Positions 1 to 64,000 of a DNA stretch of 64,000 nt are shown here, piece by piece (the first letter of the stretch is position 1; each line of letters opens with the position of its first letter). This stretch comes from Cycloclasticus pugetii PS-1 (GTDB lineage: Bacteria; Pseudomonadota; Gammaproteobacteria; Methylococcales; Cycloclasticaceae). The translations under genes and the position numbers were made by a program. The notes under the pieces were generated by a model, which worked only from the letters and a program-made list of their open reading frames with translations, made no database searches and had not been told where the DNA came from. The stretch covers positions 1,364,001 to 1,428,000 of the forward strand of contig NZ_ARVU01000001.1 of the NCBI RefSeq assembly GCF_000384415.1, written 5' to 3'.

Positions 1-877
1 ATGCATCCACAGTGATCGCTCTATGTGGAAAATCATCGAAGTACCAAACACCGTGCCCGCCATCGGATGAGGGCTGAGAAAGAAACAATAGGTCGGACAG
101 ATCGTGGCTAAATGCCCGTTCCTGCTTTTCGGGAAGTGACATTAGCTCAGTGAGCCTATCCAAATCCCCTTCTGCCACCTCAGCCTTGGGATTAAACCAG
201 CGCAACAGCCAAGCATAAAGATCGTTATCATCACATCGCCGAATACCAATGCCTGTCGCTGCCATCTGTGTGACAAAGCGTTCCGCGACCTGGTTTATCT
301 CGGCAACGGGATCTATATGTTCGTTATCGTTTAACTCTCTCCGGCGATACAAAAATACCCGCACTCGACGCACCTTTCCTCGCCAGCTACCGCCCGTCAC
401 CGTGCTGTCTTCAAATAACCCGGTGCTCAGTGTCATACGCTTGAAATGCCTTTGCATACGGCCAACGAAATTACTTGCCAACAACCGATGCTCTGGGGTT
501 TGCCTGCAATGGCTCTCTGCGTAGGTATTCAAAGACTGTGATAATGCTGACAGTGAATCTTCGTCCGAGACAAAACACTGCAAGACGAAAGGATTATCAT
601 GTGCAGGAATTGTGTGGTTGATGCAAGTTTGTATATTGGCCTGCACTTCCTCCAAGAATTTGCTTGATCGTGCTTCAGTTGAAACACCAGTAATTTCAAA
701 CATCGCTGCAGCACTATAACTATCTTCTAGGGTAAACGTCTCGGTCGCCTCCTCGTAGTCTACCCACGGTAACCAATCGCTTAACGACGCGGGGTGACGA
801 TAGAGTGTATCCACATCAGCATCCGTAATCACTGAATCACGGTTTGATTGCTTGCCTATTAATTGCTTATCTGCCAT
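1..877 (-). CDS. Conjugative transfer ATPase, TIGR03744 family (partial, N-terminal 292 residues)
   Basis: Reads leftward off the window edge. The visible N-terminal 292 residues begin MADKQLIGKQ and lack the Walker motifs, which in this family lie further on; the full protein is usually over 900 residues. By family it is the VirB4/TraC-type ATPase that powers the ICE secretion channel at the inner membrane. The assignment rests on the N-terminal sequence and on position: it directly follows the TIGR03751 lipoprotein gene with only 2 bases between, as in other MPF-G elements. Shorter rightward open frames across the region are shadows of this gene. Confidence 0.8.
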   Translation of the reverse strand, partial: MADKQLIGKQSNRDSVITDADVDTLYRHPASLSDWLPWVDYEEATETFTLEDSYSAAAMFEITGVSTEARSSKFLEEVQANIQTCINHTIPAHDNPFVLQCFVSDEDSLSALSQSLNTYAESHCRQTPEHRLLASNFVGRMQRHFKRMTLSTGLFEDSTVTGGSWRGKVRRVRVFLYRRRELNDNEHIDPVAEINQVAERFVTQMAATGIGIRRCDDNDLYAWLLRWFNPKAEVAEGDLDRLTELMSLPEKQERAFSHDLSDLLFLSQPSSDGGHGVWYFDDFPHRAITVDA

Positions 878-879
878 TT

Positions 880-1236
880 CTATTTCCACCCTGCCTGTTC
901 GCCCGGAGCCACAATATGATCCTGGGTGTAAAGCCGGAAAAAGGTGCTATATCCCGGTACCGGGTGGCCTGCAGCGGTCAGGTGCCTGAAAACATACATT
1001 CGCAGCGTCGGATTAGGTAACCACTGAAACTCTTCTTGTTCAGTATTGCCCTCTTCGACGGCGGCACGTTGCCGCCGCACCAGCTGTTCATCGTTAGCAT
1101 TGTGGAATTTTTCATCGTGAATGCTCTTCATTGAGGGCATATCCGTGCCAAATACTTTGGCCTTGGAAGTGGTGCAACCAGACAGTAGCCCAGCATTAAT
1201 CCAAATCGCGATTAATATCAGAATCATTTTTCGCAT
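880..1236 (-). CDS. ICE conjugative transfer lipoprotein, TIGR03751 family
   Basis: 118-residue lipoprotein. The N-terminus (MRKMILIL) is followed by a hydrophobic stretch and a lipobox ending in LLSGC with the lipidated cysteine at residue 21, so it should be exported and anchored in the outer membrane, like VirB7/TraV proteins of secretion channels. The start at 1236 is chosen over an in-frame ATG 18 bases upstream because a good ribosome binding site (AAGGAG, complement of 1245-1250) sits 8 bases before it. The start lies inside the end of the upstream TIGR03752 gene (41-base overlap), and the next gene starts 2 bases after its stop, so translation is probably coupled. Confidence 0.85.
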   Translation of the reverse strand: MRKMILILIAIWINAGLLSGCTTSKAKVFGTDMPSMKSIHDEKFHNANDEQLVRRQRAAVEEGNTEQEEFQWLPNPTLRMYVFRHLTAAGHPVPGYSTFFRLYTQDHIVAPGEQAGWK

Positions 1237-2554
1237 AGCGTAATCTCCTTGCAATCGAACTTTTATCCAGTGGCAAACTGCGATCTAAATGAACGGATAC
1301 TTCTACCCCTGGATTTACCACCACCGCATCAAAACTTTGCTTTTGTCTTGCTAATAGCCACCGGCTGACCTCATCTGTTGCTGACTGCACTGCCTCACCA
1401 GCAACCAGTTTATTAATGTCACCTACGACAGTACTGGTTGTTGACCCGGTTAATGATGATGTTTGCCGCTGCTGCTGTGCTTCGGCATAGGCAGATCCCG
1501 CCGCCCCTAACCCTGCCAGCCCAATACGCTGAGTAATAAATGATGGTGCGTTGGTGACAAAGCGCCCCGCCACACAGGGCACGCCGCTAGGGTCAGAGAT
1601 GTAGCCCAAGGGTTGCCCCTGACTACTGTGGTTAACGATAGAACCGTCCTCAAAGATGAAGGTGGCCGATGTTAGGCGAGCACTCACACAGGAGAGATTC
1701 CAGTCACCAAACCCCAAACCACTGAAAATCATGCCTTCGACCTCAGGCATATCGTGGCCATTGGCTAAAAGATTTTCTTTGCCGATATAGATTTTTACCG
1801 GATAGGGATCAGGCGTCTGTCCCTCCACAGGAATACGGCCAATCAACGCCGTTAGAGCTAGTCCATCCGTTAACGTTGCATCTTTGGGGATCGTATAAAC
1901 CGGCTCGACAACAATCTGATTTTTCTTCTCAGAATCTCGTACCTCGTTATCCGTCGCAGACGTATTAGGCGAGCGAGGCAACAAGCCGGTAAATCTGCCC
2001 TTATCACCTTCGGTCGTTTCCGATTCGACATAATCAATAGGGTTATGCCAGGCACCCTGATCTGGATTGACCGGAATCACATTCTGACCATCAAAACCAA
2101 AGCCTACGGGCAACCCATCCTGATTTAATTGCCCAATGTTGGTTGAGCCTTTACTTTCTTTCAAATCATTAAGCTCACGCCTTAGCTGACTGAGGTGCTG
2201 TTGAAGCGAGCCTATGGTCGCCTTGGTTTCATCCAATGTTTCCTGCGCTTGCAGGTTTGCCGTCTCCAACCTTGATACTTTTTGCTGGTTCTCTAGCACC
2301 TTGCCCATGTTTTCTTTGGTTGATGCATTCAACGTATCCGCTTTTTTTACCGCCTCTCGGGCGTAGGCCTGCAATGCTTTGATAGTATCAGTCTGCGTAT
2401 CACCATCTTGCGGTTTGGCTTCAGGGTCATACCCAGGTATCTGCTCCACAGGCTGATAACTTTCCTGTGGTTCCGAGCACATCACCAGAGACAGACAACC
2501 AAGGGCCAGTGCAGCCCCCCCGATTAGCAACGGATTCATGCGCTTTTCAGCCAT
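1196..2554 (-). CDS. ICE conjugation protein, TIGR03752 family (TraB/VirB10-like)
   Basis: 452 residues from the chosen start. A single N-terminal membrane segment (about residues 6-27, in MNPLLIGGAALALG) is followed by a coiled-coil-like region rich in Q, E, L and K (about 60-135), a linker, and a periplasmic C-terminal domain. This is the layout of the TraB/VirB10 protein that spans the envelope and opens the secretion channel. The start MAEKRM is chosen because its ATG overlaps the stop of the upstream TIGR03749 gene (ATGGCTGA), the pattern used throughout this operon. Family assignment is from sequence and gene order. Confidence 0.87.
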   Translation of the reverse strand: MAEKRMNPLLIGGAALALGCLSLVMCSEPQESYQPVEQIPGYDPEAKPQDGDTQTDTIKALQAYAREAVKKADTLNASTKENMGKVLENQQKVSRLETANLQAQETLDETKATIGSLQQHLSQLRRELNDLKESKGSTNIGQLNQDGLPVGFGFDGQNVIPVNPDQGAWHNPIDYVESETTEGDKGRFTGLLPRSPNTSATDNEVRDSEKKNQIVVEPVYTIPKDATLTDGLALTALIGRIPVEGQTPDPYPVKIYIGKENLLANGHDMPEVEGMIFSGLGFGDWNLSCVSARLTSATFIFEDGSIVNHSSQGQPLGYISDPSGVPCVAGRFVTNAPSFITQRIGLAGLGAAGSAYAEAQQQRQTSSLTGSTTSTVVGDINKLVAGEAVQSATDEVSRWLLARQKQSFDAVVVNPGVEVSVHLDRSLPLDKSSIARRLRYAKNDSDINRDLD

Positions 2555-3428
2555 CCTGGTTTTCCTCTTTACCCGTTTGCCTATTTTGCAGAGCCCGGCT
2601 GTCAATCGGCAGGGAAAGGCTTTCCACGAAAGACCGATTCGAGACTAGATACAAGGTGGTTGTATCGGTTTCATCACCCATTGCCCCCAAGCGAACATGT
2701 TGCAATGTCGCTGTTAACCAATCTCCACGAACGAGGCGGCTTAGGTTCAGTACTTGGGGAGTATCGGATTGATCGAACTGTAGTTGCAGCGACTGCCGCG
2801 ACAAATTACGCACTCTAACCGCTGTCACTGTTAATCCCATAGGTTCAGCATTAGTCTGCCATGAAGCTATTGGCACAGTTTCGATAAGGCCACCGCGAAT
2901 CAATGGCACTGACGTTTTTGATTCAACCGGAATTCGTTTAATCGCGCTGTCACCATCGACTAACCGCTCCGGCGCATAGAGTTGTTGTGCAGCATAACGG
3001 GTCAATCGAATACGCCAATCCTCTATCGTTTTGTACGCAGTTGTTTCCTTACTGCGATTCCGAGTGTTTTCCTTTGTCATCACAATCAGTTCATCACTAA
3101 CTGCTGCAGTTTCACTGACCGTTATATCTAACAAATAAACTTGCTGATCATTCAGCCCCTGAACACGGATACGGGTTGTCGGAAACGGCTCAGTTGCCCT
3201 GATATACAACACACCGTTTGCCGCCAGGGCTGACACTTGGTGTTTAACCCTATCAGGCAGCCAATAACGCACATCATCAGGGAAATGAATAATACGTTCA
3301 TGACCCACTTGTAGGTGAATGCTAATGGGGCGCTTATCCCAAAGTACACGCTGTGGGGCGTCGGCTATGACCGTAGCAGCCGCTACCGTAAGTAAAACCC
3401 CACAAAACCACTTAAAACAGATTTTCAT
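2547..3428 (-). CDS. ICE conjugation protein, TIGR03749 family (TraK/VirB9-like)
   Basis: 293-residue exported protein. A signal peptide (MKICFKWFCG then hydrophobic, ending about VIADA at residue 24) precedes a beta-rich region typical of the TraK-like outer-membrane core component. In MPF-G ICEs this family sits between the TIGR03746 and TIGR03752 proteins, as here. The start overlaps the preceding gene's stop by 4 bases (ATGA), so the two are probably translationally coupled. No cysteine lipobox is seen. Confidence 0.87.
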   Translation of the reverse strand: MKICFKWFCGVLLTVAAATVIADAPQRVLWDKRPISIHLQVGHERIIHFPDDVRYWLPDRVKHQVSALAANGVLYIRATEPFPTTRIRVQGLNDQQVYLLDITVSETAAVSDELIVMTKENTRNRSKETTAYKTIEDWRIRLTRYAAQQLYAPERLVDGDSAIKRIPVESKTSVPLIRGGLIETVPIASWQTNAEPMGLTVTAVRVRNLSRQSLQLQFDQSDTPQVLNLSRLVRGDWLTATLQHVRLGAMGDETDTTTLYLVSNRSFVESLSLPIDSRALQNRQTGKEENQDG

Positions 3429-4123
3429 AAATCATCTCCAGGACGCCGGAAGGGTTTGCCAAGCTGGTCCTCTTGTAACAGCACTGGGCGCATGGCTTCA
3501 TTACAGGCTAATGCCAACCCCCAGGGATTAACCTCTTTATCGACATCAAAGCGAACTACACGTAAGTGATAACGCAACAGCACATCCTTAACCGGATGGC
3601 CTCCAATCGATTCCGTGACATTGACATCCAGCCAGATTCTCCACGCACTGCTGGTTTCAATCTGGACACGTTGACGGGAATAAGTTTGACCAAGAATTTC
3701 CTGTACTGAGCGAACCCGTTGACGCAACTCACCCAGTTCCTGTTTGGTATTCATATCTGCTTCCAGTGCTGCTCGACAGCCTGGCGTAAGAAAACCCTGG
3801 AGCGCGTATATCTGCTTGGGGTAGTCTTTCTCTCCGTCGCTTGGCCAGCGGTTCAATTGCTGGAAAATGTAATAGCCGAACGTATATACCGTCGGCGCTG
3901 GCACACTATCAAAATTGGTTACCAGCCCCTGAGTCAAATCGGGCGGAATATAGAGCCGCCGCGTTTCCTGCAATACGCCGTTACGCCACCAGAGCGCGAT
4001 GACTGCAACAAGCAAACACACTAGAACGAGTCTCAATGTACGAATATGATCAGTGGCGGCGAGCAGTCGCTGTCGGGCCTGATTGTTTTTGATAGCCGCT
4101 GGTTTACTTATGGTTTTATTCAT
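3425..4123 (-). CDS. ICE conjugation protein, TIGR03746 family (TraE/VirB8-like)
   Basis: 232 residues. A short cytoplasmic N-terminus is followed by one transmembrane helix (about 33-52, LVLVCLLVAVIALWW) and a periplasmic domain, matching the VirB8/TraE-like inner-membrane scaffold of the secretion apparatus. The start MNKTIS is chosen because its ATG shares a base with the upstream gene's stop (TGATG at 4123); a longer frame would add nine residues inside that gene. Order and topology agree with the family. Confidence 0.86.
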   Translation of the reverse strand: MNKTISKPAAIKNNQARQRLLAATDHIRTLRLVLVCLLVAVIALWWRNGVLQETRRLYIPPDLTQGLVTNFDSVPAPTVYTFGYYIFQQLNRWPSDGEKDYPKQIYALQGFLTPGCRAALEADMNTKQELGELRQRVRSVQEILGQTYSRQRVQIETSSAWRIWLDVNVTESIGGHPVKDVLLRYHLRVVRFDVDKEVNPWGLALACNEAMRPVLLQEDQLGKPFRRPGDDL

Positions 4124-4488
4124 CACTTCATTCTCCGGCCAATATCCCAAACCCGGCTTTGTCGTATGAACGAGGAACGCAGCAAGTAAAGGTCTTCAAG
4201 CCATAGGCGTAACCGCAACTGGTAGTAGCCCAGCGGCCTGCCCCGCTTTAGCTTTTGTAATATCGTTGCGCCAATAACGACCCAGGCAATCACCAAGAGC
4301 AAACCGATTCCGACCCCCATCATCAGATAGCCAAATAAGCCACACACAATGACGCTACCGGGCACCAGGACAATACCACCCACAGTAACCAGCAGCATCA
4401 ATTCTGAGAGTGAGCATCCCCTGAAGATCGACGGTTCAGCATTCAGGCGCACCGGCAACAGTTCATTTGCTTGTTGCTGCGATTCCAT
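4123..4488 (-). CDS. ICE conjugation protein, TIGR03750 family (TraL/VirB3-like)
   Basis: 121-residue inner-membrane protein with two close hydrophobic segments (about residues 27-75) and a basic C-terminal tail (RRMK). This resembles the small TraL/VirB3-type protein that works with the VirB4 ATPase. Its start lies 3 bases after the stop of the TIGR03745 gene. The assignment is by sequence and by place in the operon. Confidence 0.85.
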   Translation of the reverse strand: MESQQQANELLPVRLNAEPSIFRGCSLSELMLLVTVGGIVLVPGSVIVCGLFGYLMMGVGIGLLLVIAWVVIGATILQKLKRGRPLGYYQLRLRLWLEDLYLLRSSFIRQSRVWDIGRRMK

Positions 4489-4491
4489 GCC

Positions 4492-4866
4492 TCAGATGAT
4501 TCCAACGGCTTCGTTCAGGAAGAAAGACACGATGGCCAACAGCACACCAGCTATAACTGCAGTCAAGCCCACAGAGCCCCAATCAGGATCATTGGAGCTG
4601 CGCGCTTCATTGAATTTGGAGAGCAGTATCCAACCGATCCACAGGAAGCCAGCACCTGAGATAACCAGGGCGATATAGTCAATGGCATCTCCCGACCATC
4701 CCTGCATAAAGGCTAAGTAGTTGCCATTAGGCGCACCGCTCGACGGATCGACCGGTGTAGGCAGCTGTGCCTGAGCTGATATTGAGACCAGCCACAGGCA
4801 AAACATCGATAAGGGAACAATATTGCGCTTCTGTTTAATAGTAGATTCATGCATTACGGGGTTCAT
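4492..4866 (-). CDS. ICE membrane protein, TIGR03745 family
   Basis: 124 residues. An N-terminal signal-like segment ends in SAQAQ near residue 34, followed by two transmembrane helices and the short sequence ending AVGII. The family (PFL_4702-like) is a small pilin- or VirB2-like membrane component of MPF-G systems; its exact role is not established. I chose the start at 4866 (MNPVMHES) rather than an ATG 12 bases upstream because GAGGA lies 6 bases before it. Confidence 0.82.
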   Translation of the reverse strand: MNPVMHESTIKQKRNIVPLSMFCLWLVSISAQAQLPTPVDPSSGAPNGNYLAFMQGWSGDAIDYIALVISGAGFLWIGWILLSKFNEARSSNDPDWGSVGLTAVIAGVLLAIVSFFLNEAVGII

Positions 4867-4934
4867 AGTCTTCCTCATGTTTCGTGGTAAAAACTTCGTG
4901 CTAAAAGCTTCGCATTGAATGTGTTTCGTTAGCG

Positions 4935-5174
4935 CTATCGCAGTAGGAAGCCAAGAACGAGGGTTAAAAATATCGAGCGGACTGATCGAGTCAGAAAATC
5001 ATAGAAATTTATTTTTCGGTGCGACCAGGCTTTCCATTGAGTGACAATGACCCAGGCGACCCAGATATAGAGCACCGAATACAAAATCAAAAGAATCGTT
5101 AGGCTAAAGCTACCCATGGGTACACCTAACGTTGCTCCGGTGAAAGCTGCCTCTTGTGATGCTGAGACAGCCAT
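4935..5174 (-). CDS. ICE membrane protein, TIGR03758 family
   Basis: 79-residue protein with two hydrophobic helices (about 20-45 and 62-79). The family is a small inner-membrane component of MPF-G conjugation systems with no known biochemical role. Its ATG shares a base with the stop of the RAQPRD gene (TGATG at 5174), and AAGGAG lies about 10 bases upstream. Confidence 0.83.
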   Translation of the reverse strand: MAVSASQEAAFTGATLGVPMGSFSLTILLILYSVLYIWVAWVIVTQWKAWSHRKINFYDFLTRSVRSIFLTLVLGFLLR

Positions 5175-5467
5175 CAGCGATAATCTCCTTCGATGGGAGG
5201 TAACGACCGAGGCTCGCGTCTCCGACTGTTCAAAATATCTTCAATTCCCTGTTGAATTTGCCCCATGTCACCCTTAAGTTGATCATAATCAACGAGATAA
5301 CGGCCTTGATCGTTGGAATTTTGTTCAGCTGCTTTGATAATCTCTTGGATACTTGTAAGCTCACTGTGTAGCCGTTGAAGAGCCAAGCGCTCTCGATCAG
5401 TAACCGCGTAGGCTGGAAACAGATAAACAATGGTCAAAAAACCAACAGCAGCTATTTTTAGGCGCAT
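5174..5467 (-). CDS. RAQPRD family ICE protein (TIGR01690)
   Basis: 97-residue exported protein: a signal peptide ends near PAYA (residue 22), then a helical region, then the C-terminal signature RREPRSLPPIEGDYR, close to the RAQPRDL...GDYR motif that names the family. Its job in transfer is unknown. The start at 5467 fits the AAAGGGG element 6 bases upstream better than the ATG two codons earlier. It is the first gene of the left secretion-gene block; the next leftward conjugation gene upstream (TIGR03747) lies 9.2 kb away beyond the defence island. Confidence 0.85.
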   Translation of the reverse strand: MRLKIAAVGFLTIVYLFPAYAVTDRERLALQRLHSELTSIQEIIKAAEQNSNDQGRYLVDYDQLKGDMGQIQQGIEDILNSRRREPRSLPPIEGDYR

Positions 5468-5618
5468 AATCATCCCCTTTCGTTAAGGCAATGATCAGGG
5501 ATAATCGAGATTTAGAGCTATGGAAAAGCTTTCTTCAAGACAAGTAAGTTTTCATCAAAAACTACTTCTAGCCAAAACGCACCATGGGTCTAAAAAGTCT
5601 TAGATTTTGGAATATCAA

Positions 5619-6866
5619 ATGGAAAAGCAGCATCTGGAAAGCACATTGGCTACAGTTTACGCCTTACTTGAAGCAGAGGGCATGACCGAAGCAGCAAATT
5701 TTGTCCGCCTATACCCCGCTCGCGCTGAACAGACAGGATACGATAACTGGAATGGCGGTACAGAAATCTGGGAAATATTCTTTGATGTTCCTGCACGAGA
5801 TTATGCTCAGTTAGGCCAACAGAGAGGACAGCTAGAAGAGCAGATTACGTCTCACTTAAAATCGGTCCTAGATGCAGAAACCCAAGATTGGTATTCGGCA
5901 AAAATAGTACCTGCGCGAGAACAACGATCTGACTGGAGAAAAAATCAGACCAGCGTACCACGTCAAGTTCGAACCAATATACTTGATGGCCTGAAGCTAG
6001 AAAATGTAGTGTGGCACGGTTGCCTTGATGGTGTGGAGTTCCTCAGCAGGTTATTTGATCTTAAGAAACTACCTTCCTTTGATAGCCGATTCGATGATGC
6101 GGCAGGCGATATTTGGCAGCACTGTATTAACAATGATGACTGGGAACTCGATTGGGTATTCACGGATGACCGTTTCAGGCTCATCGATGGCCCTTCCGAA
6201 ACATTTCTACGCTTCTTGTGCGAAGTGGTTCATCCGATAGTTCGACCTGATAGAGATGAAGCCCTTAAGCTTGCTTCACAGTTTAATGATCAATTAAGAC
6301 AGGCGGGATGGGAAGTTTATGAGGAGGAGCGAATAGCTGGTCGCCCACGTTTTTCCTATCGCGAGATCTCAAACCACGGATCTCATGCAGTGTCGCGGGC
6401 CCGAAATGTGGCCGATTCGCTGGACGCAGGTTGGATGGCAAAAGAGATAGAACGGCTTGAACATGCAGTTGACCGAGATCCAGCACTTGCCATTGGAACC
6501 GCCAAAGAACTAGTAGAAACCTGCTGCAAGACGATACTTACTAAACGCGGAGTAGCCATAAACAAGTCTGACGATTTGGGTGATTTAACCAAAAAGTTAA
6601 CAAAAGAACTTCAACTCGTGCCTGATGGAATTACTGACGCAGCTAAGGGAGCCGAGAGTATCCGTCTTATTCTGCGAAATCTTACCCAGATAACTAGCAA
6701 TCTAACTCGTCTAAGGGGGCTATATGGTACAGGTCATGGACGAGACGGGCATCACCGTGGATTACAACCTCGTCACGCCAGGCTAGCCGTAGCATCAGCA
6801 GTGGCATTCATAGACTTTGTGACCGAGACCTATCGCTATAGGGAATTGACAAAGGCGAAAGGCTAA
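5619..6866 (+). CDS. Abortive-infection-type protein (AbiJ-NTD3-like plus Abi_C domain)
   Basis: 415 residues. Residues 1-115 match nothing I recognise. About 122-250 resembles the AbiJ N-terminal domain 3 (SRFDDAAGDIWQH, FLRFLCEVVHPIVRPD). About 275-415 is an Abi_C-type domain (TAKELVETCCKTIL, LRGLYGTGHGRDG, ARLAVASAVAFIDF), known from abortive-infection and HEPN-like proteins. It is first of three rightward genes, 26 bases before hamA, so is probably co-transcribed with Hachiman. The ATG at 5619 is preferred over the in-frame TTG four codons upstream. Domain names are from memory of the families; a role as a toxin or sensor of the system is inference. Confidence 0.75.
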   Translation: MEKQHLESTLATVYALLEAEGMTEAANFVRLYPARAEQTGYDNWNGGTEIWEIFFDVPARDYAQLGQQRGQLEEQITSHLKSVLDAETQDWYSAKIVPAREQRSDWRKNQTSVPRQVRTNILDGLKLENVVWHGCLDGVEFLSRLFDLKKLPSFDSRFDDAAGDIWQHCINNDDWELDWVFTDDRFRLIDGPSETFLRFLCEVVHPIVRPDRDEALKLASQFNDQLRQAGWEVYEEERIAGRPRFSYREISNHGSHAVSRARNVADSLDAGWMAKEIERLEHAVDRDPALAIGTAKELVETCCKTILTKRGVAINKSDDLGDLTKKLTKELQLVPDGITDAAKGAESIRLILRNLTQITSNLTRLRGLYGTGHGRDGHHRGLQPRHARLAVASAVAFIDFVTETYRYRELTKAKG

Positions 6867-6892
6867 CGAAAATAATTTTGTGAGAATAGTAG

Positions 6893-7699
6893 ATGGATGA
6901 ACTTGGTTTTGATTTCAACAACGCTATACCCTGGTTTCTTCGCCAACAGGAACACCCTTACGAGCTAGTCAGAATGACTTCTGAGCAAGTCGATGAACTC
7001 CTCACCAATACCGCCGTCGCGGTACGGCGTTGTTACATCACAGATCAAATGCTTACCAAGGCTTCTTCACAATCAGGGCTTTCCAAAGCCGAAATTTTAG
7101 CATCGCGCCTTCCAGACCCTGGTTCAACAATGGCAGGAGACTTTGGCGAGATTCTTGGATACTTCTATCAATCTACAAAAGAGCTACCTAAAAATGCTAT
7201 CGGCGCTAAGAAATGGCGACTTAAGCAAGACAGGAACAAACCAGCCCCAAAGTCCGATGTAGTCCATTTTTTGATGCCTAATCGGCCACACCCAAGCGAG
7301 GAAGATGCACTCTTATGTGCGGAAGTTAAAGTAAAATCGACCAATGGTGCCTCAACGCCAATTGCCTCCGCTATTGATGATTCAGCGAAAGATCAGACCA
7401 GTCGTCTTGCTACAACATTGGTGTGGCTTCGCGAACGCGCGATGACTGAGCCTGAACAGCTAGGGGACGTGGACATTCCCTTGCTAAACCGCTTTATCGA
7501 CCTTGTTGATTATCCACCCATAGCGCGGAGGTTTCACGCAATCGCCGTGATATGTGAAAGCTTAGCTGAACAAGAACTTACGACAGCACCTGACACCTCT
7601 GATGCTAATTTTACACTCCTAGTAATTGTAATCCCTGACCTTAAGCAGACCTACGAGTCCATGTTTTCTTCACTGAACAATACGCTAGTAGAGGAATAA
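6893..7699 (+). CDS. hamA: Hachiman defence protein HamA (DUF1837 nuclease)
   Basis: 268 residues with the DUF1837 pattern: GDFGEILGYF (E86), KWRLKQDRNKPAPKSDVV (D122) and AEVKVKST (E144, K146). These can be read as a PD-(D/E)XK nuclease active site. In studied Hachiman systems HamA is a nuclease kept inactive by HamB and released when HamB meets damaged or phage DNA. It ends 2 bases before hamB, as expected for the paired genes. The catalytic residues are my alignment by eye and should be checked against known HamA proteins. Confidence 0.87.
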   Translation: MDELGFDFNNAIPWFLRQQEHPYELVRMTSEQVDELLTNTAVAVRRCYITDQMLTKASSQSGLSKAEILASRLPDPGSTMAGDFGEILGYFYQSTKELPKNAIGAKKWRLKQDRNKPAPKSDVVHFLMPNRPHPSEEDALLCAEVKVKSTNGASTPIASAIDDSAKDQTSRLATTLVWLRERAMTEPEQLGDVDIPLLNRFIDLVDYPPIARRFHAIAVICESLAEQELTTAPDTSDANFTLLVIVIPDLKQTYESMFSSLNNTLVEE

Positions 7700-7701
7700 G
7701 C

Positions 7702-10680
7702 ATGAGAGAGCTGTTACAAAACTGGATTAACGATGCTGACAACATTCGCCACCTCAGACTCTTTGCAATTCCTCAAACACCTATCAATATTGCGCATGTT
7801 GCAAATCGTCCTCAGGACTTTTATATCTCTCTGGTTGGCGAGCTATTCAGTTGCCTTCATTCACCCGATACATCTCGATCCGACTGGGCTCAGCTGGGCA
7901 ATGCATTTCTACAATTTGCAACGGAAATGTCTGATGATCAGTTAGGTCAATATGGTATTAGCAAAGAAGACTCAATGTTATTTGCAGCAACGTCTTTCTA
8001 TTTCGGCAATTATCCTGCATCAGCATATCTAACAATGCGCAGATGTTCGCGTCCAATGGACAATCAAAGCTTGCTTTCAGGCTGTTTCGATTTTCTAGTT
8101 AGACCTCCGGAACTGCAATCTACAATAGCCTTAGAAGCCCGATCTGCGATTCTCTCCGGGGATCAAGGACAAATAGACACCTTGATTCGAGCCTTAGATG
8201 ACACAGCAAGAAATGCTCTAAATGAAGGCCCAAGAACCTGGGTCGTTGCAACACTACTAAACAGACTAATCCAGAATTTTGGTACTTCCAACCTTCGTGC
8301 AGTACTTCCAGATGGAAACAATGGATTTTGGACGCCACTTGTAAGCTCTTTAGTCAACAGGCAACCCCCTACATGGGAATTTTTCCCGTCACAAATCGAG
8401 GCGATCAACGGAGGGCTACTTTTATCCGGAGATACATTCTCACTACAAATGCCTACAGGTGCAGGAAAAACTACTTTATGTGAAGTTCTGTTGTACTCAC
8501 ATCTAAAGAGACATCCAAATGATGTCGCCGTAATGTTGGTTCCCTACCGGTCACTTGCGTCAGAACTGCGCGGAAGTCTTGTTCCTCGATTGAATGCTCT
8601 AGGTATCGCATCACGTTGCGCCTATGGAGGAACCGTTCCTGTCGGAGACGAACTTCACGAACTTGATAACGTACAAACTATCGTCGCCACTCCAGAAGCC
8701 CTATCGGGATTGCTTGGAGCAGATCCCGACTTTGCAGGACGTATTGGACTAACCATTATTGATGAAGGTCACTTGTTAGATGGAGCCGGACGTGGAATTA
8801 GTCTCGAATTGTTATTGGCCCGTATGAAGGGCCACCCTGGCCGAGCTACCCGATTTGTATTTATATCTGCAATCGTGCCAAACGTCGAGGAAATAAATAC
8901 CTGGTTGGGCGGGGAAGACCAAACCGTGATCCGAAGTACCTACCGACCTGCACTAGCTGAATTCGCGGCATTACAAACGGAAGGCCGAGGGGTCGGCAGA
9001 GTTATCAACTTAAAGATGCACCCGCAAGAGTCAGCTGACAGGCAGTTCATTATTGATGGCTTTCTGGGTCGTAGCGACTTTTTGTATATAAACCCAGAAT
9101 CAGGGCGGCAAAAGACTTATGACTTTAATTCGATCAAAACCCAAGCTATTGCTGCTGCCCGTAAGGTACTTCCAATGGGGTCAACGGCGATTTTCGCTGC
9201 AAATAAGCGAGGAAGCCAAGGAGCTATTGGAATCGCTCAATCCCTTGTAGTACAACTTCAAATTGATCTTCCCATGCCAAGGCCCAATGACTTCTCCAGA
9301 CAGGATAAGTTAATACAGTCTATAGCATATCTTCAGACTGAGTATGGCTCGGACTGGATAGGAACTCAGAGCGTTCAGCATGGCTTTGTTCTTCATCACG
9401 GTGATATTCCTCAAGAGTCCAGAGAAGTTCTTGAAGGACTCATCCGTGATCAGGATGTGAAACTAGTTATTTGTACAAATACGCTTGCAGAGGGTGTCAA
9501 TCTTCCCATTCGCACACTGGTTCTTTATTCAGTTCAGCGTAGATATGGGAATGGCCAAGTGCAAAATATGCTAACTCGCGATATTAAAAATCTTGTGGGA
9601 AGAGCTGGTAGAGCAGGAGCAAATACCAAAGGTCTTTTGATCTGCGCAAATCCAGATCAGTGGGAACTTGTTCAACCTGTTGCTATGCAAAGTCCAGGCG
9701 AGCCAGTTACAGGCTCTCTTTACAGTTTAATTGAGTTAATGACAGGTTTTATTTCTCGCAACAATATCGCTTTGGACAATCAATTTTTGGAAAATAACAC
9801 CATAATCCACCCGCTAGTTGATGGCATTGATTCAACTTTAATGGAACTGTTGTCTGATGAAGTTAATGAAGACGAGTTTATTGAGTCCGCTAAACAGCTT
9901 GCGGCGCAGACATTTGCAGCTGCACAGCTTACCAATATCCCTTCCGACAACCTACGTAAAATATTCTCGCTTCGCGCACAACGTATTGTAGCGCTTCAAT
10001 CATCTGGAAGGGCGGCCTGGGCACGTGAAACAGGCGCAAAGATCCGTTTGATCGACAGTGTCGAACAGACTTTACTTCCTATGCGCGACAACTGGAGCGA
10101 GGACATAGAACAGATAGTTGATGATATTCGAACCTCTGTTTTTCAATGGGCATGGACACATAGAGAACTTCGAGAAACTGTGAAAGACTGCTTTCGTTTA
10201 GGTGAAAATGACGATGTTGAGAACTATAGGGAACGTTTTTTTGCAATAGCACAACTCTGGATGTCTGGCATGAGATTTAGAGATATCGCAGAAACGCTAA
10301 CGTTACAGATGGATGATCTACTCGGCATATATACCACCGGAATTTCTTTCTCACTCCAAACATTAGTCGAACAAGGAATCAGCCTATTGGCCAAGCGGCT
10401 AGAGATAGAAGAAATCGAGATTTCGGAAGGAGTCCGACTGTTTCCCGAAAACCTGAGGTTTGGCGTTCCAAATAACGCTTCAAGAATACTTGCAGCAACC
10501 GGTGTACGCCACCGCAGTGCTTGCGTTGCACTTGGAACTGCTCTGGAGAATAACAATCTTGCAGGAAACGACAATGAAACTCGACTAGCAGCTGCCCAAT
10601 CACTGCGAACCTATGCAGAACAATGGCGCTCGACCTTGGGTGAGCTGGTCTACCAGAATACACTTTCAGACCTCGCATAA
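7702..10680 (+). CDS. hamB: Hachiman defence helicase HamB (superfamily 2, DExH type)
   Basis: 992 residues. Helicase motifs in order: a Q-like residue (Q231), Walker A MPTGAGKTT (250-258), motif Ia LVPYRSLASEL (279-289), motif II IIDEGHLL (DEGH at 354-357), motif III FISAIVPN (388-394), motif V TNTLAEGVNLP (about 591-601) and motif VI LVGRAGRAG (about 631-639). This is a Ski2/Brr2-like SF2 helicase, the HamB class. N-terminal 230 residues are helical and unassigned; the C-terminal third is the accessory region. Immediate coupling to hamA makes the call firm. It converges on the 1283-residue nuclease-NTPase gene, 72 bases beyond its stop. Confidence 0.88.
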   Translation: MRELLQNWINDADNIRHLRLFAIPQTPINIAHVANRPQDFYISLVGELFSCLHSPDTSRSDWAQLGNAFLQFATEMSDDQLGQYGISKEDSMLFAATSFYFGNYPASAYLTMRRCSRPMDNQSLLSGCFDFLVRPPELQSTIALEARSAILSGDQGQIDTLIRALDDTARNALNEGPRTWVVATLLNRLIQNFGTSNLRAVLPDGNNGFWTPLVSSLVNRQPPTWEFFPSQIEAINGGLLLSGDTFSLQMPTGAGKTTLCEVLLYSHLKRHPNDVAVMLVPYRSLASELRGSLVPRLNALGIASRCAYGGTVPVGDELHELDNVQTIVATPEALSGLLGADPDFAGRIGLTIIDEGHLLDGAGRGISLELLLARMKGHPGRATRFVFISAIVPNVEEINTWLGGEDQTVIRSTYRPALAEFAALQTEGRGVGRVINLKMHPQESADRQFIIDGFLGRSDFLYINPESGRQKTYDFNSIKTQAIAAARKVLPMGSTAIFAANKRGSQGAIGIAQSLVVQLQIDLPMPRPNDFSRQDKLIQSIAYLQTEYGSDWIGTQSVQHGFVLHHGDIPQESREVLEGLIRDQDVKLVICTNTLAEGVNLPIRTLVLYSVQRRYGNGQVQNMLTRDIKNLVGRAGRAGANTKGLLICANPDQWELVQPVAMQSPGEPVTGSLYSLIELMTGFISRNNIALDNQFLENNTIIHPLVDGIDSTLMELLSDEVNEDEFIESAKQLAAQTFAAAQLTNIPSDNLRKIFSLRAQRIVALQSSGRAAWARETGAKIRLIDSVEQTLLPMRDNWSEDIEQIVDDIRTSVFQWAWTHRELRETVKDCFRLGENDDVENYRERFFAIAQLWMSGMRFRDIAETLTLQMDDLLGIYTTGISFSLQTLVEQGISLLAKRLEIEEIEISEGVRLFPENLRFGVPNNASRILAATGVRHRSACVALGTALENNNLAGNDNETRLAAAQSLRTYAEQWRSTLGELVYQNTLSDLA

Positions 10681-10752
10681 GTTAGAAATATTATTAGTCT
10701 CTCCAGAATGGTCTCAGCAATACATTCCCACCTTTAGCTAGATGGGATCAGA

Positions 10753-13700
10753 TCAGAATAATCGACTACCCAATTCATGATTGACCAACCCAATGCGCAC
10801 TGCCGCAATGTAGTTCATGGCTTCATCTATTTCGCCATTCAGGGCATTTATGCTTGAAGCAGAAAGATTTGGACAAAAAGAATCTTCTTTAATCTCACCA
10901 TCTTGCTGCTTAGCGACACAATCACGTAACTCTTCAAGAACTGCTAAGGCATCGTAGACAATATCGTTATCATCCTCTTCGATATAACGCTTAAACTTCT
11001 CTTGAATTCGATCACAAGTCTCAACCGCCCGATCAAACTCATCCCCTTCATCCTGCTTCAAATTTTGTAGATCACATACATTTATCATGGATGAAATAAT
11101 CCCCAATGAGCCAATCCCTTGATCAAACTCTTTTAATAAGAGCCCATCGAATGACTTTCCAGCAATAGCTTGATTTAGGGCCTCGCTCTTATTAACCAAT
11201 ATATGTGGATTTTCAAATAAATAACTAAAGCCAAATTGTGGGATATAAGTGCCATCGATTTTCGGCATCAAATAGACTTGGCGGCTAGTATTTTTATGCT
11301 TTTTAACAACCGATAGAATCTCATCAAAAGAATGAAAATATGACTCTACCGTTTCCACATCTATTGCGATTAACAGCTCATCACTTGGCCATACCCCTCT
11401 GTCATTTCCACCCTCTCGAATAACTAATATCTCTATCTCCAAACCAAGATTAGTGATGCCCTTTTGAATTGCCGCTTTCTCTTTCTCCAGCCTACCTTTC
11501 AGCTTTTCTTTCGCGTTTGCCGAACAGAGCTGTAAAGCCTTTCCTCTAGATGCCTTTTTTGAAAGAGAAGTAACTGCCTCAACGAAACGGCTGTTTTGAG
11601 CACACTCGCTAAGAATCCATCTCAGCATACCTAATAACGCTTCAATACTCGAAGCAACAGGGCTAACATCCCAGTCAAGTACTGCCCAATATGAAGCGTC
11701 ACTCGCCTTTTTTACCTGTTCACAGAGGCTCGACGAAAAAGCCGACAACGCGCCATAGTTGTTTTCTCTATTGTTAAGACGGGGAATCAAATTCCCACAG
11801 ATACCAGCAATCAACGATGAAACCGGCTCCGTAAACTCCACACCACCTTCAATAGGATGTGGACCATAGTTAATAGACAGTTTTTGGTGCATAACATATC
11901 GGTTTGCCGCATTCGCCGTCTGCTCAATAGCAGCCGAATGCTTCTTAATAAATACACCTTCCTTACCACGGCACCATGCATCCACGTAGCTTTTTAGGTA
12001 TCTATCCGCATTCACTAACTGCTCTTTCATCAACTTGGCATAATCAGTCTCCGTTGGTGACAGTGATTGATTCGCCACCAACGCAATGAAGTTTTGGTTC
12101 CAGCGTTGAACAGCGAATGAAGGTAAATTTTTTCGAGGGATTGCCTTTGAAGCGATTGGGTAGTCACCGTATTGTAATGCATTACCGTCCCCTCCAATTG
12201 CCCTCGCCTCTACTTTGCCTGCATCGGGAGCTAAACTCACCAACTTGTCACACAACTGTATAACTGATTGTTCTGCATCGTCAGTCACGTCATCACTAAC
12301 AACGAGATAATCAGCTGAGACAACTTTTTCACCATCATCGTTAACGAAAACGACTGGCTTAGAAATCCAAGGAGTTACCGAATAATATTTGTCTAGGACA
12401 GTCCCCTCTCCCCCGAGGCTAGCAATGATCGACTGCGCCAGCTCAACATCAACTGCGGAGGCCACTTCCAATAATGGGCATATCTGGTCAAAGTCTCCGG
12501 AGATATTTCCACCAAATTGTAATTTCTTGTGTTCTGTAGCCCCTATAGAAGGAATGGGTCCCATGCTGGAAAACAACGCTACGAGCTCTTCAGTCTCTTT
12601 AACCTCATCAAGTTGGAACGAATCGTCGAGTACATCCAGAAGTTTTTTCCTATAATCCACGCACGCAATATTAGAAAACTCTTTCACAGCAAGATTCACT
12701 TGGCGCATAGCCATTGAATCGCCTGATGGCATTTCAGCACCAGCACACGCCATCATCGTCGCCATTGGCCAGTGAGCACTATCCAACGACTGTTTTTCCA
12801 GAATGGCTATCCATGACTTAGTCATTTCCTGAAGCGATACGATCCCCATTCCTGTCAACGCTAATGCCCATTCGGTTGCGGTAGGGGTTTCTTGTAATCT
12901 TCCAACAATCGACTGAATTAACGACTCACCATGATCGACGTTTACTAACTTCTGTATAACAACCGGTAGTGCCTCACTCACAACACATTGAATTGCCAAA
13001 TTATTGGATTCTTCCTTTAAAAAAACCAATTCATCATGGCTATGTAAAAACAGTGCTTCTGAACGAATATCATGAATACCAGCAATAACCCCTGGAGCCG
13101 TATAACGAATCAGGTGCTCATCCAGCAACCGACCTAAAGCGCTTCCTAGGGAATTTTGATTGAGACCGAGAACAGTAGATAACCGATTAACCTGTAATGC
13201 CCCACCAACTCTGAATGCAGCAGAACAGACTCTGACTACGGCCAGTTCTTCATTTCTCGCTTGTTTTTTTCTATCAGTGATCTGTCCTTTTATTACGTCT
13301 TCTAACCTTTTTCCCTGAGTGAGGATATGCGTATATTCAAGCAGTAAACCTTGACTCAGCCGATAAGGCTCCTTCCAATAAACCCACGTCGTCCTTTCTT
13401 CTTGTTGTAATTTCTCCCATAGGCCAACAGCAAATTTTTCATCAAGCGCAGAATCAATAAGACTTACATGACTAATGTCACCAAGAACGGCAACATCTTC
13501 CTGCCGGACAGAGCCTATAAAGAACACTCCTGGTTTTGTGCGCGTTTCTCTAGTCAAAGCCTGAAATAGCGATGCGTCAAATTTTCCAACATCATCTAGC
13601 ACGATGCCTACGGGGCGCATTAAGGAGGGTTGAAGTGCTTCTACTAAATTTAATATGGCCGCTATATCACCACTTTGTGACATTGTGGAGACACGAAACC

Positions 13701-14604
13701 ACCTCATATAATGTGATAGTTCATGAACACTCATCCACTGTAGGGCTGACTTTCCCGAACCAGATGGACCAACAACTAAGACACTGCGCGTTTCCTGAAT
13801 TTTCTCTACAACTCTCGCAACCGAATCAGGCCTATCCATGACCAATCCAGCTGCAATATGTCCCGGCTGAACATCAACACCGCCGTAAAACTCAGAGTCC
13901 ATGAGCGGATCGTCAAACGTAACAGGGAAACAGACACCTCGCTCTATAGCTTCATTGATTGACGACGGATCGATACTCTTAAGAAGACGAGAGACTAAAG
14001 CTTCAATTGTTTGGACAGATATTCGAGATCGGAGGTTGTAAGGCTTACGGGCGTTTTCTGAAGCCACAAAGCCACAGAATGCCAGAACGCCATGAAAGAT
14101 TATCTCGGCTATGCCCGAAACAACACCCAAACGATCTTCCAGCTCACCCACCGCCAACTGCTTGGGGTCTGGGATAACTAGCGATCCGCTTTCATTCTTC
14201 GATTCTTGATCAACAAAACCATCCCACTTAAGAAAATCACCTACAGCTGCCGGTTTCTCTAGAAATAGCCAGCGCCCATCAATAACCATCCCTGCGGCCC
14301 CAAGGGTTTTAGCACCCTCATTTAACTTTTGTTCATAGCCCTTAATTTCAGAGTTAGTAAACGGTGGCCTATGAGCACCCCGTGATTTCACTTGGATCAG
14401 TGTTAGGTTATCTTCTTGCTCGATAACAATATCATCAAATCCCTCAGGAACGACTACACCCGATGAGAGCCTATTACTCCAAATAGAAATAGCTAACAAC
14501 GAGGCTACAGCGTCCTGAAACCTAAAGCCTCGGCCAGCCCATGCTCCAGATCGGCTATCTTTCCAGAACTCTTCTAAAACTGGTAATTTCTTATCTTTAT
14601 CCAT
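10753..14604 (-). CDS. Large nuclease-NTPase fusion, putative defence protein (Cap4-like N-terminus, STAND-like P-loop)
   Basis: 1283 residues. N-terminus: GRGFRFQ (25-30), DDIVIEQ (57-63) and LIQVKS (69-74), the arrangement of Cap4/DUF4297-type PD-(D/E)XK nucleases. Middle: Walker A GPSGSGKS (279-286), Walker B VGIVLDDVG (332-340) and a sensor-like FFIGSVRQED (361-370), then helical, winged-helix-like sequence. The remaining about 800 residues have no recognisable repeats. The plan (nuclease, STAND NTPase, long sensor) is that of Avs-type antiphage sensors, but I cannot match it to a named Avs class. It lies in the same ICE cargo slot as Hachiman, with no adjacent partner on its strand. The start has only a weak, distant GGAG. 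A function in defence is inference. Confidence 0.7.
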   Translation of the reverse strand: MDKDKKLPVLEEFWKDSRSGAWAGRGFRFQDAVASLLAISIWSNRLSSGVVVPEGFDDIVIEQEDNLTLIQVKSRGAHRPPFTNSEIKGYEQKLNEGAKTLGAAGMVIDGRWLFLEKPAAVGDFLKWDGFVDQESKNESGSLVIPDPKQLAVGELEDRLGVVSGIAEIIFHGVLAFCGFVASENARKPYNLRSRISVQTIEALVSRLLKSIDPSSINEAIERGVCFPVTFDDPLMDSEFYGGVDVQPGHIAAGLVMDRPDSVARVVEKIQETRSVLVVGPSGSGKSALQWMSVHELSHYMRWFRVSTMSQSGDIAAILNLVEALQPSLMRPVGIVLDDVGKFDASLFQALTRETRTKPGVFFIGSVRQEDVAVLGDISHVSLIDSALDEKFAVGLWEKLQQEERTTWVYWKEPYRLSQGLLLEYTHILTQGKRLEDVIKGQITDRKKQARNEELAVVRVCSAAFRVGGALQVNRLSTVLGLNQNSLGSALGRLLDEHLIRYTAPGVIAGIHDIRSEALFLHSHDELVFLKEESNNLAIQCVVSEALPVVIQKLVNVDHGESLIQSIVGRLQETPTATEWALALTGMGIVSLQEMTKSWIAILEKQSLDSAHWPMATMMACAGAEMPSGDSMAMRQVNLAVKEFSNIACVDYRKKLLDVLDDSFQLDEVKETEELVALFSSMGPIPSIGATEHKKLQFGGNISGDFDQICPLLEVASAVDVELAQSIIASLGGEGTVLDKYYSVTPWISKPVVFVNDDGEKVVSADYLVVSDDVTDDAEQSVIQLCDKLVSLAPDAGKVEARAIGGDGNALQYGDYPIASKAIPRKNLPSFAVQRWNQNFIALVANQSLSPTETDYAKLMKEQLVNADRYLKSYVDAWCRGKEGVFIKKHSAAIEQTANAANRYVMHQKLSINYGPHPIEGGVEFTEPVSSLIAGICGNLIPRLNNRENNYGALSAFSSSLCEQVKKASDASYWAVLDWDVSPVASSIEALLGMLRWILSECAQNSRFVEAVTSLSKKASRGKALQLCSANAKEKLKGRLEKEKAAIQKGITNLGLEIEILVIREGGNDRGVWPSDELLIAIDVETVESYFHSFDEILSVVKKHKNTSRQVYLMPKIDGTYIPQFGFSYLFENPHILVNKSEALNQAIAGKSFDGLLLKEFDQGIGSLGIISSMINVCDLQNLKQDEGDEFDRAVETCDRIQEKFKRYIEEDDNDIVYDALAVLEELRDCVAKQQDGEIKEDSFCPNLSASSINALNGEIDEAMNYIAAVRIGLVNHELGSRLF

Positions 14605-14663
14605 GTACAGCTATTCCATTAGCTCCTGCACTACTTGCAAGAAGCGCTAGTTTAGAAATAGGA

Positions 14664-15395
14664 TCAAAAATACTTTTTCAGCCGCTCGAAAGCAACACGC
14701 GTCGCCAAGCCTAACAGAAAGGCAAAAGGCAGGATAACGGCCACCGGATTAATGCTGAACGGCAGGCTGATATAGACCACACAAGCAGCTACAAATGAAG
14801 GTACGACGGATCGTCTGGCCAGATTGAAGACATTACTGCTCTCGCGCCCCCCGCCCCACCGCCTGAGGTCGCGTTCCACCAGCCCGTCAACACCACCCAC
14901 GAGCGCCGCAACGAAGAAGATCGGCAGTGAAAATAGGATGAGCGCTAAACGGGTGACGAATGTTTGTGTAACGTAGGTGGATGCTTGAAGATAGTCATCG
15001 AATCGTTGATATAAGCCATATCCCCATGCCTGCAACGATGAAAAAAAACTGGCGTCAGGAACATCAGGCGCGTTATGCAGAAGCGTTTTAATCCAGGATT
15101 GACGGGATACCCATCCTACTGCCTCGCCCGTTAACGCAATAATATCCTTCCTGATAGCTAACGATTGATCATAGAGCTGCTGGTTGAGATAAGCCTGGTC
15201 AGCCGCCAGAACGGCTTTTGCGTGGTCTGCCCCTTGTTCTGGCCAGAACCAGATCATGCCTAGCCATTCAATGATGATAGACAGCATTAAACTGATCACC
15301 AGCCAAACAACTAACTGAACCAGTGCAGAAAACAGTTGGCCGATCAGGCCGGGTTCTTTTCTTCTGGGGGGCTGATACTGCTGTGACTTGGCCAT
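14664..15395 (-). CDS. ICE membrane protein, TIGR03747 family
   Basis: 243-residue inner-membrane protein with an N-terminal helix pair (about 17-45) and two or three more segments in the C-terminal half (about 147-170, 205-233). The family lies directly downstream of TraD in MPF-G ICEs, here 17 bases after it. Its role in transfer is not defined. It is the last conjugation gene before the defence island interrupts the series. Confidence 0.85.
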   Translation of the reverse strand: MAKSQQYQPPRRKEPGLIGQLFSALVQLVVWLVISLMLSIIIEWLGMIWFWPEQGADHAKAVLAADQAYLNQQLYDQSLAIRKDIIALTGEAVGWVSRQSWIKTLLHNAPDVPDASFFSSLQAWGYGLYQRFDDYLQASTYVTQTFVTRLALILFSLPIFFVAALVGGVDGLVERDLRRWGGGRESSNVFNLARRSVVPSFVAACVVYISLPFSINPVAVILPFAFLLGLATRVAFERLKKYF

Positions 15396-15412
15396 GGGCT
15401 TATCAGCCTTGC

Positions 15413-17482
15413 CTATCGACCATAATAGCTCGGCCAGTCCACGACTGACGTATAACTGCGCCGCATATGCTGGAGCATGTCGCCCAAATCGTCGGGCAGC
15501 TCCTGATCATCCATTTTGGATGGCATGGGGATGCGGATTTTCCACAGTTCACTGCCCCTAAGCAGGACGAATGCCTGCCCTTTGGGGAGCGCCACAATAT
15601 CGGCGGGGGAGATCATAGGCACACGGCTGATGCTCACCCGATCCTGATTATTGGAGGTAAAGCCAATGCCGGCAGAGGTATCGACATTGTCGGTGACGCC
15701 GGAAACCGCCATGATTTCACTGACGCTGACTTCTGGCAGCTGCTTGGTGAACATTTCACAGGTCGCCACCTCCTTCACACCCATGATCAGCATGGTGCCG
15801 ATGTTGCCAGCCAACTGCCCGGCTTTGGCTTCACTACCCAGTTCGGCAATCGGGTCGCTCCAGGTCTGGGTGTACAGATTAAGTTGGTAGCCAGCCCCGC
15901 CACTTTTATTGATCAACGTCTTGAACTGCGGCCCGATCAAGTCGGAGAATTCGTCCCCGTGGATCACAATATCCGGTGGTTTCCTGGCCTGCTCGTTCGT
16001 ATTGCTTGGTGCTATACCGTGCTTATAGATATGACCTGCCAGACTGGTCAGGTCACTGAACATGGAAGCGCCCACCGCACTGGCCACCTCTGGGTCGGTG
16101 AGAGCATCCAGCCCCACATAGACGACAGCGTTGGATCTAATCGCTTGCGCCCACTCCAACACCGGACGTTGATCGTCGGTTTTCGTCTTATCAGGTGCCA
16201 GGATAGAAGCGATGTTGCCCGTGGTGAGCTTTTCCAGGAAGGGCTTGATGGACACCGTGATTTTCAAAAAATACTCACGGTCATAACGAAAAGCAGACAT
16301 CAGCCCTTCTAACACCTGATCGAAAGTCGCATGAGTATTGAGATAGCGCACCATTGCCAGTGCCTCAGGGTCTTTGCCCTGATCGATCCTTGGCAGCGAC
16401 TTTATGTTAATACTGTCTTGCAGCTCCCCCAGCTCATCCTGCCAATCCTCCGGACCATGTTCAGCCAACCAATGGCGACCATACAGAATCAGCAGAGCAT
16501 CGATATCGGTGATATAGCGACGAATTTTGAGGTAATCCGGTATTTCACCCATCGCCACTAGCGCCACGGCGATAACATTGATGAATTGCCAGGCAAATTC
16601 TTTAAACGCACTGGCCTCACCTTCGCCCGGTAGCTGGCTGGCGATTCGCGTCGCAACTTCTGTAATCCGCGAAAAAGAACCAATGGCGTTGTAGCGGGCG
16701 CTCAGCTCGGGATAGCCCAGATGAAAGATAATGAGCTGACGCCCTGCTTTCTGGGATTCAACATAGATGCGCTTTAGATAATCGGCATCTCCTTTCGGGT
16801 CTAACACAATGACACAGTTATTGCCGCGTCGAATATCCTGGGTCGTCAGCACTTCGGCCAGCCGGGTTTTGCCATGGCGAGTTCGGGCGATCACCACCAT
16901 ATGCCCGACCCGGTCACTGAGCGGCATTGTGGCATTGGTTTCCCCTCTGATCCCGACACCGTGTATGACAGCATCGCCCCCGATGGCAGGCGGGGGACGG
17001 ACGGGATTCAGAGGGGAATCTAGTGCGGTCCATCGCATGATCGTTCGCAACAGGGGCGTATGCTCCCATTCGATCTCTTTGCGACGAACCCATTGTTTGA
17101 TGGCGCTGGGCTGCAGATAACGTTCAGCGCGTTTATCGCGGGCAGCGTAGAGTCGTTCGGTGTGTGTCTGGTTCCAGCGAAAGCCTCGCCCTAAGAACAA
17201 CACCGACTGACTCACCGGCACTTGGGATGATGACATGACATAGCGCGGGCTGCGCTTGAGATGGCGCTGATATTGAATCACTCGCCAGGCCTGGCGACCA
17301 CGCCATACACCGACCCCGCCCAGACACCCGGCGCTGAACAGGGCAACCGATGGGGTCATCATCAAAGTGTGTGGTGCAGCTAACACGATCCCCGCACAAC
17401 TCAACGCCACTATCGCCGAAGACAGTTCCACAGGGGGACGTAATAACACTTCGACTTCATACCGGTCGGTCACTGCTCCCAA
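15413..17482 (-). CDS. traD: Type IV coupling protein TraD (TIGR03743 family)
   Basis: 689 residues. An N-terminal membrane region (about 20-58) is followed by a soluble AAA-like domain with a Walker A variant ARTRHGKT (199-206), VIVLDPKGDADY (224-235), and Walker B-like DIVIHGDEFSDLI. Coupling proteins bring the relaxase-DNA complex to the secretion channel at the inner membrane and hydrolyse ATP. The Walker A lacks the usual leading glycine. The start overlaps the end of the TIGR03765 gene by 13 bases. Neighbours and length agree with the family. Confidence 0.92.
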   Translation of the reverse strand: MGAVTDRYEVEVLLRPPVELSSAIVALSCAGIVLAAPHTLMMTPSVALFSAGCLGGVGVWRGRQAWRVIQYQRHLKRSPRYVMSSSQVPVSQSVLFLGRGFRWNQTHTERLYAARDKRAERYLQPSAIKQWVRRKEIEWEHTPLLRTIMRWTALDSPLNPVRPPPAIGGDAVIHGVGIRGETNATMPLSDRVGHMVVIARTRHGKTRLAEVLTTQDIRRGNNCVIVLDPKGDADYLKRIYVESQKAGRQLIIFHLGYPELSARYNAIGSFSRITEVATRIASQLPGEGEASAFKEFAWQFINVIAVALVAMGEIPDYLKIRRYITDIDALLILYGRHWLAEHGPEDWQDELGELQDSINIKSLPRIDQGKDPEALAMVRYLNTHATFDQVLEGLMSAFRYDREYFLKITVSIKPFLEKLTTGNIASILAPDKTKTDDQRPVLEWAQAIRSNAVVYVGLDALTDPEVASAVGASMFSDLTSLAGHIYKHGIAPSNTNEQARKPPDIVIHGDEFSDLIGPQFKTLINKSGGAGYQLNLYTQTWSDPIAELGSEAKAGQLAGNIGTMLIMGVKEVATCEMFTKQLPEVSVSEIMAVSGVTDNVDTSAGIGFTSNNQDRVSISRVPMISPADIVALPKGQAFVLLRGSELWKIRIPMPSKMDDQELPDDLGDMLQHMRRSYTSVVDWPSYYGR

Positions 17483-17964
17483 CCCTCTTTTGATAGCAAG
17501 ATCGGGTAGTGGCTCAAACCCAGCTTAGTGGCGAAACCCTCCGCTGATGCGGGCACCAGACGAAGCCCTTCCGCGATAGCCAAAACCGCCTCAATCTCCT
17601 GACGATCCTTCGCCTCAACCAGAAGGCCAACGGCTCCGATACGGATAAGCTGCTCGCGCTTTTTGGCCAGCCAGTCTCGTGATTTCTGATCAGACCCCAC
17701 CAAAAACAAGGGCCGCTGCAAATAACGTAATGCTTTTGGCGTGACTGTGACCTTACCCGGCTGCATTGAGGGTGTGGTGATCGGCAGCTTGAATGGCGAT
17801 TGATGATTCGCGTCCTGAGTGGTGGCCTTTTCTTGTGGTGCTCGTTTCGGCAGATAGGGTTCAAGCGGTAAGGTATCGCCTGAGTCATAAATTACGGTTA
17901 ATGGTTCTCTGGCGTGAGCCTCTAAACAAAACAACAGGCACAGCAGTCCGAATAGCCCTCGCAT
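17470..17964 (-). CDS. ICE protein, TIGR03765 family (PFL_4695-like)
   Basis: 164 residues from MRGLFGLLCLLFCLEAHA, a signal peptide ending about residue 18, so the protein is periplasmic. The remaining sequence (RPLFLVGSDQKSRDWLAKK, EGWEQ at the end) matches the TIGR03765 family found just upstream of TraD in this ICE class; no enzymatic motif is visible. The start at 17964 shares a base with the stop of the transglycosylase gene (TGATG), which is better than the longer frame running 36 codons upstream inside that gene. Confidence 0.83.
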   Translation of the reverse strand: MRGLFGLLCLLFCLEAHAREPLTVIYDSGDTLPLEPYLPKRAPQEKATTQDANHQSPFKLPITTPSMQPGKVTVTPKALRYLQRPLFLVGSDQKSRDWLAKKREQLIRIGAVGLLVEAKDRQEIEAVLAIAEGLRLVPASAEGFATKLGLSHYPILLSKEGWEQ

Positions 17965-18515
17965 CAGAACCACTCCCGCCAATACTGCCTTACACGCTCT
18001 CGGTAACGCTGAGCGCTGTCGAGCGATTCCGCGTCCTGACCGGGGTCGTGGTAGCGCCCAACCGCCTCCCACCAGTCATTAGTCTGCTCAAACTGCTCGT
18101 GCAGAATCGTAGCTCCGGCACTGAGGTTTTTAATCGGCACCAGCGATTCGTCAATCGTGGCAAACCGTTGCCCGTGCCAGCGCCAGTTAACCTGCATCAA
18201 CCCGATATCAACTGACTGCTGTTTTCGAATAGCTTGGAAAACTCGGTGAATTGCATCTTGCTGGGATTCACAAAAAACGCTTTGGCCATCGATATTCAAC
18301 GCCCAGGGCCACGGTACCCGCTCACCGCGATAATGCGTACCACTTTCTGTCATTGCTATCGCATAGAGAATATCGACAGGGACTTGATGGCTCTTGGCAA
18401 CTATCAAATAGGCCACTGGCACCTCCTCCAATGCGACCGCCGCCACTGATTGCATCAATGTCACCCCGGCAATCCAAGGTTTAATCAAACGAGACCTCGT
18501 CAAATAAGGCTTCAT
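17964..18515 (-). CDS. Lytic transglycosylase (SLT fold), conjugation-associated
   Basis: 183 residues with a membrane or signal segment at 12-28 and the SLT-type core: VDILYAIAMTESGTHYRG (the E of TESG is the expected catalytic acid), SVDIGLMQVNW and NLSAGATILHEQF. Such enzymes open local gaps in peptidoglycan for the secretion channel (VirB1 role). It overlaps the upstream TIGR03759 gene by 4 bases (ATGA) and shares a base with the next gene. Confidence 0.88.
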   Translation of the reverse strand: MKPYLTRSRLIKPWIAGVTLMQSVAAVALEEVPVAYLIVAKSHQVPVDILYAIAMTESGTHYRGERVPWPWALNIDGQSVFCESQQDAIHRVFQAIRKQQSVDIGLMQVNWRWHGQRFATIDESLVPIKNLSAGATILHEQFEQTNDWWEAVGRYHDPGQDAESLDSAQRYRERVRQYWREWF

Positions 18516-19342
18516 ATTCCCAAACTCTCTCTGTTCAACTGAAAGAAACGTCCATCGCGTTTTAAGAAGATCGGCATGGCATCTGCCGGTGAAACTGTGG
18601 ATTGACTCTTCAATCGCTGTAGTAACCCCTCATCACGGTTCAATGTGAGATGCCGCCCATTGATCCAGGTCGTTTTTATCGCGTGGGCATTCGCCCATGC
18701 TCTAACAGCCCCATCATCTTGAGCATCGCGGACGTATACATCGACACCGCTTTGTTGAGTGCTCGGCAGCAAACCCATTAATCGGTTAATAACCGGCAAG
18801 CACTCACGGCAATTTGGCGGTACAAAAAGGAGCAGACGGTCACCATCAACAAAGCGCTTTTGCGCTAATCGTTTCGCGTCCTTCATTGCAGACTTCTGTT
18901 GTTGGTGCGCAAAGTAAGGAGCCAACAGACGGTGATCTAACATCTTTGCATTGGGGAACAGACGTTCGAAGGCAGCGCGGTAGGCTTGTTGAAATTGCAA
19001 CGTACGCCCTGTTAAATCAAATTCCTGTTGCGCATACAGCTCAGCGTAACGCTGTTCTTCCTGCGGAGACTCTGCAAACATTCCAAGCGCTAATAATGGG
19101 TCAAGGCCAGGATTCCATTTTCCCAATGGACCACGCATTAAATCCAGATAACGTTGATACTCTTCTTCATCCAATCCCCATCGCTTTGCTAAAGTCCGTA
19201 TTTCAATAGTTCGGCTGATCGGCGTTTCAGTACCAGGGGTTTGTGATGTGTGCGTTACAGCCTCATGCGTATCCGCAATCGCTGCGCCGGAAATAGACGA
19301 AAGTAAAATCAACCCTATCGCTAAAGTGCGCTGGTGATTCAC
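18512..19342 (-). CDS. ICE protein, TIGR03759 family, with thioredoxin-like C-terminal region
   Basis: 276 residues with a signal peptide (to about SGAAIA, residue 23). The C-terminal half contains LLLFVPPNCRECLPVINRL, where CREC is placed like a CxxC site of a thioredoxin fold, followed by VDVYVRDAQDD. The family is a periplasmic MPF-G component; a thiol-related role is suggested by the motif only. It overlaps its upstream and downstream genes by 4 bases each. Confidence 0.83.
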   Translation of the reverse strand: MNHQRTLAIGLILLSSISGAAIADTHEAVTHTSQTPGTETPISRTIEIRTLAKRWGLDEEEYQRYLDLMRGPLGKWNPGLDPLLALGMFAESPQEEQRYAELYAQQEFDLTGRTLQFQQAYRAAFERLFPNAKMLDHRLLAPYFAHQQQKSAMKDAKRLAQKRFVDGDRLLLFVPPNCRECLPVINRLMGLLPSTQQSGVDVYVRDAQDDGAVRAWANAHAIKTTWINGRHLTLNRDEGLLQRLKSQSTVSPADAMPIFLKRDGRFFQLNRESLGI

Positions 19343-20196
19343 TGTGTCACCTCACGCTGAATCCATAGACGCTTCTTCCATAGTCGATAGTGCTCGTCAA
19401 CGAGCTGACTAGCTTCAAATTCGGTCGGCAAGGTTTCTGGATTAACAGGCGGGATTTTCAGCACCGCGCCTGCCAATAGATGATTCATGTTGGCATTCGC
19501 AAACTCATGGGGATTCGCACGAAAGAGGTAAACCAGCACCTGGTCTATTGTCATACCCGAGAGATCGAGCTGACTGGCGATGTGGCTTAAACTATCGCCC
19601 CGCTGCACCGGCCCGTAGGTTTGATGTTCTTGCTGTACCACCGAAATTACCTCTGGCTCTTTCGGTGGCAGCGAGGTTATTTCCTTCTGATCAAGCCACT
19701 CTTGTTTGGCGACCTCCATATCTTCAGCTGCAGCGAATCGAACAAACCCCTCACGCAACTGATAGCGCACTGAACGCTTAACCGGATTGATTAAAGGCCG
19801 AAAGCTTTGACCACCCAGGGTGGTCAAAGCATCCATTAACGTCATTGATCCCAAATTCCGATGCGGTTCGGGAAGTGTCAAAACCAACAAAAGGTATTGT
19901 TCATCTGCTTCTGGCCGTTCACCTACCTCATGAGAGTCGTCTAATTGAAACCCATAGGGTCTCAACAGGTAGTCCAGCGCCCCTCCTACCGTGGTAATTT
20001 TCTCTGGTACTCGTAGATCGACAATGCTTTTCAGCAGGTCGGTTTTTGCAACCTCAGGCCCCAACTGAACAGTGAGATAGCGACTCTCAAGGATACGACT
20101 ATCCACCGTATCCGTAGTGTCTGCCTGCACCGTTAATGGAAGAGCGAAGACTATCGTCAGTATCGCCACCCACCTGCCAATCACTTTCTCTCGCAT
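19339..20196 (-). CDS. PilL N-terminal / LysM-like ICE protein (TIGR03748-like)
   Basis: 285 residues with a signal peptide ending about VQA (residue 26). Residues about 35-120 match the PilL-type N-terminal region (SRYLTVQLGPEV, VGGALDYLLRPYGFQL), and about 200-255 form a FimV-style LysM domain (YGPVQRGDSLSHIASQL, LLAGAVLKIP), so it probably binds peptidoglycan. It is the first gene of the right secretion-gene block. The start MREK at 20196 is preferred over an ATG four codons earlier, though both have weak ribosome sites. Confidence 0.8.
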   Translation of the reverse strand: MREKVIGRWVAILTIVFALPLTVQADTTDTVDSRILESRYLTVQLGPEVAKTDLLKSIVDLRVPEKITTVGGALDYLLRPYGFQLDDSHEVGERPEADEQYLLLVLTLPEPHRNLGSMTLMDALTTLGGQSFRPLINPVKRSVRYQLREGFVRFAAAEDMEVAKQEWLDQKEITSLPPKEPEVISVVQQEHQTYGPVQRGDSLSHIASQLDLSGMTIDQVLVYLFRANPHEFANANMNHLLAGAVLKIPPVNPETLPTEFEASQLVDEHYRLWKKRLWIQREVTQ

Positions 20197-20338
20197 GAAC
20201 ACCACCATTCATCCAATCATTAAAAACGGTTACCAGATTAGTGATGGCAGCTTGCTAGTGGCAGCGAAAAGCTTTCATGGACAAAAGAAAGAATAGGATT
20301 GATCGATTTTCGAGGAGTGAGGGGGAAATGAAAATGAT

Positions 20339-20364
20339 AAAGGCCTGACGGGAGTCAGACCTTT
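20339..20364 (-). terminator. Rho-independent terminator after the 113-residue ICE gene
   Basis: Two 10-base arms (20340-20349 and 20354-20363) form a stem with a 4-base loop, followed on the minus strand by TTTATC. It lies 23 bases after the stop of the small gene at 20,387-20,728 and separates it from the secretion operon. Confidence 0.65.
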
Positions 20365-20386
20365 ATCGTGGGTGCTACACAGCAGG

Positions 20387-20728
20387 TCAATTGGCAAAAG
20401 CCAGTTGATCGCTAACTTCTAGTCGCATAGCCGGTGTTGGCTGCCAGTGCTTCAGTACTACGAGGGTTTCCCACCGTACACTTGAGACACCTATCATCGA
20501 CGTTTCTGTCAACTGACCTTGCAGCTGTGTTAACAACGTACGGGTACTGTAACTTTCTGAGATTGTGCCTTCGGCACTGATACTCAGGATATTTTCCTCA
20601 ATGCCTATATCGATATAGCCTGCATCGACAAACTCGGTTTCTCGTAACTTGCTGAGAACAGATCGCACAACAGCATTATCGGCATCTGCTTTGAGTTTTA
20701 CTGCACCTCGCATTTCCAGGTACTCCAT
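20387..20728 (-). CDS. Hypothetical ICE protein (113 residues)
   Basis: No family recognised. Acidic, soluble, no membrane segment or signal; an alternating pattern (AVKLKADADNAVVRSVLSKL) suggests a small alpha/beta fold. The start at 20728 (MEYLEM) is chosen for the AAGGAG 7 bases upstream; the longer frame starts before that site. It has its own terminator and lies between the secretion operon and the recombinase region. Confidence 0.6.
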   Translation of the reverse strand: MEYLEMRGAVKLKADADNAVVRSVLSKLRETEFVDAGYIDIGIEENILSISAEGTISESYSTRTLLTQLQGQLTETSMIGVSSVRWETLVVLKHWQPTPAMRLEVSDQLAFAN

Positions 20729-20877
20729 CATCTTTCTCCTTATCATTGAATGAACAAGAGAAAGATGTCCCTACGGGAAATCATTCTCCCGTAGGGGTGG
20801 TATAACTGGCTAACGTATCAGCGGTTGCTTGCAACGTTTTCGAGCCATACCGATTGATTGGCAGCGTAACTGCCAGG

Positions 20878-20902
20878 TGCTATTGAGACTGCAATAGCCA
20901 CA
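20878..20902 (+). repeat. Direct repeat copy 1 (hairpin type)
   Basis: A 25-bp unit beginning TGCTATTGAG that recurs at 22595-22619 with one difference. Each unit can fold (GCTATTG pairing with CAATAGC, 6-base loop). The two copies lie on either side of the recombinase gene at 21,092-21,958. Confidence 0.7.
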
Positions 20903-20994
20903 GTGTGATTCGTCATGAGGATTCAGCGTCAAGGAGGAACGCAGGCGTTAGCCGAGTAGTCCTTGGTGCGATTGACCATTCTCACCCTTTCAAA

Positions 20995-21019
20995 GGGGTT
21001 GCAGTGATACTGCAACCCC
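20995..21019 (-). terminator. Hairpin downstream of the recombinase gene, probable terminator
   Basis: Perfect 10-base arms GGGGTTGCAG (20995-21004) and CTGCAACCCC (21010-21019) with a 5-base loop. On the minus strand it is followed by TTTGAAAG, and it lies 73 bases after the recombinase stop, so it may end that transcript. The short T run makes this uncertain. Confidence 0.45.
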
Positions 21020-21091
21020 TGCTACCGGCGAGGGCGGGAAGGCCCAGCGGCCAGGGCAGCGCCCGTTGAGCGTGATCGTTAGGTTCATACC

Positions 21092-21958
21092 TTAACGCCC
21101 TAGATACACTGCTGTGATCTGTTCACGTTCATGACCGAGTTCCTGGGAAATTGCCCAGCGGGCAACCTGATCATTCGCGCGTTCCTCTTCACTAAGCTCA
21201 CTGCTAGATGGGCCACCACAGGCCGGTGCCTGTTTTCCGGTGAGTTCGTAATACCGCTCTTGCGCATAGCGGTGACGCAAACCATGCAATTTGGATAGCC
21301 CTGCCTTTTGCGTCTCACGTTCATAGAGGCGCATTTGCTGAACATACATCAGGTGAGAGGGAATCAATGAGCCTTTCCCCGCCACCAACCGCGCGCGTCT
21401 TAAAACGTCCCGCTGCTCGTCGGTGCGTATAGGAATTTCCCGCGCCCGTCCCCCTTTACACCAGGTAGATTTCAGTCGAATGTAGGTATTTCGGTCTGCG
21501 TAGTCCGGACTGAACTTAATCGCTTCTTCCCGCCTCAGGCCAAAGGCTTTTTGCAATTCCAGGCTGATTCTTAAATGCGGGTCGCTGATTTTTTCAAGCA
21601 GCTCCTGATCCAGGTCACGCGCTTTCGACACGTTAGTAACAAAGACCCGAGAGTCAATGCCGTAATAGGCATTGTCCTTAGCCACGACATTTTGCTTACC
21701 GATTTTTTCAGCCCACCAACGCAATGCGGCGAGACGATTTTTGATCGTACCGGGAGTCAGCCCTTCTTCGAGATATTTGGCGACCAACGCATCAACATGC
21801 TTAGGCTTTAGAGATTTCGCCTCCATGCGCCGATAGCCCAATTCATTAAGATGGTTGGCCATCGTTTGTAATAACTGAAAACGTTCAGCTTGTGTGGCGC
21901 GACTGCCATCCTGATTACGTTGACATAAATCCTTTAATTGGTAATTGATATCCTTCAC
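21092..21958 (-). CDS. Tyrosine recombinase, integrase-domain protein with SAM-like N-terminus
   Basis: 288 residues. N-terminal SAM-like DNA-binding domain (INYQLKDLCQRNQDGSRAT to LRWWAEKIGK, about 1-105), then the catalytic domain: FGLRREEAIKF (first Arg), KGGRAREIPI (Lys region), LHGLRHRYAQ (His-x-x-Arg), ELGHEREQITAVYLGR (final His and Tyr). I place the start at a GTG because GAGGAG lies exactly 6 bases upstream (complement of 21965-21970); the longer frame runs about 50 codons through sequence unlike the family. Such integrase-domain proteins are common passengers in MPF-G ICEs; it is probably not the enzyme that integrates this ICE, a role better suited to the gene next to the tRNA site. 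Confidence 0.82.
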   Translation of the reverse strand: MKDINYQLKDLCQRNQDGSRATQAERFQLLQTMANHLNELGYRRMEAKSLKPKHVDALVAKYLEEGLTPGTIKNRLAALRWWAEKIGKQNVVAKDNAYYGIDSRVFVTNVSKARDLDQELLEKISDPHLRISLELQKAFGLRREEAIKFSPDYADRNTYIRLKSTWCKGGRAREIPIRTDEQRDVLRRARLVAGKGSLIPSHLMYVQQMRLYERETQKAGLSKLHGLRHRYAQERYYELTGKQAPACGGPSSSELSEEERANDQVARWAISQELGHEREQITAVYLGR

Positions 21959-22203
21959 AGACAACTCCTCGTCGAGAAATAAAGCGTGTTTGCATTCTCG
22001 AAAAAAAAGAGGTGCTGAGTCGTTAGTTAACCTTTCAAGGCCGAAGGAAATAATCTTCAAGGACTTATTGATGCATCTATCTGATGCCAGTAGCAGACAG
22101 CCATGCGGAACAGGCATTGAATCAAGGAAATTCTGCCAATGGTTGGTGGATCGTGCGTTACAGATAATTTCGTTAGATTGTCTAATCGTTCCGGTCAGGT
22201 TTG

Positions 22204-22287
22204 TTGTCCGTTCCTTACCTGGGACGACTGTTCTGAACGGACAAGTTGCCCTATGGAACAGACGTGTGACCGTTCAGAACAGTCGTC
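22204..22287. repeat. Nested inverted repeats forming two mutually exclusive hairpins
   Basis: Arms 22223-22240 and 22270-22287 are perfect 18-bp inverted copies (GACGACTGTTCTGAACGG) with a 29-base spacer. Within the left arm, GAACGGACAA (22235-22244) is also complementary to TTGTCCGTTC at 22204-22213, so a second hairpin would compete with the first. Confidence 0.8.
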
Positions 22288-22594
22288 TTCAAGCTGGAAC
22301 AGTACGGTGTTGAAGTTTTGGTCAGTGTTTATGACTGTCCAGCCACCACGGTGGATGGAGAAGCAATATCAACAACAAATTGCTAACGTCACGGGACACC
22401 ACTCCCACAAAACCTGAATAGCGGCATAACCAACAATGTCAATTCCCGGATGGGTACGACACGGTTTCGTTTTCACGCTTTAGACAGTACTACTGCTTTC
22501 GTTCTTTCTTTTGCCAGGCATTTCTCCTCTGTTAAGTGATAAGCCACTCATCGCGGTTGCGTGAGTCAACTTGAAAAGCCCTTTCGAGCTGGTT

Positions 22595-22619
22595 TGCTAT
22601 TGAGAGTGCAATAGCCACA
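22595..22619 (+). repeat. Direct repeat copy 2 (hairpin type)
   Basis: Second copy of the 25-bp unit at 20878-20902; 24 of 25 bases agree. Same orientation, about 1.7 kb apart, flanking the recombinase gene and its upstream region. Confidence 0.7.
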
Positions 22620-22730
22620 CATGGAATCTTAATTATCAGTGAAGCGAAGAAAATCCACCCTAATAATGCTTTCATCATGTCAGTAATTTTTATTGAGGCC
22701 AGTTCTCATGAGGGTTAGCGATTCATCGCA

Positions 22731-22767
22731 CCCCACGTCACTGCATTTATTTTGCAGTGACGTGGGG
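22731..22767. repeat. Perfect 15-bp hairpin
   Basis: CCCCACGTCACTGCA (22731-22745) and its exact complement (22753-22767) enclose a 7-base T-rich loop. It lies 139 bases before the AlpA-like gene. No T run follows, so a terminator is not obvious; a protein-binding site or origin structure is possible. Confidence 0.75.
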
Positions 22768-22905
22768 TACTAAATCCGATAAAAGCTCGATATCAACAGA
22801 TAGCACTAATATTCGAAATATATTTCTTTATGGACTGAAACAAAAAGTGTGACTATCGACTAACCATGCCGCTAATGTGCTCGTGACTCTTTCGGGAACC
22901 AAAAT

Positions 22906-23130
22906 ATGAACGACACGACAGCGGCTATTACTGACCGTGAACTCACCACCAAAGAGGCAGCTTCGCTACTCGGCCTGTCGCCCAGCACACTGAGAAAATG
23001 GCGCTGTACTGGAGAGCGCCCGGAATTACCCTGGTGTAAGCGGTTTCGCAAAGTTTTTTACTTGGAATCCGAGGTCATTCTTTTCAAGGAAAAAAATACC
23101 ACATCCAATTGCGAAGAAACTTATGTCTAG
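22906..23130 (+). CDS. Small helix-turn-helix DNA-binding protein (AlpA/MerR-like)
   Basis: 74 residues. LTTKEAASLLGLSPSTLRKW (about 13-32) is a classic winged-helix HTH of the AlpA/excisionase-type, followed by a wing-like segment with KRFRKVFYLESEV. Proteins of this kind act as excisionases or activators of integrase genes in mobile elements, which suits its position between a recombinase locus and the ICE end. The ribosome site is weak. The exact role is inference. Confidence 0.72.
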   Translation: MNDTTAAITDRELTTKEAASLLGLSPSTLRKWRCTGERPELPWCKRFRKVFYLESEVILFKEKNTTSNCEETYV

Positions 23131-23555
23131 CCGTTATTTCAACAATTCTGAAGATACTCTGTTTTAAATCTGTTGGCGTTTTCCGGGCTTGGCCGGGTTC
23201 GCTAATCGCTCATTCCCCGTTGGGGAACTACCGCCCTCTCAATCCCTAACGCTTCAGCCCTCCGGGCTGCTAAATCATCTAACAGCATATTCTCCTACGC
23301 CGACATTCCTCTCAAGCATTAACTTATACCACCAAAATCACCTTACTAAGGGGCACTGCCCCTCGCGCATTGCAAGTGCAAGGCTTCGCGCTTCCTCACC
23401 CGTTCAGATTCCTTCGCGCTGCTCAGTCACTTAGCTGCGGCTTCCGGTGAGCCACTGGCAATTTGCTACCCCCACGCTTCGCCAGCGGGTCAGGAGCGCA
23501 GGCCGCAGACGCTGCGCTCAAATGAAATAGTTAAAGATCAAGGGGAAGTGAATCT
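23131..23555. other. Structured noncoding region with four compact hairpins
   Basis: About 425 bases with no good gene. Short perfect hairpins follow closely: TTCCCC/GGGGAA (23213-23227), CAGCCC/GGGCTG (23255-23269), AGGGGC/GCCCCT (23349-23363) and TTGCA/TGCAA (23370-23381). A rightward open frame at 23,189-23,434 is poor in composition and rejected. Candidate roles are a transfer origin or a structured RNA. Confidence 0.5.
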
Positions 23556-23951
23556 ATGAATACTGCTGAGGATATGAAACGGGCATATGAACAAGCTCAG
23601 GTACAACTACAAAGCATCATCGATATGGTAGGAGCGTTGAATACCGAGGAAGAAGCCGAGCTTGAACAAGCTAAGCAGAGAATATATGAAGATCCACTTT
23701 CTATTCAGGTGAGATCCGACTGGTACAACGCGGGCAATAGTTCTGAAATTGAACCAGCTGAGTTTATGATTTTGCTTTGCACTGGGGGACCAGCCACCAG
23801 GATCATCGGGACATTAGGCCAATTCAATGAACCAGTAGATGCTACTCTACAATTTCAGGATTGGTTCATGCCATGGACAGATTATGCCTGTGATACTGAT
23901 GAAGCAGTGGCACTCGTTAAGTACGCCCAGGAATTTTGGTTTGGTGACTAA
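23556..23951 (+). CDS. Hypothetical ICE protein (131 residues)
   Basis: No named family recognised. Soluble, strongly acidic, with an N-terminal helical part (MKRAYEQAQVQLQSIIDMV) and a Trp/Phe-rich C-terminal half (FQDWFMPWTDYACDTDEA, KYAQEFWFGD). An AAGGGG element lies about 11 bases before the ATG. The composition resembles small ICE-encoded proteins of unknown function or DNA-mimic type anti-restriction proteins; the latter is only a suggestion from its charge. It converges with the DUF4917 gene, 9 bases away. Confidence 0.65.
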   Translation: MNTAEDMKRAYEQAQVQLQSIIDMVGALNTEEEAELEQAKQRIYEDPLSIQVRSDWYNAGNSSEIEPAEFMILLCTGGPATRIIGTLGQFNEPVDATLQFQDWFMPWTDYACDTDEAVALVKYAQEFWFGD

Positions 23952-23960
23952 GAATCAGTG

Positions 23961-24959
23961 TTACGGGTGACACCAGCAACCATCGCTCTCGCTATCAAAA
24001 AATCTAACATCTACCTTTTCACATAGCTCATCCGCTATAAGCTGCGCCACACGTGTACAGTAGCCCTGATCATTTCCAAATACTGAAAGTGCTACTTTTT
24101 CGATCCCTGATTTAGCGATTCTACGCAAAATATGGAGGTCATGTTCTCCAAAGCCCCAACCATATACGACTAGCTCAGAGGGTAAATTGGCCAATACTTC
24201 GCGATAAACGGTGTTGAGGTAATAGCTGCCCTGAATGGATTTTATTTTCTGCTGGCTGGTCCCTTCACTAACAAATAGCGGGACATAACTACCGGCCTCC
24301 CATTTATTTAAAATTTGGTCGAGCAGACTAATCCCTCCTGAGGTTATTTTCCTTTCGTTTTCTATCTTGTCTCTGGCCAGCACGAAACTTCCATGGGGAT
24401 AGAAAACTAAGGTGCAAGACTGTTCTCCACCAATAGGATCGCGAAAACGAGACCAATCATCGTCAAACTCTGACTGCAAGAAACAGTCTTTAAAAGCATG
24501 GCGATCCTGAATATCCAATCCATACATCATCGCCCAATAAACAATCAGGTCATAGTTCAATGGTATGACAGTGTTGAAACTTTTAAGAAAGTTATAGATA
24601 TTCGGAATGCTTTCCGAGACATGCTCGTACTCAGAATGAATATCTCTAACTGCCGCAATTAGGCAGTCTCTTACATGCAGGTATGCTTGCTCTGTCTTTT
24701 CATCTTCAATCTTTAAGGATTTATTGACATTGGTCGCCTGCCATACAATTCTGAGAATAAGCTCAAAGTCATCTGTATGGAAAAAGTCGAACAGACTCTG
24801 TATATCGTCAGTTAGCAAGCCATTGTCAGTCGCATGCTCCTTCAATGACCCATAGGCAAAACTATCGTCAATCGCGATGCTTGCTCCGTTCCCCAGCAAG
24901 ATTGCCCCGCCATTGAATTCGTCTTTGATATCAGACCACTGAAATATTTTGGTCGGCAA
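23961..24959 (-). CDS. DUF4917 family protein (SIR2-like fold), putative defence gene
   Basis: 332 residues. Motifs typical of SIR2-like NAD-binding proteins occur in order: ILLGNGASIAID (about 20-31), FNTVIPLNYDLIVYWAM (the N-Y-D-L element), FYPHGSF and VVYGWGFGEHD. These match DUF4917. I place the start at a TTG because AGGAGG lies 8 bases upstream (complement of 24968-24973); the longer frame depends on another TTG with no ribosome site. SIR2-like proteins in mobile elements often deplete NAD in phage defence, but this family has no proven function that I know. It sits just before the ICE integrase, a usual cargo position. Confidence 0.75.
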   Translation of the reverse strand: MPTKIFQWSDIKDEFNGGAILLGNGASIAIDDSFAYGSLKEHATDNGLLTDDIQSLFDFFHTDDFELILRIVWQATNVNKSLKIEDEKTEQAYLHVRDCLIAAVRDIHSEYEHVSESIPNIYNFLKSFNTVIPLNYDLIVYWAMMYGLDIQDRHAFKDCFLQSEFDDDWSRFRDPIGGEQSCTLVFYPHGSFVLARDKIENERKITSGGISLLDQILNKWEAGSYVPLFVSEGTSQQKIKSIQGSYYLNTVYREVLANLPSELVVYGWGFGEHDLHILRRIAKSGIEKVALSVFGNDQGYCTRVAQLIADELCEKVDVRFFDSESDGCWCHP

Positions 24960-25066
24960 CTGCACATCCTCCTGATCTATAAAGACAGCTTGTCCACAAA
25001 TAATGCCGAGCGACAATACATTGATCTAGCTGTAACTGTCACCCTCAAACCCAATGCAAGAGGGTA

Positions 25067-26428
25067 TCACCAGGTACCTTTTAGTGCTGCGGTGAGGTCG
25101 AAACCAGACTTTTTAATCATGTAATCAGCAATCCTCTGGCTTGCCTCTCGGAGTTTTGTCATGGAAGGGTGAATATAATGTGCATCCACGCCTTCCCTGG
25201 CATGGCTTAGTAATTCATCAATAAGGATTGGGCTGATTTCCAGTTCTGCTCCAATAGACTTGTAGGTTCGTCGCAAATCATGATTCGTAACAGATACTCC
25301 AGACGCGTTTTTAACGATCTTTCGAGCATCCTTTGTGTCCCTGTAATGCCCGCTGCCAGTAATTCCCGGAAATAGATACTCCGTCTGTTCAGGCAAATTC
25401 GCCAATCGATTACGAACAATCGTTTCAGTGGCAGTGTTCAGAGGTAATTCCACCTGCTTGCCGCCCTTCTTGATAATCTTGAAAGTATGCCTATTGAGAT
25501 CAATACCGGCGATCCGGATAGTCACCGTACCCGTCAACCTTACACCCGAGAACAGCATAAATAACAAAGCATCCCGCCCATTCCGAAAGGCGGAAGTGTG
25601 ATCATGCTCCCGGAGGCCCAGCACCGCTTTAAGATAGGGTTTGAAATCGCCATCATCCAGGCGCTCGGTGCGACGGTTAGAGCGATTGATGTTAACACCC
25701 AGTTGCTTCATCGCCCGGCTAACCGGATTTCGGAGAAAAAGGTCCGACTCGTCATATTTCGCCTGAGCCCAGTTCCATACTGATCTCAATATGCGCATCG
25801 CATTGTGCAATTGGGTTTCGCCTTTACCCACTTGCTGGAGGTATACGGCCTTCACCTGCTCTGCCGATATGCTGTACAGAGGCTCATCCAGTAAGTCCAC
25901 CAACAAAGCCTCACATTTATTTTTGATATCTATCAAATAACGGTCACCGGGACGCCTCTCCGCAACAAAGCCATCGGGTAAATACTCCCCTTCCTGATCT
26001 GTTGGTGAGCCAAATATCATGTCTCTGAAAGATCGCTTAGCCGAGAATAGCTGTTGCTCATTATCCTGCTCTGCGGCTAGCTGCTGGGCAAGTAGCTGAG
26101 GGTCACGCCCTTCTTGTATTTCCAGGAAGAGGCTATCCGCTTTCTGCCTCAATTCCGAGATCGGCACTTCCGCGTTTCTCGCCTCGCCGACCTTCATAAT
26201 TTGCCGTTTATACAGCTTACTTTTTTGCTGACCACGAATACGAATCCTTTCGTATAGACAAAAGGCACTATCTGAATATGATTGATTGGGCCTGACCCGT
26301 ATAGCCAGATGGCTAACGTTGTCATAAAGGTATGACTCCTTGGTAAACTCACCGCTATTAATTCGGCGCTCAATTGCGGTTAAGCTTGGCTTGCTGAATT
26401 TGATCCGGTTTTCTGATGATCTTCCCAT
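25067..26428 (-). CDS. int: Tyrosine integrase of the ICE
   Basis: 453 residues. An N-terminal arm-binding region (to about 150) and core-binding region (about 160-250) precede the catalytic domain: SGVRLTGTVTIRIAGI (Arg), KKGGKQVELPL (Lys), NHDLRRTYKSIG (His-x-x-Arg), LSHAREGVDAHYIHP (His and Tyr). The start at 26428 (MGRSSEN) has GGAG about 9 bases upstream; the longer frame begins 20 codons earlier within the promoter region. It lies next to the tRNA-Leu fragment at the ICE end and is therefore the likely integration and excision enzyme. Confidence 0.88.
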   Translation of the reverse strand: MGRSSENRIKFSKPSLTAIERRINSGEFTKESYLYDNVSHLAIRVRPNQSYSDSAFCLYERIRIRGQQKSKLYKRQIMKVGEARNAEVPISELRQKADSLFLEIQEGRDPQLLAQQLAAEQDNEQQLFSAKRSFRDMIFGSPTDQEGEYLPDGFVAERRPGDRYLIDIKNKCEALLVDLLDEPLYSISAEQVKAVYLQQVGKGETQLHNAMRILRSVWNWAQAKYDESDLFLRNPVSRAMKQLGVNINRSNRRTERLDDGDFKPYLKAVLGLREHDHTSAFRNGRDALLFMLFSGVRLTGTVTIRIAGIDLNRHTFKIIKKGGKQVELPLNTATETIVRNRLANLPEQTEYLFPGITGSGHYRDTKDARKIVKNASGVSVTNHDLRRTYKSIGAELEISPILIDELLSHAREGVDAHYIHPSMTKLREASQRIADYMIKKSGFDLTAALKGTW

Positions 26429-26648
26429 GAACAAGAACTCCTTTTCAGGCGATGATGGGGCTAGATTTGGGATACACCTGGGATACAAAACAGAGTAATT
26501 TTTGTATCCCAGAGGAAATATCGAGTAACAGTGAAAATTGACGAACCAGGAAAGAATAAGGCATTAAACCCTTATATATCAACCACTTGAGTAGCGTAAA
26601 TCAACTTTAAGGGACTTCAATCAACACTGAGGAATGATTATACGAGAA

Positions 26649-26704
26649 GGATTCAAAATCCGGTTTCTTCGGAAGTGCCGGTTCGATTCCGGCCCTCGGT
26701 ACCA
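26649..26704 (+). other. 3' half of tRNA-Leu(CAA): ICE attachment site and boundary
   Basis: From the anticodon stem-loop (GGATTCAAAATCC, anticodon CAA) through the variable arm, T arm (CCGGTTCGATTCCGG) to the acceptor strand and the encoded CCA, this reads as the 3' part of tRNA-Leu. The bases before it do not form the 5' half: the anticodon stem is broken on its 5' side and no D arm is found. This is what integration into a tRNA 3' end leaves at the far end of an element. The shared att core should lie in this stretch; the intact tRNA-Leu should be at the other end, outside the window. Confidence 0.85.
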
Positions 26705-27065
26705 CTTAAGTTTTCAGTAATAGACTGAATCAGACCTCAAAGCCCATTACTAAAGGGCTTTGAAGCTCTTAACCCTCTCTTTACTTTCCGCAATAAACCG
26801 CATTAAACGGCATCTTTTGCCTTTCATTTACGCCATTTTTACGCCACAATTTACGCCAAGTTATTTTTAACGGGGGCTTTGATGGCTAAACCAAGAAAAG
26901 TTAATGGTAAATGGCGAGTTGAATTCAGGCGTAGTAGTTGTACTGAATGAGCTTATTGATCTGCTTAATAAGCGCTGGTGGGTATTGTGCTAAATATTCA
27001 TTTATTGGCATCTGAGTTTATTGCATCTATTGCGCTGCTAAAGCAACATAGAACAAGCCAAAACC
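26705..27065. other. Noncoding flank with island debris
   Basis: Between the att site and the yggL terminator the only recognisable items are an imperfect AAAGCCC/GGGCTTT hairpin near 26738-26761, the TTTACGCC repeats near 26826-26861 and the integrase remnant. Otherwise nothing is seen. Confidence 0.5.
26882..26950 (+). pseudogene. Remnant of a second integrase (N-terminal 22 codons)
   Basis: A good start follows ACGGGGGC and reads MAKPRKVNGKWRVEFRR, the typical N-terminus of phage-type tyrosine integrases, then stops after 22 residues. No continuation was found in the next 150 bases. The upstream stretch with repeated TTTACGCCA elements resembles the promoter and arm-site regions of such genes. 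It lies just outside the current ICE end, so it looks like the relic of an earlier island in the same tRNA. Confidence 0.6.
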
Positions 27066-27101
27066 CGTGAGGTGCTTATTAAGATTAATACGCACCTCAC
27101 G
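27066..27101 (-). terminator. Probable terminator of yggL
   Basis: Perfect 10-base arms CGTGAGGTGC (27066-27075) and GCACCTCACG (27092-27101) around a 16-base loop, followed on the minus strand by GGTTTTGG. It begins 14 bases after the yggL stop. Confidence 0.6.
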
Positions 27102-27114
27102 ATCGTAACCAGTG

Positions 27115-27453
27115 TTACTTTTCGTTAAACACGTCAACCAGCTTGCTAACCTCAACATCGCTAACAATGCTGTGAGCTAACAATACAGCTTCAATGGCTG
27201 CTTTGTCTTCTTCAGTTGCTGAACCATAACGGTCATGTGAGGTAACAAAGCCTTCAAACTGCTCATCATCGTTATCCAGGCTAATTAACAAGTTTTTGTC
27301 TTCTGCTACATCCGCGAATGCTTCAAGAAATTCCTCGAATTGTGTATCAGAGTCGATATCAACTTTACAGGTGAACTCAAAACCCATTATAGCGAATTCG
27401 CCTACATATAATTTTTTGCGCAGACGTCTGCTGCGACCTATTTCTTTAGCCAT
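27115..27453 (-). CDS. yggL: YggL family 50S ribosome-binding protein
   Basis: 112 residues. SRRLRKKLYVGEFAIMGFEF near the N-terminus and VEVSKLVDVFNE at the end follow the E. coli YggL pattern (SRRLRKK...EF.ELGF and a C-terminal L.DVW), and length matches. YggL binds the large ribosomal subunit. It is a single gene with its own terminator, and is chromosomal rather than ICE-borne. Confidence 0.85.
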   Translation of the reverse strand: MAKEIGRSRRLRKKLYVGEFAIMGFEFTCKVDIDSDTQFEEFLEAFADVAEDKNLLISLDNDDEQFEGFVTSHDRYGSATEEDKAAIEAVLLAHSIVSDVEVSKLVDVFNEK

Positions 27454-27656
27454 GATATTTATTGCCTTTATTTAAGATGCGAGTTAAGAGTGTGTGATCC
27501 GTATTGCCCAAAATGCTTCGTTAGGAATCCTTCCAAGCTATTGGACAGAGCGCGCATATTAGCACAAACAAGAAGGCTAGAAGTGGTGTTAATGAGCATC
27601 CTTAATATTCGCACTGATAAAGTTTATAACTTACTTGAGAACACCTCGATAGCAAC

Positions 27657-27693
27657 AAAAAAGCCATGCTTAAGTTAAACGCATGGCTTTTTT
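27657..27693 (-). terminator. Terminator of the dioxygenase operon
   Basis: A long A-T flanked stem: AAAAAAGCCATGC (27657-27669) pairs with GCATGGCTTTTTT (27681-27693), loop 11 bases. The T run on both strands suits bidirectional use. It lies 27 bases after the stop of the last operon gene. Confidence 0.85.
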
Positions 27694-27719
27694 ATGAGAT
27701 CGTTTGTAATTAATTAAAA

Positions 27720-28772
27720 TTAGCCACAAAGTACCCACGCTTCTTTCTCTGAGCTAAACATTTTTTCTTTCCAGTCATCACATAACGGAATCACTATTTC
27801 GGTGGTTACCCCTGATAAATAGTCTCGCGTATCAATATAATAATACTCAATCAACCCATCTATAGTACCGCCTTGGATTATAGGCATACCTAGCGCTTCT
27901 AAACCCGGCAAAAGAGCTTCAAACTCTTCCTTTGAGCACATTGAAGGAAAGAAATGATGCACGCCTTCACCCTGCTCTTTTAAAAAATCGTGATACACGC
28001 ATTTATCTGACTCTGGGGTAATAAGCTCTAAAGCAAACTCACCCACACGGCCAACATGGTTATTATATTTATGATAAACCTGTTCACCAAAGAACGTCGT
28101 GTCGCTCATGGTGACACCCGATTCAATTTTAAATTCAATCCAATCTGTCATTGAGAATAATTTCGTTAAGCCTGCCTTGGCCACATCCCTATCTTTACAA
28201 ACCACCCCAAGGTGTAACATATTGGCTGTTGGTAATAATTTTGGACCTAATAGCGTCAGGTCTATATCAAACACTTCATCAGGCGTCATGGATGCTTGCC
28301 AATTTTCTGTTTTTGGGCAAACCACTTCAAACATCACGTTGGACACCAATGAGCGCGTATCTAATAAATAAACATCTGCCACGTCGTAAATGGTGCCAGT
28401 TTGACGAATACTAATGTCTAGTTCATCGAGTGTTTTATTTAACGCGTCAACGTTAAAGGCCGTTGATTGAGTCAGGCTAACATGGTGTACGCCTTCGCCA
28501 ACTGTGTCTAACATATGTTGAAAGCTAGATGGCCCGTCGATAGGCTGTATTAACTCTATCGCTAAATCTTTATTTCGCCCCATAACTCGTATAAAGCGGT
28601 GCTCAACCAATTCACCTTCAAAGCGTGTATTTGTTAAATGGTTACCGTCATAACGAAAAACCTCCCAGTGACTAATACCAAAAAATCGTGCGTAATTGGT
28701 TACCACTTGGCGGTAGTCACGAACCACTATGGAGGTACTATGCCAGCCGTCTATAGGTATGCTTAATGCCAT
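27720..28772 (-). CDS. VOC family protein with two glyoxalase-fold domains
   Basis: 350 residues in two related halves: residues about 5-155 (STSIVVRDYRQVVTNYARFF, EGVHHVSLT) and about 175-335 (MLHLGVVCKDRDVAKAGL, GEGVHHFFP, YYIDTRDYLSGVTTEIV). Each half carries the GVHH and late Glu positions expected for VOC metal ligands. VOC folds include extradiol-type dioxygenases, epimerases and glyoxalases; the substrate cannot be read. It is last in the dioxygenase operon, 28 bases after the single-domain VOC gene, so probably acts on the ring-hydroxylation product or a relative. Confidence 0.8.
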   Translation of the reverse strand: MALSIPIDGWHSTSIVVRDYRQVVTNYARFFGISHWEVFRYDGNHLTNTRFEGELVEHRFIRVMGRNKDLAIELIQPIDGPSSFQHMLDTVGEGVHHVSLTQSTAFNVDALNKTLDELDISIRQTGTIYDVADVYLLDTRSLVSNVMFEVVCPKTENWQASMTPDEVFDIDLTLLGPKLLPTANMLHLGVVCKDRDVAKAGLTKLFSMTDWIEFKIESGVTMSDTTFFGEQVYHKYNNHVGRVGEFALELITPESDKCVYHDFLKEQGEGVHHFFPSMCSKEEFEALLPGLEALGMPIIQGGTIDGLIEYYYIDTRDYLSGVTTEIVIPLCDDWKEKMFSSEKEAWVLCG

Positions 28773-28800
28773 TTATTTCCCCTTAAAATTATTATTGTTA

Positions 28801-29307
28801 TTAGTCAAACGTAACATCTTCACCAAGGTCGGCAATTCGTGCGTATGTCGGTGGTGCAACCACTTCTAGAAACATGCCACCTAATTGCTCACGGGTGTCT
28901 AAGTAATAAAGTTCTGCAACCCCTGCAATATTGCAATAATTTCCAACCTTTACCCCTTGGCGAGTATATTCTTTAACTAACTCTAAAGGGTTAGGGTGTG
29001 ATAAATCACCCACATGTTGCATGCCGTCCCCGTGTTCTTTAACAAAGTCATCAAACACAGTTTTACCCGAAACCGGCTCGCACAATTCGATCAAGGTATC
29101 GCCCATCCGTGCAAAGGCTGATATCCAAACAAATTCAGCTGGCTCACCATAGTATTCGGACGTTTCCATCATATCTGATGAAATTTCCATCACTCGCCAT
29201 GTTTTTATACCCATTAACTTGGCATAGCTTTTTGCGGTTACTCTCCAGTCCTTTACTGCCATTGCCACATGGTTGATAGGCCCCATACTAATGTCTAAAT
29301 CACTCAT
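28801..29307 (-). CDS. VOC family protein, single domain
   Basis: 168 residues: INHVAMAVKDWRVTAKSYAKL at the N-terminus with a ligand-type His, GDGMQHVGD in the middle and YYLDTREQLGGMFLEVVAPP at the end. It resembles each half of the two-domain VOC gene downstream and may share its substrate or form a complex with it. It begins 9 bases after the CMD-like gene stops. Substrate unknown. Confidence 0.78.
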   Translation of the reverse strand: MSDLDISMGPINHVAMAVKDWRVTAKSYAKLMGIKTWRVMEISSDMMETSEYYGEPAEFVWISAFARMGDTLIELCEPVSGKTVFDDFVKEHGDGMQHVGDLSHPNPLELVKEYTRQGVKVGNYCNIAGVAELYYLDTREQLGGMFLEVVAPPTYARIADLGEDVTFD

Positions 29308-29316
29308 TCTTTGCTC

Positions 29317-29781
29317 CTATTGATTGCTATTTTGTTGTTCTTTTTGCTCGAGCATTTCTTTTATTTCTGGGCCCAAAACCTCATTAGCCACTTTTAAGCC
29401 CAATACCATTGCAGGTGCTCCTAAATAAAAGACGGTTTGGAATAAAACCTCAATAATTTGCTTAGGTTTCATCCCAGCATGCAACGCGACTTTCATATGG
29501 TCTTTTAACGGCCCTTCACGTCCTAATGCTAAATCAGTGCCCATTAAGATCAACGACCTTTCTTTTAACGTTAAACCTTCTCGCTCATATAAAGCTCCCC
29601 ATGTTTTAGAAAAAACATAGCCCAGCTCATCACCAAACAGAGGGTTATCCAGCAAAGATTCAATATGCTCAGAGGATTCTTCTCCCAACACTTCACGCAT
29701 CAACGATAGGCCTTGCTTAAAGTCCTCTCCTTCACGTGAAAAAGGAAAACCATCAGCATATTTATTGTCAATATCAGTCAT
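29317..29781 (-). CDS. Carboxymuconolactone decarboxylase-like (CMD/AhpD fold) protein
   Basis: 154 residues. TWGALYEREGLTLKERSLI, LKDHMKVALHAGMKPKQIIEVLFQTVFYLGAPA is the CMD signature with the HxxxAL-type helix. It lacks a CxxC, so is not an AhpD peroxidase; it is closer to gamma-carboxymuconolactone decarboxylases of aromatic catabolism. It sits between the dioxygenase subunits and the VOC genes, supporting a catabolic pathway. The reaction is inferred from the family only. Confidence 0.82.
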   Translation of the reverse strand: MTDIDNKYADGFPFSREGEDFKQGLSLMREVLGEESSEHIESLLDNPLFGDELGYVFSKTWGALYEREGLTLKERSLILMGTDLALGREGPLKDHMKVALHAGMKPKQIIEVLFQTVFYLGAPAMVLGLKVANEVLGPEIKEMLEQKEQQNSNQ

Positions 29782-29794
29782 TACTACCCCCTAT

Positions 29795-30304
29795 TTATAT
29801 TAAAAAACTTAAGTCGTATATTTCGCCATCACAATTAAGCAGTACTACTTTTTTGCTGGTCATTTTCCATTCACCGCCACGCTTAACTAATTTGTGCTCG
29901 CAATTAGCTGCCATTGTTTGTAATGGGTAAAACCGATCTTGCCGATTGGCACGGTACTCATGCAAGGTAAGGTATGAGTCAATAATGACGACTCCATCCA
30001 CTGTTTTAACCCGTACGTTATTTACTGAGTGTTGCGTTCTTGAGCTAGGTATTTGTGCATGACAAGCTCCGCTTTGTAGCCGTTTAATGCGCTCATCAAG
30101 CATCTCCATATCATCATAAATAATGGATACATGTTTTGTTGGGTCAACATTTACATCACGGCTATAAGGTAACCAATATAATGCATCGGCAGTGAATAGC
30201 TTTCTCCACTCATTCACCTCGCCTTCGTCAAGTAAACATGCTTCAGCAAATAAAAAGTCTTCTGCTTCAGCTCGTGTCATTTGTTCTGAATTATTAGCAC
30301 TCAT
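29795..30304 (-). CDS. Aromatic ring-hydroxylating dioxygenase, beta subunit
   Basis: 169 residues with the small cone-shaped beta-subunit fold: EDFLFAEACLLDEGEVNEW, FTADALYWLPYSRD, SRTQHSVNNVRV and a C-terminal KRGGEWKMTSKKVVLLN. It forms the structural partner of the alpha subunit. Its start overlaps the alpha gene's stop by 4 bases (ATGA). Confidence 0.9.
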   Translation of the reverse strand: MSANNSEQMTRAEAEDFLFAEACLLDEGEVNEWRKLFTADALYWLPYSRDVNVDPTKHVSIIYDDMEMLDERIKRLQSGACHAQIPSSRTQHSVNNVRVKTVDGVVIIDSYLTLHEYRANRQDRFYPLQTMAANCEHKLVKRGGEWKMTSKKVVLLNCDGEIYDLSFLI

Positions 30305-31551
30305 GATTGGCTCCCTAACGTCATTAAACGTCTGTATTCAAAATAAGGTGCTCTTTGCTGTGTTTCTTGCGTATGCCCACCATAACGACGCCCGTGCTCA
30401 TCGACCTCTTCAGATTTAATACCTCGATTAAATAAAATCCACGGTACCATCTCTGCCTTCATCCCCTGACCGGCTCTATCAAACATCGCATAGTCATCTG
30501 GTCCACCAAAGGCGGCAGGGCTATAAAAGAACTCATGCTCACGCACCCGTCGAGTATTAATCTCATCAGGCGCATCTTTTAGCATCGTGTGATACATACG
30601 CACTTCTGTTTTATCAACCCCCATAGGGCGAATAACTCGGAATTGATATTCAAGTAGGGCTAAGTTGGGAAAAATCACTAAATTAAAACGATGTCGTAAC
30701 ACATGCATGGCGCGCTCTTTGCCGTGTTTCTCGATCATTAAGTCTATATATTCAGCTGGCCAGCGTTTATAAACCGCTTCGTCGGGCAAGCTGTACACTT
30801 CCAGTAAATTATTGCCATAACCACAATCCATACCTTTAGTGTCATAGCCTTGATAATTAGGTGGCATGCCCATTTTTCTGATCATCACATCAAAGGCGGT
30901 TGAATGGGTAACCGGCGCATGATAGCCCTCAACACTGCCTTCTGTTTGGATTTTCCAGTTAGCATGATAGTAATGTTTATTCACCCCGCTATTACCGACG
31001 ATGATTTCGCCAACAGGAGAAAAATCCATGTACATGTCGATGTACTCTTTCACGCCTCTTAGTTTCTCGTCTAATGAAATATCAGGAACAGATAGTAACG
31101 ACGCGAAGATAATACCCCGATAACTTTCAACTTTTTTAGCCGAAACTAAGCCTAAACTTTTATAGTCTAATTCACCTTCGTTATAACCACGCGGCATCGA
31201 CACCGCTAATAACTCACCGTCCATACCATATTCCCAGCCATGATATTGGCAAACAAAACTAGGTGTATTACCTTTTTCTAAAGGACACACTGCTACCCCG
31301 CGATGAGTACAACGGTTAATAACAACGTTTATTTCATTATTTTCTCCACGCGTTACAATAACTGGAACATCACCCATAAAGGTCGTTTTGTAATCACCCG
31401 GATTCGGGATTTCACTTTCGTGTGCGACATATATCCAGGAGCGATAAAAAATCCGTTCCATTTCATCGCTATACACCCCTTGATCGTTATATAAGCTAAC
31501 ATGTGTTCGATCTATTCGAGCCAAATCATCATAGTCACGTTCTACTGACAT
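30301..31551 (-). CDS. Aromatic ring-hydroxylating dioxygenase, alpha subunit (Rieske)
   Basis: 416 residues. The Rieske [2Fe-2S] ligands are C81-H83 (RCTHRG) and C101-H104 (CQYHGW), 18 residues apart. The catalytic domain has NWKIQTEGSVEGYHAPVTH with the mononuclear iron histidines H211 and H216; the residue at the bridging acid position is Glu (E208). The protein adds O2 to an aromatic ring as a cis-diol, using electrons from a reductase and often a ferredoxin, neither of which is nearby. It leads the five-gene operon. Close homologues hydroxylate aromatic acids or hydrocarbons; the substrate here cannot be read. Confidence 0.9.
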   Translation of the reverse strand: MSVERDYDDLARIDRTHVSLYNDQGVYSDEMERIFYRSWIYVAHESEIPNPGDYKTTFMGDVPVIVTRGENNEINVVINRCTHRGVAVCPLEKGNTPSFVCQYHGWEYGMDGELLAVSMPRGYNEGELDYKSLGLVSAKKVESYRGIIFASLLSVPDISLDEKLRGVKEYIDMYMDFSPVGEIIVGNSGVNKHYYHANWKIQTEGSVEGYHAPVTHSTAFDVMIRKMGMPPNYQGYDTKGMDCGYGNNLLEVYSLPDEAVYKRWPAEYIDLMIEKHGKERAMHVLRHRFNLVIFPNLALLEYQFRVIRPMGVDKTEVRMYHTMLKDAPDEINTRRVREHEFFYSPAAFGGPDDYAMFDRAGQGMKAEMVPWILFNRGIKSEEVDEHGRRYGGHTQETQQRAPYFEYRRLMTLGSQS

Positions 31552-31733
31552 AATCCTATCTCCCCTAGTTTATTTATTCTAATTTTTATGATCGTGTTAC
31601 TAGAAAAATAACATACATTAGAAAATACTAATTTACAATATGATTATATTGAATAGAGAAATTGTCTTACGAAGTATTTATTAGGTGTAGCAACAAGTTA
31701 TGCAGAAAAAATCTGCATAACTTGTTTTAGGTA

Positions 31734-32135
31734 TTAGGCAGGAATGGTTGTTATTGCTGTATAAAAAAGCCCCGCGCAACACGCAAAGCCCAAGCCAAAA
31801 GCACTGAAACGCAAGGTTGCCATATTGGTTAAATAGGCAATAAAGTAAACGCCGCGTATAACCACGAAAGAAATGCAGAGCATGGTAACCGTTTCATTTA
31901 TCGCATTGGTGATAAAAACAGCCAATACAGCGGCTGAAAAAAGGCCTAATGCTTCCCAGCAATTGGCATGTAAATATTGTGAACGAGCCCCTGCACCCAC
32001 TAGCGTTGCGGCTTGTACACGTGGGTTAACAAGGTCATATTTACCTGTTTGTGAAATTCGGTAATAACCACCAATTGATGAGGCCAAATAAGGCATAAAA
32101 GCAATACAAGTCAAACAAATCACAACGGTCAACAT
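31734..32135 (-). CDS. MAPEG family membrane protein
   Basis: 133 residues, four membrane helices (about 2-22, 60-80, 83-105, 112-131). NPRVQAATLVGAGARSQYLHANCWEAL between the first two helices is the family signature. MAPEG proteins are membrane enzymes often with glutathione-transferase or peroxidase activity; bacterial members mostly lack known substrates. It lies upstream of the dioxygenase operon on the same strand but 182 bases away, so may be separate. Confidence 0.82.
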   Translation of the reverse strand: MLTVVICLTCIAFMPYLASSIGGYYRISQTGKYDLVNPRVQAATLVGAGARSQYLHANCWEALGLFSAAVLAVFITNAINETVTMLCISFVVIRGVYFIAYLTNMATLRFSAFGLGFACCAGLFYTAITTIPA

Positions 32136-32462
32136 AAGAAATCTCCTCTCTCGATTATTTTTAAATTAGTACGTGTCGTACCCGAGTGAGTATAAACATT
32201 ATTTTCTCGCTTAACACCCATCAACTGTGGCCATTTAATCGGCATCAACTGATAAAACTTCTCCACTTATTAACAATTGCTTAATGTCTTAATTTCTAAG
32301 CAACTTACTATTAATCGAGCATTAGAAAAATGATGTTATTAAAGATACTATCTACTTTCGATTTTCATTTACGACATTCGTAAAAAAACGGTTGCTTTGT
32401 ATACAGTTAATCCAACCTAACCAAGCGCCTATCTTCATTCCTAGCCAATATCTTCTTCACTG
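32136..32462. other. Intergenic, no feature recognised
   Basis: About 327 A+T-rich bases. It must contain the MAPEG promoter. I see no gene, repeat or clear structure. Confidence 0.5.
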
Positions 32463-32858
32463 CTATTCTTTATCAAAACCATCAACAATAATCGCTCCCA
32501 TAGAAGCAGGCATCGTAATAATAATTAGTCGCTTCAAAGCTATCACCGGATCTAGCATTACAGGGAACTTATTTAATGACAACAACACCAAAGCAACCAC
32601 ACAAGCGGCTATAAAATAGGCAATAAATATTCTGCTTATAAATATTGATGTTCTATATTTTATATCGCCTTGAAATACAATTTGATAGGCAAAAAAGCTT
32701 AAAAATACAATCGACAAAATAAAAACAAGAAACAGGTTTGCAAAAGGAAGAGTTTCCCCTAGTTTCCAGGCCTCTTCGGAAAACGAAATAGGCACTGCCA
32801 AAGCAAAGGACCCAATAACTACCTGACTGGCGTCTTCTTTATTAAAGTTAAGATTCAT
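32463..32858 (-). CDS. Small integral membrane protein (possibly DUF2391-like)
   Basis: 131 residues with four predicted helices (about 17-35, 40-62, 75-97, 107-125). SFSEEAWKLGETLP near the start is reminiscent of the DUF2391/TIGR02587 family, but I am not certain. No function known. It stands alone between a noncoding stretch and the VOC gene. Confidence 0.6.
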   Translation of the reverse strand: MNLNFNKEDASQVVIGSFALAVPISFSEEAWKLGETLPFANLFLVFILSIVFLSFFAYQIVFQGDIKYRTSIFISRIFIAYFIAACVVALVLLSLNKFPVMLDPVIALKRLIIITMPASMGAIIVDGFDKE

Positions 32859-32963
32859 AGCTAATTACCTGGCGGTTTGTTGACTGTTATGCATTACCGG
32901 CTGGCGATTCACGCCTTAACACCACCTTTATTGTTATCATCAGGGATGCTTTTTGCCTCGCTA

Positions 32964-33368
32964 TTATGTCAGATCCTGATAAGGGTTGTAGGCCACCTCC
33001 CAGTAATAGCCTTCCGTATCTTGAAAATAACCGGAGTAACCGCCCCAGAAAACCTCCAGCGCGGGTTTAATCAGTCGAGCACCAGCAGAGACCGCTTGAT
33101 CAAGCACAGCATCCACGTCTGACTTACTTACAACATTGTGGGCCAGCGTTATGCCAGAGAAACCAACCTGATTCGATTCCGTTAACCCGATATCTTTAGC
33201 CAACTCTTCGCGCGGATAGAGCGCCAACCACGTTCCTTCCAAACTAAAAAACGATATATTGTCACCTTCAACATTATGCGTTGGCAAACCAAGGCCCTCA
33301 CTATAAAAGCGAGTCGCTCTTTCTAAGTCATCTACACCAAGAGTAATAATGCTGATTTTCGGTTTCAT
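32964..33368 (-). CDS. VOC family protein (glyoxalase-like)
   Basis: 134 residues: ISIITLGVDDLERATRFYSEGLGL at the N-terminus, [42 protein letters not shown] at the C-terminus. Single-domain VOC fold with the late Glu ligand (YWEVA). The substrate is unknown. The last 24 codons are duplicated in degraded form at 36640-36712. Confidence 0.8.
   Translation of the reverse strand: MKPKISIITLGVDDLERATRFYSEGLGLPTHNVEGDNISFFSLEGTWLALYPREELAKDIGLTESNQVGFSGITLAHNVVSKSDVDAVLDQAVSAGARLIKPALEVFWGGYSGYFQDTEGYYWEVAYNPYQDLT
32975..33047 (+). repeat. Direct repeat, copy in the VOC gene end
   Basis: 73-bp segment that covers the C-terminal end of the VOC gene and matches 36640-36712 at 64 of 73 bases by eye, same orientation. 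The two copies flank baeSR-spy. Confidence 0.75.
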
Positions 33369-33469
33369 AATTCCCTTCCTAACACTTTAAATATAAGACG
33401 CACGCCTCCTTTTCCTATCGTCATTGTCACACTTACAAAAACACAATAGGTTTGCCAGCCACAACCATG

Positions 33470-34186
33470 CTACACATTAAATCCATCTCCACCCAATTCT
33501 TCATACTTATAGCCAACACTGTATACAGATTTAATTAACTCTTGGTCTTTATAGTGATGAGCAATCTTTTTTCTCAGGTTTTTAATATGGCTATCTACGG
33601 TCCGATCAGTCACTACACGGTTATCTTCATACAGTTTATGCATTAACTGCGATCGCGAAAATATTCGCCCCGGTTGTTTTACCAATGTGCTCAGTAAACG
33701 AAACTCAACTGGGGTTAAATCCAACGCCTGCCCTGCTACTGTTGCTAATATTCGCTGTTCATCCAAGGTTACCAATTGATTCTCAACGGTTGATATCTGT
33801 TGCCGGTAAGACAACGTACGAAACAAAGCCTTAATTCTTGCCATCACTTCACGAGGGCTAAAAGGCTTGCAGATATAATCATTAGCACCTATCTCCAAGC
33901 CCAAAACTTTATCAATTTCTTCTACCCGTGCAGTAATCATAATGATCGGGATACCAGAAAAATGTCGTATTTCCTGGCAAAGAGTAATGCCATCTTTACC
34001 TGGCAGCATTAGGTCTAATAAAATAAGGTCCGGCTGCTCTTGCTGCACCCAGTCAATAACAGCGTCTCCATGGTTAATCCAATGAGTGCTATAGCCCTCC
34101 TTATGGAGATAGTCTTGCAGTAATTGCGCTATCTTAGTTTCATCTTCAACAATTAGAATGGTACGTTCTGGTTCGGCAGTATTCAT
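33470..34186 (-). CDS. baeR: Response regulator, BaeR-like (OmpR/PhoB class)
   Basis: 238 residues. Receiver domain with the acidic pocket ED at 14-15, phospho-acceptor D58 (LILLDLMLPG) and the switch Lys in YICKPFSP; then a winged-helix output domain (LDLTPVEFRLLSTL, VVTDRTVDSHIKNLRKK, VYSVGYKYE). GLEIGANDYICKPFSPREVMARI and DGITLCQEIRHFSGIPI closely follow E. coli BaeR. It reads in the same direction as, and 7 bases after, the kinase gene. Identity as BaeR is strengthened by the divergent spy gene, a known BaeR target in enterics. Confidence 0.87.
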   Translation of the reverse strand: MNTAEPERTILIVEDETKIAQLLQDYLHKEGYSTHWINHGDAVIDWVQQEQPDLILLDLMLPGKDGITLCQEIRHFSGIPIIMITARVEEIDKVLGLEIGANDYICKPFSPREVMARIKALFRTLSYRQQISTVENQLVTLDEQRILATVAGQALDLTPVEFRLLSTLVKQPGRIFSRSQLMHKLYEDNRVVTDRTVDSHIKNLRKKIAHHYKDQELIKSVYSVGYKYEELGGDGFNV

Positions 34187-34193
34187 AGCGTGA

Positions 34194-35654
34194 TTATCCT
34201 GATGAAATGGGTAGCTCCAAGGTGATTTTCAGCCCACCCAGTGATGAAGGCTCGGCTGTCAATTTTCCCTCGTGTGCTTCTGCAATACTCTGCGCAATAG
34301 ATAAACCGAGCCCAGAACCACCGGAATCTCGGTTACGAGAATTATCTACTCGAAACAACCGTTCAAATAAACGTGGTATCAATTCTGGCGAAATACCGGG
34401 TTCGCTATCTTCAAAACAGATCGTTAACGAAGCTTCCTTTTTACATTGTATCTTTACGCGACCTCCTTCATGGGTATAACGAAGGCTGTTTTCTAATAAA
34501 TTTGTGAACAGCTGAGTAAGTCGCTGAGGGTCAGCCAATACCATGGGGCAGGGTTCATCGCATGCTACGCTCAAAGTAATCTTCTTCTGCTGCATTGGAA
34601 GCACGTAGCCTTCCGCTACATTTTGTAGCAACAAAAATGGATTCACTGCTACCTTTTCATAGGTCAGCGAGCCTTGATCGGAAAGAGAAAGTTGGTACAA
34701 ATCATCAACCAGCCGTTGTAAATGCTTAACCTCCAAAGAAAGGGATTGAATCGACTCGCTATTCAGCTCCCTAACATTATCTTCCATAGCTTCCAATTCA
34801 CCTTTAAGGATGGTCAGCGGTGTGCGCAATTCGTGAGAGATATCTGCAATCCACTGACGGCGACTTTGCTGATTTTGATCAAGTGTCTCAGCAAGGGTGT
34901 TTAAATCAGTGGCCAAGTCTCCCAATTCATCTCTAGAAATTTTCTCCACACGGCTGTCAAATTGACCAGATGTCAGTTGCCGCGCTATACCTGTTAACCT
35001 AGTAATGGGCTTATTAAATGCACGTGCCAGCAATAAAGAAACAATAACAGCAATCACAAACGAGAGTATTCCTGTTAATAGTAAATTCTTAACTTGATCA
35101 CGTTCAAACCGCTGCTCTATACCCGTACGCATACCTTTCAAACGTCGCATACTCAGATAACCGATCACCTCATCATCCAGCATTATTGGCAGTTTCCGAT
35201 CATTTTTCGAAGCGGGCGGACCAAAAATGGACGTTTGAGCACTATCCTGCAAGCCTATTCGGCCGCGCAAATGGGGCGGTAAAACAGCTGCGTGATGACG
35301 TCGTTCAGAATACACACGGGCTGAACCAAGCCTAGCCGAAGGCTCTTGTCTATGATGCTCTGGCTGTTTAGCATTTCTTGGCGGTGGCGATGCCAGTTCA
35401 TGTTCAAGCAACAATTGTTGCCACAAAAGAGGCTTATTTTTCAGAAAATCCCAATGGCCATATTGTCGGTACAGCCCACTTAAGGTTCGTTCAACGTTGT
35501 TCAGCCTTTTTAATCTAACGTCTTCAATATACTGGCCAAAACCCTGCTGGAAGCTATAACGAGTCACCGCCATATTAACGAGCAAAATCAGAAGTATCAC
35601 CAATAGAATAGAGAAAAACAGCTTGTGCCAAATTCTAATTCGTATAGAAAACAT
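34194..35654 (-). CDS. baeS: Sensor histidine kinase, BaeS-like
   Basis: 486 residues. Two membrane helices (about 11-30 and 190-210) flank a periplasmic domain; a HAMP region (about 211-262), the HisKA motif WIADISHELRTPLTILKGE with H274, and a HATPase domain with N box (LLENSLRYTHEGG) and G boxes (DSGGSGLGLSIAQSIAEAH) follow. The periplasmic domain is rich in His, Arg and Pro (about 88-130), unlike enteric BaeS, which could affect ligand or metal sensing. It senses envelope stress and phosphorylates the BaeR-like regulator. Confidence 0.87.
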   Translation of the reverse strand: MFSIRIRIWHKLFFSILLVILLILLVNMAVTRYSFQQGFGQYIEDVRLKRLNNVERTLSGLYRQYGHWDFLKNKPLLWQQLLLEHELASPPPRNAKQPEHHRQEPSARLGSARVYSERRHHAAVLPPHLRGRIGLQDSAQTSIFGPPASKNDRKLPIMLDDEVIGYLSMRRLKGMRTGIEQRFERDQVKNLLLTGILSFVIAVIVSLLLARAFNKPITRLTGIARQLTSGQFDSRVEKISRDELGDLATDLNTLAETLDQNQQSRRQWIADISHELRTPLTILKGELEAMEDNVRELNSESIQSLSLEVKHLQRLVDDLYQLSLSDQGSLTYEKVAVNPFLLLQNVAEGYVLPMQQKKITLSVACDEPCPMVLADPQRLTQLFTNLLENSLRYTHEGGRVKIQCKKEASLTICFEDSEPGISPELIPRLFERLFRVDNSRNRDSGGSGLGLSIAQSIAEAHEGKLTAEPSSLGGLKITLELPISSG

Positions 35655-36036
35655 GCTTTAAACAGCCCTTAGTAAGGATACATAGCCTGAAGCAGCCGTT
35701 TGCATAGTCTCTGCTAAATCTCTTCTAGGCTGTACACCTATTTGCTGAAAGGCAGATATGATCGCCTTAAATATGCCGGTAATAAATTCTGTGCTTGCTG
35801 TTACGTTTAGGTTTATCATCTTATCCCTACTCTTTATTCATTATTCCACCAACAATAAAATTGTAGCGACTAAATATGGATTAAATATGAAGATTAATCA
35901 CTTAATCATCTTAGGCCATATCTCCACATTTTCTTCACATTCTCTTCGTAATTGCTACAACATTGCCCCCTATTCTATAACTCAAGAACAGAGACATTAA
36001 CCGCCCTGTTCTGCTTATTAAATTTAGGAGAAAACC
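35655..36036. promoter_or_regulatory. Divergent baeS-spy intergenic region with a possible BaeR site
   Basis: About 380 bases between the start codons. TTCTCTTCGTAATTGC at 35940-35955 loosely resembles the published E. coli BaeR box (TTTTTCTCCATDATTGGC) and lies upstream of a TATTCT-like element at 35971. The resemblance is partial and unproven. A rightward 80-codon open frame here is rejected. Confidence 0.3.
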
Positions 36037-36363
36037 ATGAATATTAAAGCAGCTTTATTAACATCAGCAATCGCCCTTACAGTAGCCACCAGTGCCTATG
36101 CAGAAAGATCTGACGACTGCTCTAAAGGCAAAATGCAAAAAAGAGGCCCATCAATTGCTCATTTGCAAGAAAAGCTTGATTTAACCGACAAGCAGGCCGA
36201 TTCACTTAAAGTGCTATTTGAAGAGCAACGAGCCAAACAAAAAGCACTTCGAAAAACGCATAAAGAAAACCGAGACATCATGCATGAAAAAATCTCTAAC
36301 ATTCTAACAAAAGAGCAATTGGAAGAATTCAAAGAGATGAAGCCTAAAAAACCTCATAGATAA
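36037..36363 (+). CDS. spy: Spy/CpxP-like periplasmic chaperone
   Basis: 108 residues. Signal peptide ends at TSAYA (residue 22). The mature protein is mostly helical and charged, with LDLTDKQADSLKVLFEEQRAK and ILTKEQLEEFKEMKPKKP, the two LTxxQ-type repeats of Spy/CpxP proteins. Spy is an ATP-independent periplasmic chaperone. A clear AGGAG precedes the ATG. Position opposite baeSR matches the known regulation of spy by BaeR. It has a C in DDCSKG, not conserved in Spy. Confidence 0.85.
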   Translation: MNIKAALLTSAIALTVATSAYAERSDDCSKGKMQKRGPSIAHLQEKLDLTDKQADSLKVLFEEQRAKQKALRKTHKENRDIMHEKISNILTKEQLEEFKEMKPKKPHR

Positions 36364-36371
36364 CATTAACC

Positions 36372-36416
36372 ACACTACGCACAACAGGCTACACAGGCTG
36401 TTGTGCGTAGTGTTTC
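36372..36416 (+). terminator. Terminator of spy
   Basis: 16-base arms (36372-36387 and 36398-36413), perfect, 10-base loop, followed by TTC. It begins 8 bases after the spy stop. Confidence 0.8.
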
Positions 36417-36639
36417 TTACTCAGAATGCTAGCTTAAAGTAGCCCACAACAAGCCCCCTAAATATGGCAATTTGATTTCCAAAAATAATTAAATAGCCAC
36501 ACTCTTAAGCTTAGTCAAATACCATAAAACCAAGCTCTTTCGCCCTTTATGGCAAGCATAATACGAGACTTTTAAGTATCGTTTTATTCCACTGACGATT
36601 ATAAAAAGAAGAAAGAACTAATCCCTTATTACGTTAAAC

Positions 36640-36712
36640 CCTGATGCGGATTGTAGGCTACTTCCCAATAATGACCTTCCGTATCTTGAAAATAACCGGA
36701 GTAACCACCCCA
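36640..36712 (+). repeat. Degraded copy of the VOC gene end
   Basis: 73 bases matching 32975-33047 at 64 positions; equals the last 24 or so codons of the VOC gene on the minus strand, cut off from any start. The match stops abruptly where the dehydrogenase remnant begins. Confidence 0.75.
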
Positions 36713-36904
36713 TTTATGAAACATTTATTGACCATGAAAATGGATAATGCCTTAGCGGGAGTTGATGATTTTCATCCGATAGGCCGCATCGGCACACCGG
36801 ATGACATTGCCAACAGCATCTTGTTCCTTTTAAATGATTGCTCCAGCTGGGTAACAGGTGCCATTTGGGATGTGGATGGCGGAGTGACTGCAGGTAGAAA
36901 CTAA
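36713..36904 (+). pseudogene. C-terminal remnant of a short-chain dehydrogenase (SDR)
   Basis: About 60 codons encode the SDR C-terminus: [20 protein letters not shown], then a segment with [14 protein letters not shown], then a stop. The N-terminal 180 or so residues with the cofactor site and the YxxxK are missing. The open frame runs back into the VOC fragment, but that fusion is not a real protein. The cupin gene follows 21 bases on, so the SDR and cupin probably once formed an operon. Confidence 0.75.
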
Positions 36905-36925
36905 ACGATTAACTAGGTGCTTAAA

Positions 36926-37588
36926 ATGACGACACAAATCAATACCGATTTTTCACAACGAATTGTAATTCAACCCGATGACTATCGCTGGGTTGACTCG
37001 CCCATGCCCGGCGTGGAACGCATGATGCTCGATAGAATCGGTGATGAAATCGCACGTGCAACCTCCATTGTGCGTTACGAACCCTTTAGTGAGTTCTCGT
37101 CACATACTCATACAGGTGGCGAGGAGTTCTTTGTGCTCGACGGTGTGTTTTCTGACGAGCATCAAAGCTATGGTAAAGGCTGTTATGTACGAAACCCCAT
37201 TGGCACAGCACACACACCTAAAATAGGTAAAGAAGGCGCAACTATTTTCGTCAAACTACAACAGTTTGACGAAGCAGATACACAACAAAAAGTCATCGAT
37301 ACCCAAACACAATCATGGCACCCAGGGCTAGTGGAAGGTCTAAGCGTCATGCCGCTACATGAATTTGGAAGTGAGCACGTAGCGTTAGTGAAATGGGCGC
37401 CGAACACGCAATTCAATACCCACCAGCACTGGGGTGGAGAGGAGATTTTTGTATTAGAGGGTACTTTTCATGATGAGCATGGCAGCTATCCTCAAGGCTC
37501 ATGGTTACGCAGCCCACACCTGAGTCGACATACCCCCTTCACCAAAGAAAATGGCGCATTGATTTACGTAAAAACCGGACACCTGTAA
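36926..37588 (+). CDS. Double-cupin protein (ChrR-like cupin domains)
   Basis: 220 residues in two similar halves: SHTHTGGEEFFVLDGVF (His, His, Glu of the first cupin) with GTAHTPK, and FNTHQHWGGEEIFVLEGTF with LSRHTPF. Both halves keep the metal-ligand pattern HxH...E...H. They resemble the cupin of ChrR anti-sigma factors, but there is no zinc-binding N-terminal domain, so it is probably an enzyme. The ATG at 36926 is chosen over a GTG 9 bases upstream. Function unknown. Confidence 0.8.
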   Translation: MTTQINTDFSQRIVIQPDDYRWVDSPMPGVERMMLDRIGDEIARATSIVRYEPFSEFSSHTHTGGEEFFVLDGVFSDEHQSYGKGCYVRNPIGTAHTPKIGKEGATIFVKLQQFDEADTQQKVIDTQTQSWHPGLVEGLSVMPLHEFGSEHVALVKWAPNTQFNTHQHWGGEEIFVLEGTFHDEHGSYPQGSWLRSPHLSRHTPFTKENGALIYVKTGHL

Positions 37589-37745
37589 ATACAGTGCTTT
37601 TGTCCGTTGTGTTTGGTCTGTAGTAGCGTTTTGGCTACAGTGGCGAAGCCACCCCAAAGCGGAGCGTAGACCAGAACATAAAACCAATAGGGTCCATTAA
37701 TTGGTGGGAAGTCTCAGATCACGCTTGAACGACTGGTTAAGTATT

Positions 37746-38486
37746 TTATTTCTCTTTAAACACACCATTTTTTATAAATTCAATGGTTTGATCTGCCACT
37801 TCACTGTCATAACGCATCATCGAATGACCCGTTTCTATAATGATAAAATCTGTCATACCATCAATCTTGGTGGCTTCTACCGAAACAAGTCCATCATCTT
37901 TTCCTGGTATAACCGTGTCATTCAATTTACTCTTGAGCTCTCCTGCAATAATACCCACGGGATAGTATGGAGGCTTTAGTGATTTTGGAAAACTCTTATC
38001 ATCGGTACCTAAGGCTTTAGCTGTTGGGCCGAGAATATCCATTAACCAACTGTTACTGAAGTGGTCAGCCGCTTTGCTGCCTTTATTTGGGGTGCCCAAT
38101 AAAACGACTCTTCCCAGTTTATCTACCTTATTATTTTGTAGGTAAGCTCTAACCATCAATCCTCCGAGTGAATGCCCTACGAAATTAACGTTTTGAGTAT
38201 GATTTTGGCAACATTGGTTAATTTGTAAACTGATATCTTGCAAGATTTCATCAGGCTTTTGATGTAAAGAACTGTACCCCACACGCTGAACATAATACCC
38301 GGCATCTTCAAGTCGAGAAGCTAGCAACCACATTGACGTATTGCTTCGACCTAGGCCGTGAAGAAGAACAATAATTTCCTTATTCTCAGCCACCTCATCA
38401 TTGTGATTAAACCAAGCGTTGGCAGCTTTAAAAGTAACTAATGTTACTAGTAATATTGTAAAAATAAGACTAAATAATTTTTTCAT
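37746..38486 (-). CDS. Exported alpha/beta hydrolase (lipase-like)
   Basis: 246 residues. N-terminal signal or anchor (about 5-22), LLHGLGRSNTSMWLL (oxyanion-type HG), FVGHSLGGLMVRAYL (nucleophile Ser in GHSLGG), PGKDDGLVSVEA (acid) and ETGHSMM (His). This is the layout of small LipA/triacylglycerol-lipase-like esterases. Substrate unknown. It is transcribed alone, convergent with the cupin gene. Confidence 0.82.
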   Translation of the reverse strand: MKKLFSLIFTILLVTLVTFKAANAWFNHNDEVAENKEIIVLLHGLGRSNTSMWLLASRLEDAGYYVQRVGYSSLHQKPDEILQDISLQINQCCQNHTQNVNFVGHSLGGLMVRAYLQNNKVDKLGRVVLLGTPNKGSKAADHFSNSWLMDILGPTAKALGTDDKSFPKSLKPPYYPVGIIAGELKSKLNDTVIPGKDDGLVSVEATKIDGMTDFIIIETGHSMMRYDSEVADQTIEFIKNGVFKEK

Positions 38487-38677
38487 CTTACTGTCTGTTA
38501 GATTTATAAATGCAAGTGTTCAGTTGATTACAGTTAGCTCTAAAACACATAACGCTCGGACTCTCTAGGGTCGGGAATCAATAGGGTCAGGATCTATTTA
38601 TTTTTAAATTACTATATTTTTCAAGACCTTGAAGATTTTATTTTACTCTAACCCCAATTGTTCAAGGCAGAAACCGA

Positions 38678-38986
38678 TCATTCACGTTCAACGATGGGAC
38701 AGTTACTGCTTTTGAATTTTATATTAGGCTGTGGCCCCGGCATAGCTCGTGTCAAAAAGCTGGGTGTTTGCCGTTCAAAATGTGCTTCGCAGGCACGATC
38801 AAAAAAGATAGTCAGCGATATAAGGTCAATCTGTTTTAACGACTGAGCCACGCGTTGATGTGTTTTGATAAACAGCACCATCGTATCCAAGTCTCTCAAA
38901 TTGACGGCGGAAGGTGGCAATGCTGCTTGCGTATAGCTAGCGCTGCTTAATAAAAGAAGACTGACAATACCGCGAATACTCTTCAT
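38678..38986 (-). CDS. Hypothetical secreted protein (102 residues)
   Basis: Signal peptide (ends about TQAA, residue 22) followed by a short region with two cysteines (ACEAHF, SSNCPIV). No family recognised. Length, signal peptide and strand agreement with its neighbours support it being a gene. Confidence 0.55.
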   Translation of the reverse strand: MKSIRGIVSLLLLSSASYTQAALPPSAVNLRDLDTMVLFIKTHQRVAQSLKQIDLISLTIFFDRACEAHFERQTPSFLTRAMPGPQPNIKFKSSNCPIVERE

Positions 38987-39058
38987 GCTTTCTCTACCCT
39001 ATCTCACATTTGGTGTGTTGCCATACAAGCGATATGACATTGCCCTTATATCAAACCG

Positions 39059-39439
39059 TTACTTTGGACTGATAATAACCTTTATTTTATTCGCTTGAGA
39101 TTCAGGCGCACTAATATCAATAGTGTATTGATTGCCATAGGTCAACCAGGTTTCACCAACTTCATTCGCCGTCAAATAACACACTTCACTCCACTTACTT
39201 GCTTCGCAGTTCACACTGGCAATTTCAGGCGAGAATGAGACGATTGCAGGGTAGACTCCCCACCAGCCAGGAAAACCATTGCTAATGCTTAAAACTTCTT
39301 TGGTTTCGCCGACGGCTAAATAAATAGCCGAGTCATCGTCTCTCGTTTCAATTAAGGATTCATAACTCGTTCGAGCGCTTGCACACCCTTGAAGTAGTAC
39401 GACGATGAAAGCGAAGGCGATCATTTTAAAATTCATCAT
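39059..39439 (-). CDS. Hypothetical lipoprotein (126 residues)
   Basis: Lipobox LLQGC with Cys at residue 19; the rest is beta-rich (IYLAVGETKEVLSISNG, GETWLTYGNQYTIDI), like an Ig-like or pilotin-type domain, with two further cysteines that could form a disulfide. No named family. Confidence 0.65.
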   Translation of the reverse strand: MMNFKMIAFAFIVVLLQGCASARTSYESLIETRDDDSAIYLAVGETKEVLSISNGFPGWWGVYPAIVSFSPEIASVNCEASKWSEVCYLTANEVGETWLTYGNQYTIDISAPESQANKIKVIISPK

Positions 39440-39498
39440 ATAAAATCTCTATGTAATATGGGCTCAAAACAAACCGCTTCATGTGTTGTCATACTCAT

Positions 39499-40086
39499 TT
39501 AACACCCCATTGGAATGGCGATATTAATTACCGTTACGACCTGCCATTGTGTATTAATTAATTTTTCTATTTTAATGCGTGCCGTGCTAAGCGAAACCTC
39601 GACGGGACTGTAACCTTCTGGCCAACCATCTCCATTAAGTATCCTTACCCACTCCTCGCCGCCTTTCGCCAATACCGCTGCATTTATTTCATCATGCGTG
39701 ACTTCTGGAAAGCAGTCCACATTCACCTCATCAAAATTCGGCAATAACACCGTATGGTTGTCAGCGATCTTAAGCCGATGCCATTTGGTCGTACAGTGTT
39801 TCCACTCCGTTAAGTCAAGATGTGGGCCTTCGGCATTGACTGATAAACTCGTTTCAAGCTGCAGAGCAACTCGATAGTTTTCGCGATCTTTGCCATGAAG
39901 CATGACCGTTGCTTGAGACAGGTTCTCGCCAGCCTCAAGCCCAGAAAAATACGCTTTTTTGAAAGGGGCATTATAATTTATCGGGTTCTGAAATGAAATC
40001 TGTCCATCGGGTATGAACGTGATTCTGTCGAATGCGTAAGAATAATTCGACAAACCAATCATTAACAATGCCACAAAATATTTCAT
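39499..40086 (-). CDS. Hypothetical secreted protein (195 residues)
   Basis: Start MKYFVALLM gives a signal peptide ending about SYA (residue 17); an in-frame start 7 codons upstream is less likely. The mature part is beta-rich with four cysteines (HCTTKW, DCFPEV and the C-terminal GC among them). No family recognised. It precedes the lipoprotein gene on the same strand by 59 bases. Confidence 0.62.
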   Translation of the reverse strand: MKYFVALLMIGLSNYSYAFDRITFIPDGQISFQNPINYNAPFKKAYFSGLEAGENLSQATVMLHGKDRENYRVALQLETSLSVNAEGPHLDLTEWKHCTTKWHRLKIADNHTVLLPNFDEVNVDCFPEVTHDEINAAVLAKGGEEWVRILNGDGWPEGYSPVEVSLSTARIKIEKLINTQWQVVTVINIAIPMGC

Positions 40087-40446
40087 CTTTGTACGTCCCT
40101 TCCCCATTGTTGTTTAGCCTATTCAAAATCAATAGTGTCAGACTCGATTGATTTTATTTTTAAACGCTTTCGATTTCCTATCACCCCCTTTGCTCCTTGG
40201 ATGCATGGGTCTCTTGACTTTAGCCTTTATCGTTTCTTTAAAAGAATCACTGCCTAACACCCAAAGTTTGTTAGTTACCTCGCGTATTGCTTGAAGATTT
40301 TTTTGCAGAACCTCACCATCAAATAATGCACGGTACGCTTCACCACAGGGCTGACTGCTTTTCCCCTAAAGGTTTATATAACTCATGCTCTACGACTCAT
40401 TCGTTTGCTTTACCCAATCGTTTTATACTTAATGATATTTTTATTA
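40087..40446. other. Noncoding region at the tail of the cassette array
   Basis: About 360 A+T-rich bases. On the minus strand a short element (CTAAC...GTTAG, 40254-40276) recalls attC core boxes but has no arms, so I do not call it. Nothing else is seen. Confidence 0.45.
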
Positions 40447-41439
40447 TTATTTATCAATCGCTTTATAGAAAGCCTTAATAAATGCGTTATAGTTTTCATA
40501 ATGAGGCATATGACCTACCCCGTCCAACTCAATAAGCACTGAGTCTTTAATCATAGCTTTAGTGCTTTTTCCAAGATCTTTATATTCGCCTAACTTTCTA
40601 GTGACACCTTCTTTTAACCAACCTCTACCTGGGCCCGTTTTATCTCTAGTACCAATGATTAAGAAAGTTTCATTCTTAATTTGTGAAAACCTACTCACTA
40701 TATTTTCGGAGAAAATAGGGCCATAAGTTAAAGCATTATTCCAAGCAACAGTTTCCCAATCTTTCCCTGCAAGCATTCCTTTTAAAGGAATTAAAAGCTT
40801 CTCGTATTCGCTGGACCATTTCCCATCATAATAATTCTTACTTTGATAGCTTCTAGCTTTATCCAGTGTTGTAGCAAGCTCTCTTTTATAGAAAAAGTTA
40901 ACATCTTTGAACTCTACATACTTTCCATAATCCTCTAAGCCAATAGGGTTAATCAGAATGAGTTTATTAACTGATGCAGGATAATTAACAGCAAATGTTG
41001 TAGCTAACATACCCCCCATTGAATGACCTACAAGATCAAATTTTTTGATATTTAAACCATCCAATAATGATTTAGTGTTTAATGCCAGCTGCCCAAAGCT
41101 ATATTGATAGTAATCTGGTTTTGAGGATTTACCAAAGCCAATTTGATCCGGTATAAGCACTCTATACTTTTTCTTTAAAAGATCTTTTGCGACTTTTTCC
41201 CAATAGTAACCTGAGAAATTTTTACCATGGAATAAGACGATTACTTTTCTTGCATCTTTATCCCCAATATCCATGTATCGCATTTTTAAACGTTGATTTT
41301 GAGAATCAAGATCGAATGTCTTAACTTCAAATGGGTATTCAAACCCATCCAACTCTTTATTATACTTTATGTGATTTTCAGCAAATGCCTGTGAAATTAA
41401 GGCAAAAACTGAAACTATAATCAAAAAAAACTTTTTCAT
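40447..41439 (-). CDS. Exported alpha/beta hydrolase, probable gene cassette
   Basis: 330 residues with a signal peptide (ending AFA, residue 20). VLFHGKNFSGYYWEKVA, LVGHSMGGMLATTFA (nucleophile Ser), IIGTRDKTGPG (acid) and GVGHMPHYEN (His) give a full hydrolase triad. It belongs to the broad haloalkane dehalogenase/epoxide hydrolase-like group; substrate unknown. Its start is 14 bases after the decayed attC core, the spacing seen for the other cassettes, so it is probably the last recognisable cassette, though no attC follows it. Confidence 0.8.
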   Translation of the reverse strand: MKKFFLIIVSVFALISQAFAENHIKYNKELDGFEYPFEVKTFDLDSQNQRLKMRYMDIGDKDARKVIVLFHGKNFSGYYWEKVAKDLLKKKYRVLIPDQIGFGKSSKPDYYQYSFGQLALNTKSLLDGLNIKKFDLVGHSMGGMLATTFAVNYPASVNKLILINPIGLEDYGKYVEFKDVNFFYKRELATTLDKARSYQSKNYYDGKWSSEYEKLLIPLKGMLAGKDWETVAWNNALTYGPIFSENIVSRFSQIKNETFLIIGTRDKTGPGRGWLKEGVTRKLGEYKDLGKSTKAMIKDSVLIELDGVGHMPHYENYNAFIKAFYKAIDK

Positions 41440-41452
41440 ATTAATTTTATCT

Positions 41453-41496
41453 ATGTAATGGTTATACTTTTTGTCCTTTTAAACGACTTGTTACAT
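41453..41496 (-). repeat. Decayed attC site (E)
   Basis: The R''-type box GTTACAT (41490-41496) overlaps the stop of the upstream cassette gene as in the others. The opposite box reads ATGTAAT (41453-41459) instead of an AAC-ending core, and the arms are short (44 bases in all). Position between two genes with cassette-like spacing supports the call. Confidence 0.5.
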
Positions 41497-42311
41497 GTAC
41501 GATGATAAACATTCCCAAATTTCACCAAGGTCAATCCAGACTGGTGACTTAATTAAACCAGATTGGAAAGCAGCAAAGAAAGCCAATACAGCAGTAAGTC
41601 TAAGCATCCAAGAGTTTGCAGATTTAGCAGACTTTGCTCTCGCAGTCTCAATTTGGTACTGCTCTAGAGTAGCAATAGCTTTACCAGTAATTATAAAGTC
41701 AAAGCTACCACCTTGATTTTTTAACTCCCCGATGATACGAAAGAGGATAAATATAAATCCATTTTCCTTCGTAGCTCTGTTTTCTGCGGATGTAAATACC
41801 ACCTAATTGAATACATATAACTCATTAGATCAAGCGATGAAAATGATTTATGAGGTTCTTCTGATTGTTTAGCAATAATACTTTCTAGAACCTTCATTCT
41901 CTTCGGAAGTTGTAAGGTTTTCTTGTTGAAGAAGTATTGTGGAACAGAATTTTTTGCTAAAGCATAAATTGATTGCAGCTTATAAAACCAAGTCCACTCA
42001 TGAAGGATATAATCCCAAACACCTTTATATGTATGTGTTACTAACCCATGATAATGCTCAACTCGTAAGTTTAAGCCAGAATAAAGTGAAAAAGGAATAA
42101 CAGCATCGGTACGGAAACCACCACCTTCAAAGTGATTACCATTTAATCCATTTTCTTCAATAGAATTAACTAACATGATAGGAGCATCGCCTTCGTAGAG
42201 GCTTATAGAGTAGCAATTAACTTGCTTTCCTGACTCTCCGGTTCTAGGAATTTGAACAGGGCATGACTTTTTTAACAACCTACTCAAAATCCATTTCGTA
42301 ACTTTATTCAT
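41491..42311 (-). pseudogene. Frameshifted cassette gene, membrane protein of unknown function
   Basis: The first frame (from 42311) encodes 196 residues and stops at 41721. The adjacent frame continues to 41491 with GGSFDFIITGKAIATLEQYQ and a membrane helix near the end. Adding one G to the GGGG run (complement of 41727-41730) would join them as ...SSFVSSGELKNQGG..., about 273 residues, a smooth reading. So a one-base loss or a sequencing error is likely. The N-terminal part has HYHGLVTHTYKG and HEWTWFYKLQ but no family I know. The stop lies in the attC core, as expected for a cassette. Confidence 0.65.
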
Positions 42312-42332
42312 GCCACCTCAAGTTGATAGTAC

Positions 42333-42413
42333 ATGTAACGTTTTAAATAAGGGGCGCGCGGCTCTTTGCGCGTCCTAGTGAGCACAGCGAGCGACTTAAT
42401 TTTTTTGTTAGCC
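42333..42413 (-). repeat. attC site (D)
   Basis: 81 bases between core boxes ATGTAAC (42333-42339) and GTTAGCC (42407-42413) on the plus strand. A+T-rich outer arms are imperfectly complementary and the centre is G+C-rich. It begins just after the stop of the 42,418-43,125 gene and ends 22 bases before the next start. Confidence 0.75.
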
Positions 42414-42417
42414 ATAA

Positions 42418-43125
42418 TTAAACCGGTGCTCCAAATATAAAACGCGTTCCATCATCGCGCTGTCCGAAGAAATAGCCGTATGCATCTTTAGGAACCGCAA
42501 TGCCTGCACTCTTGGTTTTTTTGCGTGCTTCTTCAACAGTCCTACTAACCAGCTCTGGCATATTGCCTTCAATTTCGCCATGAGCGACAAGCTGCGCATA
42601 ATATTCATTACCTAGATCAAGCGATGCTAGCCAGAAGCTTGGCTCAGTCTCGTGTATTAACTTAATATTTTTTTTTGTAACAAAGAGCGTTACGACAGTT
42701 AATTTGCCAATAGGAGGTGCTTCAATATACGTTACATTTTTCCATTTCTTAGGTGCGCGTTGATACGGGCTAACTACTAATTGAGGCCTGGTAAAAACTA
42801 ATTGGAATGCTTGCACTGTGTTCGGGATTTTCTCTGGCGGCTTATCCCATACATCCCAAGCTCTATTCTGAACCTCGCCCACAAGCAATGGATTTTTATC
42901 TATCGCTTCAGTAGTAAACCCCATCCTCCAGCGCCCCGATGCATGAAGGCTTACTTTGGTTTCCTTGAAGTTATCGCGACATGCTATATATACATCACCT
43001 GCTTTAGACGCCCATATACGCCAAGCATTTGACGTAAGTCCGTTTGGATCGCCGACCGCAAAGCGAATGGGGCTTTTTGTATATGGAAGAACGCCCGCTT
43101 GCATTAATGCTTGAGGGGGAATCAT
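42418..43125 (-). CDS. Hypothetical cassette protein (235 residues)
   Basis: Soluble, no signal or membrane segment. Features: RIWASKAGDVYIACRD near the N-terminus, HASGRWRMGFTTEA, FWLASLDLGNEYYAQ, and DAYGYFFGQRDDGTRFIFG at the end. I recognise a widespread hypothetical type but no function. It occupies a full cassette between attC sites C and D. Confidence 0.75.
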   Translation of the reverse strand: MIPPQALMQAGVLPYTKSPIRFAVGDPNGLTSNAWRIWASKAGDVYIACRDNFKETKVSLHASGRWRMGFTTEAIDKNPLLVGEVQNRAWDVWDKPPEKIPNTVQAFQLVFTRPQLVVSPYQRAPKKWKNVTYIEAPPIGKLTVVTLFVTKKNIKLIHETEPSFWLASLDLGNEYYAQLVAHGEIEGNMPELVSRTVEEARKKTKSAGIAVPKDAYGYFFGQRDDGTRFIFGAPV

Positions 43126-43143
43126 TAGTATCCTTTATTTCAT

Positions 43144-43215
43144 GGCTAACGCCGCGCTCTGCGGAAATTTAGGAGCGCCAGCGAGTAAATTTTTCGTAGC
43201 AGCGCCTTGTTATAT
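43144..43215 (-). repeat. attC site (C)
   Basis: 72 bases between GGCTAAC (43144-43150) and GTTATAT (43209-43215), with G+C-rich inner arms (GCCGCGCT and AGCAGCGCC). It follows the small membrane protein gene by 7 bases and ends 19 bases before the next cassette start. Confidence 0.8.
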
Positions 43216-43222
43216 TTTTTCT

Positions 43223-43576
43223 TCATGAGGCCGCATCCGGGATTGAAGATTGAGTTGTTGGTTGAAGCTTGGACACAGATCGTGGATTTAATGCTACTTT
43301 CCAAACCCCTATCAGCATGCCTAATACATCGACAAATAGTGCTGCGCCAGCGGCAGTAACAACTTGAACAGGGAAATCAGAGGCATTGAAAAGTATATAG
43401 CCTGATACAACCATTACAGCTACTAAAAGCACAACTGAGGAGAAACCCATTGCAAGTCGAAGGACAAACCACCAGTGGTCATGGGCTTTAGCTTGATCGA
43501 ATGTTTCACGCTCCTGCCTTAGTTGCTCTGAGGCTCGTTCGACAATAACAGGGCTTAGTTCAGCATTATCCGTCAT
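43223..43576 (-). CDS. Small membrane protein paired with the TIR gene
   Basis: 117 residues from MTDNAELSP. Helical N-terminus, two membrane helices (about 39-61 and 67-90), then a polar tail rich in Ser, Pro and Thr. The start lies 11 bases inside the end of the TIR gene, so the two are translated from one message and form one cassette. No family recognised. A longer frame adds 14 residues inside the TIR gene. Confidence 0.75.
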   Translation of the reverse strand: MTDNAELSPVIVERASEQLRQERETFDQAKAHDHWWFVLRLAMGFSSVVLLVAVMVVSGYILFNASDFPVQVVTAAGAALFVDVLGMLIGVWKVALNPRSVSKLQPTTQSSIPDAAS

Positions 43577-44333
43577 GACGAGCCTCCATTTTTTTAACCA
43601 TTTCATGGAGATCGTCAATTTTTCGATTCAGTTCCTCCTTATTAGGTTTTTCTTTTTTCATATACAGAATTGAGCCGAACATTGAGGCCATTGATCCCAC
43701 TAGAAATGCGATAATCCACTCAAAATTTGAGTACTCAATTTTTGCAAGCCACCCAAGCAAGCCTACAGAAACAACAATGGCTGAAACCAATGTGACTATC
43801 ATCGACACAAAGAACATCTGCCGAGTTTTAAATTTTTTAAACTCCTCATGCTCTAGGCTCTTTATCTTAAGAATCTCTTTCTCAATTTCAATATTGGCTA
43901 CTTTTGCTTCCAAGTCTTGTTTAAGAGATGTTTTTTGAACACTTACAATGCCCTCCATGAGTTTTTTCATTGATATATGAAAATCGTTTGATTTTGATAT
44001 ATCAAGATACAAGTAATCTTTTAGGAAGAATGGTATTTCAGCACTTTTATCCAATACCACAGGGATTAGCTTAACGTCTTTACCTTTTAGTCTATTACTA
44101 ACAGCCAAAGACATTTCTTGTTGAACCCACTGACTCTTTTCTGAATTTTTTGAAATAAAGAAAAGCACTGCATCAGAGTTGCTGATAGCATGACTTATTG
44201 AAGCGTTCAGGCTCGCACCAGTCGCAATATCGGCCTTATCATCAAATACAGCCATACCATGATGCGCTAGGTAGTTCCGCACCTTGTGCGCTATATCATT
44301 GTCTTCATATGAGTGACTAAGAAAGACTCTCAT
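43566..44333 (-). CDS. TIR-domain membrane protein, putative defence effector
   Basis: 255 residues. TIR domain about 1-130: MRVFLSHSYEDNDIAHKVRN, GMAVFDDKADIATGASLN, VLFFISKNSEKSQWVQQEM (WxxxE type), KLIPVVLDKS. A coiled-coil-like stretch (about 140-172) leads to two membrane helices (about 177-200 and 208-228) and a charged C-terminal coil. TIR domains in bacteria often cleave NAD in phage defence; here the domain would be cytoplasmic and membrane-tethered. It is co-translated with a small membrane protein in one cassette. Role is inferred. Confidence 0.83.
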   Translation of the reverse strand: MRVFLSHSYEDNDIAHKVRNYLAHHGMAVFDDKADIATGASLNASISHAISNSDAVLFFISKNSEKSQWVQQEMSLAVSNRLKGKDVKLIPVVLDKSAEIPFFLKDYLYLDISKSNDFHISMKKLMEGIVSVQKTSLKQDLEAKVANIEIEKEILKIKSLEHEEFKKFKTRQMFFVSMIVTLVSAIVVSVGLLGWLAKIEYSNFEWIIAFLVGSMASMFGSILYMKKEKPNKEELNRKIDDLHEMVKKMEARHDG

Positions 44334-44348
44334 TCATACTCCTAAAAA

Positions 44349-44438
44349 ATATAACGACCAAGCTCACTTGCCGCAAAAAGCAGAGAGTAGCGTAGCGAAA
44401 CGGCGCTTTTGGCGGTCAAGTGGAGTGCCTTGTTAGAG
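44349..44438 (-). repeat. attC site (B)
   Basis: 90 bases between ATATAAC (44349-44355) and GTTAGAG (44432-44438). Arms GCTCACTTGCCGC and GGCGGTCAAGTGGAG are complementary around an extra base, as in typical attC sites. The box overlaps the stop of the 44,433-45,116 gene and lies 16 bases before the TIR gene start. Confidence 0.85.
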
Positions 44439-45116
44439 AATTTCTTTAGCAAAAGCTTCTGGATTATATATGCTTTCAAATTTTTCTCTTGGGATGGTTT
44501 TTGCGTTTTTAATGATTTCCGATACTTTCTTTTCTACGCTTTCTAAGTATTTCAGGTAATCCTCATGTGACTTTGTATAGACTGATAGGTCTGGTTTTTT
44601 GGGATTTTGTAAATGATACCGAATATGCCATATTGCTGATGCAACGTTGTTAAACTCACATATGACTTTCTTGCCCCAGAGATCTCCATTCTCATCGGAA
44701 ATACTACTAGCACCTTTAATAATGCTTTTTTCTTGAAACTTTGAAGTAACTTCTCGAAGCTCTATCATTCCAGAATTTACCCCATTAACCAAAGTATGAA
44801 TGAGTTGGTATGAGACCCTTTGCTCTTTATTTAACCCAAGAACAGCATCCTTATAGTAATTAGTGAAAATATGGTTTGATAATGGAGAAGGCACTCCATT
44901 ACCAATTCCTTTTAGCGAATAAATCTGTAGCATTCTAGAATATATGAGCGCTGTTCTTTCTAGCTCGGATTTCAGCTCGTCTAATTCTTCAAGCAGACAT
45001 TTTCTAATTTTTCTTAGGCGTAAGAAATCCTTCAAAATACTAGTAAATTGAGCAAGAAACCACCCAGCTAAAACTGAGGCTAGTCCAATTACTATTTTTT
45101 CGTACTCCATAACCAT
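44433..45116 (-). CDS. Hypothetical membrane-anchored cassette protein (227 residues)
   Basis: One N-terminal membrane helix (about 7-28, IVIGLASVLAGWFLAQF) then a basic stretch and a long helical cytoplasmic part (LLEELDELKSELERTALIY). No catalytic motif seen. Layout resembles membrane-anchored effectors and sensors, but no function is implied by the sequence. Start may be M1 or M3. Confidence 0.7.
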   Translation of the reverse strand: MVMEYEKIVIGLASVLAGWFLAQFTSILKDFLRLRKIRKCLLEELDELKSELERTALIYSRMLQIYSLKGIGNGVPSPLSNHIFTNYYKDAVLGLNKEQRVSYQLIHTLVNGVNSGMIELREVTSKFQEKSIIKGASSISDENGDLWGKKVICEFNNVASAIWHIRYHLQNPKKPDLSVYTKSHEDYLKYLESVEKKVSEIIKNAKTIPREKFESIYNPEAFAKEIL

Positions 45117-45123
45117 CTCGATT

Positions 45124-45222
45124 CTCTAACGCCGTGGTAAGGGGCAGCCGGAGCAACGCGTAGGCTGTCCCGCGCAGGCCGCGCTTTTTGCGGCCGGAGT
45201 GAACTTGACCACCTTGTTAGCC
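45124..45222 (-). repeat. attC site (A)
   Basis: 99 bases between CTCTAAC (45124-45130) and GTTAGCC (45216-45222). Outer arms share GTGGT with its complement ACCAC, and inner hairpins include CAGCC/GGCTG and GGCCGC/GCGGCC. The box overlaps the TAA stop of the preceding cassette gene and lies 7 bases before the next start. Confidence 0.85.
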
Positions 45223-45561
45223 TTTTGCACTTGGCAACACTACTGGAACTGAAAACTTAATGCGTGAATGACTTGAAGTTTCACCATGAGACGCCCCCTG
45301 AGAACCAAGACCGACTGCACCCAAGTAAACACCAATGCCACCTTTTGTATCAGTACCTGCAGTTTCCGCTAGAGCGATATCAAAATCGATCATTGCCACA
45401 GGCATGTCATTTTCGTTGGTTACTACTTTATTTTCTTTGACGTAGCCATATAAGCGCATTGTGCCAACACTACCACCAAGTTCTGCTGCGGATTCGCTCG
45501 CTTCAGCCACTCCGCTAACTATTTCCGTTAATGCAGTTTTTATGAACTCTTGAAGTTCCAT
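45217..45561 (-). CDS. Hypothetical cassette protein (114 residues)
   Basis: Soluble. N-terminal helix MELQEFIKTALTEIVSGVAE, then beta-rich sequence (AMIDFDIALAETAG, GIGVYLGAVGLGSQG, SRIKFSVPVVLP). The layout recalls trypsin-co-occurring (Trypco2-like) domains, which I am unsure of. Start at 45561 has AGGGA 8 bases upstream and lies 18 bases after a GTTAGCC core box. It is the first cassette of the array. Confidence 0.7.
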   Translation of the reverse strand: MELQEFIKTALTEIVSGVAEASESAAELGGSVGTMRLYGYVKENKVVTNENDMPVAMIDFDIALAETAGTDTKGGIGVYLGAVGLGSQGASHGETSSHSRIKFSVPVVLPSAKG

Positions 45562-45579
45562 GCGATATTTCCCTTGTAA

Positions 45580-45700
45580 GGCTAACAGTATTAATAAGCG
45601 GAACCCATTATCCACGTATTAATTGTATATAGGTGGATAGTACTTCCATGTTTTTGCATATTAATGGCCAAAAGTGGATATGACTTAGTTAATACACATT
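45580..45700 (-). other. Core box and possible attI-like or decayed attC sequence before the first cassette
   Basis: GGCTAAC (45580-45586, GTTAGCC on the minus strand) is identical to the core of attC C. Beyond it, GTATTAA near 45588 has an inverted partner TTAATAC near 45688, and ATCCAC/GTGGAT elements occur at about 45609, 45632 and 45671. It could be an eroded attC or an attI-like site. Confidence 0.35.
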
Positions 45701-45752
45701 TAAATCCGTTTGTTAAATATAGCATCTATTTCTATTAGGCACAGAATGGATC

Positions 45753-46964
45753 TCACCCTTTTTCTGGCAATGCTTTTGCAATAATCGCGGATAGTAATAT
45801 AAAAGCGGCAGAAACCCATAGGCATATTTCAAAACTATAGTATTGGTACAACCAACCAGATAAAACAGTGCCCAGCAAGCGACCTGCTGCGTTAGCCATA
45901 TAGTAAAAGCCAACATCTAGCGATACGCCATTGCTATTGGCATAGCTCACTATTAGGTAACTATGCAGTGATGAGTTAATGGCGAATAACACACCAAAAG
46001 CTGCTAAACCAAGCCATAAGGTGGTACTTATTTGGAATTCGTAATGCAGTGCTATTGCCATTAACAGAGGGATGATAAACAGAATAACTGCCCATTGATG
46101 CAAATGCTGGCCATCCTTTTTAGTAGCCTGTTGCTGGCCGGATAATCTTGGCGCTAGTGCCTGAACAACCCCATAGCCAATAACCCATAAGGCCATAACA
46201 CTACCGACCTGCGAATAATCCCAATTAAACTGTGCCGTTAAATACACCGGTAAGGCGACTACAAACCACACATCTCTTGCTGCAAATAAGAAAAGGCGTG
46301 CGCCAGACAAGTAGTTAATGGCCGAACTTTTCGAGAACAGGTGTTTAAATTTAGGTTTACTGCTGGCTTTGCCCAGTTCTTTTTTTAATAAAACGCAGCT
46401 TGTTAGCCAAACTATTAGTAGGCCGACCACCATAATGAGTATCGCATTATGAAAACCAAATTGGCTAAGCAGTAAACCACCCAGAAAAAAGCCAACCCCT
46501 TTTAAGGTGTTTTTTGAGCCGGTTAATAAAGCTACCCACTTATACAGTGTATTGTTTGCCTCTTTGGGAACCAGTAATTTAATGGCGCTTTTGGCGCTCA
46601 TTTTATTAAGGTCTTTAGCCACGCCCGATATTGCTTGCGCGGCCATTACCCAAACTATTGTGAGCATCTCGGGTGCTACTAATAACATTGACAAGGCCAG
46701 CACTTGCAAGACTAAGCCAATATTCATGGTGGTATTTAAGCCAACAATGGCCCCCAACCAACCCCCTAGTAAATTGGTGATAATGCCAAATACTTCGTAA
46801 AAAATGAATAATAAGGCAATTTCTAATGGCGTATAACCCAGCTCGTGAAAGTGTAAAACCACCAGCATTCTTAATGCACCGTCTGTTAGCGTAAAAGCCC
46901 AATAATTACCCGTAATAATGAGATATTGTTGAATATCACTAGACAGTGATTGCAAGCTACGCAT
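45753..46964 (-). CDS. arsJ: ArsJ organoarsenical efflux permease (MFS)
   Basis: 403 residues, about 12 membrane helices. MFS fold beginning NYWAFTLTDGALRMLVVLHFHELG, with SGVAKDLNKMSAKSAIKLLVP in the second quarter, characteristic of ArsJ. ArsJ exports 1-arseno-3-phosphoglycerate made from arsenate by the partner GAPDH, giving arsenate resistance. Its ATG lies 1 base after the GAPDH stop, so they are co-transcribed. Family and context agree. Confidence 0.9.
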   Translation of the reverse strand: MRSLQSLSSDIQQYLIITGNYWAFTLTDGALRMLVVLHFHELGYTPLEIALLFIFYEVFGIITNLLGGWLGAIVGLNTTMNIGLVLQVLALSMLLVAPEMLTIVWVMAAQAISGVAKDLNKMSAKSAIKLLVPKEANNTLYKWVALLTGSKNTLKGVGFFLGGLLLSQFGFHNAILIMVVGLLIVWLTSCVLLKKELGKASSKPKFKHLFSKSSAINYLSGARLFLFAARDVWFVVALPVYLTAQFNWDYSQVGSVMALWVIGYGVVQALAPRLSGQQQATKKDGQHLHQWAVILFIIPLLMAIALHYEFQISTTLWLGLAAFGVLFAINSSLHSYLIVSYANSNGVSLDVGFYYMANAAGRLLGTVLSGWLYQYYSFEICLWVSAAFILLSAIIAKALPEKG

Positions 46965-46965
46965 A

Positions 46966-47982
46966 TTAGTTTATTGGTTCCTTAGCTGTGGCTACCTTGC
47001 GAACTAACTCGATGGTTCGGTTAACGTAGCCCCATTCGTTATCGTACCAAGCGTATAGTTTTACCTGTGTGCCATTTACCACCATGGTTGATAGTGCATC
47101 GATAATGCTAGAACGTGGGTCTGTTTTATAATCAATAGACACTAAGGGGTGTTCTTCATACCCCAAAATACCGTTTAATTCATTCTCTGCTGCCGCCTTT
47201 AATAGCTGATTAACCTCTTGCACTGTTGTGCTTTTTTCCACCTCAAACACACAATCGGTAAGTGATGCATTGGCTAATGGCACACGCACTGCATGGCCAT
47301 CTAAACGGCCTTTTAACTCTGGAAAAATATGCGTAATAGCCGTTGCTGAACCCGTTGAGGTAGGAATAAGGCTCATGCCACAGGCTCTAGCACGCCTTAA
47401 ATCTTTATGTGGTGCATCCAGTATGGTTTGCGTATTGGTTAGGTCATGAATGGTGGTGATTGAGCCATGTTTAATAGCCAAATTTTCATGAATAACTTTA
47501 ACCACCGGCGCTATACAGTTAGTGGTACAAGAAGCGGCGGTTACAATTTTATGTTCCAAAGGGTTAAACAGATTATCATTCACCCCCATCACTATGTTTA
47601 ACACGCCGTCTTCTTTAACCGGTGCTGTTACCACAACACGCTTAACGCCCTGCTCAAGATACGGTTGTAACAATGCTTTGGTTTTCATTTTTCCAGACGC
47701 TTCAATAACCACATCACAGCCTGACCAGTCTGTATCGCTAATAGTTGTATGCCGGCTTGTAGTGATCTGTTGGCCATTAATTATTATGCAATCATCTAAA
47801 TGACTCGCCTCGTAAGACCAACGGCCATGCACAGAGTCAAAGTTTAATAAATGCGCCAAGGTTGCAGCATCGCCCGCTGGGTCATTAATGTGCACAAACT
47901 CTATTTGCTCCGTGCCAAACCCTGCTCTTAATGATAAGCGCCCCATTCGGCCAAAGCCGTTAATACCTACTTTTATCGTCAT
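46966..47982 (-). CDS. ArsJ-associated glyceraldehyde-3-phosphate dehydrogenase
   Basis: 338 residues: NAD site [12 protein letters not shown], catalytic Cys in [36 protein letters not shown] and [11 protein letters not shown]. This is a full GAPDH. Its place directly before arsJ and after arsR marks it as the arsenate-using paralogue that forms 1-arseno-3-phosphoglycerate, rather than the glycolytic enzyme. The function is from studies of the ars GAPDH-ArsJ pair. Confidence 0.9.
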
Positions 47983-48020
47983 AATTGTTCAGCCTTTTTT
48001 AACTATCGGTGTTAGAAAGA

Positions 48021-48056
48021 ATATATGGAATTATACATATATGATTATCCATATAT
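48021..48056. promoter_or_regulatory. Probable ArsR operator (36-bp imperfect palindrome)
   Basis: ATATATGGA (48021-48029) and TCCATATAT (48048-48056) are exact inverted copies; between them lies the palindrome CATATATG (48036-48043). The site is upstream of the GAPDH-arsJ pair and downstream of arsR, so arsR product could repress the pair from here. This is inference from symmetry and location. Confidence 0.5.
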
Positions 48057-48109
48057 ATAAAAATATTAGAATAAAAGCAAAATACTGATTCAGAAGATCA
48101 ATTAAACGA

Positions 48110-48454
48110 TTAACAGCAGGCTTGGTCGCGCTCAGGTCGCGATCGCATTAGGGATAAATTATTCAGGCTTTCTTTGATTAAAGGTGATTGAACCGCACCC
48201 GCTGTATTTAAAATATCTGTCGCCCAGCTTGGTAAAGATGGGTTAATACGATAAAAAACCCATTGCCCTTGTCGCCTATCGGACAATAAATTAAATTTAC
48301 GTAGTTGCGCCAAATGCCTTGAAATTTTAGGCTGGCTTACCTGCAAGGCTTCCATTAGCTCACAAACGCACAGCTCCCCTTCTTGCTGAATAAGCATCAG
48401 GCAGGTTAACCGTGTTTGGTCGGACAGGCATTTGAAGAAGGCTAAAGGTTCCAT
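48110..48454 (-). CDS. arsR: ArsR family metalloregulator
   Basis: 114 residues from MEPLAFFKCLSDQTR. Winged-helix core with ELCVCELMEAL, the metal-binding CVC-type site of arsenic-sensing ArsR proteins, and VSQPKISRHLAQLRK as recognition helix. The C-terminus ends DQACC. The start at 48454 is preferred; an in-frame GTG 18 bases earlier is possible. A TATAAT element ends 7 bases before the ATG, so the message may be leaderless. It would repress the ars genes until arsenite binds. Confidence 0.87.
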   Translation of the reverse strand: MEPLAFFKCLSDQTRLTCLMLIQQEGELCVCELMEALQVSQPKISRHLAQLRKFNLLSDRRQGQWVFYRINPSLPSWATDILNTAGAVQSPLIKESLNNLSLMRSRPERDQACC

Positions 48455-48504
48455 AAACAAATTATAAAGCACGATATGATGATCGGCACGGCTGTGATGA
48501 ATAA

Positions 48505-48535
48505 AAAAGGCCTTAGTAAAAGACTAAGGCCTTTT
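48505..48535 (-). terminator. Terminator of the oxidoreductase operon
   Basis: AAAAGGCCTTAGT (48505-48517) pairs exactly with ACTAAGGCCTTTT (48523-48535), 5-base loop, T run on either strand. It lies 21 bases after the stop of the oxidoreductase gene and upstream of arsR. Confidence 0.85.
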
Positions 48536-48555
48536 AATGCGTCCTACGTTTAAAT

Positions 48556-51500
48556 TTAAGCCGTTGTTCCTGTTTTAACTTTAATGACTTTCATCGGGTT
48601 TTTAAAATGATTGTCTAAGGTTTTCCAGCGGCCTTCCGCCACTTCAACACTTTCTGTTCTTACATGGCCATAACCACGAACAAATTCAGGAACGCGCGCC
48701 ATTTCTAGTGCAACCTCTTTATTTTCCTCAGTTAGGCCAGTAATAATTTGGTTTAACACCGCTTTATACTGTTTCAACAGCTCTTTATCTTCTTTTCGCT
48801 CTGCAGAATAGCCAAATGGATTTAACGGCGTATGTCTCAGGCCTTTAAATTTAGACGCTACTTTAAGAGCCGATAACATCCACCCACCAAATTCTCGTTT
48901 TTTCAATTGCCCCGTTATCGGGTCGCGTTTGGAAATAAGCGGTGGTGCCATGTGGAATTTAATTTTATAGTCACCCGAGAAGTTTTCCTTTACTTCATTC
49001 GCCCAGGTGCCGTCGGTATATAAACGGGCCACTTCTAACTCATCTTTATAGGCCATTAATTTATATAAGTACCGCGCTGCCGCTTGGGTAATCTCATCGC
49101 TATCACCCGCTAGTTTTGCTTCTGCTTCACGCACTTTATCAATTAATTTTGTGAATTTTTTAGCATATGACTTGCTTTGATAAGCCACCAAATCTGCCTC
49201 ACGGCGACTAATCAACTCATCGGTAGTGGCAGATAGTACTTCCCACTCTGGCGTTGTAGCACCTTGTTCCAATAGTGTTTTAACCGCATCTGGGTCGTGC
49301 GCCATTAAACGGCCAATTTTAAATACCCGCTGGTTATAGGCAACCGCTACGCCGTTTGCTGTAATGGCATCTTCCAACGACTGACGTTTAACCGGCAACC
49401 AACCTTTTTGACAGGCAAAGCCTAATAACATCATATTGGCGCCAATGGTGTTGCCCGTTAATGTTTCAGATACTTTAGTTGAATCGAAGAAATCACAATT
49501 GCCTTTACCTGTGAAACGCTCCAACGCTTGCTTCATATCATCTACAGGAATACTAAAGTCACCATCGCGAGTAAATGCGCCCGTCACAATACCGTGCGAA
49601 TTAACCACCCCTTTGGTATGCCCTTCACGCAAGCGCGACATGCCTTCATCACTCGCACTGGTGACAATATCTGCACCAATCAATAAGTCTGCCTTACCAA
49701 TAGATAAACGGGTTGAATTAAGCTCTTCCACATTATTAGCGACTTTAAGGTGGCAATATACCGCGCCAAACTTTTGCGCCATACCGGTTAAATCCAGCAC
49801 TTGTGAGGCAAAACCTTCTGCTTTGGCTGCTTCACCAATCATTGATGAAATGGTAACAACACCGGTACCACCAATACCACAGACCAAGGAGCCAAACACG
49901 CCATCGAGTGGCTTAGGTGTTGGTTCTGGCAAGGTTGCGAACACATCATCTGATAAGTTAACGGAGCTACCTTTTGCCAATTCCCCGCCTTCAATCGTTA
50001 CAAAACTTGGGCAGAAACCTTTTACGCAGCTAAAGTCTAAATTACAGCCAGATTGATCAATCACACGCTTACGGCCTAACTCTGTTTCTAGCGGCTGCAC
50101 AGAAAGACAGTTCGATTGCACGCCACAATCACCACAGCCTTCGCAAACACGTGAGTTAATAAAGGTTAATTTTTTCGGTGTTTCCACCAATTTACGTTTG
50201 CGGCGTCTACGCAGTTCTGTTGCACACGTTTGTTCAAAAACAAGAATCGTGACGCCTTTAGTGTCGGCCAATTCTTTCATCACCATTTGTAAATCATCGC
50301 GGTGATACAAATCAGTACCGGGCGCAAATGCGGCTTTATTTAATGCTTCTGGCTCTTTTGAAACGACAACAATACGAGCCGCACCTTCTGAGTGCATTTG
50401 CTGCGTAATACCTTCTACGGTTAACGGGCCATCAAACGATTGGCCGCCTGTCATCGCAACGGCATCGTTAAATAAAATTTTATAGGTAATATTAATGTTT
50501 GAAGCGATCGCCTGACGAATCGCGGTAGAGCCAGAATGATAGAAAGTTCCATCCCCCAAGTTAACAAAGGTATGGCGGTTACCCAAAAACGGCGATGCAC
50601 CTGCCCAAGTAGCTCCCTCACCACCCATTTGTGTATAGGTAGTGCCTTTTCTATCCATTAACCCCACTAGGAAATGGCAACCAATACCAATTAACTGTTC
50701 TGTGCTGTCATCTGGTAATTTGGTAGATGAACTGTGCGGGCAACCTGAACAAAAATACGGTGTACGTTCTACCGTATTGCGTGGCACACTCAATTGTTTA
50801 TCGGTATTTTCCAACACTTCAATCCATTGGGTCATGGAGTCTGTGGTTTTATACGGCTTCAACCAATTAACTAATGCTTTAGAGATCAGCGCTGGTGTTA
50901 ATTCACCATTAGATGGGAACTGTGTTTGTTGGTCACGGCCTTTTTTACCCATCACCAACGGACGAATATCCATTGGCATATCAAACAAAATATCTTTCAC
51001 TTGCGTTTCAAGGAATGGGCGAGACTCTTCAATTACCAGAATCTCATCAACCGATTCTGCAAATTCACGCACCAAGCTTTCTTCCATCGGCCAAATAACG
51101 GCTATTTTAAAAACCGCTAAACCCAGCTCATCGCGCATTGATTCATCAATGGACAAATCATCTAAGGCTTCTAGGGTATCTAGGTAACTTTTCCCGGCAG
51201 TAATAATACCCACACGGCGTTGTTTTGCATCCAGCGTTACTTTGTTTAGTTTGTTTGCTTTAGTAAACGCTTTAACAGCGGGCAAACGCGCATTCACAAT
51301 ACGTTCGTCTTGATCCACCGAGCGATCTGGCCAACGGGTATGTACGCCACTGTCAGGAATAACGAATTCACTGGCATCAGGCAGTACGGTTTCTGTGCGT
51401 TTAGGGTCAATGTCCACCATATACCAAGACTCAGCAATATCAGACACTGATTTAACCGCAACCCAGACGCCTGAATAACGCGACATTTGATAGGCAATTA

Positions 51501-52041
51501 AGCCAAAATCATAAATATCTTGCACCGATGAACAGTGCATAATCGGAATACATAAGCCCGATAAAACGTATTCACTTTGTTGTTGAATACTGGATGATCG
51601 ACTCATAGGGTCATCACCCACGGCCATAACAACACCACCGTGTTTGCTCGTTCCCCATAAATTTGCATGATGAAGCGCATCGGCTGCTTGGTCTACACCC
51701 GGGCCTTTGCCATACCAAAGCCCAAACGCGCCATCGAAGTTATTACCTTCAAAGAAATCAATTTGTTGCGAACCCCAAATAGCGGTCGCTGCCATCGCTT
51801 CATTAACACCGGGGTTAAAATGAATATCGCGTTCATTCAAAGACGATTCCACCCCTTTACACTCGGTATCAAAATTACCAAATGGTGAGCCGCGATAACC
51901 TGAAATAAAACCACCGGTTTTTAGACCCGCTTCACGGTCACGACGTTGTTGCTCAAAGGCTAAACGTAAATAAGCTTGGTTACCTGATAAAAAAACAGGC
52001 CCATCTTCCCGTACAAACTTTTCTTCCTTAGATGTTGACAT
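48556..52041 (-). CDS. Indolepyruvate ferredoxin oxidoreductase family protein (fused alpha-gamma type)
   Basis: 1161 residues. N-terminal and middle parts carry the thiamine-diphosphate-binding domains (FVNLGDGTFYHSGS, NDAVAMTGGQ), with FCSGCPHSS before them, then a cysteine-rich [4Fe-4S] region (CEGCGDCGVQSNCLSV, CSLDF-like GCNLDFSCVKGFCPS) and the C-terminal gamma-type domain (GSLVCGIGGTGVVTISSMIG). Such fused enzymes oxidise 2-oxo acids from aromatic or branched amino acids to acyl-CoA using ferredoxin. The gene pairs with a MaoC hydratase 9 bases upstream, suggesting breakdown of the acyl-CoA formed. Substrate unproven. Confidence 0.88.
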   Translation of the reverse strand: MSTSKEEKFVREDGPVFLSGNQAYLRLAFEQQRRDREAGLKTGGFISGYRGSPFGNFDTECKGVESSLNERDIHFNPGVNEAMAATAIWGSQQIDFFEGNNFDGAFGLWYGKGPGVDQAADALHHANLWGTSKHGGVVMAVGDDPMSRSSSIQQQSEYVLSGLCIPIMHCSSVQDIYDFGLIAYQMSRYSGVWVAVKSVSDIAESWYMVDIDPKRTETVLPDASEFVIPDSGVHTRWPDRSVDQDERIVNARLPAVKAFTKANKLNKVTLDAKQRRVGIITAGKSYLDTLEALDDLSIDESMRDELGLAVFKIAVIWPMEESLVREFAESVDEILVIEESRPFLETQVKDILFDMPMDIRPLVMGKKGRDQQTQFPSNGELTPALISKALVNWLKPYKTTDSMTQWIEVLENTDKQLSVPRNTVERTPYFCSGCPHSSSTKLPDDSTEQLIGIGCHFLVGLMDRKGTTYTQMGGEGATWAGASPFLGNRHTFVNLGDGTFYHSGSTAIRQAIASNINITYKILFNDAVAMTGGQSFDGPLTVEGITQQMHSEGAARIVVVSKEPEALNKAAFAPGTDLYHRDDLQMVMKELADTKGVTILVFEQTCATELRRRRKRKLVETPKKLTFINSRVCEGCGDCGVQSNCLSVQPLETELGRKRVIDQSGCNLDFSCVKGFCPSFVTIEGGELAKGSSVNLSDDVFATLPEPTPKPLDGVFGSLVCGIGGTGVVTISSMIGEAAKAEGFASQVLDLTGMAQKFGAVYCHLKVANNVEELNSTRLSIGKADLLIGADIVTSASDEGMSRLREGHTKGVVNSHGIVTGAFTRDGDFSIPVDDMKQALERFTGKGNCDFFDSTKVSETLTGNTIGANMMLLGFACQKGWLPVKRQSLEDAITANGVAVAYNQRVFKIGRLMAHDPDAVKTLLEQGATTPEWEVLSATTDELISRREADLVAYQSKSYAKKFTKLIDKVREAEAKLAGDSDEITQAAARYLYKLMAYKDELEVARLYTDGTWANEVKENFSGDYKIKFHMAPPLISKRDPITGQLKKREFGGWMLSALKVASKFKGLRHTPLNPFGYSAERKEDKELLKQYKAVLNQIITGLTEENKEVALEMARVPEFVRGYGHVRTESVEVAEGRWKTLDNHFKNPMKVIKVKTGTTA

Positions 52042-52050
52042 AAACCCTCT

Positions 52051-52509
52051 TTAATTAGTTTTTGCTTTTAATTTAGCCGGAATAGGTTTTACAACCGCCT
52101 CACCTGTAATGATTTTATTACCTTCCTGATCAAAACATTCTGTACTAAACGTTACCGTATTATTTTCTTTATTAATAGCCAAAACCTCTACAACCGCCCG
52201 GTATTGGTTACCAAAAAAAGCTGGCCTTAAAAATTCTACACTTTGCTTAAGCCAAAGTGTTCCCAAGCCAGGAAGGTCCATGCCTAAAATACCTGAAAAT
52301 TGAATCACCGAAAACATGCCATGCGCGACACGTTGTTTAAAAATGCTTTGTGCTGCGTAATCCTCGTCGTGATGAGCAGGATTCCAGTCACCCGACATTT
52401 TGGAAAATTGAACCGCATCCTCGTGTTCAATCGTATAGGTTTTTTCTTTACGCATACCAATGGATAAATCATCGATACTCATGCAATTGCTTGGCACTGG
52501 AATACTCAT
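52051..52509 (-). CDS. MaoC family dehydratase
   Basis: 152 residues from MSIPVPSN; AAAGGAG lies 4 bases before this start, better than the frame beginning 9 codons upstream. Hot-dog fold with the (R)-hydratase catalytic pair in SGDWNPAHHDEDYA (Asp and His) and RVAHGMFS. Members hydrate enoyl-CoAs. It precedes the oxidoreductase gene in an operon. Confidence 0.85.
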   Translation of the reverse strand: MSIPVPSNCMSIDDLSIGMRKEKTYTIEHEDAVQFSKMSGDWNPAHHDEDYAAQSIFKQRVAHGMFSVIQFSGILGMDLPGLGTLWLKQSVEFLRPAFFGNQYRAVVEVLAINKENNTVTFSTECFDQEGNKIITGEAVVKPIPAKLKAKTN

Positions 52510-52730
52510 TACGCTCCTTTTATTTATACTACACATATAGTCATCACAACTACGTTACCAAACCAGTGTATCGTTATACACTGCTGCCTCAAATCACATT
52601 ATGTTAGATACTTAATAAATGATGACTTAAAACAAGCTGTACTCACTTTTCTACTGATGACAACCACTCTGGTATTTTATGATGCCATTGTTTTTAACCA
52701 ACTATAATTAAAAAATACTCATTAAACCCT

Positions 52731-54068
52731 ATGATTCCTTCTAAGCCGCCTCAAGATTTAACCATAGGGTCTATTTATCAGCACTTAATTCGCCTTGCCA
52801 TACCCGCGTCAATGGGGATGTTTTTCAACACGTTATATAACCTTACCGATAACTGGTTTGCCGGTAAAGTATCTGATGACGCTTTGGTTGGATTGTCCAT
52901 TTCAAGCATTGTCTTTTACCTTTTTATTGGACTTTTGGCTGGCCTACAAAACGGCACGTCAGTCATGGTTTCAACAGAACTTGGCCTAAAGCAACCTCAA
53001 CAATTAAAAAACATTATTAGAAACTGTCTAGGCCTAGGCCTTGCTTTTTCTTTAGTGATTACAGTTGCGGGGATTCTATTTGCAAAAGATGCCATCCACT
53101 GGCTAAGCACTAACGACATAATAACTGGGCTAGCATGGGATTATATTGAAGTCTTAATCCTCGGCAATGTCGCTTTTTCTCTAAGTGCTGTTGGCGCTGG
53201 CGCGCTGATGGCCTTGGGTGACACAAAGTCTAACCGTAATGCGTTAGTTGTAGGTTTCTTTGTTAACTTGGGCTTAAACCCATTATTAACCTTTGGGCTA
53301 GATATGGGCGTTGCCGGGCTCGCTTGGGCAACATTAATTATTAAGTTTGCATCGGCGCTTTATTTACTCAACATTTTATGTAAGAAATTGGGTTACAGAC
53401 CCCTGCCGTGTTTGAACAAACTTGTCTCTCTGGCTATTTTGAGACAAGTGTTACCGGCTAGTTTTAATTTTTTCATTATGATTATTGGCAGCTTGATGAT
53501 TACTGGTTTTGTTAGCCGCTTTGGTGATTATGCAATAGCCGGTTATTCGGTTGGTTTACGGCTTGAACAAGTTTTATTGCTCCCTGCCCTAGGTCTCAAT
53601 GCCGCCGTTTTAGCTATTGCAGGACAGAACTATGGCGCTAAAAATTACCGACGCATCGCTGAAACTTACCGTAAGGGGTTAATACTTAGCTTATCTATTT
53701 CTCTTGTTTGTATTCCCGTTATGATTTTTCTCTCACCCCTGATGATGAGTTTTTTTAGTCAGCAAGATACTATTATTGATATAGGTACCACTTATTTAAG
53801 AATCGATGCATTGGCTTTTTTTTGCTACGTTTCTCTGTTTATTAGTGTGGCAACGCTTCAGGCTATAAAACAACCGGACTTCCCCGTTGTCATGGGTTTT
53901 TTCAGGCAATTATTATTACCTTTTATCGTCAATTATTTACTCATCATAAAATTCGACTATAGCATTGAATGGGTTTTTGGCTCTGTCGCCAGTATTGTTT
54001 TTATTAGTATGATTGTGACGCTGATCTATACACGTTCTCAATTAAAAAAACTGCCGCACATCAACTAG
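52731..54068 (+). CDS. MATE family efflux transporter
   Basis: 445 residues, 12 predicted membrane helices in two related halves. NTLYNLTDNWFAGKVSDDALVG near the N-terminus and LEQVLLLPALGLNAAVLAIAGQNYGA in the second half match MATE multidrug/Na+ antiporters. It runs divergently from the MaoC operon and its end overlaps the glycerophosphodiesterase gene by 8 bases, convergently. Confidence 0.88.
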   Translation: MIPSKPPQDLTIGSIYQHLIRLAIPASMGMFFNTLYNLTDNWFAGKVSDDALVGLSISSIVFYLFIGLLAGLQNGTSVMVSTELGLKQPQQLKNIIRNCLGLGLAFSLVITVAGILFAKDAIHWLSTNDIITGLAWDYIEVLILGNVAFSLSAVGAGALMALGDTKSNRNALVVGFFVNLGLNPLLTFGLDMGVAGLAWATLIIKFASALYLLNILCKKLGYRPLPCLNKLVSLAILRQVLPASFNFFIMIIGSLMITGFVSRFGDYAIAGYSVGLRLEQVLLLPALGLNAAVLAIAGQNYGAKNYRRIAETYRKGLILSLSISLVCIPVMIFLSPLMMSFFSQQDTIIDIGTTYLRIDALAFFCYVSLFISVATLQAIKQPDFPVVMGFFRQLLLPFIVNYLLIIKFDYSIEWVFGSVASIVFISMIVTLIYTRSQLKKLPHIN

Positions 54069-54732
54069 TTAACCTATTTGGATAGTCACTAAAAACCCCA
54101 TCAACCCCGAGTTCCTTCATGCGCCTAATCTGCACGACTTTATTAACAGTATAAACATACACCTTAAGTCCCAAATCGTGCGCCCTATCTACCCATTTTG
54201 GCGTTACCTTTTGTAACCTTATGTGTATTGAAAAGGCCTTTAATTTAGTCGCCCAGGCAATAGACTCATTGATATTATTACCAGCCAAGACACCTATCTT
54301 AACGTGTTGGTTTAACCTAACTACTTGTTCAAGCTCAGGCATTAAAAATGATGAAACAAGCATTTTATTTTTGTAAGTTTCCGGTGTATTTCTAAGCAAA
54401 CTGGTTAACACTTTACCTGTGCCTAGGCCCTTCAGTTCAATATTCAAGCCGACTTTACCTACGGTTACCTCAAGCACTTCTTGTAAGGTTGGTATTCTTT
54501 GCCCAAGACCTGCATCTAAGGCTCTAAGTTCTTCAAACGAATAATCAATTAATTTGCCACGTCCATTGGTTGTTCTATCAACTGTTTCATCGTGAATAAC
54601 CAACAGTTTATCGGCGACACAATGTACATCAATTTCAACCCAATCTGCGCCTAACTCGATTGCTTTATGAATAGATAAGAGTGTATTTTCAGGTGCACAG
54701 CCCATTGCGCCTCTATGTCCAATCATCAACAT
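54061..54732 (-). CDS. Glycerophosphodiester phosphodiesterase
   Basis: 223 residues: IGHRGAMGCAPENTLLSIHKA at the N-terminus (catalytic HRG and E), DWVEIDVHCVADKLLVIHDETVDRTTNG (metal and His). These are the full GDPD active-site signatures. No signal peptide, so cytoplasmic UgpQ-like: it releases glycerol-3-phosphate and an alcohol from glycerophosphodiesters. Single gene. Confidence 0.9.
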   Translation of the reverse strand: MLMIGHRGAMGCAPENTLLSIHKAIELGADWVEIDVHCVADKLLVIHDETVDRTTNGRGKLIDYSFEELRALDAGLGQRIPTLQEVLEVTVGKVGLNIELKGLGTGKVLTSLLRNTPETYKNKMLVSSFLMPELEQVVRLNQHVKIGVLAGNNINESIAWATKLKAFSIHIRLQKVTPKWVDRAHDLGLKVYVYTVNKVVQIRRMKELGVDGVFSDYPNRLTS

Positions 54733-54829
54733 AACACACCTCTTTTAAATTTAATCTGGCAGATAAAGTCAGTCTATAAGGAACTTTTAAAAAAGGATAG
54801 AATATTCATTTTCTTAAGGGGCAATGTAG

Positions 54830-55969
54830 ATGACTGATCGATTTAATAATGAATTTAATTTAGACGATGATGTAATCTACCTTAACCATGCCGCAGTTGC
54901 TCCGTGGCCCGTTCGTACCGAAAAAGCCGTCAATGCTTTTTGCCGCGAAAACGTTACTATTGGCTCCAAGAAATATGCGAATTGGCTCAACGTTGAAGCC
55001 CACTTAAAAAACCAATTAGCTCAGTTAATCCAAGCTGATAATGCCGACGAAATTGCCTTAGTTAAAAACACCTCTGAAGCCCTTTCTTTTGTTGCTTATG
55101 GGCTGGATTGGGCTCATGGCGATACTATTGTTACCAGTGATGAAGAGTTTCCCTCAAATATGATTCCGTGGGAGTCACTTGAAAACCAGGGTGTTCGCGT
55201 CATAAAAACACACTTGAAAGACACAGAAGACCCAACTGCTGAGCTAATTAAAAATATTGATAGCCGAACTAAACTGCTAACCATCAGCTCAGTTCAATAT
55301 GCCTCAGGCTTACGTGTTGATCTTGAACGTTTAGGCGAAGCCTGCCAGCAACGAGGTGTTCTATTCTGTATAGACGCTATTCAATCGGTTGGTGCATTCC
55401 CTATTGATGTAAAGAAGTATCAGGCCGATTTTGTGATGGCCGATGGACACAAGTGGATGCTTGGCCCTGAGGGCTTAGGCTTTTTTTATTGTCGGCAATC
55501 TAGTATTAACACACTCAAACTCACCCAGTATGGCTGGCATATGGTTGAGGATATGGGCAATTATGACGCCCTTGAATGGAGTACGGCAAAATCGGCAAGA
55601 CGATTTGAATGTGGCAGCCCTAACATGCTGAGCATACATGCACTTTCTGCAAGCCTTAGTTTACTACTGGAAGTTGGTATGAATACGGTTGCCAACAACC
55701 TTATTGAGCGTGGCCAGTATGTGATTGATAAGGTACAACAAAGCCCCTCATTAACCTTGTTAACCAAGCCAGACGCACAAGGCAATAACATTATTGTTTT
55801 TAAGCCCACAAAGCATGACACAAATGAACTTTTTGACTACTTAACCTCACAGCAAGTGGTTTGTGCAAAGCGCGGCGGTGGGATTCGTTTTTCACCACAC
55901 TTTTACACACCGTTTAGTATTATTGATCGTGCCTTTACTTTAATTAATCGTTTTTTAACAGATACATAA
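54830..55969 (+). CDS. Class-V aminotransferase-fold PLP enzyme
   Basis: 379 residues. YLNHAAVAPWP (16-26) at the N-terminus, KNTSEALSF, CIDAIQSVGAFP (180-191, PLP-binding Asp) and ADGHKWMLGPEG with the Schiff-base Lys K208. The HKW(M/L)xGP element marks the cysteine desulfurase/aminotransferase-V group. Substrate unknown; it lacks the catalytic Cys loop I would expect of a NifS/IscS desulfurase. Confidence 0.85.
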   Translation: MTDRFNNEFNLDDDVIYLNHAAVAPWPVRTEKAVNAFCRENVTIGSKKYANWLNVEAHLKNQLAQLIQADNADEIALVKNTSEALSFVAYGLDWAHGDTIVTSDEEFPSNMIPWESLENQGVRVIKTHLKDTEDPTAELIKNIDSRTKLLTISSVQYASGLRVDLERLGEACQQRGVLFCIDAIQSVGAFPIDVKKYQADFVMADGHKWMLGPEGLGFFYCRQSSINTLKLTQYGWHMVEDMGNYDALEWSTAKSARRFECGSPNMLSIHALSASLSLLLEVGMNTVANNLIERGQYVIDKVQQSPSLTLLTKPDAQGNNIIVFKPTKHDTNELFDYLTSQQVVCAKRGGGIRFSPHFYTPFSIIDRAFTLINRFLTDT

Positions 55970-56201
55970 ACACACGCATCCCCTTCAGTTTGCCAACGGT
56001 TTTTAAATTACTTCAGCAAGATTATCTTGCCAGCACATTTAAGTAAACGAACAGCTCCGTATTGAATACATTGCTCTAAGCCACTTTGTTGATTTCGTAC
56101 GCTCGATTACTGTTACGACCCCTATCTGAACTTCTTGCGCTCTTCATTAACGGATAAGCCATACAAACATATATAATGAAGCAGATATATTTACAGATAA
56201 A

Positions 56202-57422
56202 ATGAGAAAAACAGCGATGACACGCAATGCTATAACCGTAAAGGTCGGATCCGTTTCAATAGGTCATGAACACCCCGTGGTTGTTCAATCTATGACGAAT
56301 ACAGATACTGCTGATATTGAACGAACCGTCGAGCAAGTTTATCAGTTAGCAAAAGCAGGCTCCGAGTTAGTGCGTATTACCGTGAACTCAGAGGCCGCCG
56401 CCGCTGCAGTCAGCACGATTAGAGAGCGACTTGACGCGTTAGATTGCGATGTACCCTTGGTGGGGGATTTTCACTTTAACGGGCACAAACTGTTAGAAAA
56501 ATACCCGTGTTGCGCGCAAGCATTGGCTAAATACCGTATTAACCCCGGTAATGTTGGCCGTGGTAGTAAGCGTGACCCTCAATTTGCTCAAATGATTGAA
56601 TGCGCTATTCGCTATGATAAACCTGTACGTATTGGTGTTAATTGGGGCAGTTTAGATCAATCTGTGTTGGCCCGTTTGATGGATGAAAATTCCAGATCCA
56701 GCACACCTCGCGATTCTGTTGCCGTTATGCATGATGCGGTTATTACATCGGCGCTAGAAAGCGCAGAAAAAGCCATTGAATTAGGCTTAGCCAAAGATAA
56801 GATTTTACTATCTTGCAAAATGAGTGGCGTTCAAGATTTAATATCTGTGTACCAAGACCTTGCCTCTCGCTGTGACTTCCCGCTTCATTTAGGCTTAACC
56901 GAAGCCGGAATGGGAAGCAAAGGTATTGTCTCATCCACTGCTGCCCTTGCGGTATTGCTTCAACAAGGCATTGGCGACACTATTCGTATTTCTTTAACAC
57001 CTGAACCCGGCGGAGATAGATGCCAAGAAGTAGTTGTCGCACAGGAAATATTACAATCCATGGGCATACGTTCCTTTACACCAGCGGTTATCTCATGCCC
57101 CGGATGCGGCAGAACCACCAGCGATTATTTCCAGCAGTTAGCACAAGATATTCAATCATTTTTGCGCCATAAAATGCCGGAATGGAAAACTCAATACGCT
57201 GGTGTAGAAAACATGAAGGTAGCCGTCATGGGCTGCGTTGTGAACGGCCCAGGTGAAAGTAAAAATGCAAACATCGGCATTAGCTTACCAGGCACAGGCG
57301 AAAGACCCGTCGCACCCGTTTATATAGATGGACAAAAAGATGTCACCTTAAAAGGTAACGATATCGCAGAACAGTTTCAGAAAATTGTTGAGCAATATGT
57401 CACTAAGACCTACCAACAATAA
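56202..57422 (+). CDS. ispG: 4-hydroxy-3-methylbut-2-enyl diphosphate synthase (flavodoxin type)
   Basis: 406 residues. [20 protein letters not shown] near the N-terminus (TIM barrel), and the [4Fe-4S] cysteines in [10 protein letters not shown] and [17 protein letters not shown]. This is IspG of the methylerythritol phosphate isoprenoid pathway. An ATG at codon 6 is the alternative start. Essential core gene, supporting the chromosomal nature of this part. Confidence 0.95.
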
Positions 57423-57499
57423 AAATAGACAATCTATCTTTATTGAAAGCAGGAATCTTAATGTAGCGCTAAGGCAGCAAAAAACTGCCGAGACTTCGC

Positions 57500-57715
57500 T
57501 TATTCTAAACCAGTAACTTCTTCTGCTTGAAGCCCTTTGTCGCCTTTAGTAATTGTAAATTCAACGGCTTGATTTTCTTTTAATGTACGGAAACCGTCAC
57601 CTTGAATTGCTCTAAAATGAACAAACACATCTTCACCACCAGCATCTGGTTGAATAAAACCAAAGCCTTTTGAATTATTAAACCATTTAACAATACCGCG
57701 TACTCTTTCTGACAT
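57500..57715 (-). CDS. Cold-shock domain protein (CspA family)
   Basis: 71 residues with RNP1 (KGFGFI) and RNP2 (VFVHF) and the full single-domain length: [31 protein letters not shown]. It binds single-stranded nucleic acid. Which paralogue cannot be said. Confidence 0.92.
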
Positions 57716-57871
57716 CTCTTTTCCTCATTATAAATAAACAAAAAAATCAAGCAGTTAGAACATATCCTTTATGATAATAGTTATTAGTTATCTAGCAAGC
57801 TTGAATCTTGAGTATACTAAAATCATTTGAAATGTCCTAACTTTTCCTTATGTTGCGTAATTTAATTTTTT

Positions 57872-58681
57872 TTAATCGTTAGAACCGCTTCTTTTACTTT
57901 CTTCCCAAAGCATCATCAGTGTACTTGCGGAGCATTCTTCAACACCCTTTCCAGCTTGCTCTACTGATTGTTCAATATATGAAAATCGTTTTGTAAAACG
58001 CTCATTAGCCAGCCTTAGTGACCACTCGGGGTTGATGTCCAAATGACGCGCTAAATTTATACAGCTAAAAAATACATCCCCTAGTTCTTCCTCTATTCTT
58101 TTACGATTATTTGCAAGCACCATTTCATCTTTAAGCTCATCAATTTCTTCGTCTAATTTATCGACAACAGCGCCAACCTCATCCCAGTCAAACCCTACCG
58201 AGGCTGCTTTTTTCTGTAATTTGTAGGCTTGATTAATTGCCGGTTGATTGGAACTGACACCGGACAACACACTGCTGCGTGTCTCATTTTTATTTTCTGC
58301 TCGTTTTTGTATTTCCCATTTTTTTGCTAAATCGTCTTTCGAGGTTATTTCATTATTAAACACATGCGGATGACGTCTGGTTAACTTATCGCAAATTGCG
58401 TCAACAATATCGGAGAACTCAAAACTCTGCTGCTCTTTAGCTAACTGTGCATGAAAAACCACTTGGAATAAAAGGTCGCCTAATTCATCCTTTAAAGCAG
58501 GCAGGTTTTTTTGCTGAATTGCATCAGCAACTTCATAGGCTTCTTCGATTGTGTATGGCGCAATCGTCTCAAAACTTTGCTCCACATCCCAGGGACAACC
58601 GTTATCAACATCTCTTAACTGAGCCATAATTGTTAATAATTTATTCAAGTTATCATTAACGTTAATATTCTTATCTGCCAT
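57872..58681 (-). CDS. mazG: Nucleoside triphosphate pyrophosphohydrolase MazG
   Basis: 269 residues: two MazG domains. First: LRDVDNGCPWDVEQSFETIAP, YEVADAIQ, DELGDLLFQVVFHAQLAKE. Second: KLDEEIDELKDEM, RIEEELGDVFFSCINLARHL. The EExxE/ExxD Mg-binding sets are present in both. It hydrolyses NTPs to NMPs and affects ppGpp and stress. Single gene. Confidence 0.93.
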   Translation of the reverse strand: MADKNINVNDNLNKLLTIMAQLRDVDNGCPWDVEQSFETIAPYTIEEAYEVADAIQQKNLPALKDELGDLLFQVVFHAQLAKEQQSFEFSDIVDAICDKLTRRHPHVFNNEITSKDDLAKKWEIQKRAENKNETRSSVLSGVSSNQPAINQAYKLQKKAASVGFDWDEVGAVVDKLDEEIDELKDEMVLANNRKRIEEELGDVFFSCINLARHLDINPEWSLRLANERFTKRFSYIEQSVEQAGKGVEECSASTLMMLWEESKRSGSND

Positions 58682-58785
58682 TGTATCGGTATGTTACAGT
58701 TTAATTGACTAAGTGAACGTATCACTTAGGGAGACACCCTACCCTTTGATTGCTGATTGTTTAGACAAGGTTTGCCCTTTATTTT

Positions 58786-60015
58786 ATGTTAAATATTATT
58801 TGGCTTGGCTTTTTTTTCATTGCCTTTCTAACCGGCCTTTATCGCCTTTTTATACTCGGCGATATGAACATTTTTAATGATATTACCCTCGCCACATTTA
58901 CCTTATCCAAAACAGCATTTGAAATTTCTCTCGGCCTGACCGGCGTTTTATGTTTTTGGATGGGGATTATGAAAATTGGCGAAAAAAGTGGTTTTATTAA
59001 CCATTTAACACGCTTTTTAAACCCACTTTTAAAACGCCTAATGCCCGACATTCCAGATAAGCACCCTGCCTTGGGCGCTATGGTGATGAACTTGTCTGCC
59101 AATATGTTAGGGCTTGATAATGCGGCAACGCCCTTAGGTATAAAAGCCATGCAGCACTTGCAAACCATAAACCCATTAAAAGATACGGCCAGCAACGCTC
59201 AAATTTTATTCTTGGTAATCAATACCTCAGCTGTCACCCTATTCCCTCTGACCATTTTCACATATCGTGCACAAATGGGCGCTGCTGACCCAACCGATGT
59301 TTTTATCCCTATTTTAATTGCTACCTATGCCTCGACGATGGCTGGGCTTATAGCCGTTGCTAGCATTCAACGTATAAAACTTTACGAGCCAGTTGTGCTT
59401 TGCTATTTAGCTGCTTTTAGCACCGTTATCGGCTTAATATTGTTCTATTTTTCAAGCCTTGACCAAGCCAGCATGCAACAACAGTCATCACTGGCGAGCA
59501 ATTTTATTATTTTTAGTTTGATTATTGTTTTTATGAGTGGTGCTATCAAACAACGTATTAATGTTTATGATGCATTTATTGATGGCGCTAAAGAAGGCTT
59601 TCAAACCGCTGTAATGATTATTCCTTACCTAGTAGCAATGTTGGTTGCTATTGGTGTTTTTAGGGCATCAGGGGCACTTGAAATAACGCTGGATTACGCA
59701 CGCTCGTTGTTAATCCATTATTCGCTGGATAGCCAATTCCTCGATGCGTTACCAACAGCGCTGATAAAACCGCTCAGCGGAAGTGGCGCTCGGGCGATGA
59801 TGATAGACACCATGCAAACACACGGCGCAGACTCTTTTGCCGGCAGGCTTGCCTCTATTGTACAAGGCAGCACAGAGACAACCTTTTACGTCTTAGCCGT
59901 TTATTTCGGCGCAGTGGGTATAAAAAAAGCTCGGCATGCGGTTGCCTGCGGGTTATTTGCAGACTTGATAGGTATTATTACCGCCATCTGTATTGGCTAT
60001 GTATTTTTTGCCTAA
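58786..60015 (+). CDS. SpmA/SpmB-like fused membrane protein (nucleoside recognition/Gate domains)
   Basis: 409 residues, about nine or ten membrane helices. FEISLGLTGVLCFWMGIMKIGEKSG and LNLSAN-type segment (MVMNLSANMLGLDNAATPLGIKA is the SpmA signature), then a second Gate half (DGAKEGFQTAVMIIPYLVAMLVA, PTALIKPLSGSGARAMM, STETTFYVLAVYFGAVGI) like SpmB. In Bacillus the two are separate sporulation proteins; fused forms occur in proteobacteria with unknown transport function. Confidence 0.85.
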   Translation: MLNIIWLGFFFIAFLTGLYRLFILGDMNIFNDITLATFTLSKTAFEISLGLTGVLCFWMGIMKIGEKSGFINHLTRFLNPLLKRLMPDIPDKHPALGAMVMNLSANMLGLDNAATPLGIKAMQHLQTINPLKDTASNAQILFLVINTSAVTLFPLTIFTYRAQMGAADPTDVFIPILIATYASTMAGLIAVASIQRIKLYEPVVLCYLAAFSTVIGLILFYFSSLDQASMQQQSSLASNFIIFSLIIVFMSGAIKQRINVYDAFIDGAKEGFQTAVMIIPYLVAMLVAIGVFRASGALEITLDYARSLLIHYSLDSQFLDALPTALIKPLSGSGARAMMIDTMQTHGADSFAGRLASIVQGSTETTFYVLAVYFGAVGIKKARHAVACGLFADLIGIITAICIGYVFFA

Positions 60016-60075
60016 GAAGCGCAATAGCTTTGGTAGAATAGAGAGTTTTTAACCCTACTGATTTTTACCTAGATT

Positions 60076-60954
60076 ATGGCCAAACACCGGCAACCCTTTA
60101 GCTCTCGCTTTTACCCATTGCTTGGAAAACTTCCATTGCCGATGCTGCACGCACTTGCATATCCCGTTTACTTAATTGGCTATTATCTTGTTGAGCGCAA
60201 ACGCAATGTTATTTATTCGAACATGCAAAACTCTTTTCCAGATACCCCGAGCAATGAGCTTAAAAAACTGGCTAAATTAAATTTTAAACATTTGGTCTAT
60301 GTAATATTGGAAGCCAGTAAAACCCGCACCCTCACGGAAGAACAAATTCGTCAGCGTGTTACCTTAAAAAACCCAGAAGTGATAGAAAAGTTTGCAAAAA
60401 ACGACCAATCTGTCTTGATGCTTGCCGCTCACCATTGCAACTGGGAATGGATGCTGGCTGGTTGCAGCTTACAGCTTTCTTTTCCTATCGATGCTGTGTA
60501 CAAACCTTTGCACGATAAAATTGTTGATGACTATATGAAAATCTCTAGGTCACGTTTTAACGCTCGCCCAATACCTAACAAAAATGCATTAATTGAAATT
60601 ATGCAGCGTCGTAAAGAGGTCCGTGGCTTTGCGATGGTTGCTGATCAATCGCCTGTCAGAAAAGAAGAAAAATACTGGACTCAGTTCCTTAACCAAGACA
60701 GTTCATTTGCAGTCGGTGCTCAGAAGATTGCCAAGCTCACCAAATACCCTGTTATTTTTGTTGGTATGAAGCGCCTAAGTCTTGGTCATTACGAAGTGTT
60801 TTTTGAAGAACTTGGACAAGCCCCCTATGAAAAAGAGGGTCACGAAATCACCGAGAAATACGCTAGAGCAACCGAGCGAATGATTCTCGATGCGCCTGAA
60901 GATTGGATGTGGTCTAACCGTAAATGGAAGAGAAAGCGTGGTGTCTACGATTAA
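60076..60954 (+). CDS. LpxL-family lysophospholipid/lipid A acyltransferase
   Basis: 292 residues. LAAHHCNWEWMLAGCSLQ carries the HxxxxE catalytic motif of the LpxL/HtrB family; FAMVADQSPVRKE and DAPEDWMWSNRKWKRK are the other conserved blocks. An N-terminal hydrophobic stretch anchors it. It ends 11 bases from the convergent acyl-AMP ligase gene. It may act in lipid A or in a lipid made by the neighbouring cluster. Confidence 0.86.
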   Translation: MAKHRQPFSSRFYPLLGKLPLPMLHALAYPVYLIGYYLVERKRNVIYSNMQNSFPDTPSNELKKLAKLNFKHLVYVILEASKTRTLTEEQIRQRVTLKNPEVIEKFAKNDQSVLMLAAHHCNWEWMLAGCSLQLSFPIDAVYKPLHDKIVDDYMKISRSRFNARPIPNKNALIEIMQRRKEVRGFAMVADQSPVRKEEKYWTQFLNQDSSFAVGAQKIAKLTKYPVIFVGMKRLSLGHYEVFFEELGQAPYEKEGHEITEKYARATERMILDAPEDWMWSNRKWKRKRGVYD

Positions 60955-60965
60955 ACCACTATCGT

Positions 60966-62927
60966 TTAGGGAGTTGTTTTATGCGCAATAAACCCAGCTA
61001 ACTGTTCAATTGTTGGGTAATCGAAAAAATCTGTTAACTCAACAACCTCTGGATACTCCTCGTCTATCTTCTCGTGAATTTGTGCCAACTTTAACGAGCT
61101 TGTTCCCATTTCAAAAATATTATCTTTCAAGCTGATTTTCTGATCGGCTACAACAGAGTGACAAATATCTAATAATATTCGCTCTATGGAACTACCCGCT
61201 GCAATAAACTCAGTTGATTGTGTTTCAGACAGCTCTGTTAAAGCCGCTATAATCTCATTAAACGCCCCCGCTTCAAATTGTTCCGCTAATGCAAAACGTT
61301 GAACCTTACCACTGGTGGTTTTAGGTACTTTTTTTATAGGTAAAACATGCGCCACATCTAAGCCAGATTTTTCATTTAATTGGCGTCTAACTTCTATCGT
61401 AGTTTGGTAAAAGTTTTCTAGCTCACCTCGATATAAAACAAAAACAACCAATTCATCCAGTGCATCTTCAACGTTACGAATACCACAGACGACCACTTTT
61501 CCTAACTCAATACCATCAACATGCTCACAAACAGACTCAAGGTCAGGGGCATAATAGTTTTGCCCATTAACAATGATTAGATCCTTGGTTCTACCTGTAA
61601 TAACCAACTGCCCCTCGTTTAACAAACCTTGGTCACCTGTATCTAACCAACCCTCATCATTAATCAGTTTTTCATTTAACTCAGGCGCGTGATAGTAACC
61701 TTTTGTTACATTTTCGCCTTTAATTAACACTCGGCCGATTACATTATCAGCAACAGCTTGCCCACTGCTATCTGCAATTATCATTTGCGTCCCGATAATA
61801 GGAGTTCCTAAGCGAACCAACTCTATACTTTGATCGGATGCCTCGCTAACGACCTGTGCTGGCTGCCCCTCTACTAAAGAGCTGCGCAACACATGAAGAG
61901 TAGAAAGTGGTTGGGCTAATTCAGGGAAGCTAACTACCAAACACGCTTCCGCTAAACCATAAACCGTAAACATCGCTGTTTCTGCTAGACCGAACGGTTT
62001 CATTACCGCGCTAAACTCTCTACATAGGTCTGCAGAGATAGGTTCTGCTCCGTTAAAAAGCAGGCGGACATGTGATAAATCAAGATTAACTTGGTTTTCT
62101 GGTTTAAAGCGTTTTAAAACATGTTTATAACCAAAATTTGGTGACGATAAAATCGTCGCTTTTTTCTCACTGGCTTTTTCAAGCCACAATGCCGGACGAC
62201 GAACAAACAAGTCGGTTGGCATAATATATTGATTTATATTGACGAATAAGGGTGTCAAATGAAAACCAATAATGCCTAAATCATGAGTCAATGGCATCCA
62301 GCTAAAAAAGCTGTCCCTATAATCAAATGCACTGCATTCAATAATGCCATATAAATTTGTTACTAAATTTTTATGTGTTAATACAACACCTTTAGGGTCG
62401 CCAGTAGAACCAGAGGAGAATTGAATAAACGCTGCTTGCTCAGGGTTAATATCTGCCAGCGCTCCTAAAGTATCAAAGGTTTCAATTTTATCGAGCATCA
62501 GTGCTTTTTGCTCAATCACTTTGTAAATAGACTCTTTTCCGTGTTCTTCAGCAAAAACTTTTAACCGCTGCAAAGCCTTTCTAGTCGTTGCGATATACGG
62601 TGTTTTAAGCTTTTCAAAAACATTAAATACTTTTTCACGGTGTCCATCACTGGTTCCAATCGCTAATGGCACAGCGACAATACCGCCATATTGGCACGCC
62701 CAAAACGCATCAATAAATTGTTCGTTTTCAGCTAAGTGAATGATTAACTCGTTCCCTTCAGACGCTCCTTTTTGCTGAATATGGTGCAGCAAGCCTAGCG
62801 CCCGTTTTTTTAAAGCGGGGTAACTCACTTGGCGCTCGTTGTCTTTACTACTGATATAGGTAATGGTTTTACTGGCATCTTGGTTGTTATCAAGTGCTTC
62901 AACCAGTGTTTTTGGAAATTGATTCAT
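60966..62927 (-). CDS. Fatty-acyl-AMP ligase with C-terminal acyl-carrier domain
   Basis: 653 residues. AMP-binding motif FIQFSSGSTGDPKGVVLTH (168-185), WMPLTHDLGIIG, GWLDTGDQGLL and the catalytic-Lys region KTTSGKVQRF. The last 80 residues form a carrier domain with EMGTSSLKLAQ, phosphopantetheine Ser S611 in place of the usual DSL. Such FAALs load a fatty acid onto their own carrier for lipopeptide, polyketide or lipid synthesis. A phosphopantetheinyl transferase gene lies 60 bases upstream on the same strand, so the carrier is probably activated by it. Product unknown. Confidence 0.9.
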   Translation of the reverse strand: MNQFPKTLVEALDNNQDASKTITYISSKDNERQVSYPALKKRALGLLHHIQQKGASEGNELIIHLAENEQFIDAFWACQYGGIVAVPLAIGTSDGHREKVFNVFEKLKTPYIATTRKALQRLKVFAEEHGKESIYKVIEQKALMLDKIETFDTLGALADINPEQAAFIQFSSGSTGDPKGVVLTHKNLVTNLYGIIECSAFDYRDSFFSWMPLTHDLGIIGFHLTPLFVNINQYIMPTDLFVRRPALWLEKASEKKATILSSPNFGYKHVLKRFKPENQVNLDLSHVRLLFNGAEPISADLCREFSAVMKPFGLAETAMFTVYGLAEACLVVSFPELAQPLSTLHVLRSSLVEGQPAQVVSEASDQSIELVRLGTPIIGTQMIIADSSGQAVADNVIGRVLIKGENVTKGYYHAPELNEKLINDEGWLDTGDQGLLNEGQLVITGRTKDLIIVNGQNYYAPDLESVCEHVDGIELGKVVVCGIRNVEDALDELVVFVLYRGELENFYQTTIEVRRQLNEKSGLDVAHVLPIKKVPKTTSGKVQRFALAEQFEAGAFNEIIAALTELSETQSTEFIAAGSSIERILLDICHSVVADQKISLKDNIFEMGTSSLKLAQIHEKIDEEYPEVVELTDFFDYPTIEQLAGFIAHKTTP

Positions 62928-62987
62928 AACGTATGTAAGGTCGTATTTAATAACGTATATTTGATGGCAGCGCGTATTTTATAGCGA

Positions 62988-63728
62988 TTAAATAAATTGA
63001 GGTGGATTTTCATGATCAAATGTAGAGATAATTGGTTCGCAATGCTTAGACCGTAGCATTAACGATGCACTGACTTTTTCACCTACCTTTAAAGATACAC
63101 ATGACCAATCTGCTGCACTCCCATACTCAACTGGGCACTCTAAGAGCCTATTTGGTGGTGTCAAACTAAAACCACAACGAGACACACCCATTCCCAGCCC
63201 TCTACCCGTTGCTTTGATAAAAGCTTCCTTACAGGTCCAAATGTTAAAAAAAGTCTCTTCGCGTTGTGCTGCGCTAATATTGACCCATTGAGCTTGTTCA
63301 CTGCTTGAAAAGTTACGCTTTACTAAGCCCTCTAAATTATCTAAATAACGCCAATGCTCAAGATCAACACCAATATCTTCTTCTAAGGTCATTGCCACCA
63401 GGGCCTGCGAGCCAGAATGTGAAACATTAAACGATAATGCTTGATTTTTTAGGTACGGTTTACCAAATTCAGTTGTATCAAATTGCAGCTCAACTGGGCT
63501 GATACCCAAATAGCATGACAGCAATCGCTTAAGCTGTACTCTCATCGACAATGCTAATGCTCTATTTTGTTGATGCTTTAATCGATTTATTTTTAGCCAC
63601 TCAGTTTCACTCACTATAGTGTGAGCCTTGCTAGTTATTGGCACCATCAGGTCAAACACCCACACATGTACCTCTCCTTGCTTCAAGTAAGGTAACTGTT
63701 GCCTATTTTTTGGAGTAAAACTAACCAT
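62988..63728 (-). CDS. 4'-phosphopantetheinyl transferase (Sfp type)
   Basis: 246 residues. GKPYLKNQALSFNVSHSGSQALVAMT, IGVDLEHWR (Mg site D-x-E) and FFNIWTCKEAFIKATGRGLG (W-x-x-KEA) are the Sfp-family motifs. It transfers phosphopantetheine from CoA to carrier domains, most simply the one fused to the acyl-AMP ligase that follows. They form an operon. Confidence 0.92.
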   Translation of the reverse strand: MVSFTPKNRQQLPYLKQGEVHVWVFDLMVPITSKAHTIVSETEWLKINRLKHQQNRALALSMRVQLKRLLSCYLGISPVELQFDTTEFGKPYLKNQALSFNVSHSGSQALVAMTLEEDIGVDLEHWRYLDNLEGLVKRNFSSSEQAQWVNISAAQREETFFNIWTCKEAFIKATGRGLGMGVSRCGFSLTPPNRLLECPVEYGSAADWSCVSLKVGEKVSASLMLRSKHCEPIISTFDHENPPQFI

Positions 63729-63777
63729 AATGAACTACTATGCATTTAAACGTTAAGTTTTTAATTAAAACACGGGC

Positions 63778-64000
63778 ATGAGCGACGACTCAAAAAATAA
63801 AATAGAGACGCAGCAATATACGATAAACCCAGGCACTTACCACTGGACTTATCATGCTATGAAAGCCTTATTTAAGGTTCTTAGCCTGACGGTTCGCACT
63901 CATGGCAACCCATCCTCTTGGTTAGAAGGCGATATCTTTTTATTCAATCACTTTGCTCGATTTGAAACCTTTATTCCACAATATTTAATTTACGAAAAAA
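63778..64000 (+). CDS. Acyltransferase (PlsC-like), N-terminal part, truncated by window end
   Basis: 74 visible residues from MSDDSKNKIETQQ. HWTYHAMKALFKVLSLTVRTHG and IFLFNHFARFETFIPQYLI recall the start of a lysophosphatidic acyltransferase with NHxxxxE in place of NHxxxxD. It runs divergently from the phosphopantetheinyl transferase, 49 bases apart, and may use the acyl group loaded by the FAAL. The remainder is outside the window. Confidence 0.55.
   Translation, partial: MSDDSKNKIETQQYTINPGTYHWTYHAMKALFKVLSLTVRTHGNPSSWLEGDIFLFNHFARFETFIPQYLIYEK

Follow-up and report, generated by a model that had tools for sequence, protein, structure and literature searches.

The question raised by this locus is what kind of protein is encoded, next to a Hachiman defence system of Cycloclasticus pugetii PS-1, by a 1283-residue open reading frame joining a nuclease to a P-loop NTPase, and whether it belongs to one of the known Avs classes. 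As a case study, we considered the whole 64,000-nucleotide stretch of DNA around it (the window; Table 1), taken from a genome of one 2.38 Mb contig in which the gene is present as a single copy. The frame is intact, starts with ATG, has an in-frame stop three codons 5' of this start and occupies exactly the interval of the original prediction. The motifs named there are also in place (PEGFDDI at residues 53-59, QVKS at 71-74, GPSGSGKS at 279-286 and VLDDVG at 335-340) and are not chance strings, because E54, D58, K73 and the Walker A residues 280-282 and 284-286 are invariant in an alignment of 14 family members that have 17-28% overall identity.

Table 1. Coordinates, in the window, of the nuclease-NTPase gene, its predicted regions and the genes of the surrounding ICE cargo slot
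Feature	Coordinates	Strand	Basis
Whole gene, 1283 aa: nuclease, STAND-like NTPase, C-terminal region	10753..14604	-	ORF; full-length relatives
Predicted Cap4/DUF4297/LmuA-type PD-(D/E)xK nuclease domain, residues ~18-216; core motif E54, D58, Q71, K73	13957..14553	-	Pfam PF14130 18-88; PADLOC LmuA; structural matches 9c1m, 6wam, 9nxx; conservation
STAND-like P-loop NTPase core, residues ~236-384	13453..13899	-	PF25199 nSTAND_NTPase5 238-372; EfAvs5 best structural match
Walker A GPSGSGKS, residues 279-286	13747..13770	-	280-282 and 284-286 invariant
Walker B GIVLDD, residues 333-338	13591..13608	-	D337 invariant
SVRQED, residues 365-370, candidate sensor or arginine-finger motif (putative role)	13495..13512	-	R367, E369 invariant
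Helical lid and winged-helix-like region, residues 385-520 (SxGLLLEY; GxHxxRS)	13045..13452	-	Predicted secondary structure; E423, Y424, H511, R514 invariant
C-terminal candidate sensor, residues 521-1283	10756..13044	-	No repeats; no confident fold
TIGR03747 ICE membrane protein, upstream slot boundary	14664..15395	-	NCBIfam model
RAQPRD-family ICE protein (TIGR01690), downstream slot boundary	5174..5473	-	Profile match
HamB, Hachiman helicase, slot neighbour	7702..10680	+	PADLOC
HamA, Hachiman nuclease, slot neighbour	6893..7699	+	PADLOC, Pfam
AbiJ-like protein (AbiJ_NTD3 + Abi_C), slot neighbour	5607..6866	+	Pfam
TraD	15413-17482

Relatives were collected from plasmids by tblastn, which returned nine records, seven of them with at least 80% coverage; these come from Agrobacterium pAt, Marinovum, Ruegeria and Caulobacter and, where the matches are shorter, from Sphingopyxis and Arthrobacter. 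A scan of genome contigs with the single sequence found nothing, its six exact peptides being too specific, and the same kind of scan with alignment queries gave at least three relatives (Kiloniellaceae, Terasakiella and Kribbella). Further members were found in genomes G261, G748, G806 and G599, the pieces detected in G261 by single-sequence search belonging to one full-length protein. Both plasmids and chromosomes of other Pseudomonadota carry relatives, and more distant ones occur in Actinomycetota; ten Pseudomonadota members are 22-28% identical to the window protein along its full length, against 17-20% for two actinobacterial members. The family is rare and patchily distributed: matches were present in 6 of 398 genomes of a phylum sample (window genome included, some partial only), in 4 of 385 genomes of one class (two as fragments only) and in 7 of 301 genomes of the order (in five through the core alone), and a search of 17 congeneric genomes gave none. 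No relative was found in viral contigs scanned with several alignments, nor any match in E. coli genomes at the DNA level. One locus (L039, genome G329) carries member fragments in opposite orientations (5976-7427, plus strand, and 7917-8423, minus strand), apparently a rearranged broken copy.

Pfam, conserved residues and the predicted fold together identify the N-terminus as a predicted nuclease of the Cap4/DUF4297/LmuA type. The PF14130 Cap4_nuclease match (E 5e-7) scores 30.6 bits, above the curated cut-off of 26.2; PADLOC names this domain, as LmuA/HamA-like, and no other part of the protein, and searches of NCBIfam and PHROGs returned nothing specific and no informative PHROG. Compared with PDB sequences, the family profile picks up LmuA (the nuclease part of 9ux7) and generic P-loops, with a weak match to Anti-bacteriophage protein A (8zue, E 0.12). 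Across the 14 members E54, G55, D58 and K73 are invariant and Q71 is kept in 13, with D in the remaining one; in this member (L037 8251-12003, genome G599) the motif reads DAKS and the lysine of QxK is retained. We predicted the structure of residues 1-600 from four sequences, obtaining a model of moderate confidence (pLDDT 69, pTM 0.42) with a nuclease domain, a P-loop core, a helical lid and a winged-helix-like element. Its mixed alpha/beta nuclease domain, in which the core stretches 63-69 and 76-78 have pLDDT under 50, aligns in VIA-align with HerA-DUF4297 (9c1m; Z 13.0, 166 aligned, rmsd 3.9, model residues 21-209), Cap4 (6wam; Z 12.2, 159 aligned, rmsd 4.0) and LmuA (9nxx; Z 12.0, 173 aligned, rmsd 3.6). 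The Cap4-like nuclease originally predicted is thus upheld by profile, invariant residues and predicted structure, and its extent is revised, the domain being larger in the model than first noted.

Profiles, invariant residues and predicted structure likewise bear out the STAND-like P-loop of the original prediction, and we keep the wording "STAND-like" because the PF25199 nSTAND_NTPase5 match of the window protein (E 1.9e-6) scores 28.2 bits, below the cut-off of 34, with 9 of 11 aligned members matching this model at E <= 0.01. Walker residues P280-G282, G284-S286 and D337 are invariant in the 14 members, position 338 being D, E or N, as are R367, E369, E423, Y424, H511 and R514 further along. 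A GxP motif is typical of classic STAND proteins; none is found around SxGLLLEY (417-424), a stretch with pLDDT under 50 in which the equivalent position is uncertain. In the moderate-confidence model a lid and a winged helix appear to follow the NTPase, as in solved STAND proteins. VIA-align ranked EfAvs5 (9jap) first (Z 14.8, 311 aligned, rmsd 16.0, model residues 212-593), and for Avs3 (8dgc) the alignment spans model residues 14-599 (Z 12.2, 442 aligned, rmsd 22.2); the high rmsd of the Avs alignments probably reflects the arrangement of the domains. Since many AAA+ proteins reach 11-14 through the P-loop alone, similarity in this part is generic, and in plain Foldseek SAMD9 and generic AAA+ chains are high and EfAvs5 is at rank 16. 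The telling points of the predicted model are instead that Avs5 comes first with an alignment running far past the P-loop, that Avs3 spans both domains and that the right nuclease family is selected by the ~216 N-terminal residues.

The C-terminal part had been noted as having no recognised repeat pattern, in contrast to the TPR-type sensors of Avs proteins, and profile self-comparison detected no internal repeats. An AlphaFold model of residues 500-1283, made from three sequences, was poor (pLDDT 58); it had no Foldseek match at E <= 0.001, and VIA gave only middling matches, the best (Z 9.6) being a helical bundle, which we take as uninformative. This model, too weak to show whether TPR-like repeats are present, hints at helices with two small beta-alpha segments (~751-803 and ~1058-1116). 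A Pfam GAT match at 1171-1232 (E 0.005), seen in one member only, was taken as chance. Averaged over pairs of members, identity is 45% for the nuclease, 44% for the NTPase, 43% for the lid and winged-helix region and 20-30% for four C-terminal blocks, and such a slow core with a fast C-terminus fits the expectation for effector and switch versus sensor. Core and C-terminal divergence increase together (Spearman 0.87), so that within the family the C-terminus has been inherited with the core and not freely swapped. Five order-level relatives, which have the family core and another C-terminus, form a sister subfamily (L030, L031, L032, L033 and L034, in genomes G427, G437, G928, G883 and G856), of 1380-1414 aa in four cases, the L031 copy being open for only 709 aa. 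By hhalign this subfamily matches the window family with a probability of 99.4 (E 9e-22), the core aligning far better than the rest; L030 and L032-L034, together with L040 and L041, further variants in which the nuclease motif is present, share the nuclease-NTPase-winged-helix core and have a different, longer C-terminus. Effector and switch are constant and the C-terminus varies between subfamilies, as the sensor reading predicts.

The order effector, STAND, C-terminal region of Avs proteins is thus present in one polypeptide with a putative sensor, and this identical three-part order, with residues 1-600 finding Avs3 and EfAvs5 among their closest structural counterparts, would also be expected of a divergent member of an existing class (Avs1-5) that shares with its class the fold of the sensor and the ligand, be it terminase, portal or another. 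We consider this explanation unlikely. No PADLOC Avs model matched the protein at E <= 10, whereas a true Avs2 encoded near one relative, the positive control, run for Avs2 alone, scored 2.7e-291; profile comparison with this Avs2 gave a probability of 7%, no solved Avs was found in the profile search of PDB sequences, and no repeats were detected in the C-terminus. Judged by sequence, the protein is not an Avs2. The original statement that it fits no known Avs class therefore stands with a positive control for Avs2, and for Avs1, 3, 4 and 5 it reflects the PADLOC null result at E <= 10; solved Avs2 and Avs4 chains are absent among the matches listed for the N-terminal model, an absence to which we give no weight. 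The protein resembles Avs3 in having a Cap4-type nuclease at the N-terminus, a STAND NTPase and a large C-terminal region, but it is shorter, with 1283 aa where the 8dgc chain has 2028 residues, and it differs from both Avs2 and Avs3 in its C-terminus without recognisable repeats. EfAvs5 is the best structural match for the NTPase and the region that follows, but Avs5 carries a Sir2 NADase effector (PMC12931631) and the window protein a PD-(D/E)xK nuclease. By profile and predicted fold, the nuclease domain belongs to the family common to DUF4297-HerA, LmuA (Lamassu) and Cap4 (CBASS), but in those systems the nuclease works with HerA or an SMC-like protein as a separate partner, or with a SAVED domain as second-messenger receptor, in place of which the window protein has a fused STAND-like switch; LmuA lies beside the SMC-like LmuB, and the slot studied here contains no LmuB, its neighbours being Hachiman, AbiJ and tra genes.

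No description of the family, nor any experiment on one of its members, was found in the open papers searched, subscription papers and most preprints being outside this coverage. The term "undescribed" thus holds provisionally for the defence-gene libraries and open papers searched, one relative being already tagged by automatic annotation as "dsDNA nuclease domain-containing protein". We provisionally regard the protein as representing a separate family of known Avs-like design, of which the defence libraries searched name the nuclease only. That it is a separate bacterial NLR-like nuclease family in the fuller sense, with its own NTPase clade (near nSTAND5), a non-repeat mixed alpha/beta C-terminal sensor and an invader ligand unlike those of Avs1-5, is a tentative proposal to which we give slightly less than an even chance.

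The genomic setting agrees with the proposed ICE cargo slot next to Hachiman. The window holds a TOL/PFGI-type ICE (TraD, TIGR03747, cargo, RAQPRD, TIGR03745, 03750, 03746, 03749 and 03752), in which the cargo, an AbiJ-like gene, HamA, HamB and the nuclease-NTPase gene, lies between TIGR03747 and RAQPRD; the slot matches GI-Hotspot 8, an ICE defence hotspot flanked by traD and RAQPRD (PMC12629846). The nuclease-NTPase gene is convergent with HamB and begins 59 nt after TIGR03747 on the same strand. The AbiJ-like gene immediately precedes HamA, with which it shares a strand, and may form one operon with Hachiman. In a sister ICE of the same genus (L063, genome G401), the transfer proteins are 83-98% identical and RAQPRD 62%, and the slot cargo differs; in two other elements the slot is nearly empty. 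Encoded in the L063 slot (12703-17649) are a C5-cytosine methyltransferase, a protein of 816 aa that weakly matches MzaB and a response-regulator-like protein of 281 aa, possibly another defence system.

Around the relatives, Gabija (GajB, GajA being cut by the contig end) and Lit adjoin L014, a full Avs2 is near L005, DRT1 adjoins L038, AbiE is near L004 and a mads_3-type ATPase is near L035; PADLOC names none of the neighbours of L015. Defence association therefore recurs in several unrelated settings. The members at L003 and L036 are overlapped by the gene of an HNH-type NACHT-NCAB2 protein (HNH-type effector, NACHT, HEAT and NCAB2; L003 11854-16230 and L036 3580-7989), in two different hosts. 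We rejected this gene as an obligatory operon partner: the Ruegeria relative of the same clade (L004/L072) lacks it, and the neighbours of other members differ. In several contexts the family gene stands alone. Near the Agrobacterium relative, L002 13707-16373 encodes a SMEK-domain protein with a short-Argonaute-type REase-PNTD N-terminus and a segment resembling the Avs2 NTPase.

The same surroundings bear on whether the main target could be incoming plasmids or rival conjugative elements rather than phage, the protein then acting as an ICE exclusion system. Members are carried by ICEs and conjugative plasmids, and the short distance to TIGR03747 means that the gene could be read with the tra operon; however, the neighbours of relatives are mostly anti-phage systems and some relatives lie on large chromosomal contigs outside this ICE slot, so that we find this explanation somewhat less likely still than Avs membership. 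A non-immune factor for element maintenance (e.g. ICE DNA processing), a role that the location inside an ICE would suit and in which a nuclease with an ATPase could act on DNA generally, is improbable and was set aside, because slot cargo differs between close sister elements and is nearly absent from others, so that transfer does not need this gene, and because relatives occur outside this ICE slot and the C-terminus is fast-evolving.

We therefore favour, with a probability of roughly 0.7, a stand-alone sensor-nuclease of STAND/NLR design that kills or arrests infected cells by DNA degradation. The C-terminal ~760 residues would recognise an invader-derived ligand; on binding, the central NTPase, with its STAND-like fold and intact Walker motifs, would take up ATP and oligomerise, gathering the N-terminal nuclease domains as in Avs3 and DUF4297-HerA, and the clustered nucleases would cut double-stranded DNA of phage and host, cell death or growth arrest ending the infection. 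Beyond domain identification, these steps are drawn from Avs1-4, with nucleases that cut the genomes of phage and host (PMC12931631), and from DUF4297-HerA, in which host and phage dsDNA is degraded in abortive infection (PMC11291478). Detection of a phage protein can reasonably be inferred from architecture and neighbours, and other targets (plasmids, competing ICEs) would suit the sensor-nuclease nearly as well. As cargo of the TraD/RAQPRD hotspot, it would protect both the element and its host.

The NLR immune receptors of plants and animals have their bacterial counterparts in the STAND nucleases. By retaining effector and switch with a C-terminus without known fold, this family would widen the set of sensors in which phage or plasmid ligands may be found; it is a single gene, easy to test, and it travels on transferable elements with other defence systems.

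Follow-up and report, generated by a model that had tools for sequence, protein, structure and literature searches.

A Rieske oxygenase whose genes are followed by a CMD-family protein and two VOC proteins raises the question of whether these genes form one functional unit and, if so, what that unit does. In Cycloclasticus pugetii PS-1, all five lie on the minus strand at positions 27720-31551 of the window, by which we mean the whole 64,000-nucleotide stretch of DNA analyzed. The alpha subunit (30301..31551; 416 amino acids; Pfam Rieske and Ring_hydroxyl_A) ends in a 4-base overlap with the start of the beta subunit (29795..30304; 169 amino acids; Ring_hydroxyl_B). These are followed by a PcaC-like CMD-family protein (29317..29781; 154 amino acids; CMD), a single-domain VOC protein (28801..29307; 168 amino acids; Glyoxalase_4), and a two-domain VOC protein (27720..28772; 350 amino acids; Glyoxalase_4 twice). 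Open reading frames and Pfam matches bear out the gene set listed in an earlier note (alpha, beta, CMD, and two VOC proteins, one of them doubled), and none of the five proteins reaches an NCBIfam equivalog cutoff. That note had proposed a short, little-studied catabolic set that draws its electrons from elsewhere. What we found is a conserved set with no local reductase; the literature searched held no paper combining all its members, nor the published pathway with exactly these genes that would have spoken against the proposal.

The module is intact in four Cycloclasticus genomes (the window, L011, L012, and L013), and a fifth copy (L014) runs from alpha through beta, CMD, and VOC into the start of the two-domain VOC gene, where the contig ends. 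Four of eight Immundisolibacterales genomes, including that of Immundisolibacter cernigliae TR3.2, encode alpha, beta, a single protein in which CMD and VOC are fused, and the two-domain VOC protein. The module is therefore kept in two separate lineages of oil-pollutant- and PAH-degrading bacteria, and the cluster does not show the lack of conservation that the earlier note had named as a ground for dropping its proposal. Each module gene with a computable dS has a dN/dS of 0.01 to 0.08 (dS was saturated against L013 for alpha, beta, and the two-domain VOC protein, so those pairs gave no ratio). The module is under purifying selection and, given these ratios and a gene order kept in two bacterial orders, is not a chance assembly. 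It also stays together in differing surroundings, namely, MAPEG and YggL genes in the window, L011, and L012, a hydrolase fragment and a second oxygenase in L013, and glycogen-synthase-like and helicase genes in TR3.2. In G+C-rich loci, open reading frames were picked mechanically, and the alphas and betas of four module loci were established by tblastn. The fusion suggests that CMD and VOC form an enzyme pair, one not met in the literature searched for the gene set. The earlier note had missed this fusion and the Immundisolibacter occurrence, as well as the Glu bridge and the VOC ligand patterns described below.

A profile of the two-domain VOC protein matched 1 of 398 Pseudomonadota genomes, PS-1 itself, in a sample that missed Immundisolibacter. 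The latter was found with an alpha profile among 369 Gammaproteobacteria genomes, so that a distribution limited to Cycloclasticus proved wrong. In plasmids, the two VOC proteins had only distant matches (11 in all), with no annotated oxygenase nearby in the three regions examined, and CMD had generic ones. A recent gift from Immundisolibacter itself was rejected: alpha identity is 70%, and the G+C content of the module is host-like (about 0.41, versus 0.68 published for TR3.2). An older transfer of the module is possible, since the Cycloclasticus module alphas nest among the group A alphas of Immundisolibacterales in our alpha tree.

The alpha subunit has the marks of an alpha/beta-type Rieske oxygenase: the CxH...CxxH motif (C81/H83/C101/H104), a His-His-Asp iron triad placed by alignment at H211/H216/D352, and an adjoining beta gene. 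Its bridge residue is E208 in place of Asp, and an Asn-to-Gly change lies next to this Asp-to-Glu change. All 12 members of its clade have the Glu bridge, and no other alpha among the 80 beta-paired ones examined shares it. The alphas come from a convenience sample of 90 (PS-1, relatives found by similarity, and Immundisolibacterales), drawn within L001-L178 from the window, L003, L011-L014, L030-L050 without L047, L052, L053, L057-L069, L100-L139, and L163-L178. Duplicates were removed by the last 200 residues, near-copies were retained, and beta pairing was scored with a profile made from 11 betas. The bridging Asp is described in PMC5033481 as universally conserved, and Asp205Ala is cited there as inactivating naphthalene dioxygenase; for the carnitine oxygenase CntA, the reverse change, E205D, is reported as inactive (PMC7948474). 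As CntA also has Glu, the Glu bridge is no ground for excluding the module alpha from the Rieske oxygenases. Nature has thus provided, in this clade, a way to ask whether Asp is obligatory as the bridging carboxylate, and the Asp rule can be probed in a beta-paired enzyme that evolved with Glu.

Where the electrons come from is the next question. Apart from alpha itself, all genome-wide matches to PF00175 FAD/NAD reductases, PF00111 plant-type ferredoxins, and Rieske proteins fall outside the 64-kb window, in agreement with the claim that the locus has no ferredoxin or reductase. Likewise, the neighbors scanned within about 10 kb of the module include no dehydrogenase and no extradiol dioxygenase, the two other absences that had been claimed. 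Yet the missing reductase, previously taken as the oddity of the operon, is ordinary in PS-1, because 21 alphas (by the broader motif, the number used here; a stricter one gives 15) stand against four PF00175 matches and because, as reported in PMC8547461, every PAH pathway of strain P1 uses one common ferredoxin/reductase pair (fer/ferR). Fer/FerR (at 2343-2345 kb in PS-1) and a reductase/Fer2 pair at 506.9-508.0 kb, with its reductase at 507 kb, are candidate electron chains for the module oxygenase. Homologs of ferR, 47% identical to that of PS-1, adjoin sister alphas (group B) at two of three loci, and the L013 contig with the module also carries a reductase 65% identical to the 507-kb one. 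In all four Immundisolibacterales loci, a second alpha is divergently paired with the module; its best PS-1 match is the alpha beside the 507-kb reductase (45% in the two measured).

The oxygenase might attack an unsubstituted PAH or heteroarene directly, its diol then passing to dehydrogenases and extradiol enzymes encoded at other places in the genome, with CMD and VOC as accessories. The host is a PAH specialist with its alphas scattered across the genome, and shared downstream enzymes and redundancy are reported in PMC11099662. We regard direct attack as possible but unlikely, as every module we found contains CMD, VOC, and the two-domain VOC protein alongside alpha, and the first two can be joined in a single protein. 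Identity between the module alpha and the other 20 alphas of PS-1 is 18 to 36%; 19 of these 20 have an Asp bridge, and module queries found no CMD or VOC partners adjoining them. Outside the clade, the nearest alphas are of the IacC type (38%) and the benzoate type (37%), and the Glu clade is not firmly placed among other alphas in our tree. The module alpha stays below the NCBIfam cutoffs for benzoate, anthranilate, and phenylpropionate dioxygenases (best, 216 bits versus 781), and the iac gene neighborhood of IacC is absent from the module locus.

The VOC proteins bear on the reaction that follows. A four-ligand H/Q-E-H-E pattern is of the glyoxalase/epimerase (glyoxalase-I-like) type, whereas type I extradiol dioxygenases have a three-residue H-H-E iron site. 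In the single VOC protein, the candidate metal ligands H13, E74, H98, and E148 are invariant, and the best structural match of its predicted model is the putative methylmalonyl-CoA epimerase 3gm5 (Z 15.3). The two-domain protein retains the C-terminal candidates H187, E249, H273, and E325, and its N-terminal set is partly lost in orthologs; this site was read from the alignment, the predicted model resting on four near-identical rows with a pLDDT of 37.3. Judging from these residues, the VOC proteins appear to carry a glyoxalase/epimerase-like pattern and not an extradiol one. Both stay below the NCBIfam cutoff for methylmalonyl-CoA epimerase (VOC, 31.5, and two-domain VOC, 36.3, versus 114.95). 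Alternatively, the two-domain protein could be a divergent ring-cleaving dioxygenase, extradiol-type or HPPD-like, so that the module would both oxygenate and cleave the ring. It has the two-domain size of such enzymes, the single VOC model matches HPPD and hydroxymandelate synthase domains at Z 12-13, and some orthologs keep metal residues in the C-terminal domain only, as HPPD and hydroxymandelate synthase do. We consider ring cleavage improbable: the 19 proteins compared all keep E249 and have either H or Q at position 187, extradiol family models do not match the two-domain protein, and the VOC proteins match only Glyoxalase, Glyoxalase_4, and epimerase models.

The glyoxalase-I-like pattern would also suit a detoxification module, in which glutathione adducts or reactive aldehydes are the substrates of the VOC proteins and the neighboring MAPEG-family membrane protein (31734..32135, minus strand; 133 amino acids) serves as glutathione transferase. 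A MAPEG homolog occurs in four of five genomes with the module and in none of 13 without it. However, MAPEG adjoins the module at three Cycloclasticus loci only, not in L013 or in Immundisolibacterales, and the copy in one genome (G015) lies on a different contig from the module and is only 76% identical. In the window, moreover, a strong 15-bp hairpin (31692..31726, minus strand; z = -7.69) separates MAPEG from alpha. This hairpin, found in the window and L011 and absent from L012, probably marks a transcription boundary. MAPEG was accordingly rejected as the first gene of the operon and is probably a separate transcription unit, and a detoxification role is very improbable. Upstream of alpha, a 45-base block (31606..31650, minus strand) nearly identical in three Cycloclasticus genomes is a candidate promoter or operator, although it was not among the promoters listed by our scan. 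Downstream, a YggL-family gene (27115..27453, minus strand), detected in 4 of 18 genomes, is a conserved neighbor outside the module.

We favor, with a probability of about one in two, a module in which borrowed electrons serve to oxygenate a PAH intermediate, probably a carboxylated one, and the product is then decarboxylated or isomerized. The five genes would act in a joint pathway as one catabolic module of PAH-degrading bacteria. Alpha and beta would form a Rieske ring-hydroxylating oxygenase fed by a reductase chain encoded elsewhere, whose substrate is most likely not the hydrocarbon itself but a carboxylated intermediate formed by ring cleavage as PAHs are broken down; the carboxylated aromatic is a guess from the distant likeness to acid-attacking oxygenases of the IacC and benzoate types. 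CMD and VOC would then decarboxylate and isomerize the oxygenase product, and the C-terminal domain of the two-domain VOC protein would perform a further metal-dependent proton transfer, of isomerase or epimerase type. CMD has no cysteine and hence lacks the CxxC redox motif that marks AhpD-type peroxidases, an identity that we rejected. Both CMD and VOC domains could act quite differently from PcaC and epimerase. In the main text of a PS-1 naphthalene transcriptome paper, none of the locus tags falls within CYCPU_RS0106xxx/0107xxx, where we estimate those of this region to lie. A tentative and rather doubtful extension is an aromatic acid route free of dehydrogenases, in which the Glu-bridged oxygenase yields a diol acid, CMD-VOC decarboxylates and rearranges it, and the two-domain VOC protein finishes. 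If so, electron transfer in a multisubunit dioxygenase would have been naturally retuned by the Asp-to-Glu change, with the adjoining Asn-to-Gly. As a defined gene set present in two cultured PAH degraders, the module is open to testing.

Among known systems, the indole-3-acetate oxygenase IacC/IacD and the benzoate/anthranilate oxygenases resemble the module in having the nearest nonclade alphas (37 to 38%) and in placing beta after alpha. Unlike the module alpha, they have the canonical EN..D.YH-type motif, and the cluster compared, which we take to be iac-like, carries oxidoreductase and dehydrogenase genes of its own. PcaC, the 4-carboxymuconolactone decarboxylase, shares its Pfam family with the module CMD, which is far below the NCBIfam cutoff (63.7 bits versus 155.7) and whose fusion partner is VOC and not enol-lactonase, as for PcaC. 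Methylmalonyl-CoA epimerase and 3gm5-like VOC proteins share the fold of the predicted single VOC model, at 16 to 22% identity, and in contrast to them the module has a two-domain form beside the single one. CntA has a natural bridging Glu (E205), reported as required for electron transfer (PMC7948474), yet it is an alpha3 enzyme without beta and takes carnitine as its substrate. The Cycloclasticus PAH dioxygenases (RHD-1, -2, and -3 of P1 and the phn genes of A5) are, like the module oxygenase, alpha/beta pairs of the same genus, with shared electrons (Fer/FerR) as reported in PMC8547461.

The five genes reported in the earlier note are present at 27720–31551 as minus-strand ORFs, alpha first and then beta, CMD, VOC, and the two-domain VOC, each with its expected domains in a Pfam scan; the observation of the gene set is correct. 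The window occupies positions 1364001–1428000 of the PS-1 genome, a single contig of 2,383,924 bases. Alignment and motif searches place both a Rieske motif and a His-His-Asp site in the window alpha, and none of the five proteins reaches the NCBIfam equivalog cut-off of any characterised enzyme. No publication combining the gene-set terms was found in the searched literature, which covers few subscription papers, and of the five naming both Cycloclasticus and carboxymuconolactone decarboxylase, none appeared pertinent, judging by their listing. The main text of the PS-1 transcriptome paper has no locus tag in the estimated module range (CYCPU_RS0106xxx/0107xxx). The interest of the locus lies in a conserved module, a CMD-VOC fusion, and a Glu-bridged alpha clade; the biochemical role of its proteins is inferred.

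The earlier note had made its reading depend on conservation of the cluster, and the module is indeed conserved. Its gene order recurs in three other Cycloclasticus loci (L011, L012, and L013) and, up to the contig end, in a fourth (L014), with dN/dS values of 0.01 to 0.08 for the gene pairs where these could be computed. A genome search located the two-domain VOC protein in 5 of 18 Cycloclasticus genomes, PS-1 included, and a separate contig scan yielded four Cycloclasticus MAG loci, in agreement with the other four genomes. Beside the module, L013 (4962–11000) encodes an acyl-CoA-dehydrogenase-like protein and a second alpha as one reading frame spanning N bases, as well as a beta, an NMT1-like protein, and a reductase. 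Of 369 Gammaproteobacteria genomes, 14 matched the alpha profile, and the strongest matches besides PS-1 came from three genomes of one family, among them Immundisolibacter cernigliae TR3.2. The module is present in four of eight Immundisolibacterales genomes (TR3.2, G753, G763, and G764) and was not seen in the remaining four. At all four loci, it is adjoined by a second, divergently oriented alpha, whose closest PS-1 relative is g504619 (45% in the two measured); in TR3.2, unrelated genes flank this arrangement on both ends.

CMD and VOC proteins belong together. They form one reading frame in all four Immundisolibacterales module loci (Pfam-confirmed in two), and a distant two-domain VOC protein adjoins a CMD protein at three further Immundisolibacterales loci (L168, L170, and L171; domains checked in L168). 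The row there, 2737–6072 in L168, reads short-chain fatty acid transporter-like, distant two-domain VOC, CMD, and YCII-like, with the first and last genes identified in L168; no oxygenase is labelled nearby. At L169, L172, and L173, an alpha/beta pair has another distant two-domain VOC protein in its vicinity; the alpha and beta there are phenylpropionate-dioxygenase-like and occur together with an ABM-domain protein (checked in L172, 5002–8656). Since no labelled CMD or beta adjoins the remaining distant copies (L165 to L167 and L174 to L178), the association does not hold across the two-domain VOC family at large.

The earlier note also proposed that the oxygenase borrows electrons from elsewhere, which is correct but unremarkable for the genus: a missing local reductase is normal in PS-1, in whose genome 21 alphas were counted from the Rieske motif together with protein length (19 matches to the catalytic domain) against four FAD/NAD reductase domain matches. 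It further contains six plant-type ferredoxin domains, no Reductase_C domain, and 26 Rieske domains, two of them Pfam-confirmed stand-alone Rieske ferredoxins. According to the PS-1 transcriptome paper (PMC11099662), electron-transfer components are often common to several oxygenases. Two candidate donors stand out. The first, Fer/FerR, is located at 2343–2345 kb; ferR homologues (47%) adjoin alphas of group B, the Immundisolibacterales paralogues, in TR3.2 and G555, and none was seen beside the alpha at the third group B locus. The second is a split pair at 506.9–508.0 kb beside g504619, comprising a 239-aa reductase, with a 65% homologue on the module contig of L013, and a 121-aa Fer2 protein; g504619 is also the alpha that the divergent Immundisolibacterales alphas most resemble within PS-1. 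At this locus (L057, 4620–8004; PS-1 ~504.6–508.0 kb), a benzoate-dioxygenase-like alpha/beta precedes the 239-aa FAD/NAD and 121-aa Fer2 genes, which look like a BenC-like reductase split in two.

Between the MAPEG gene and alpha, the window carries a 15-bp hairpin (z −7.69), also found by sequence in L011 and followed by a 45-base block nearly identical in three Cycloclasticus genomes. A consensus scan listed no promoter in this interval, and promoter-like matches in the region did not exceed shuffles (10 versus 15.5). A second MAPEG gene (1243166–1243552 in the genome; L093) is 74% identical to the module-adjacent one. Beside the module lies a mobile island (1–26500), partly richer in G+C, with integrases (21092–22117 and 25067–26488), conjugation genes (TrbI-like, 1196–2605; DUF3438, 2547–3428; DUF4400, 14664–15395; TraD-like, 15413–17482), and defence-type genes (AbiJ-like, 5607–6866; Hachiman HamA, 6893–7699, and HamB, 7702–10680; a STAND-like protein with a Cap4-like nuclease domain, 10753–14604; PDC-S21/DUF4917, 23961–25016).

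Across the 19 proteins compared, the C-terminal residues E249, H273, and E325 of the two-domain VOC protein never vary, and position 187 holds H in 13 cases and Q in the other 6. The orthologues from Immundisolibacterales have lost several of the N-terminal ligand positions. The H/Q-E-H-E pattern matches the ligands of glyoxalase I and of methylmalonyl-CoA epimerase; extradiol enzymes rely on three ligands. H13, E74, H98, and E148 of the single VOC protein are invariant across five orthologues. Its predicted model (pLDDT 75) is closest in fold to a putative methylmalonyl-CoA epimerase, 3gm5, with Z 15.3 over 147 residues at 2.6 Å; next, at Z ~12 to 14, come hydroxymandelate synthase, epimerases, and HPPD domains.

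In a tree of 43 alphas, the five Cycloclasticus module alphas, their four Immundisolibacterales counterparts (group A), and the three group B paralogues form one clade with full support. All 12 carry the motif EGSVEGYH, in which Glu (E208 in the window alpha) replaces the bridging Asp and Gly the neighbouring Asn; other beta-paired alphas have Asp, typically in EN..D.YH, as do, at the bridge position, the five nearest solved structures in alignments read by eye. We surveyed 90 distinct alphas. Among the 80 with an adjacent beta gene, 12 have Glu, every one from this clade, and 68 have Asp; the 10 with no detected beta divide evenly (five Glu, five Asp), and a Glu bridge may therefore be a frequent feature of Rieske oxygenases that lack a beta. 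The five with Glu are at L065 (8324–9547; g2298323, the one other PS-1 alpha with a Glu bridge), L129, L167, L174, and L177. The carnitine oxygenase CntA likewise has Glu at the bridge. Given CntA, g2298323, and the beta-paired counts, Glu is not unique to the clade among Rieske oxygenases, yet it marks the clade among the beta-paired alphas examined.
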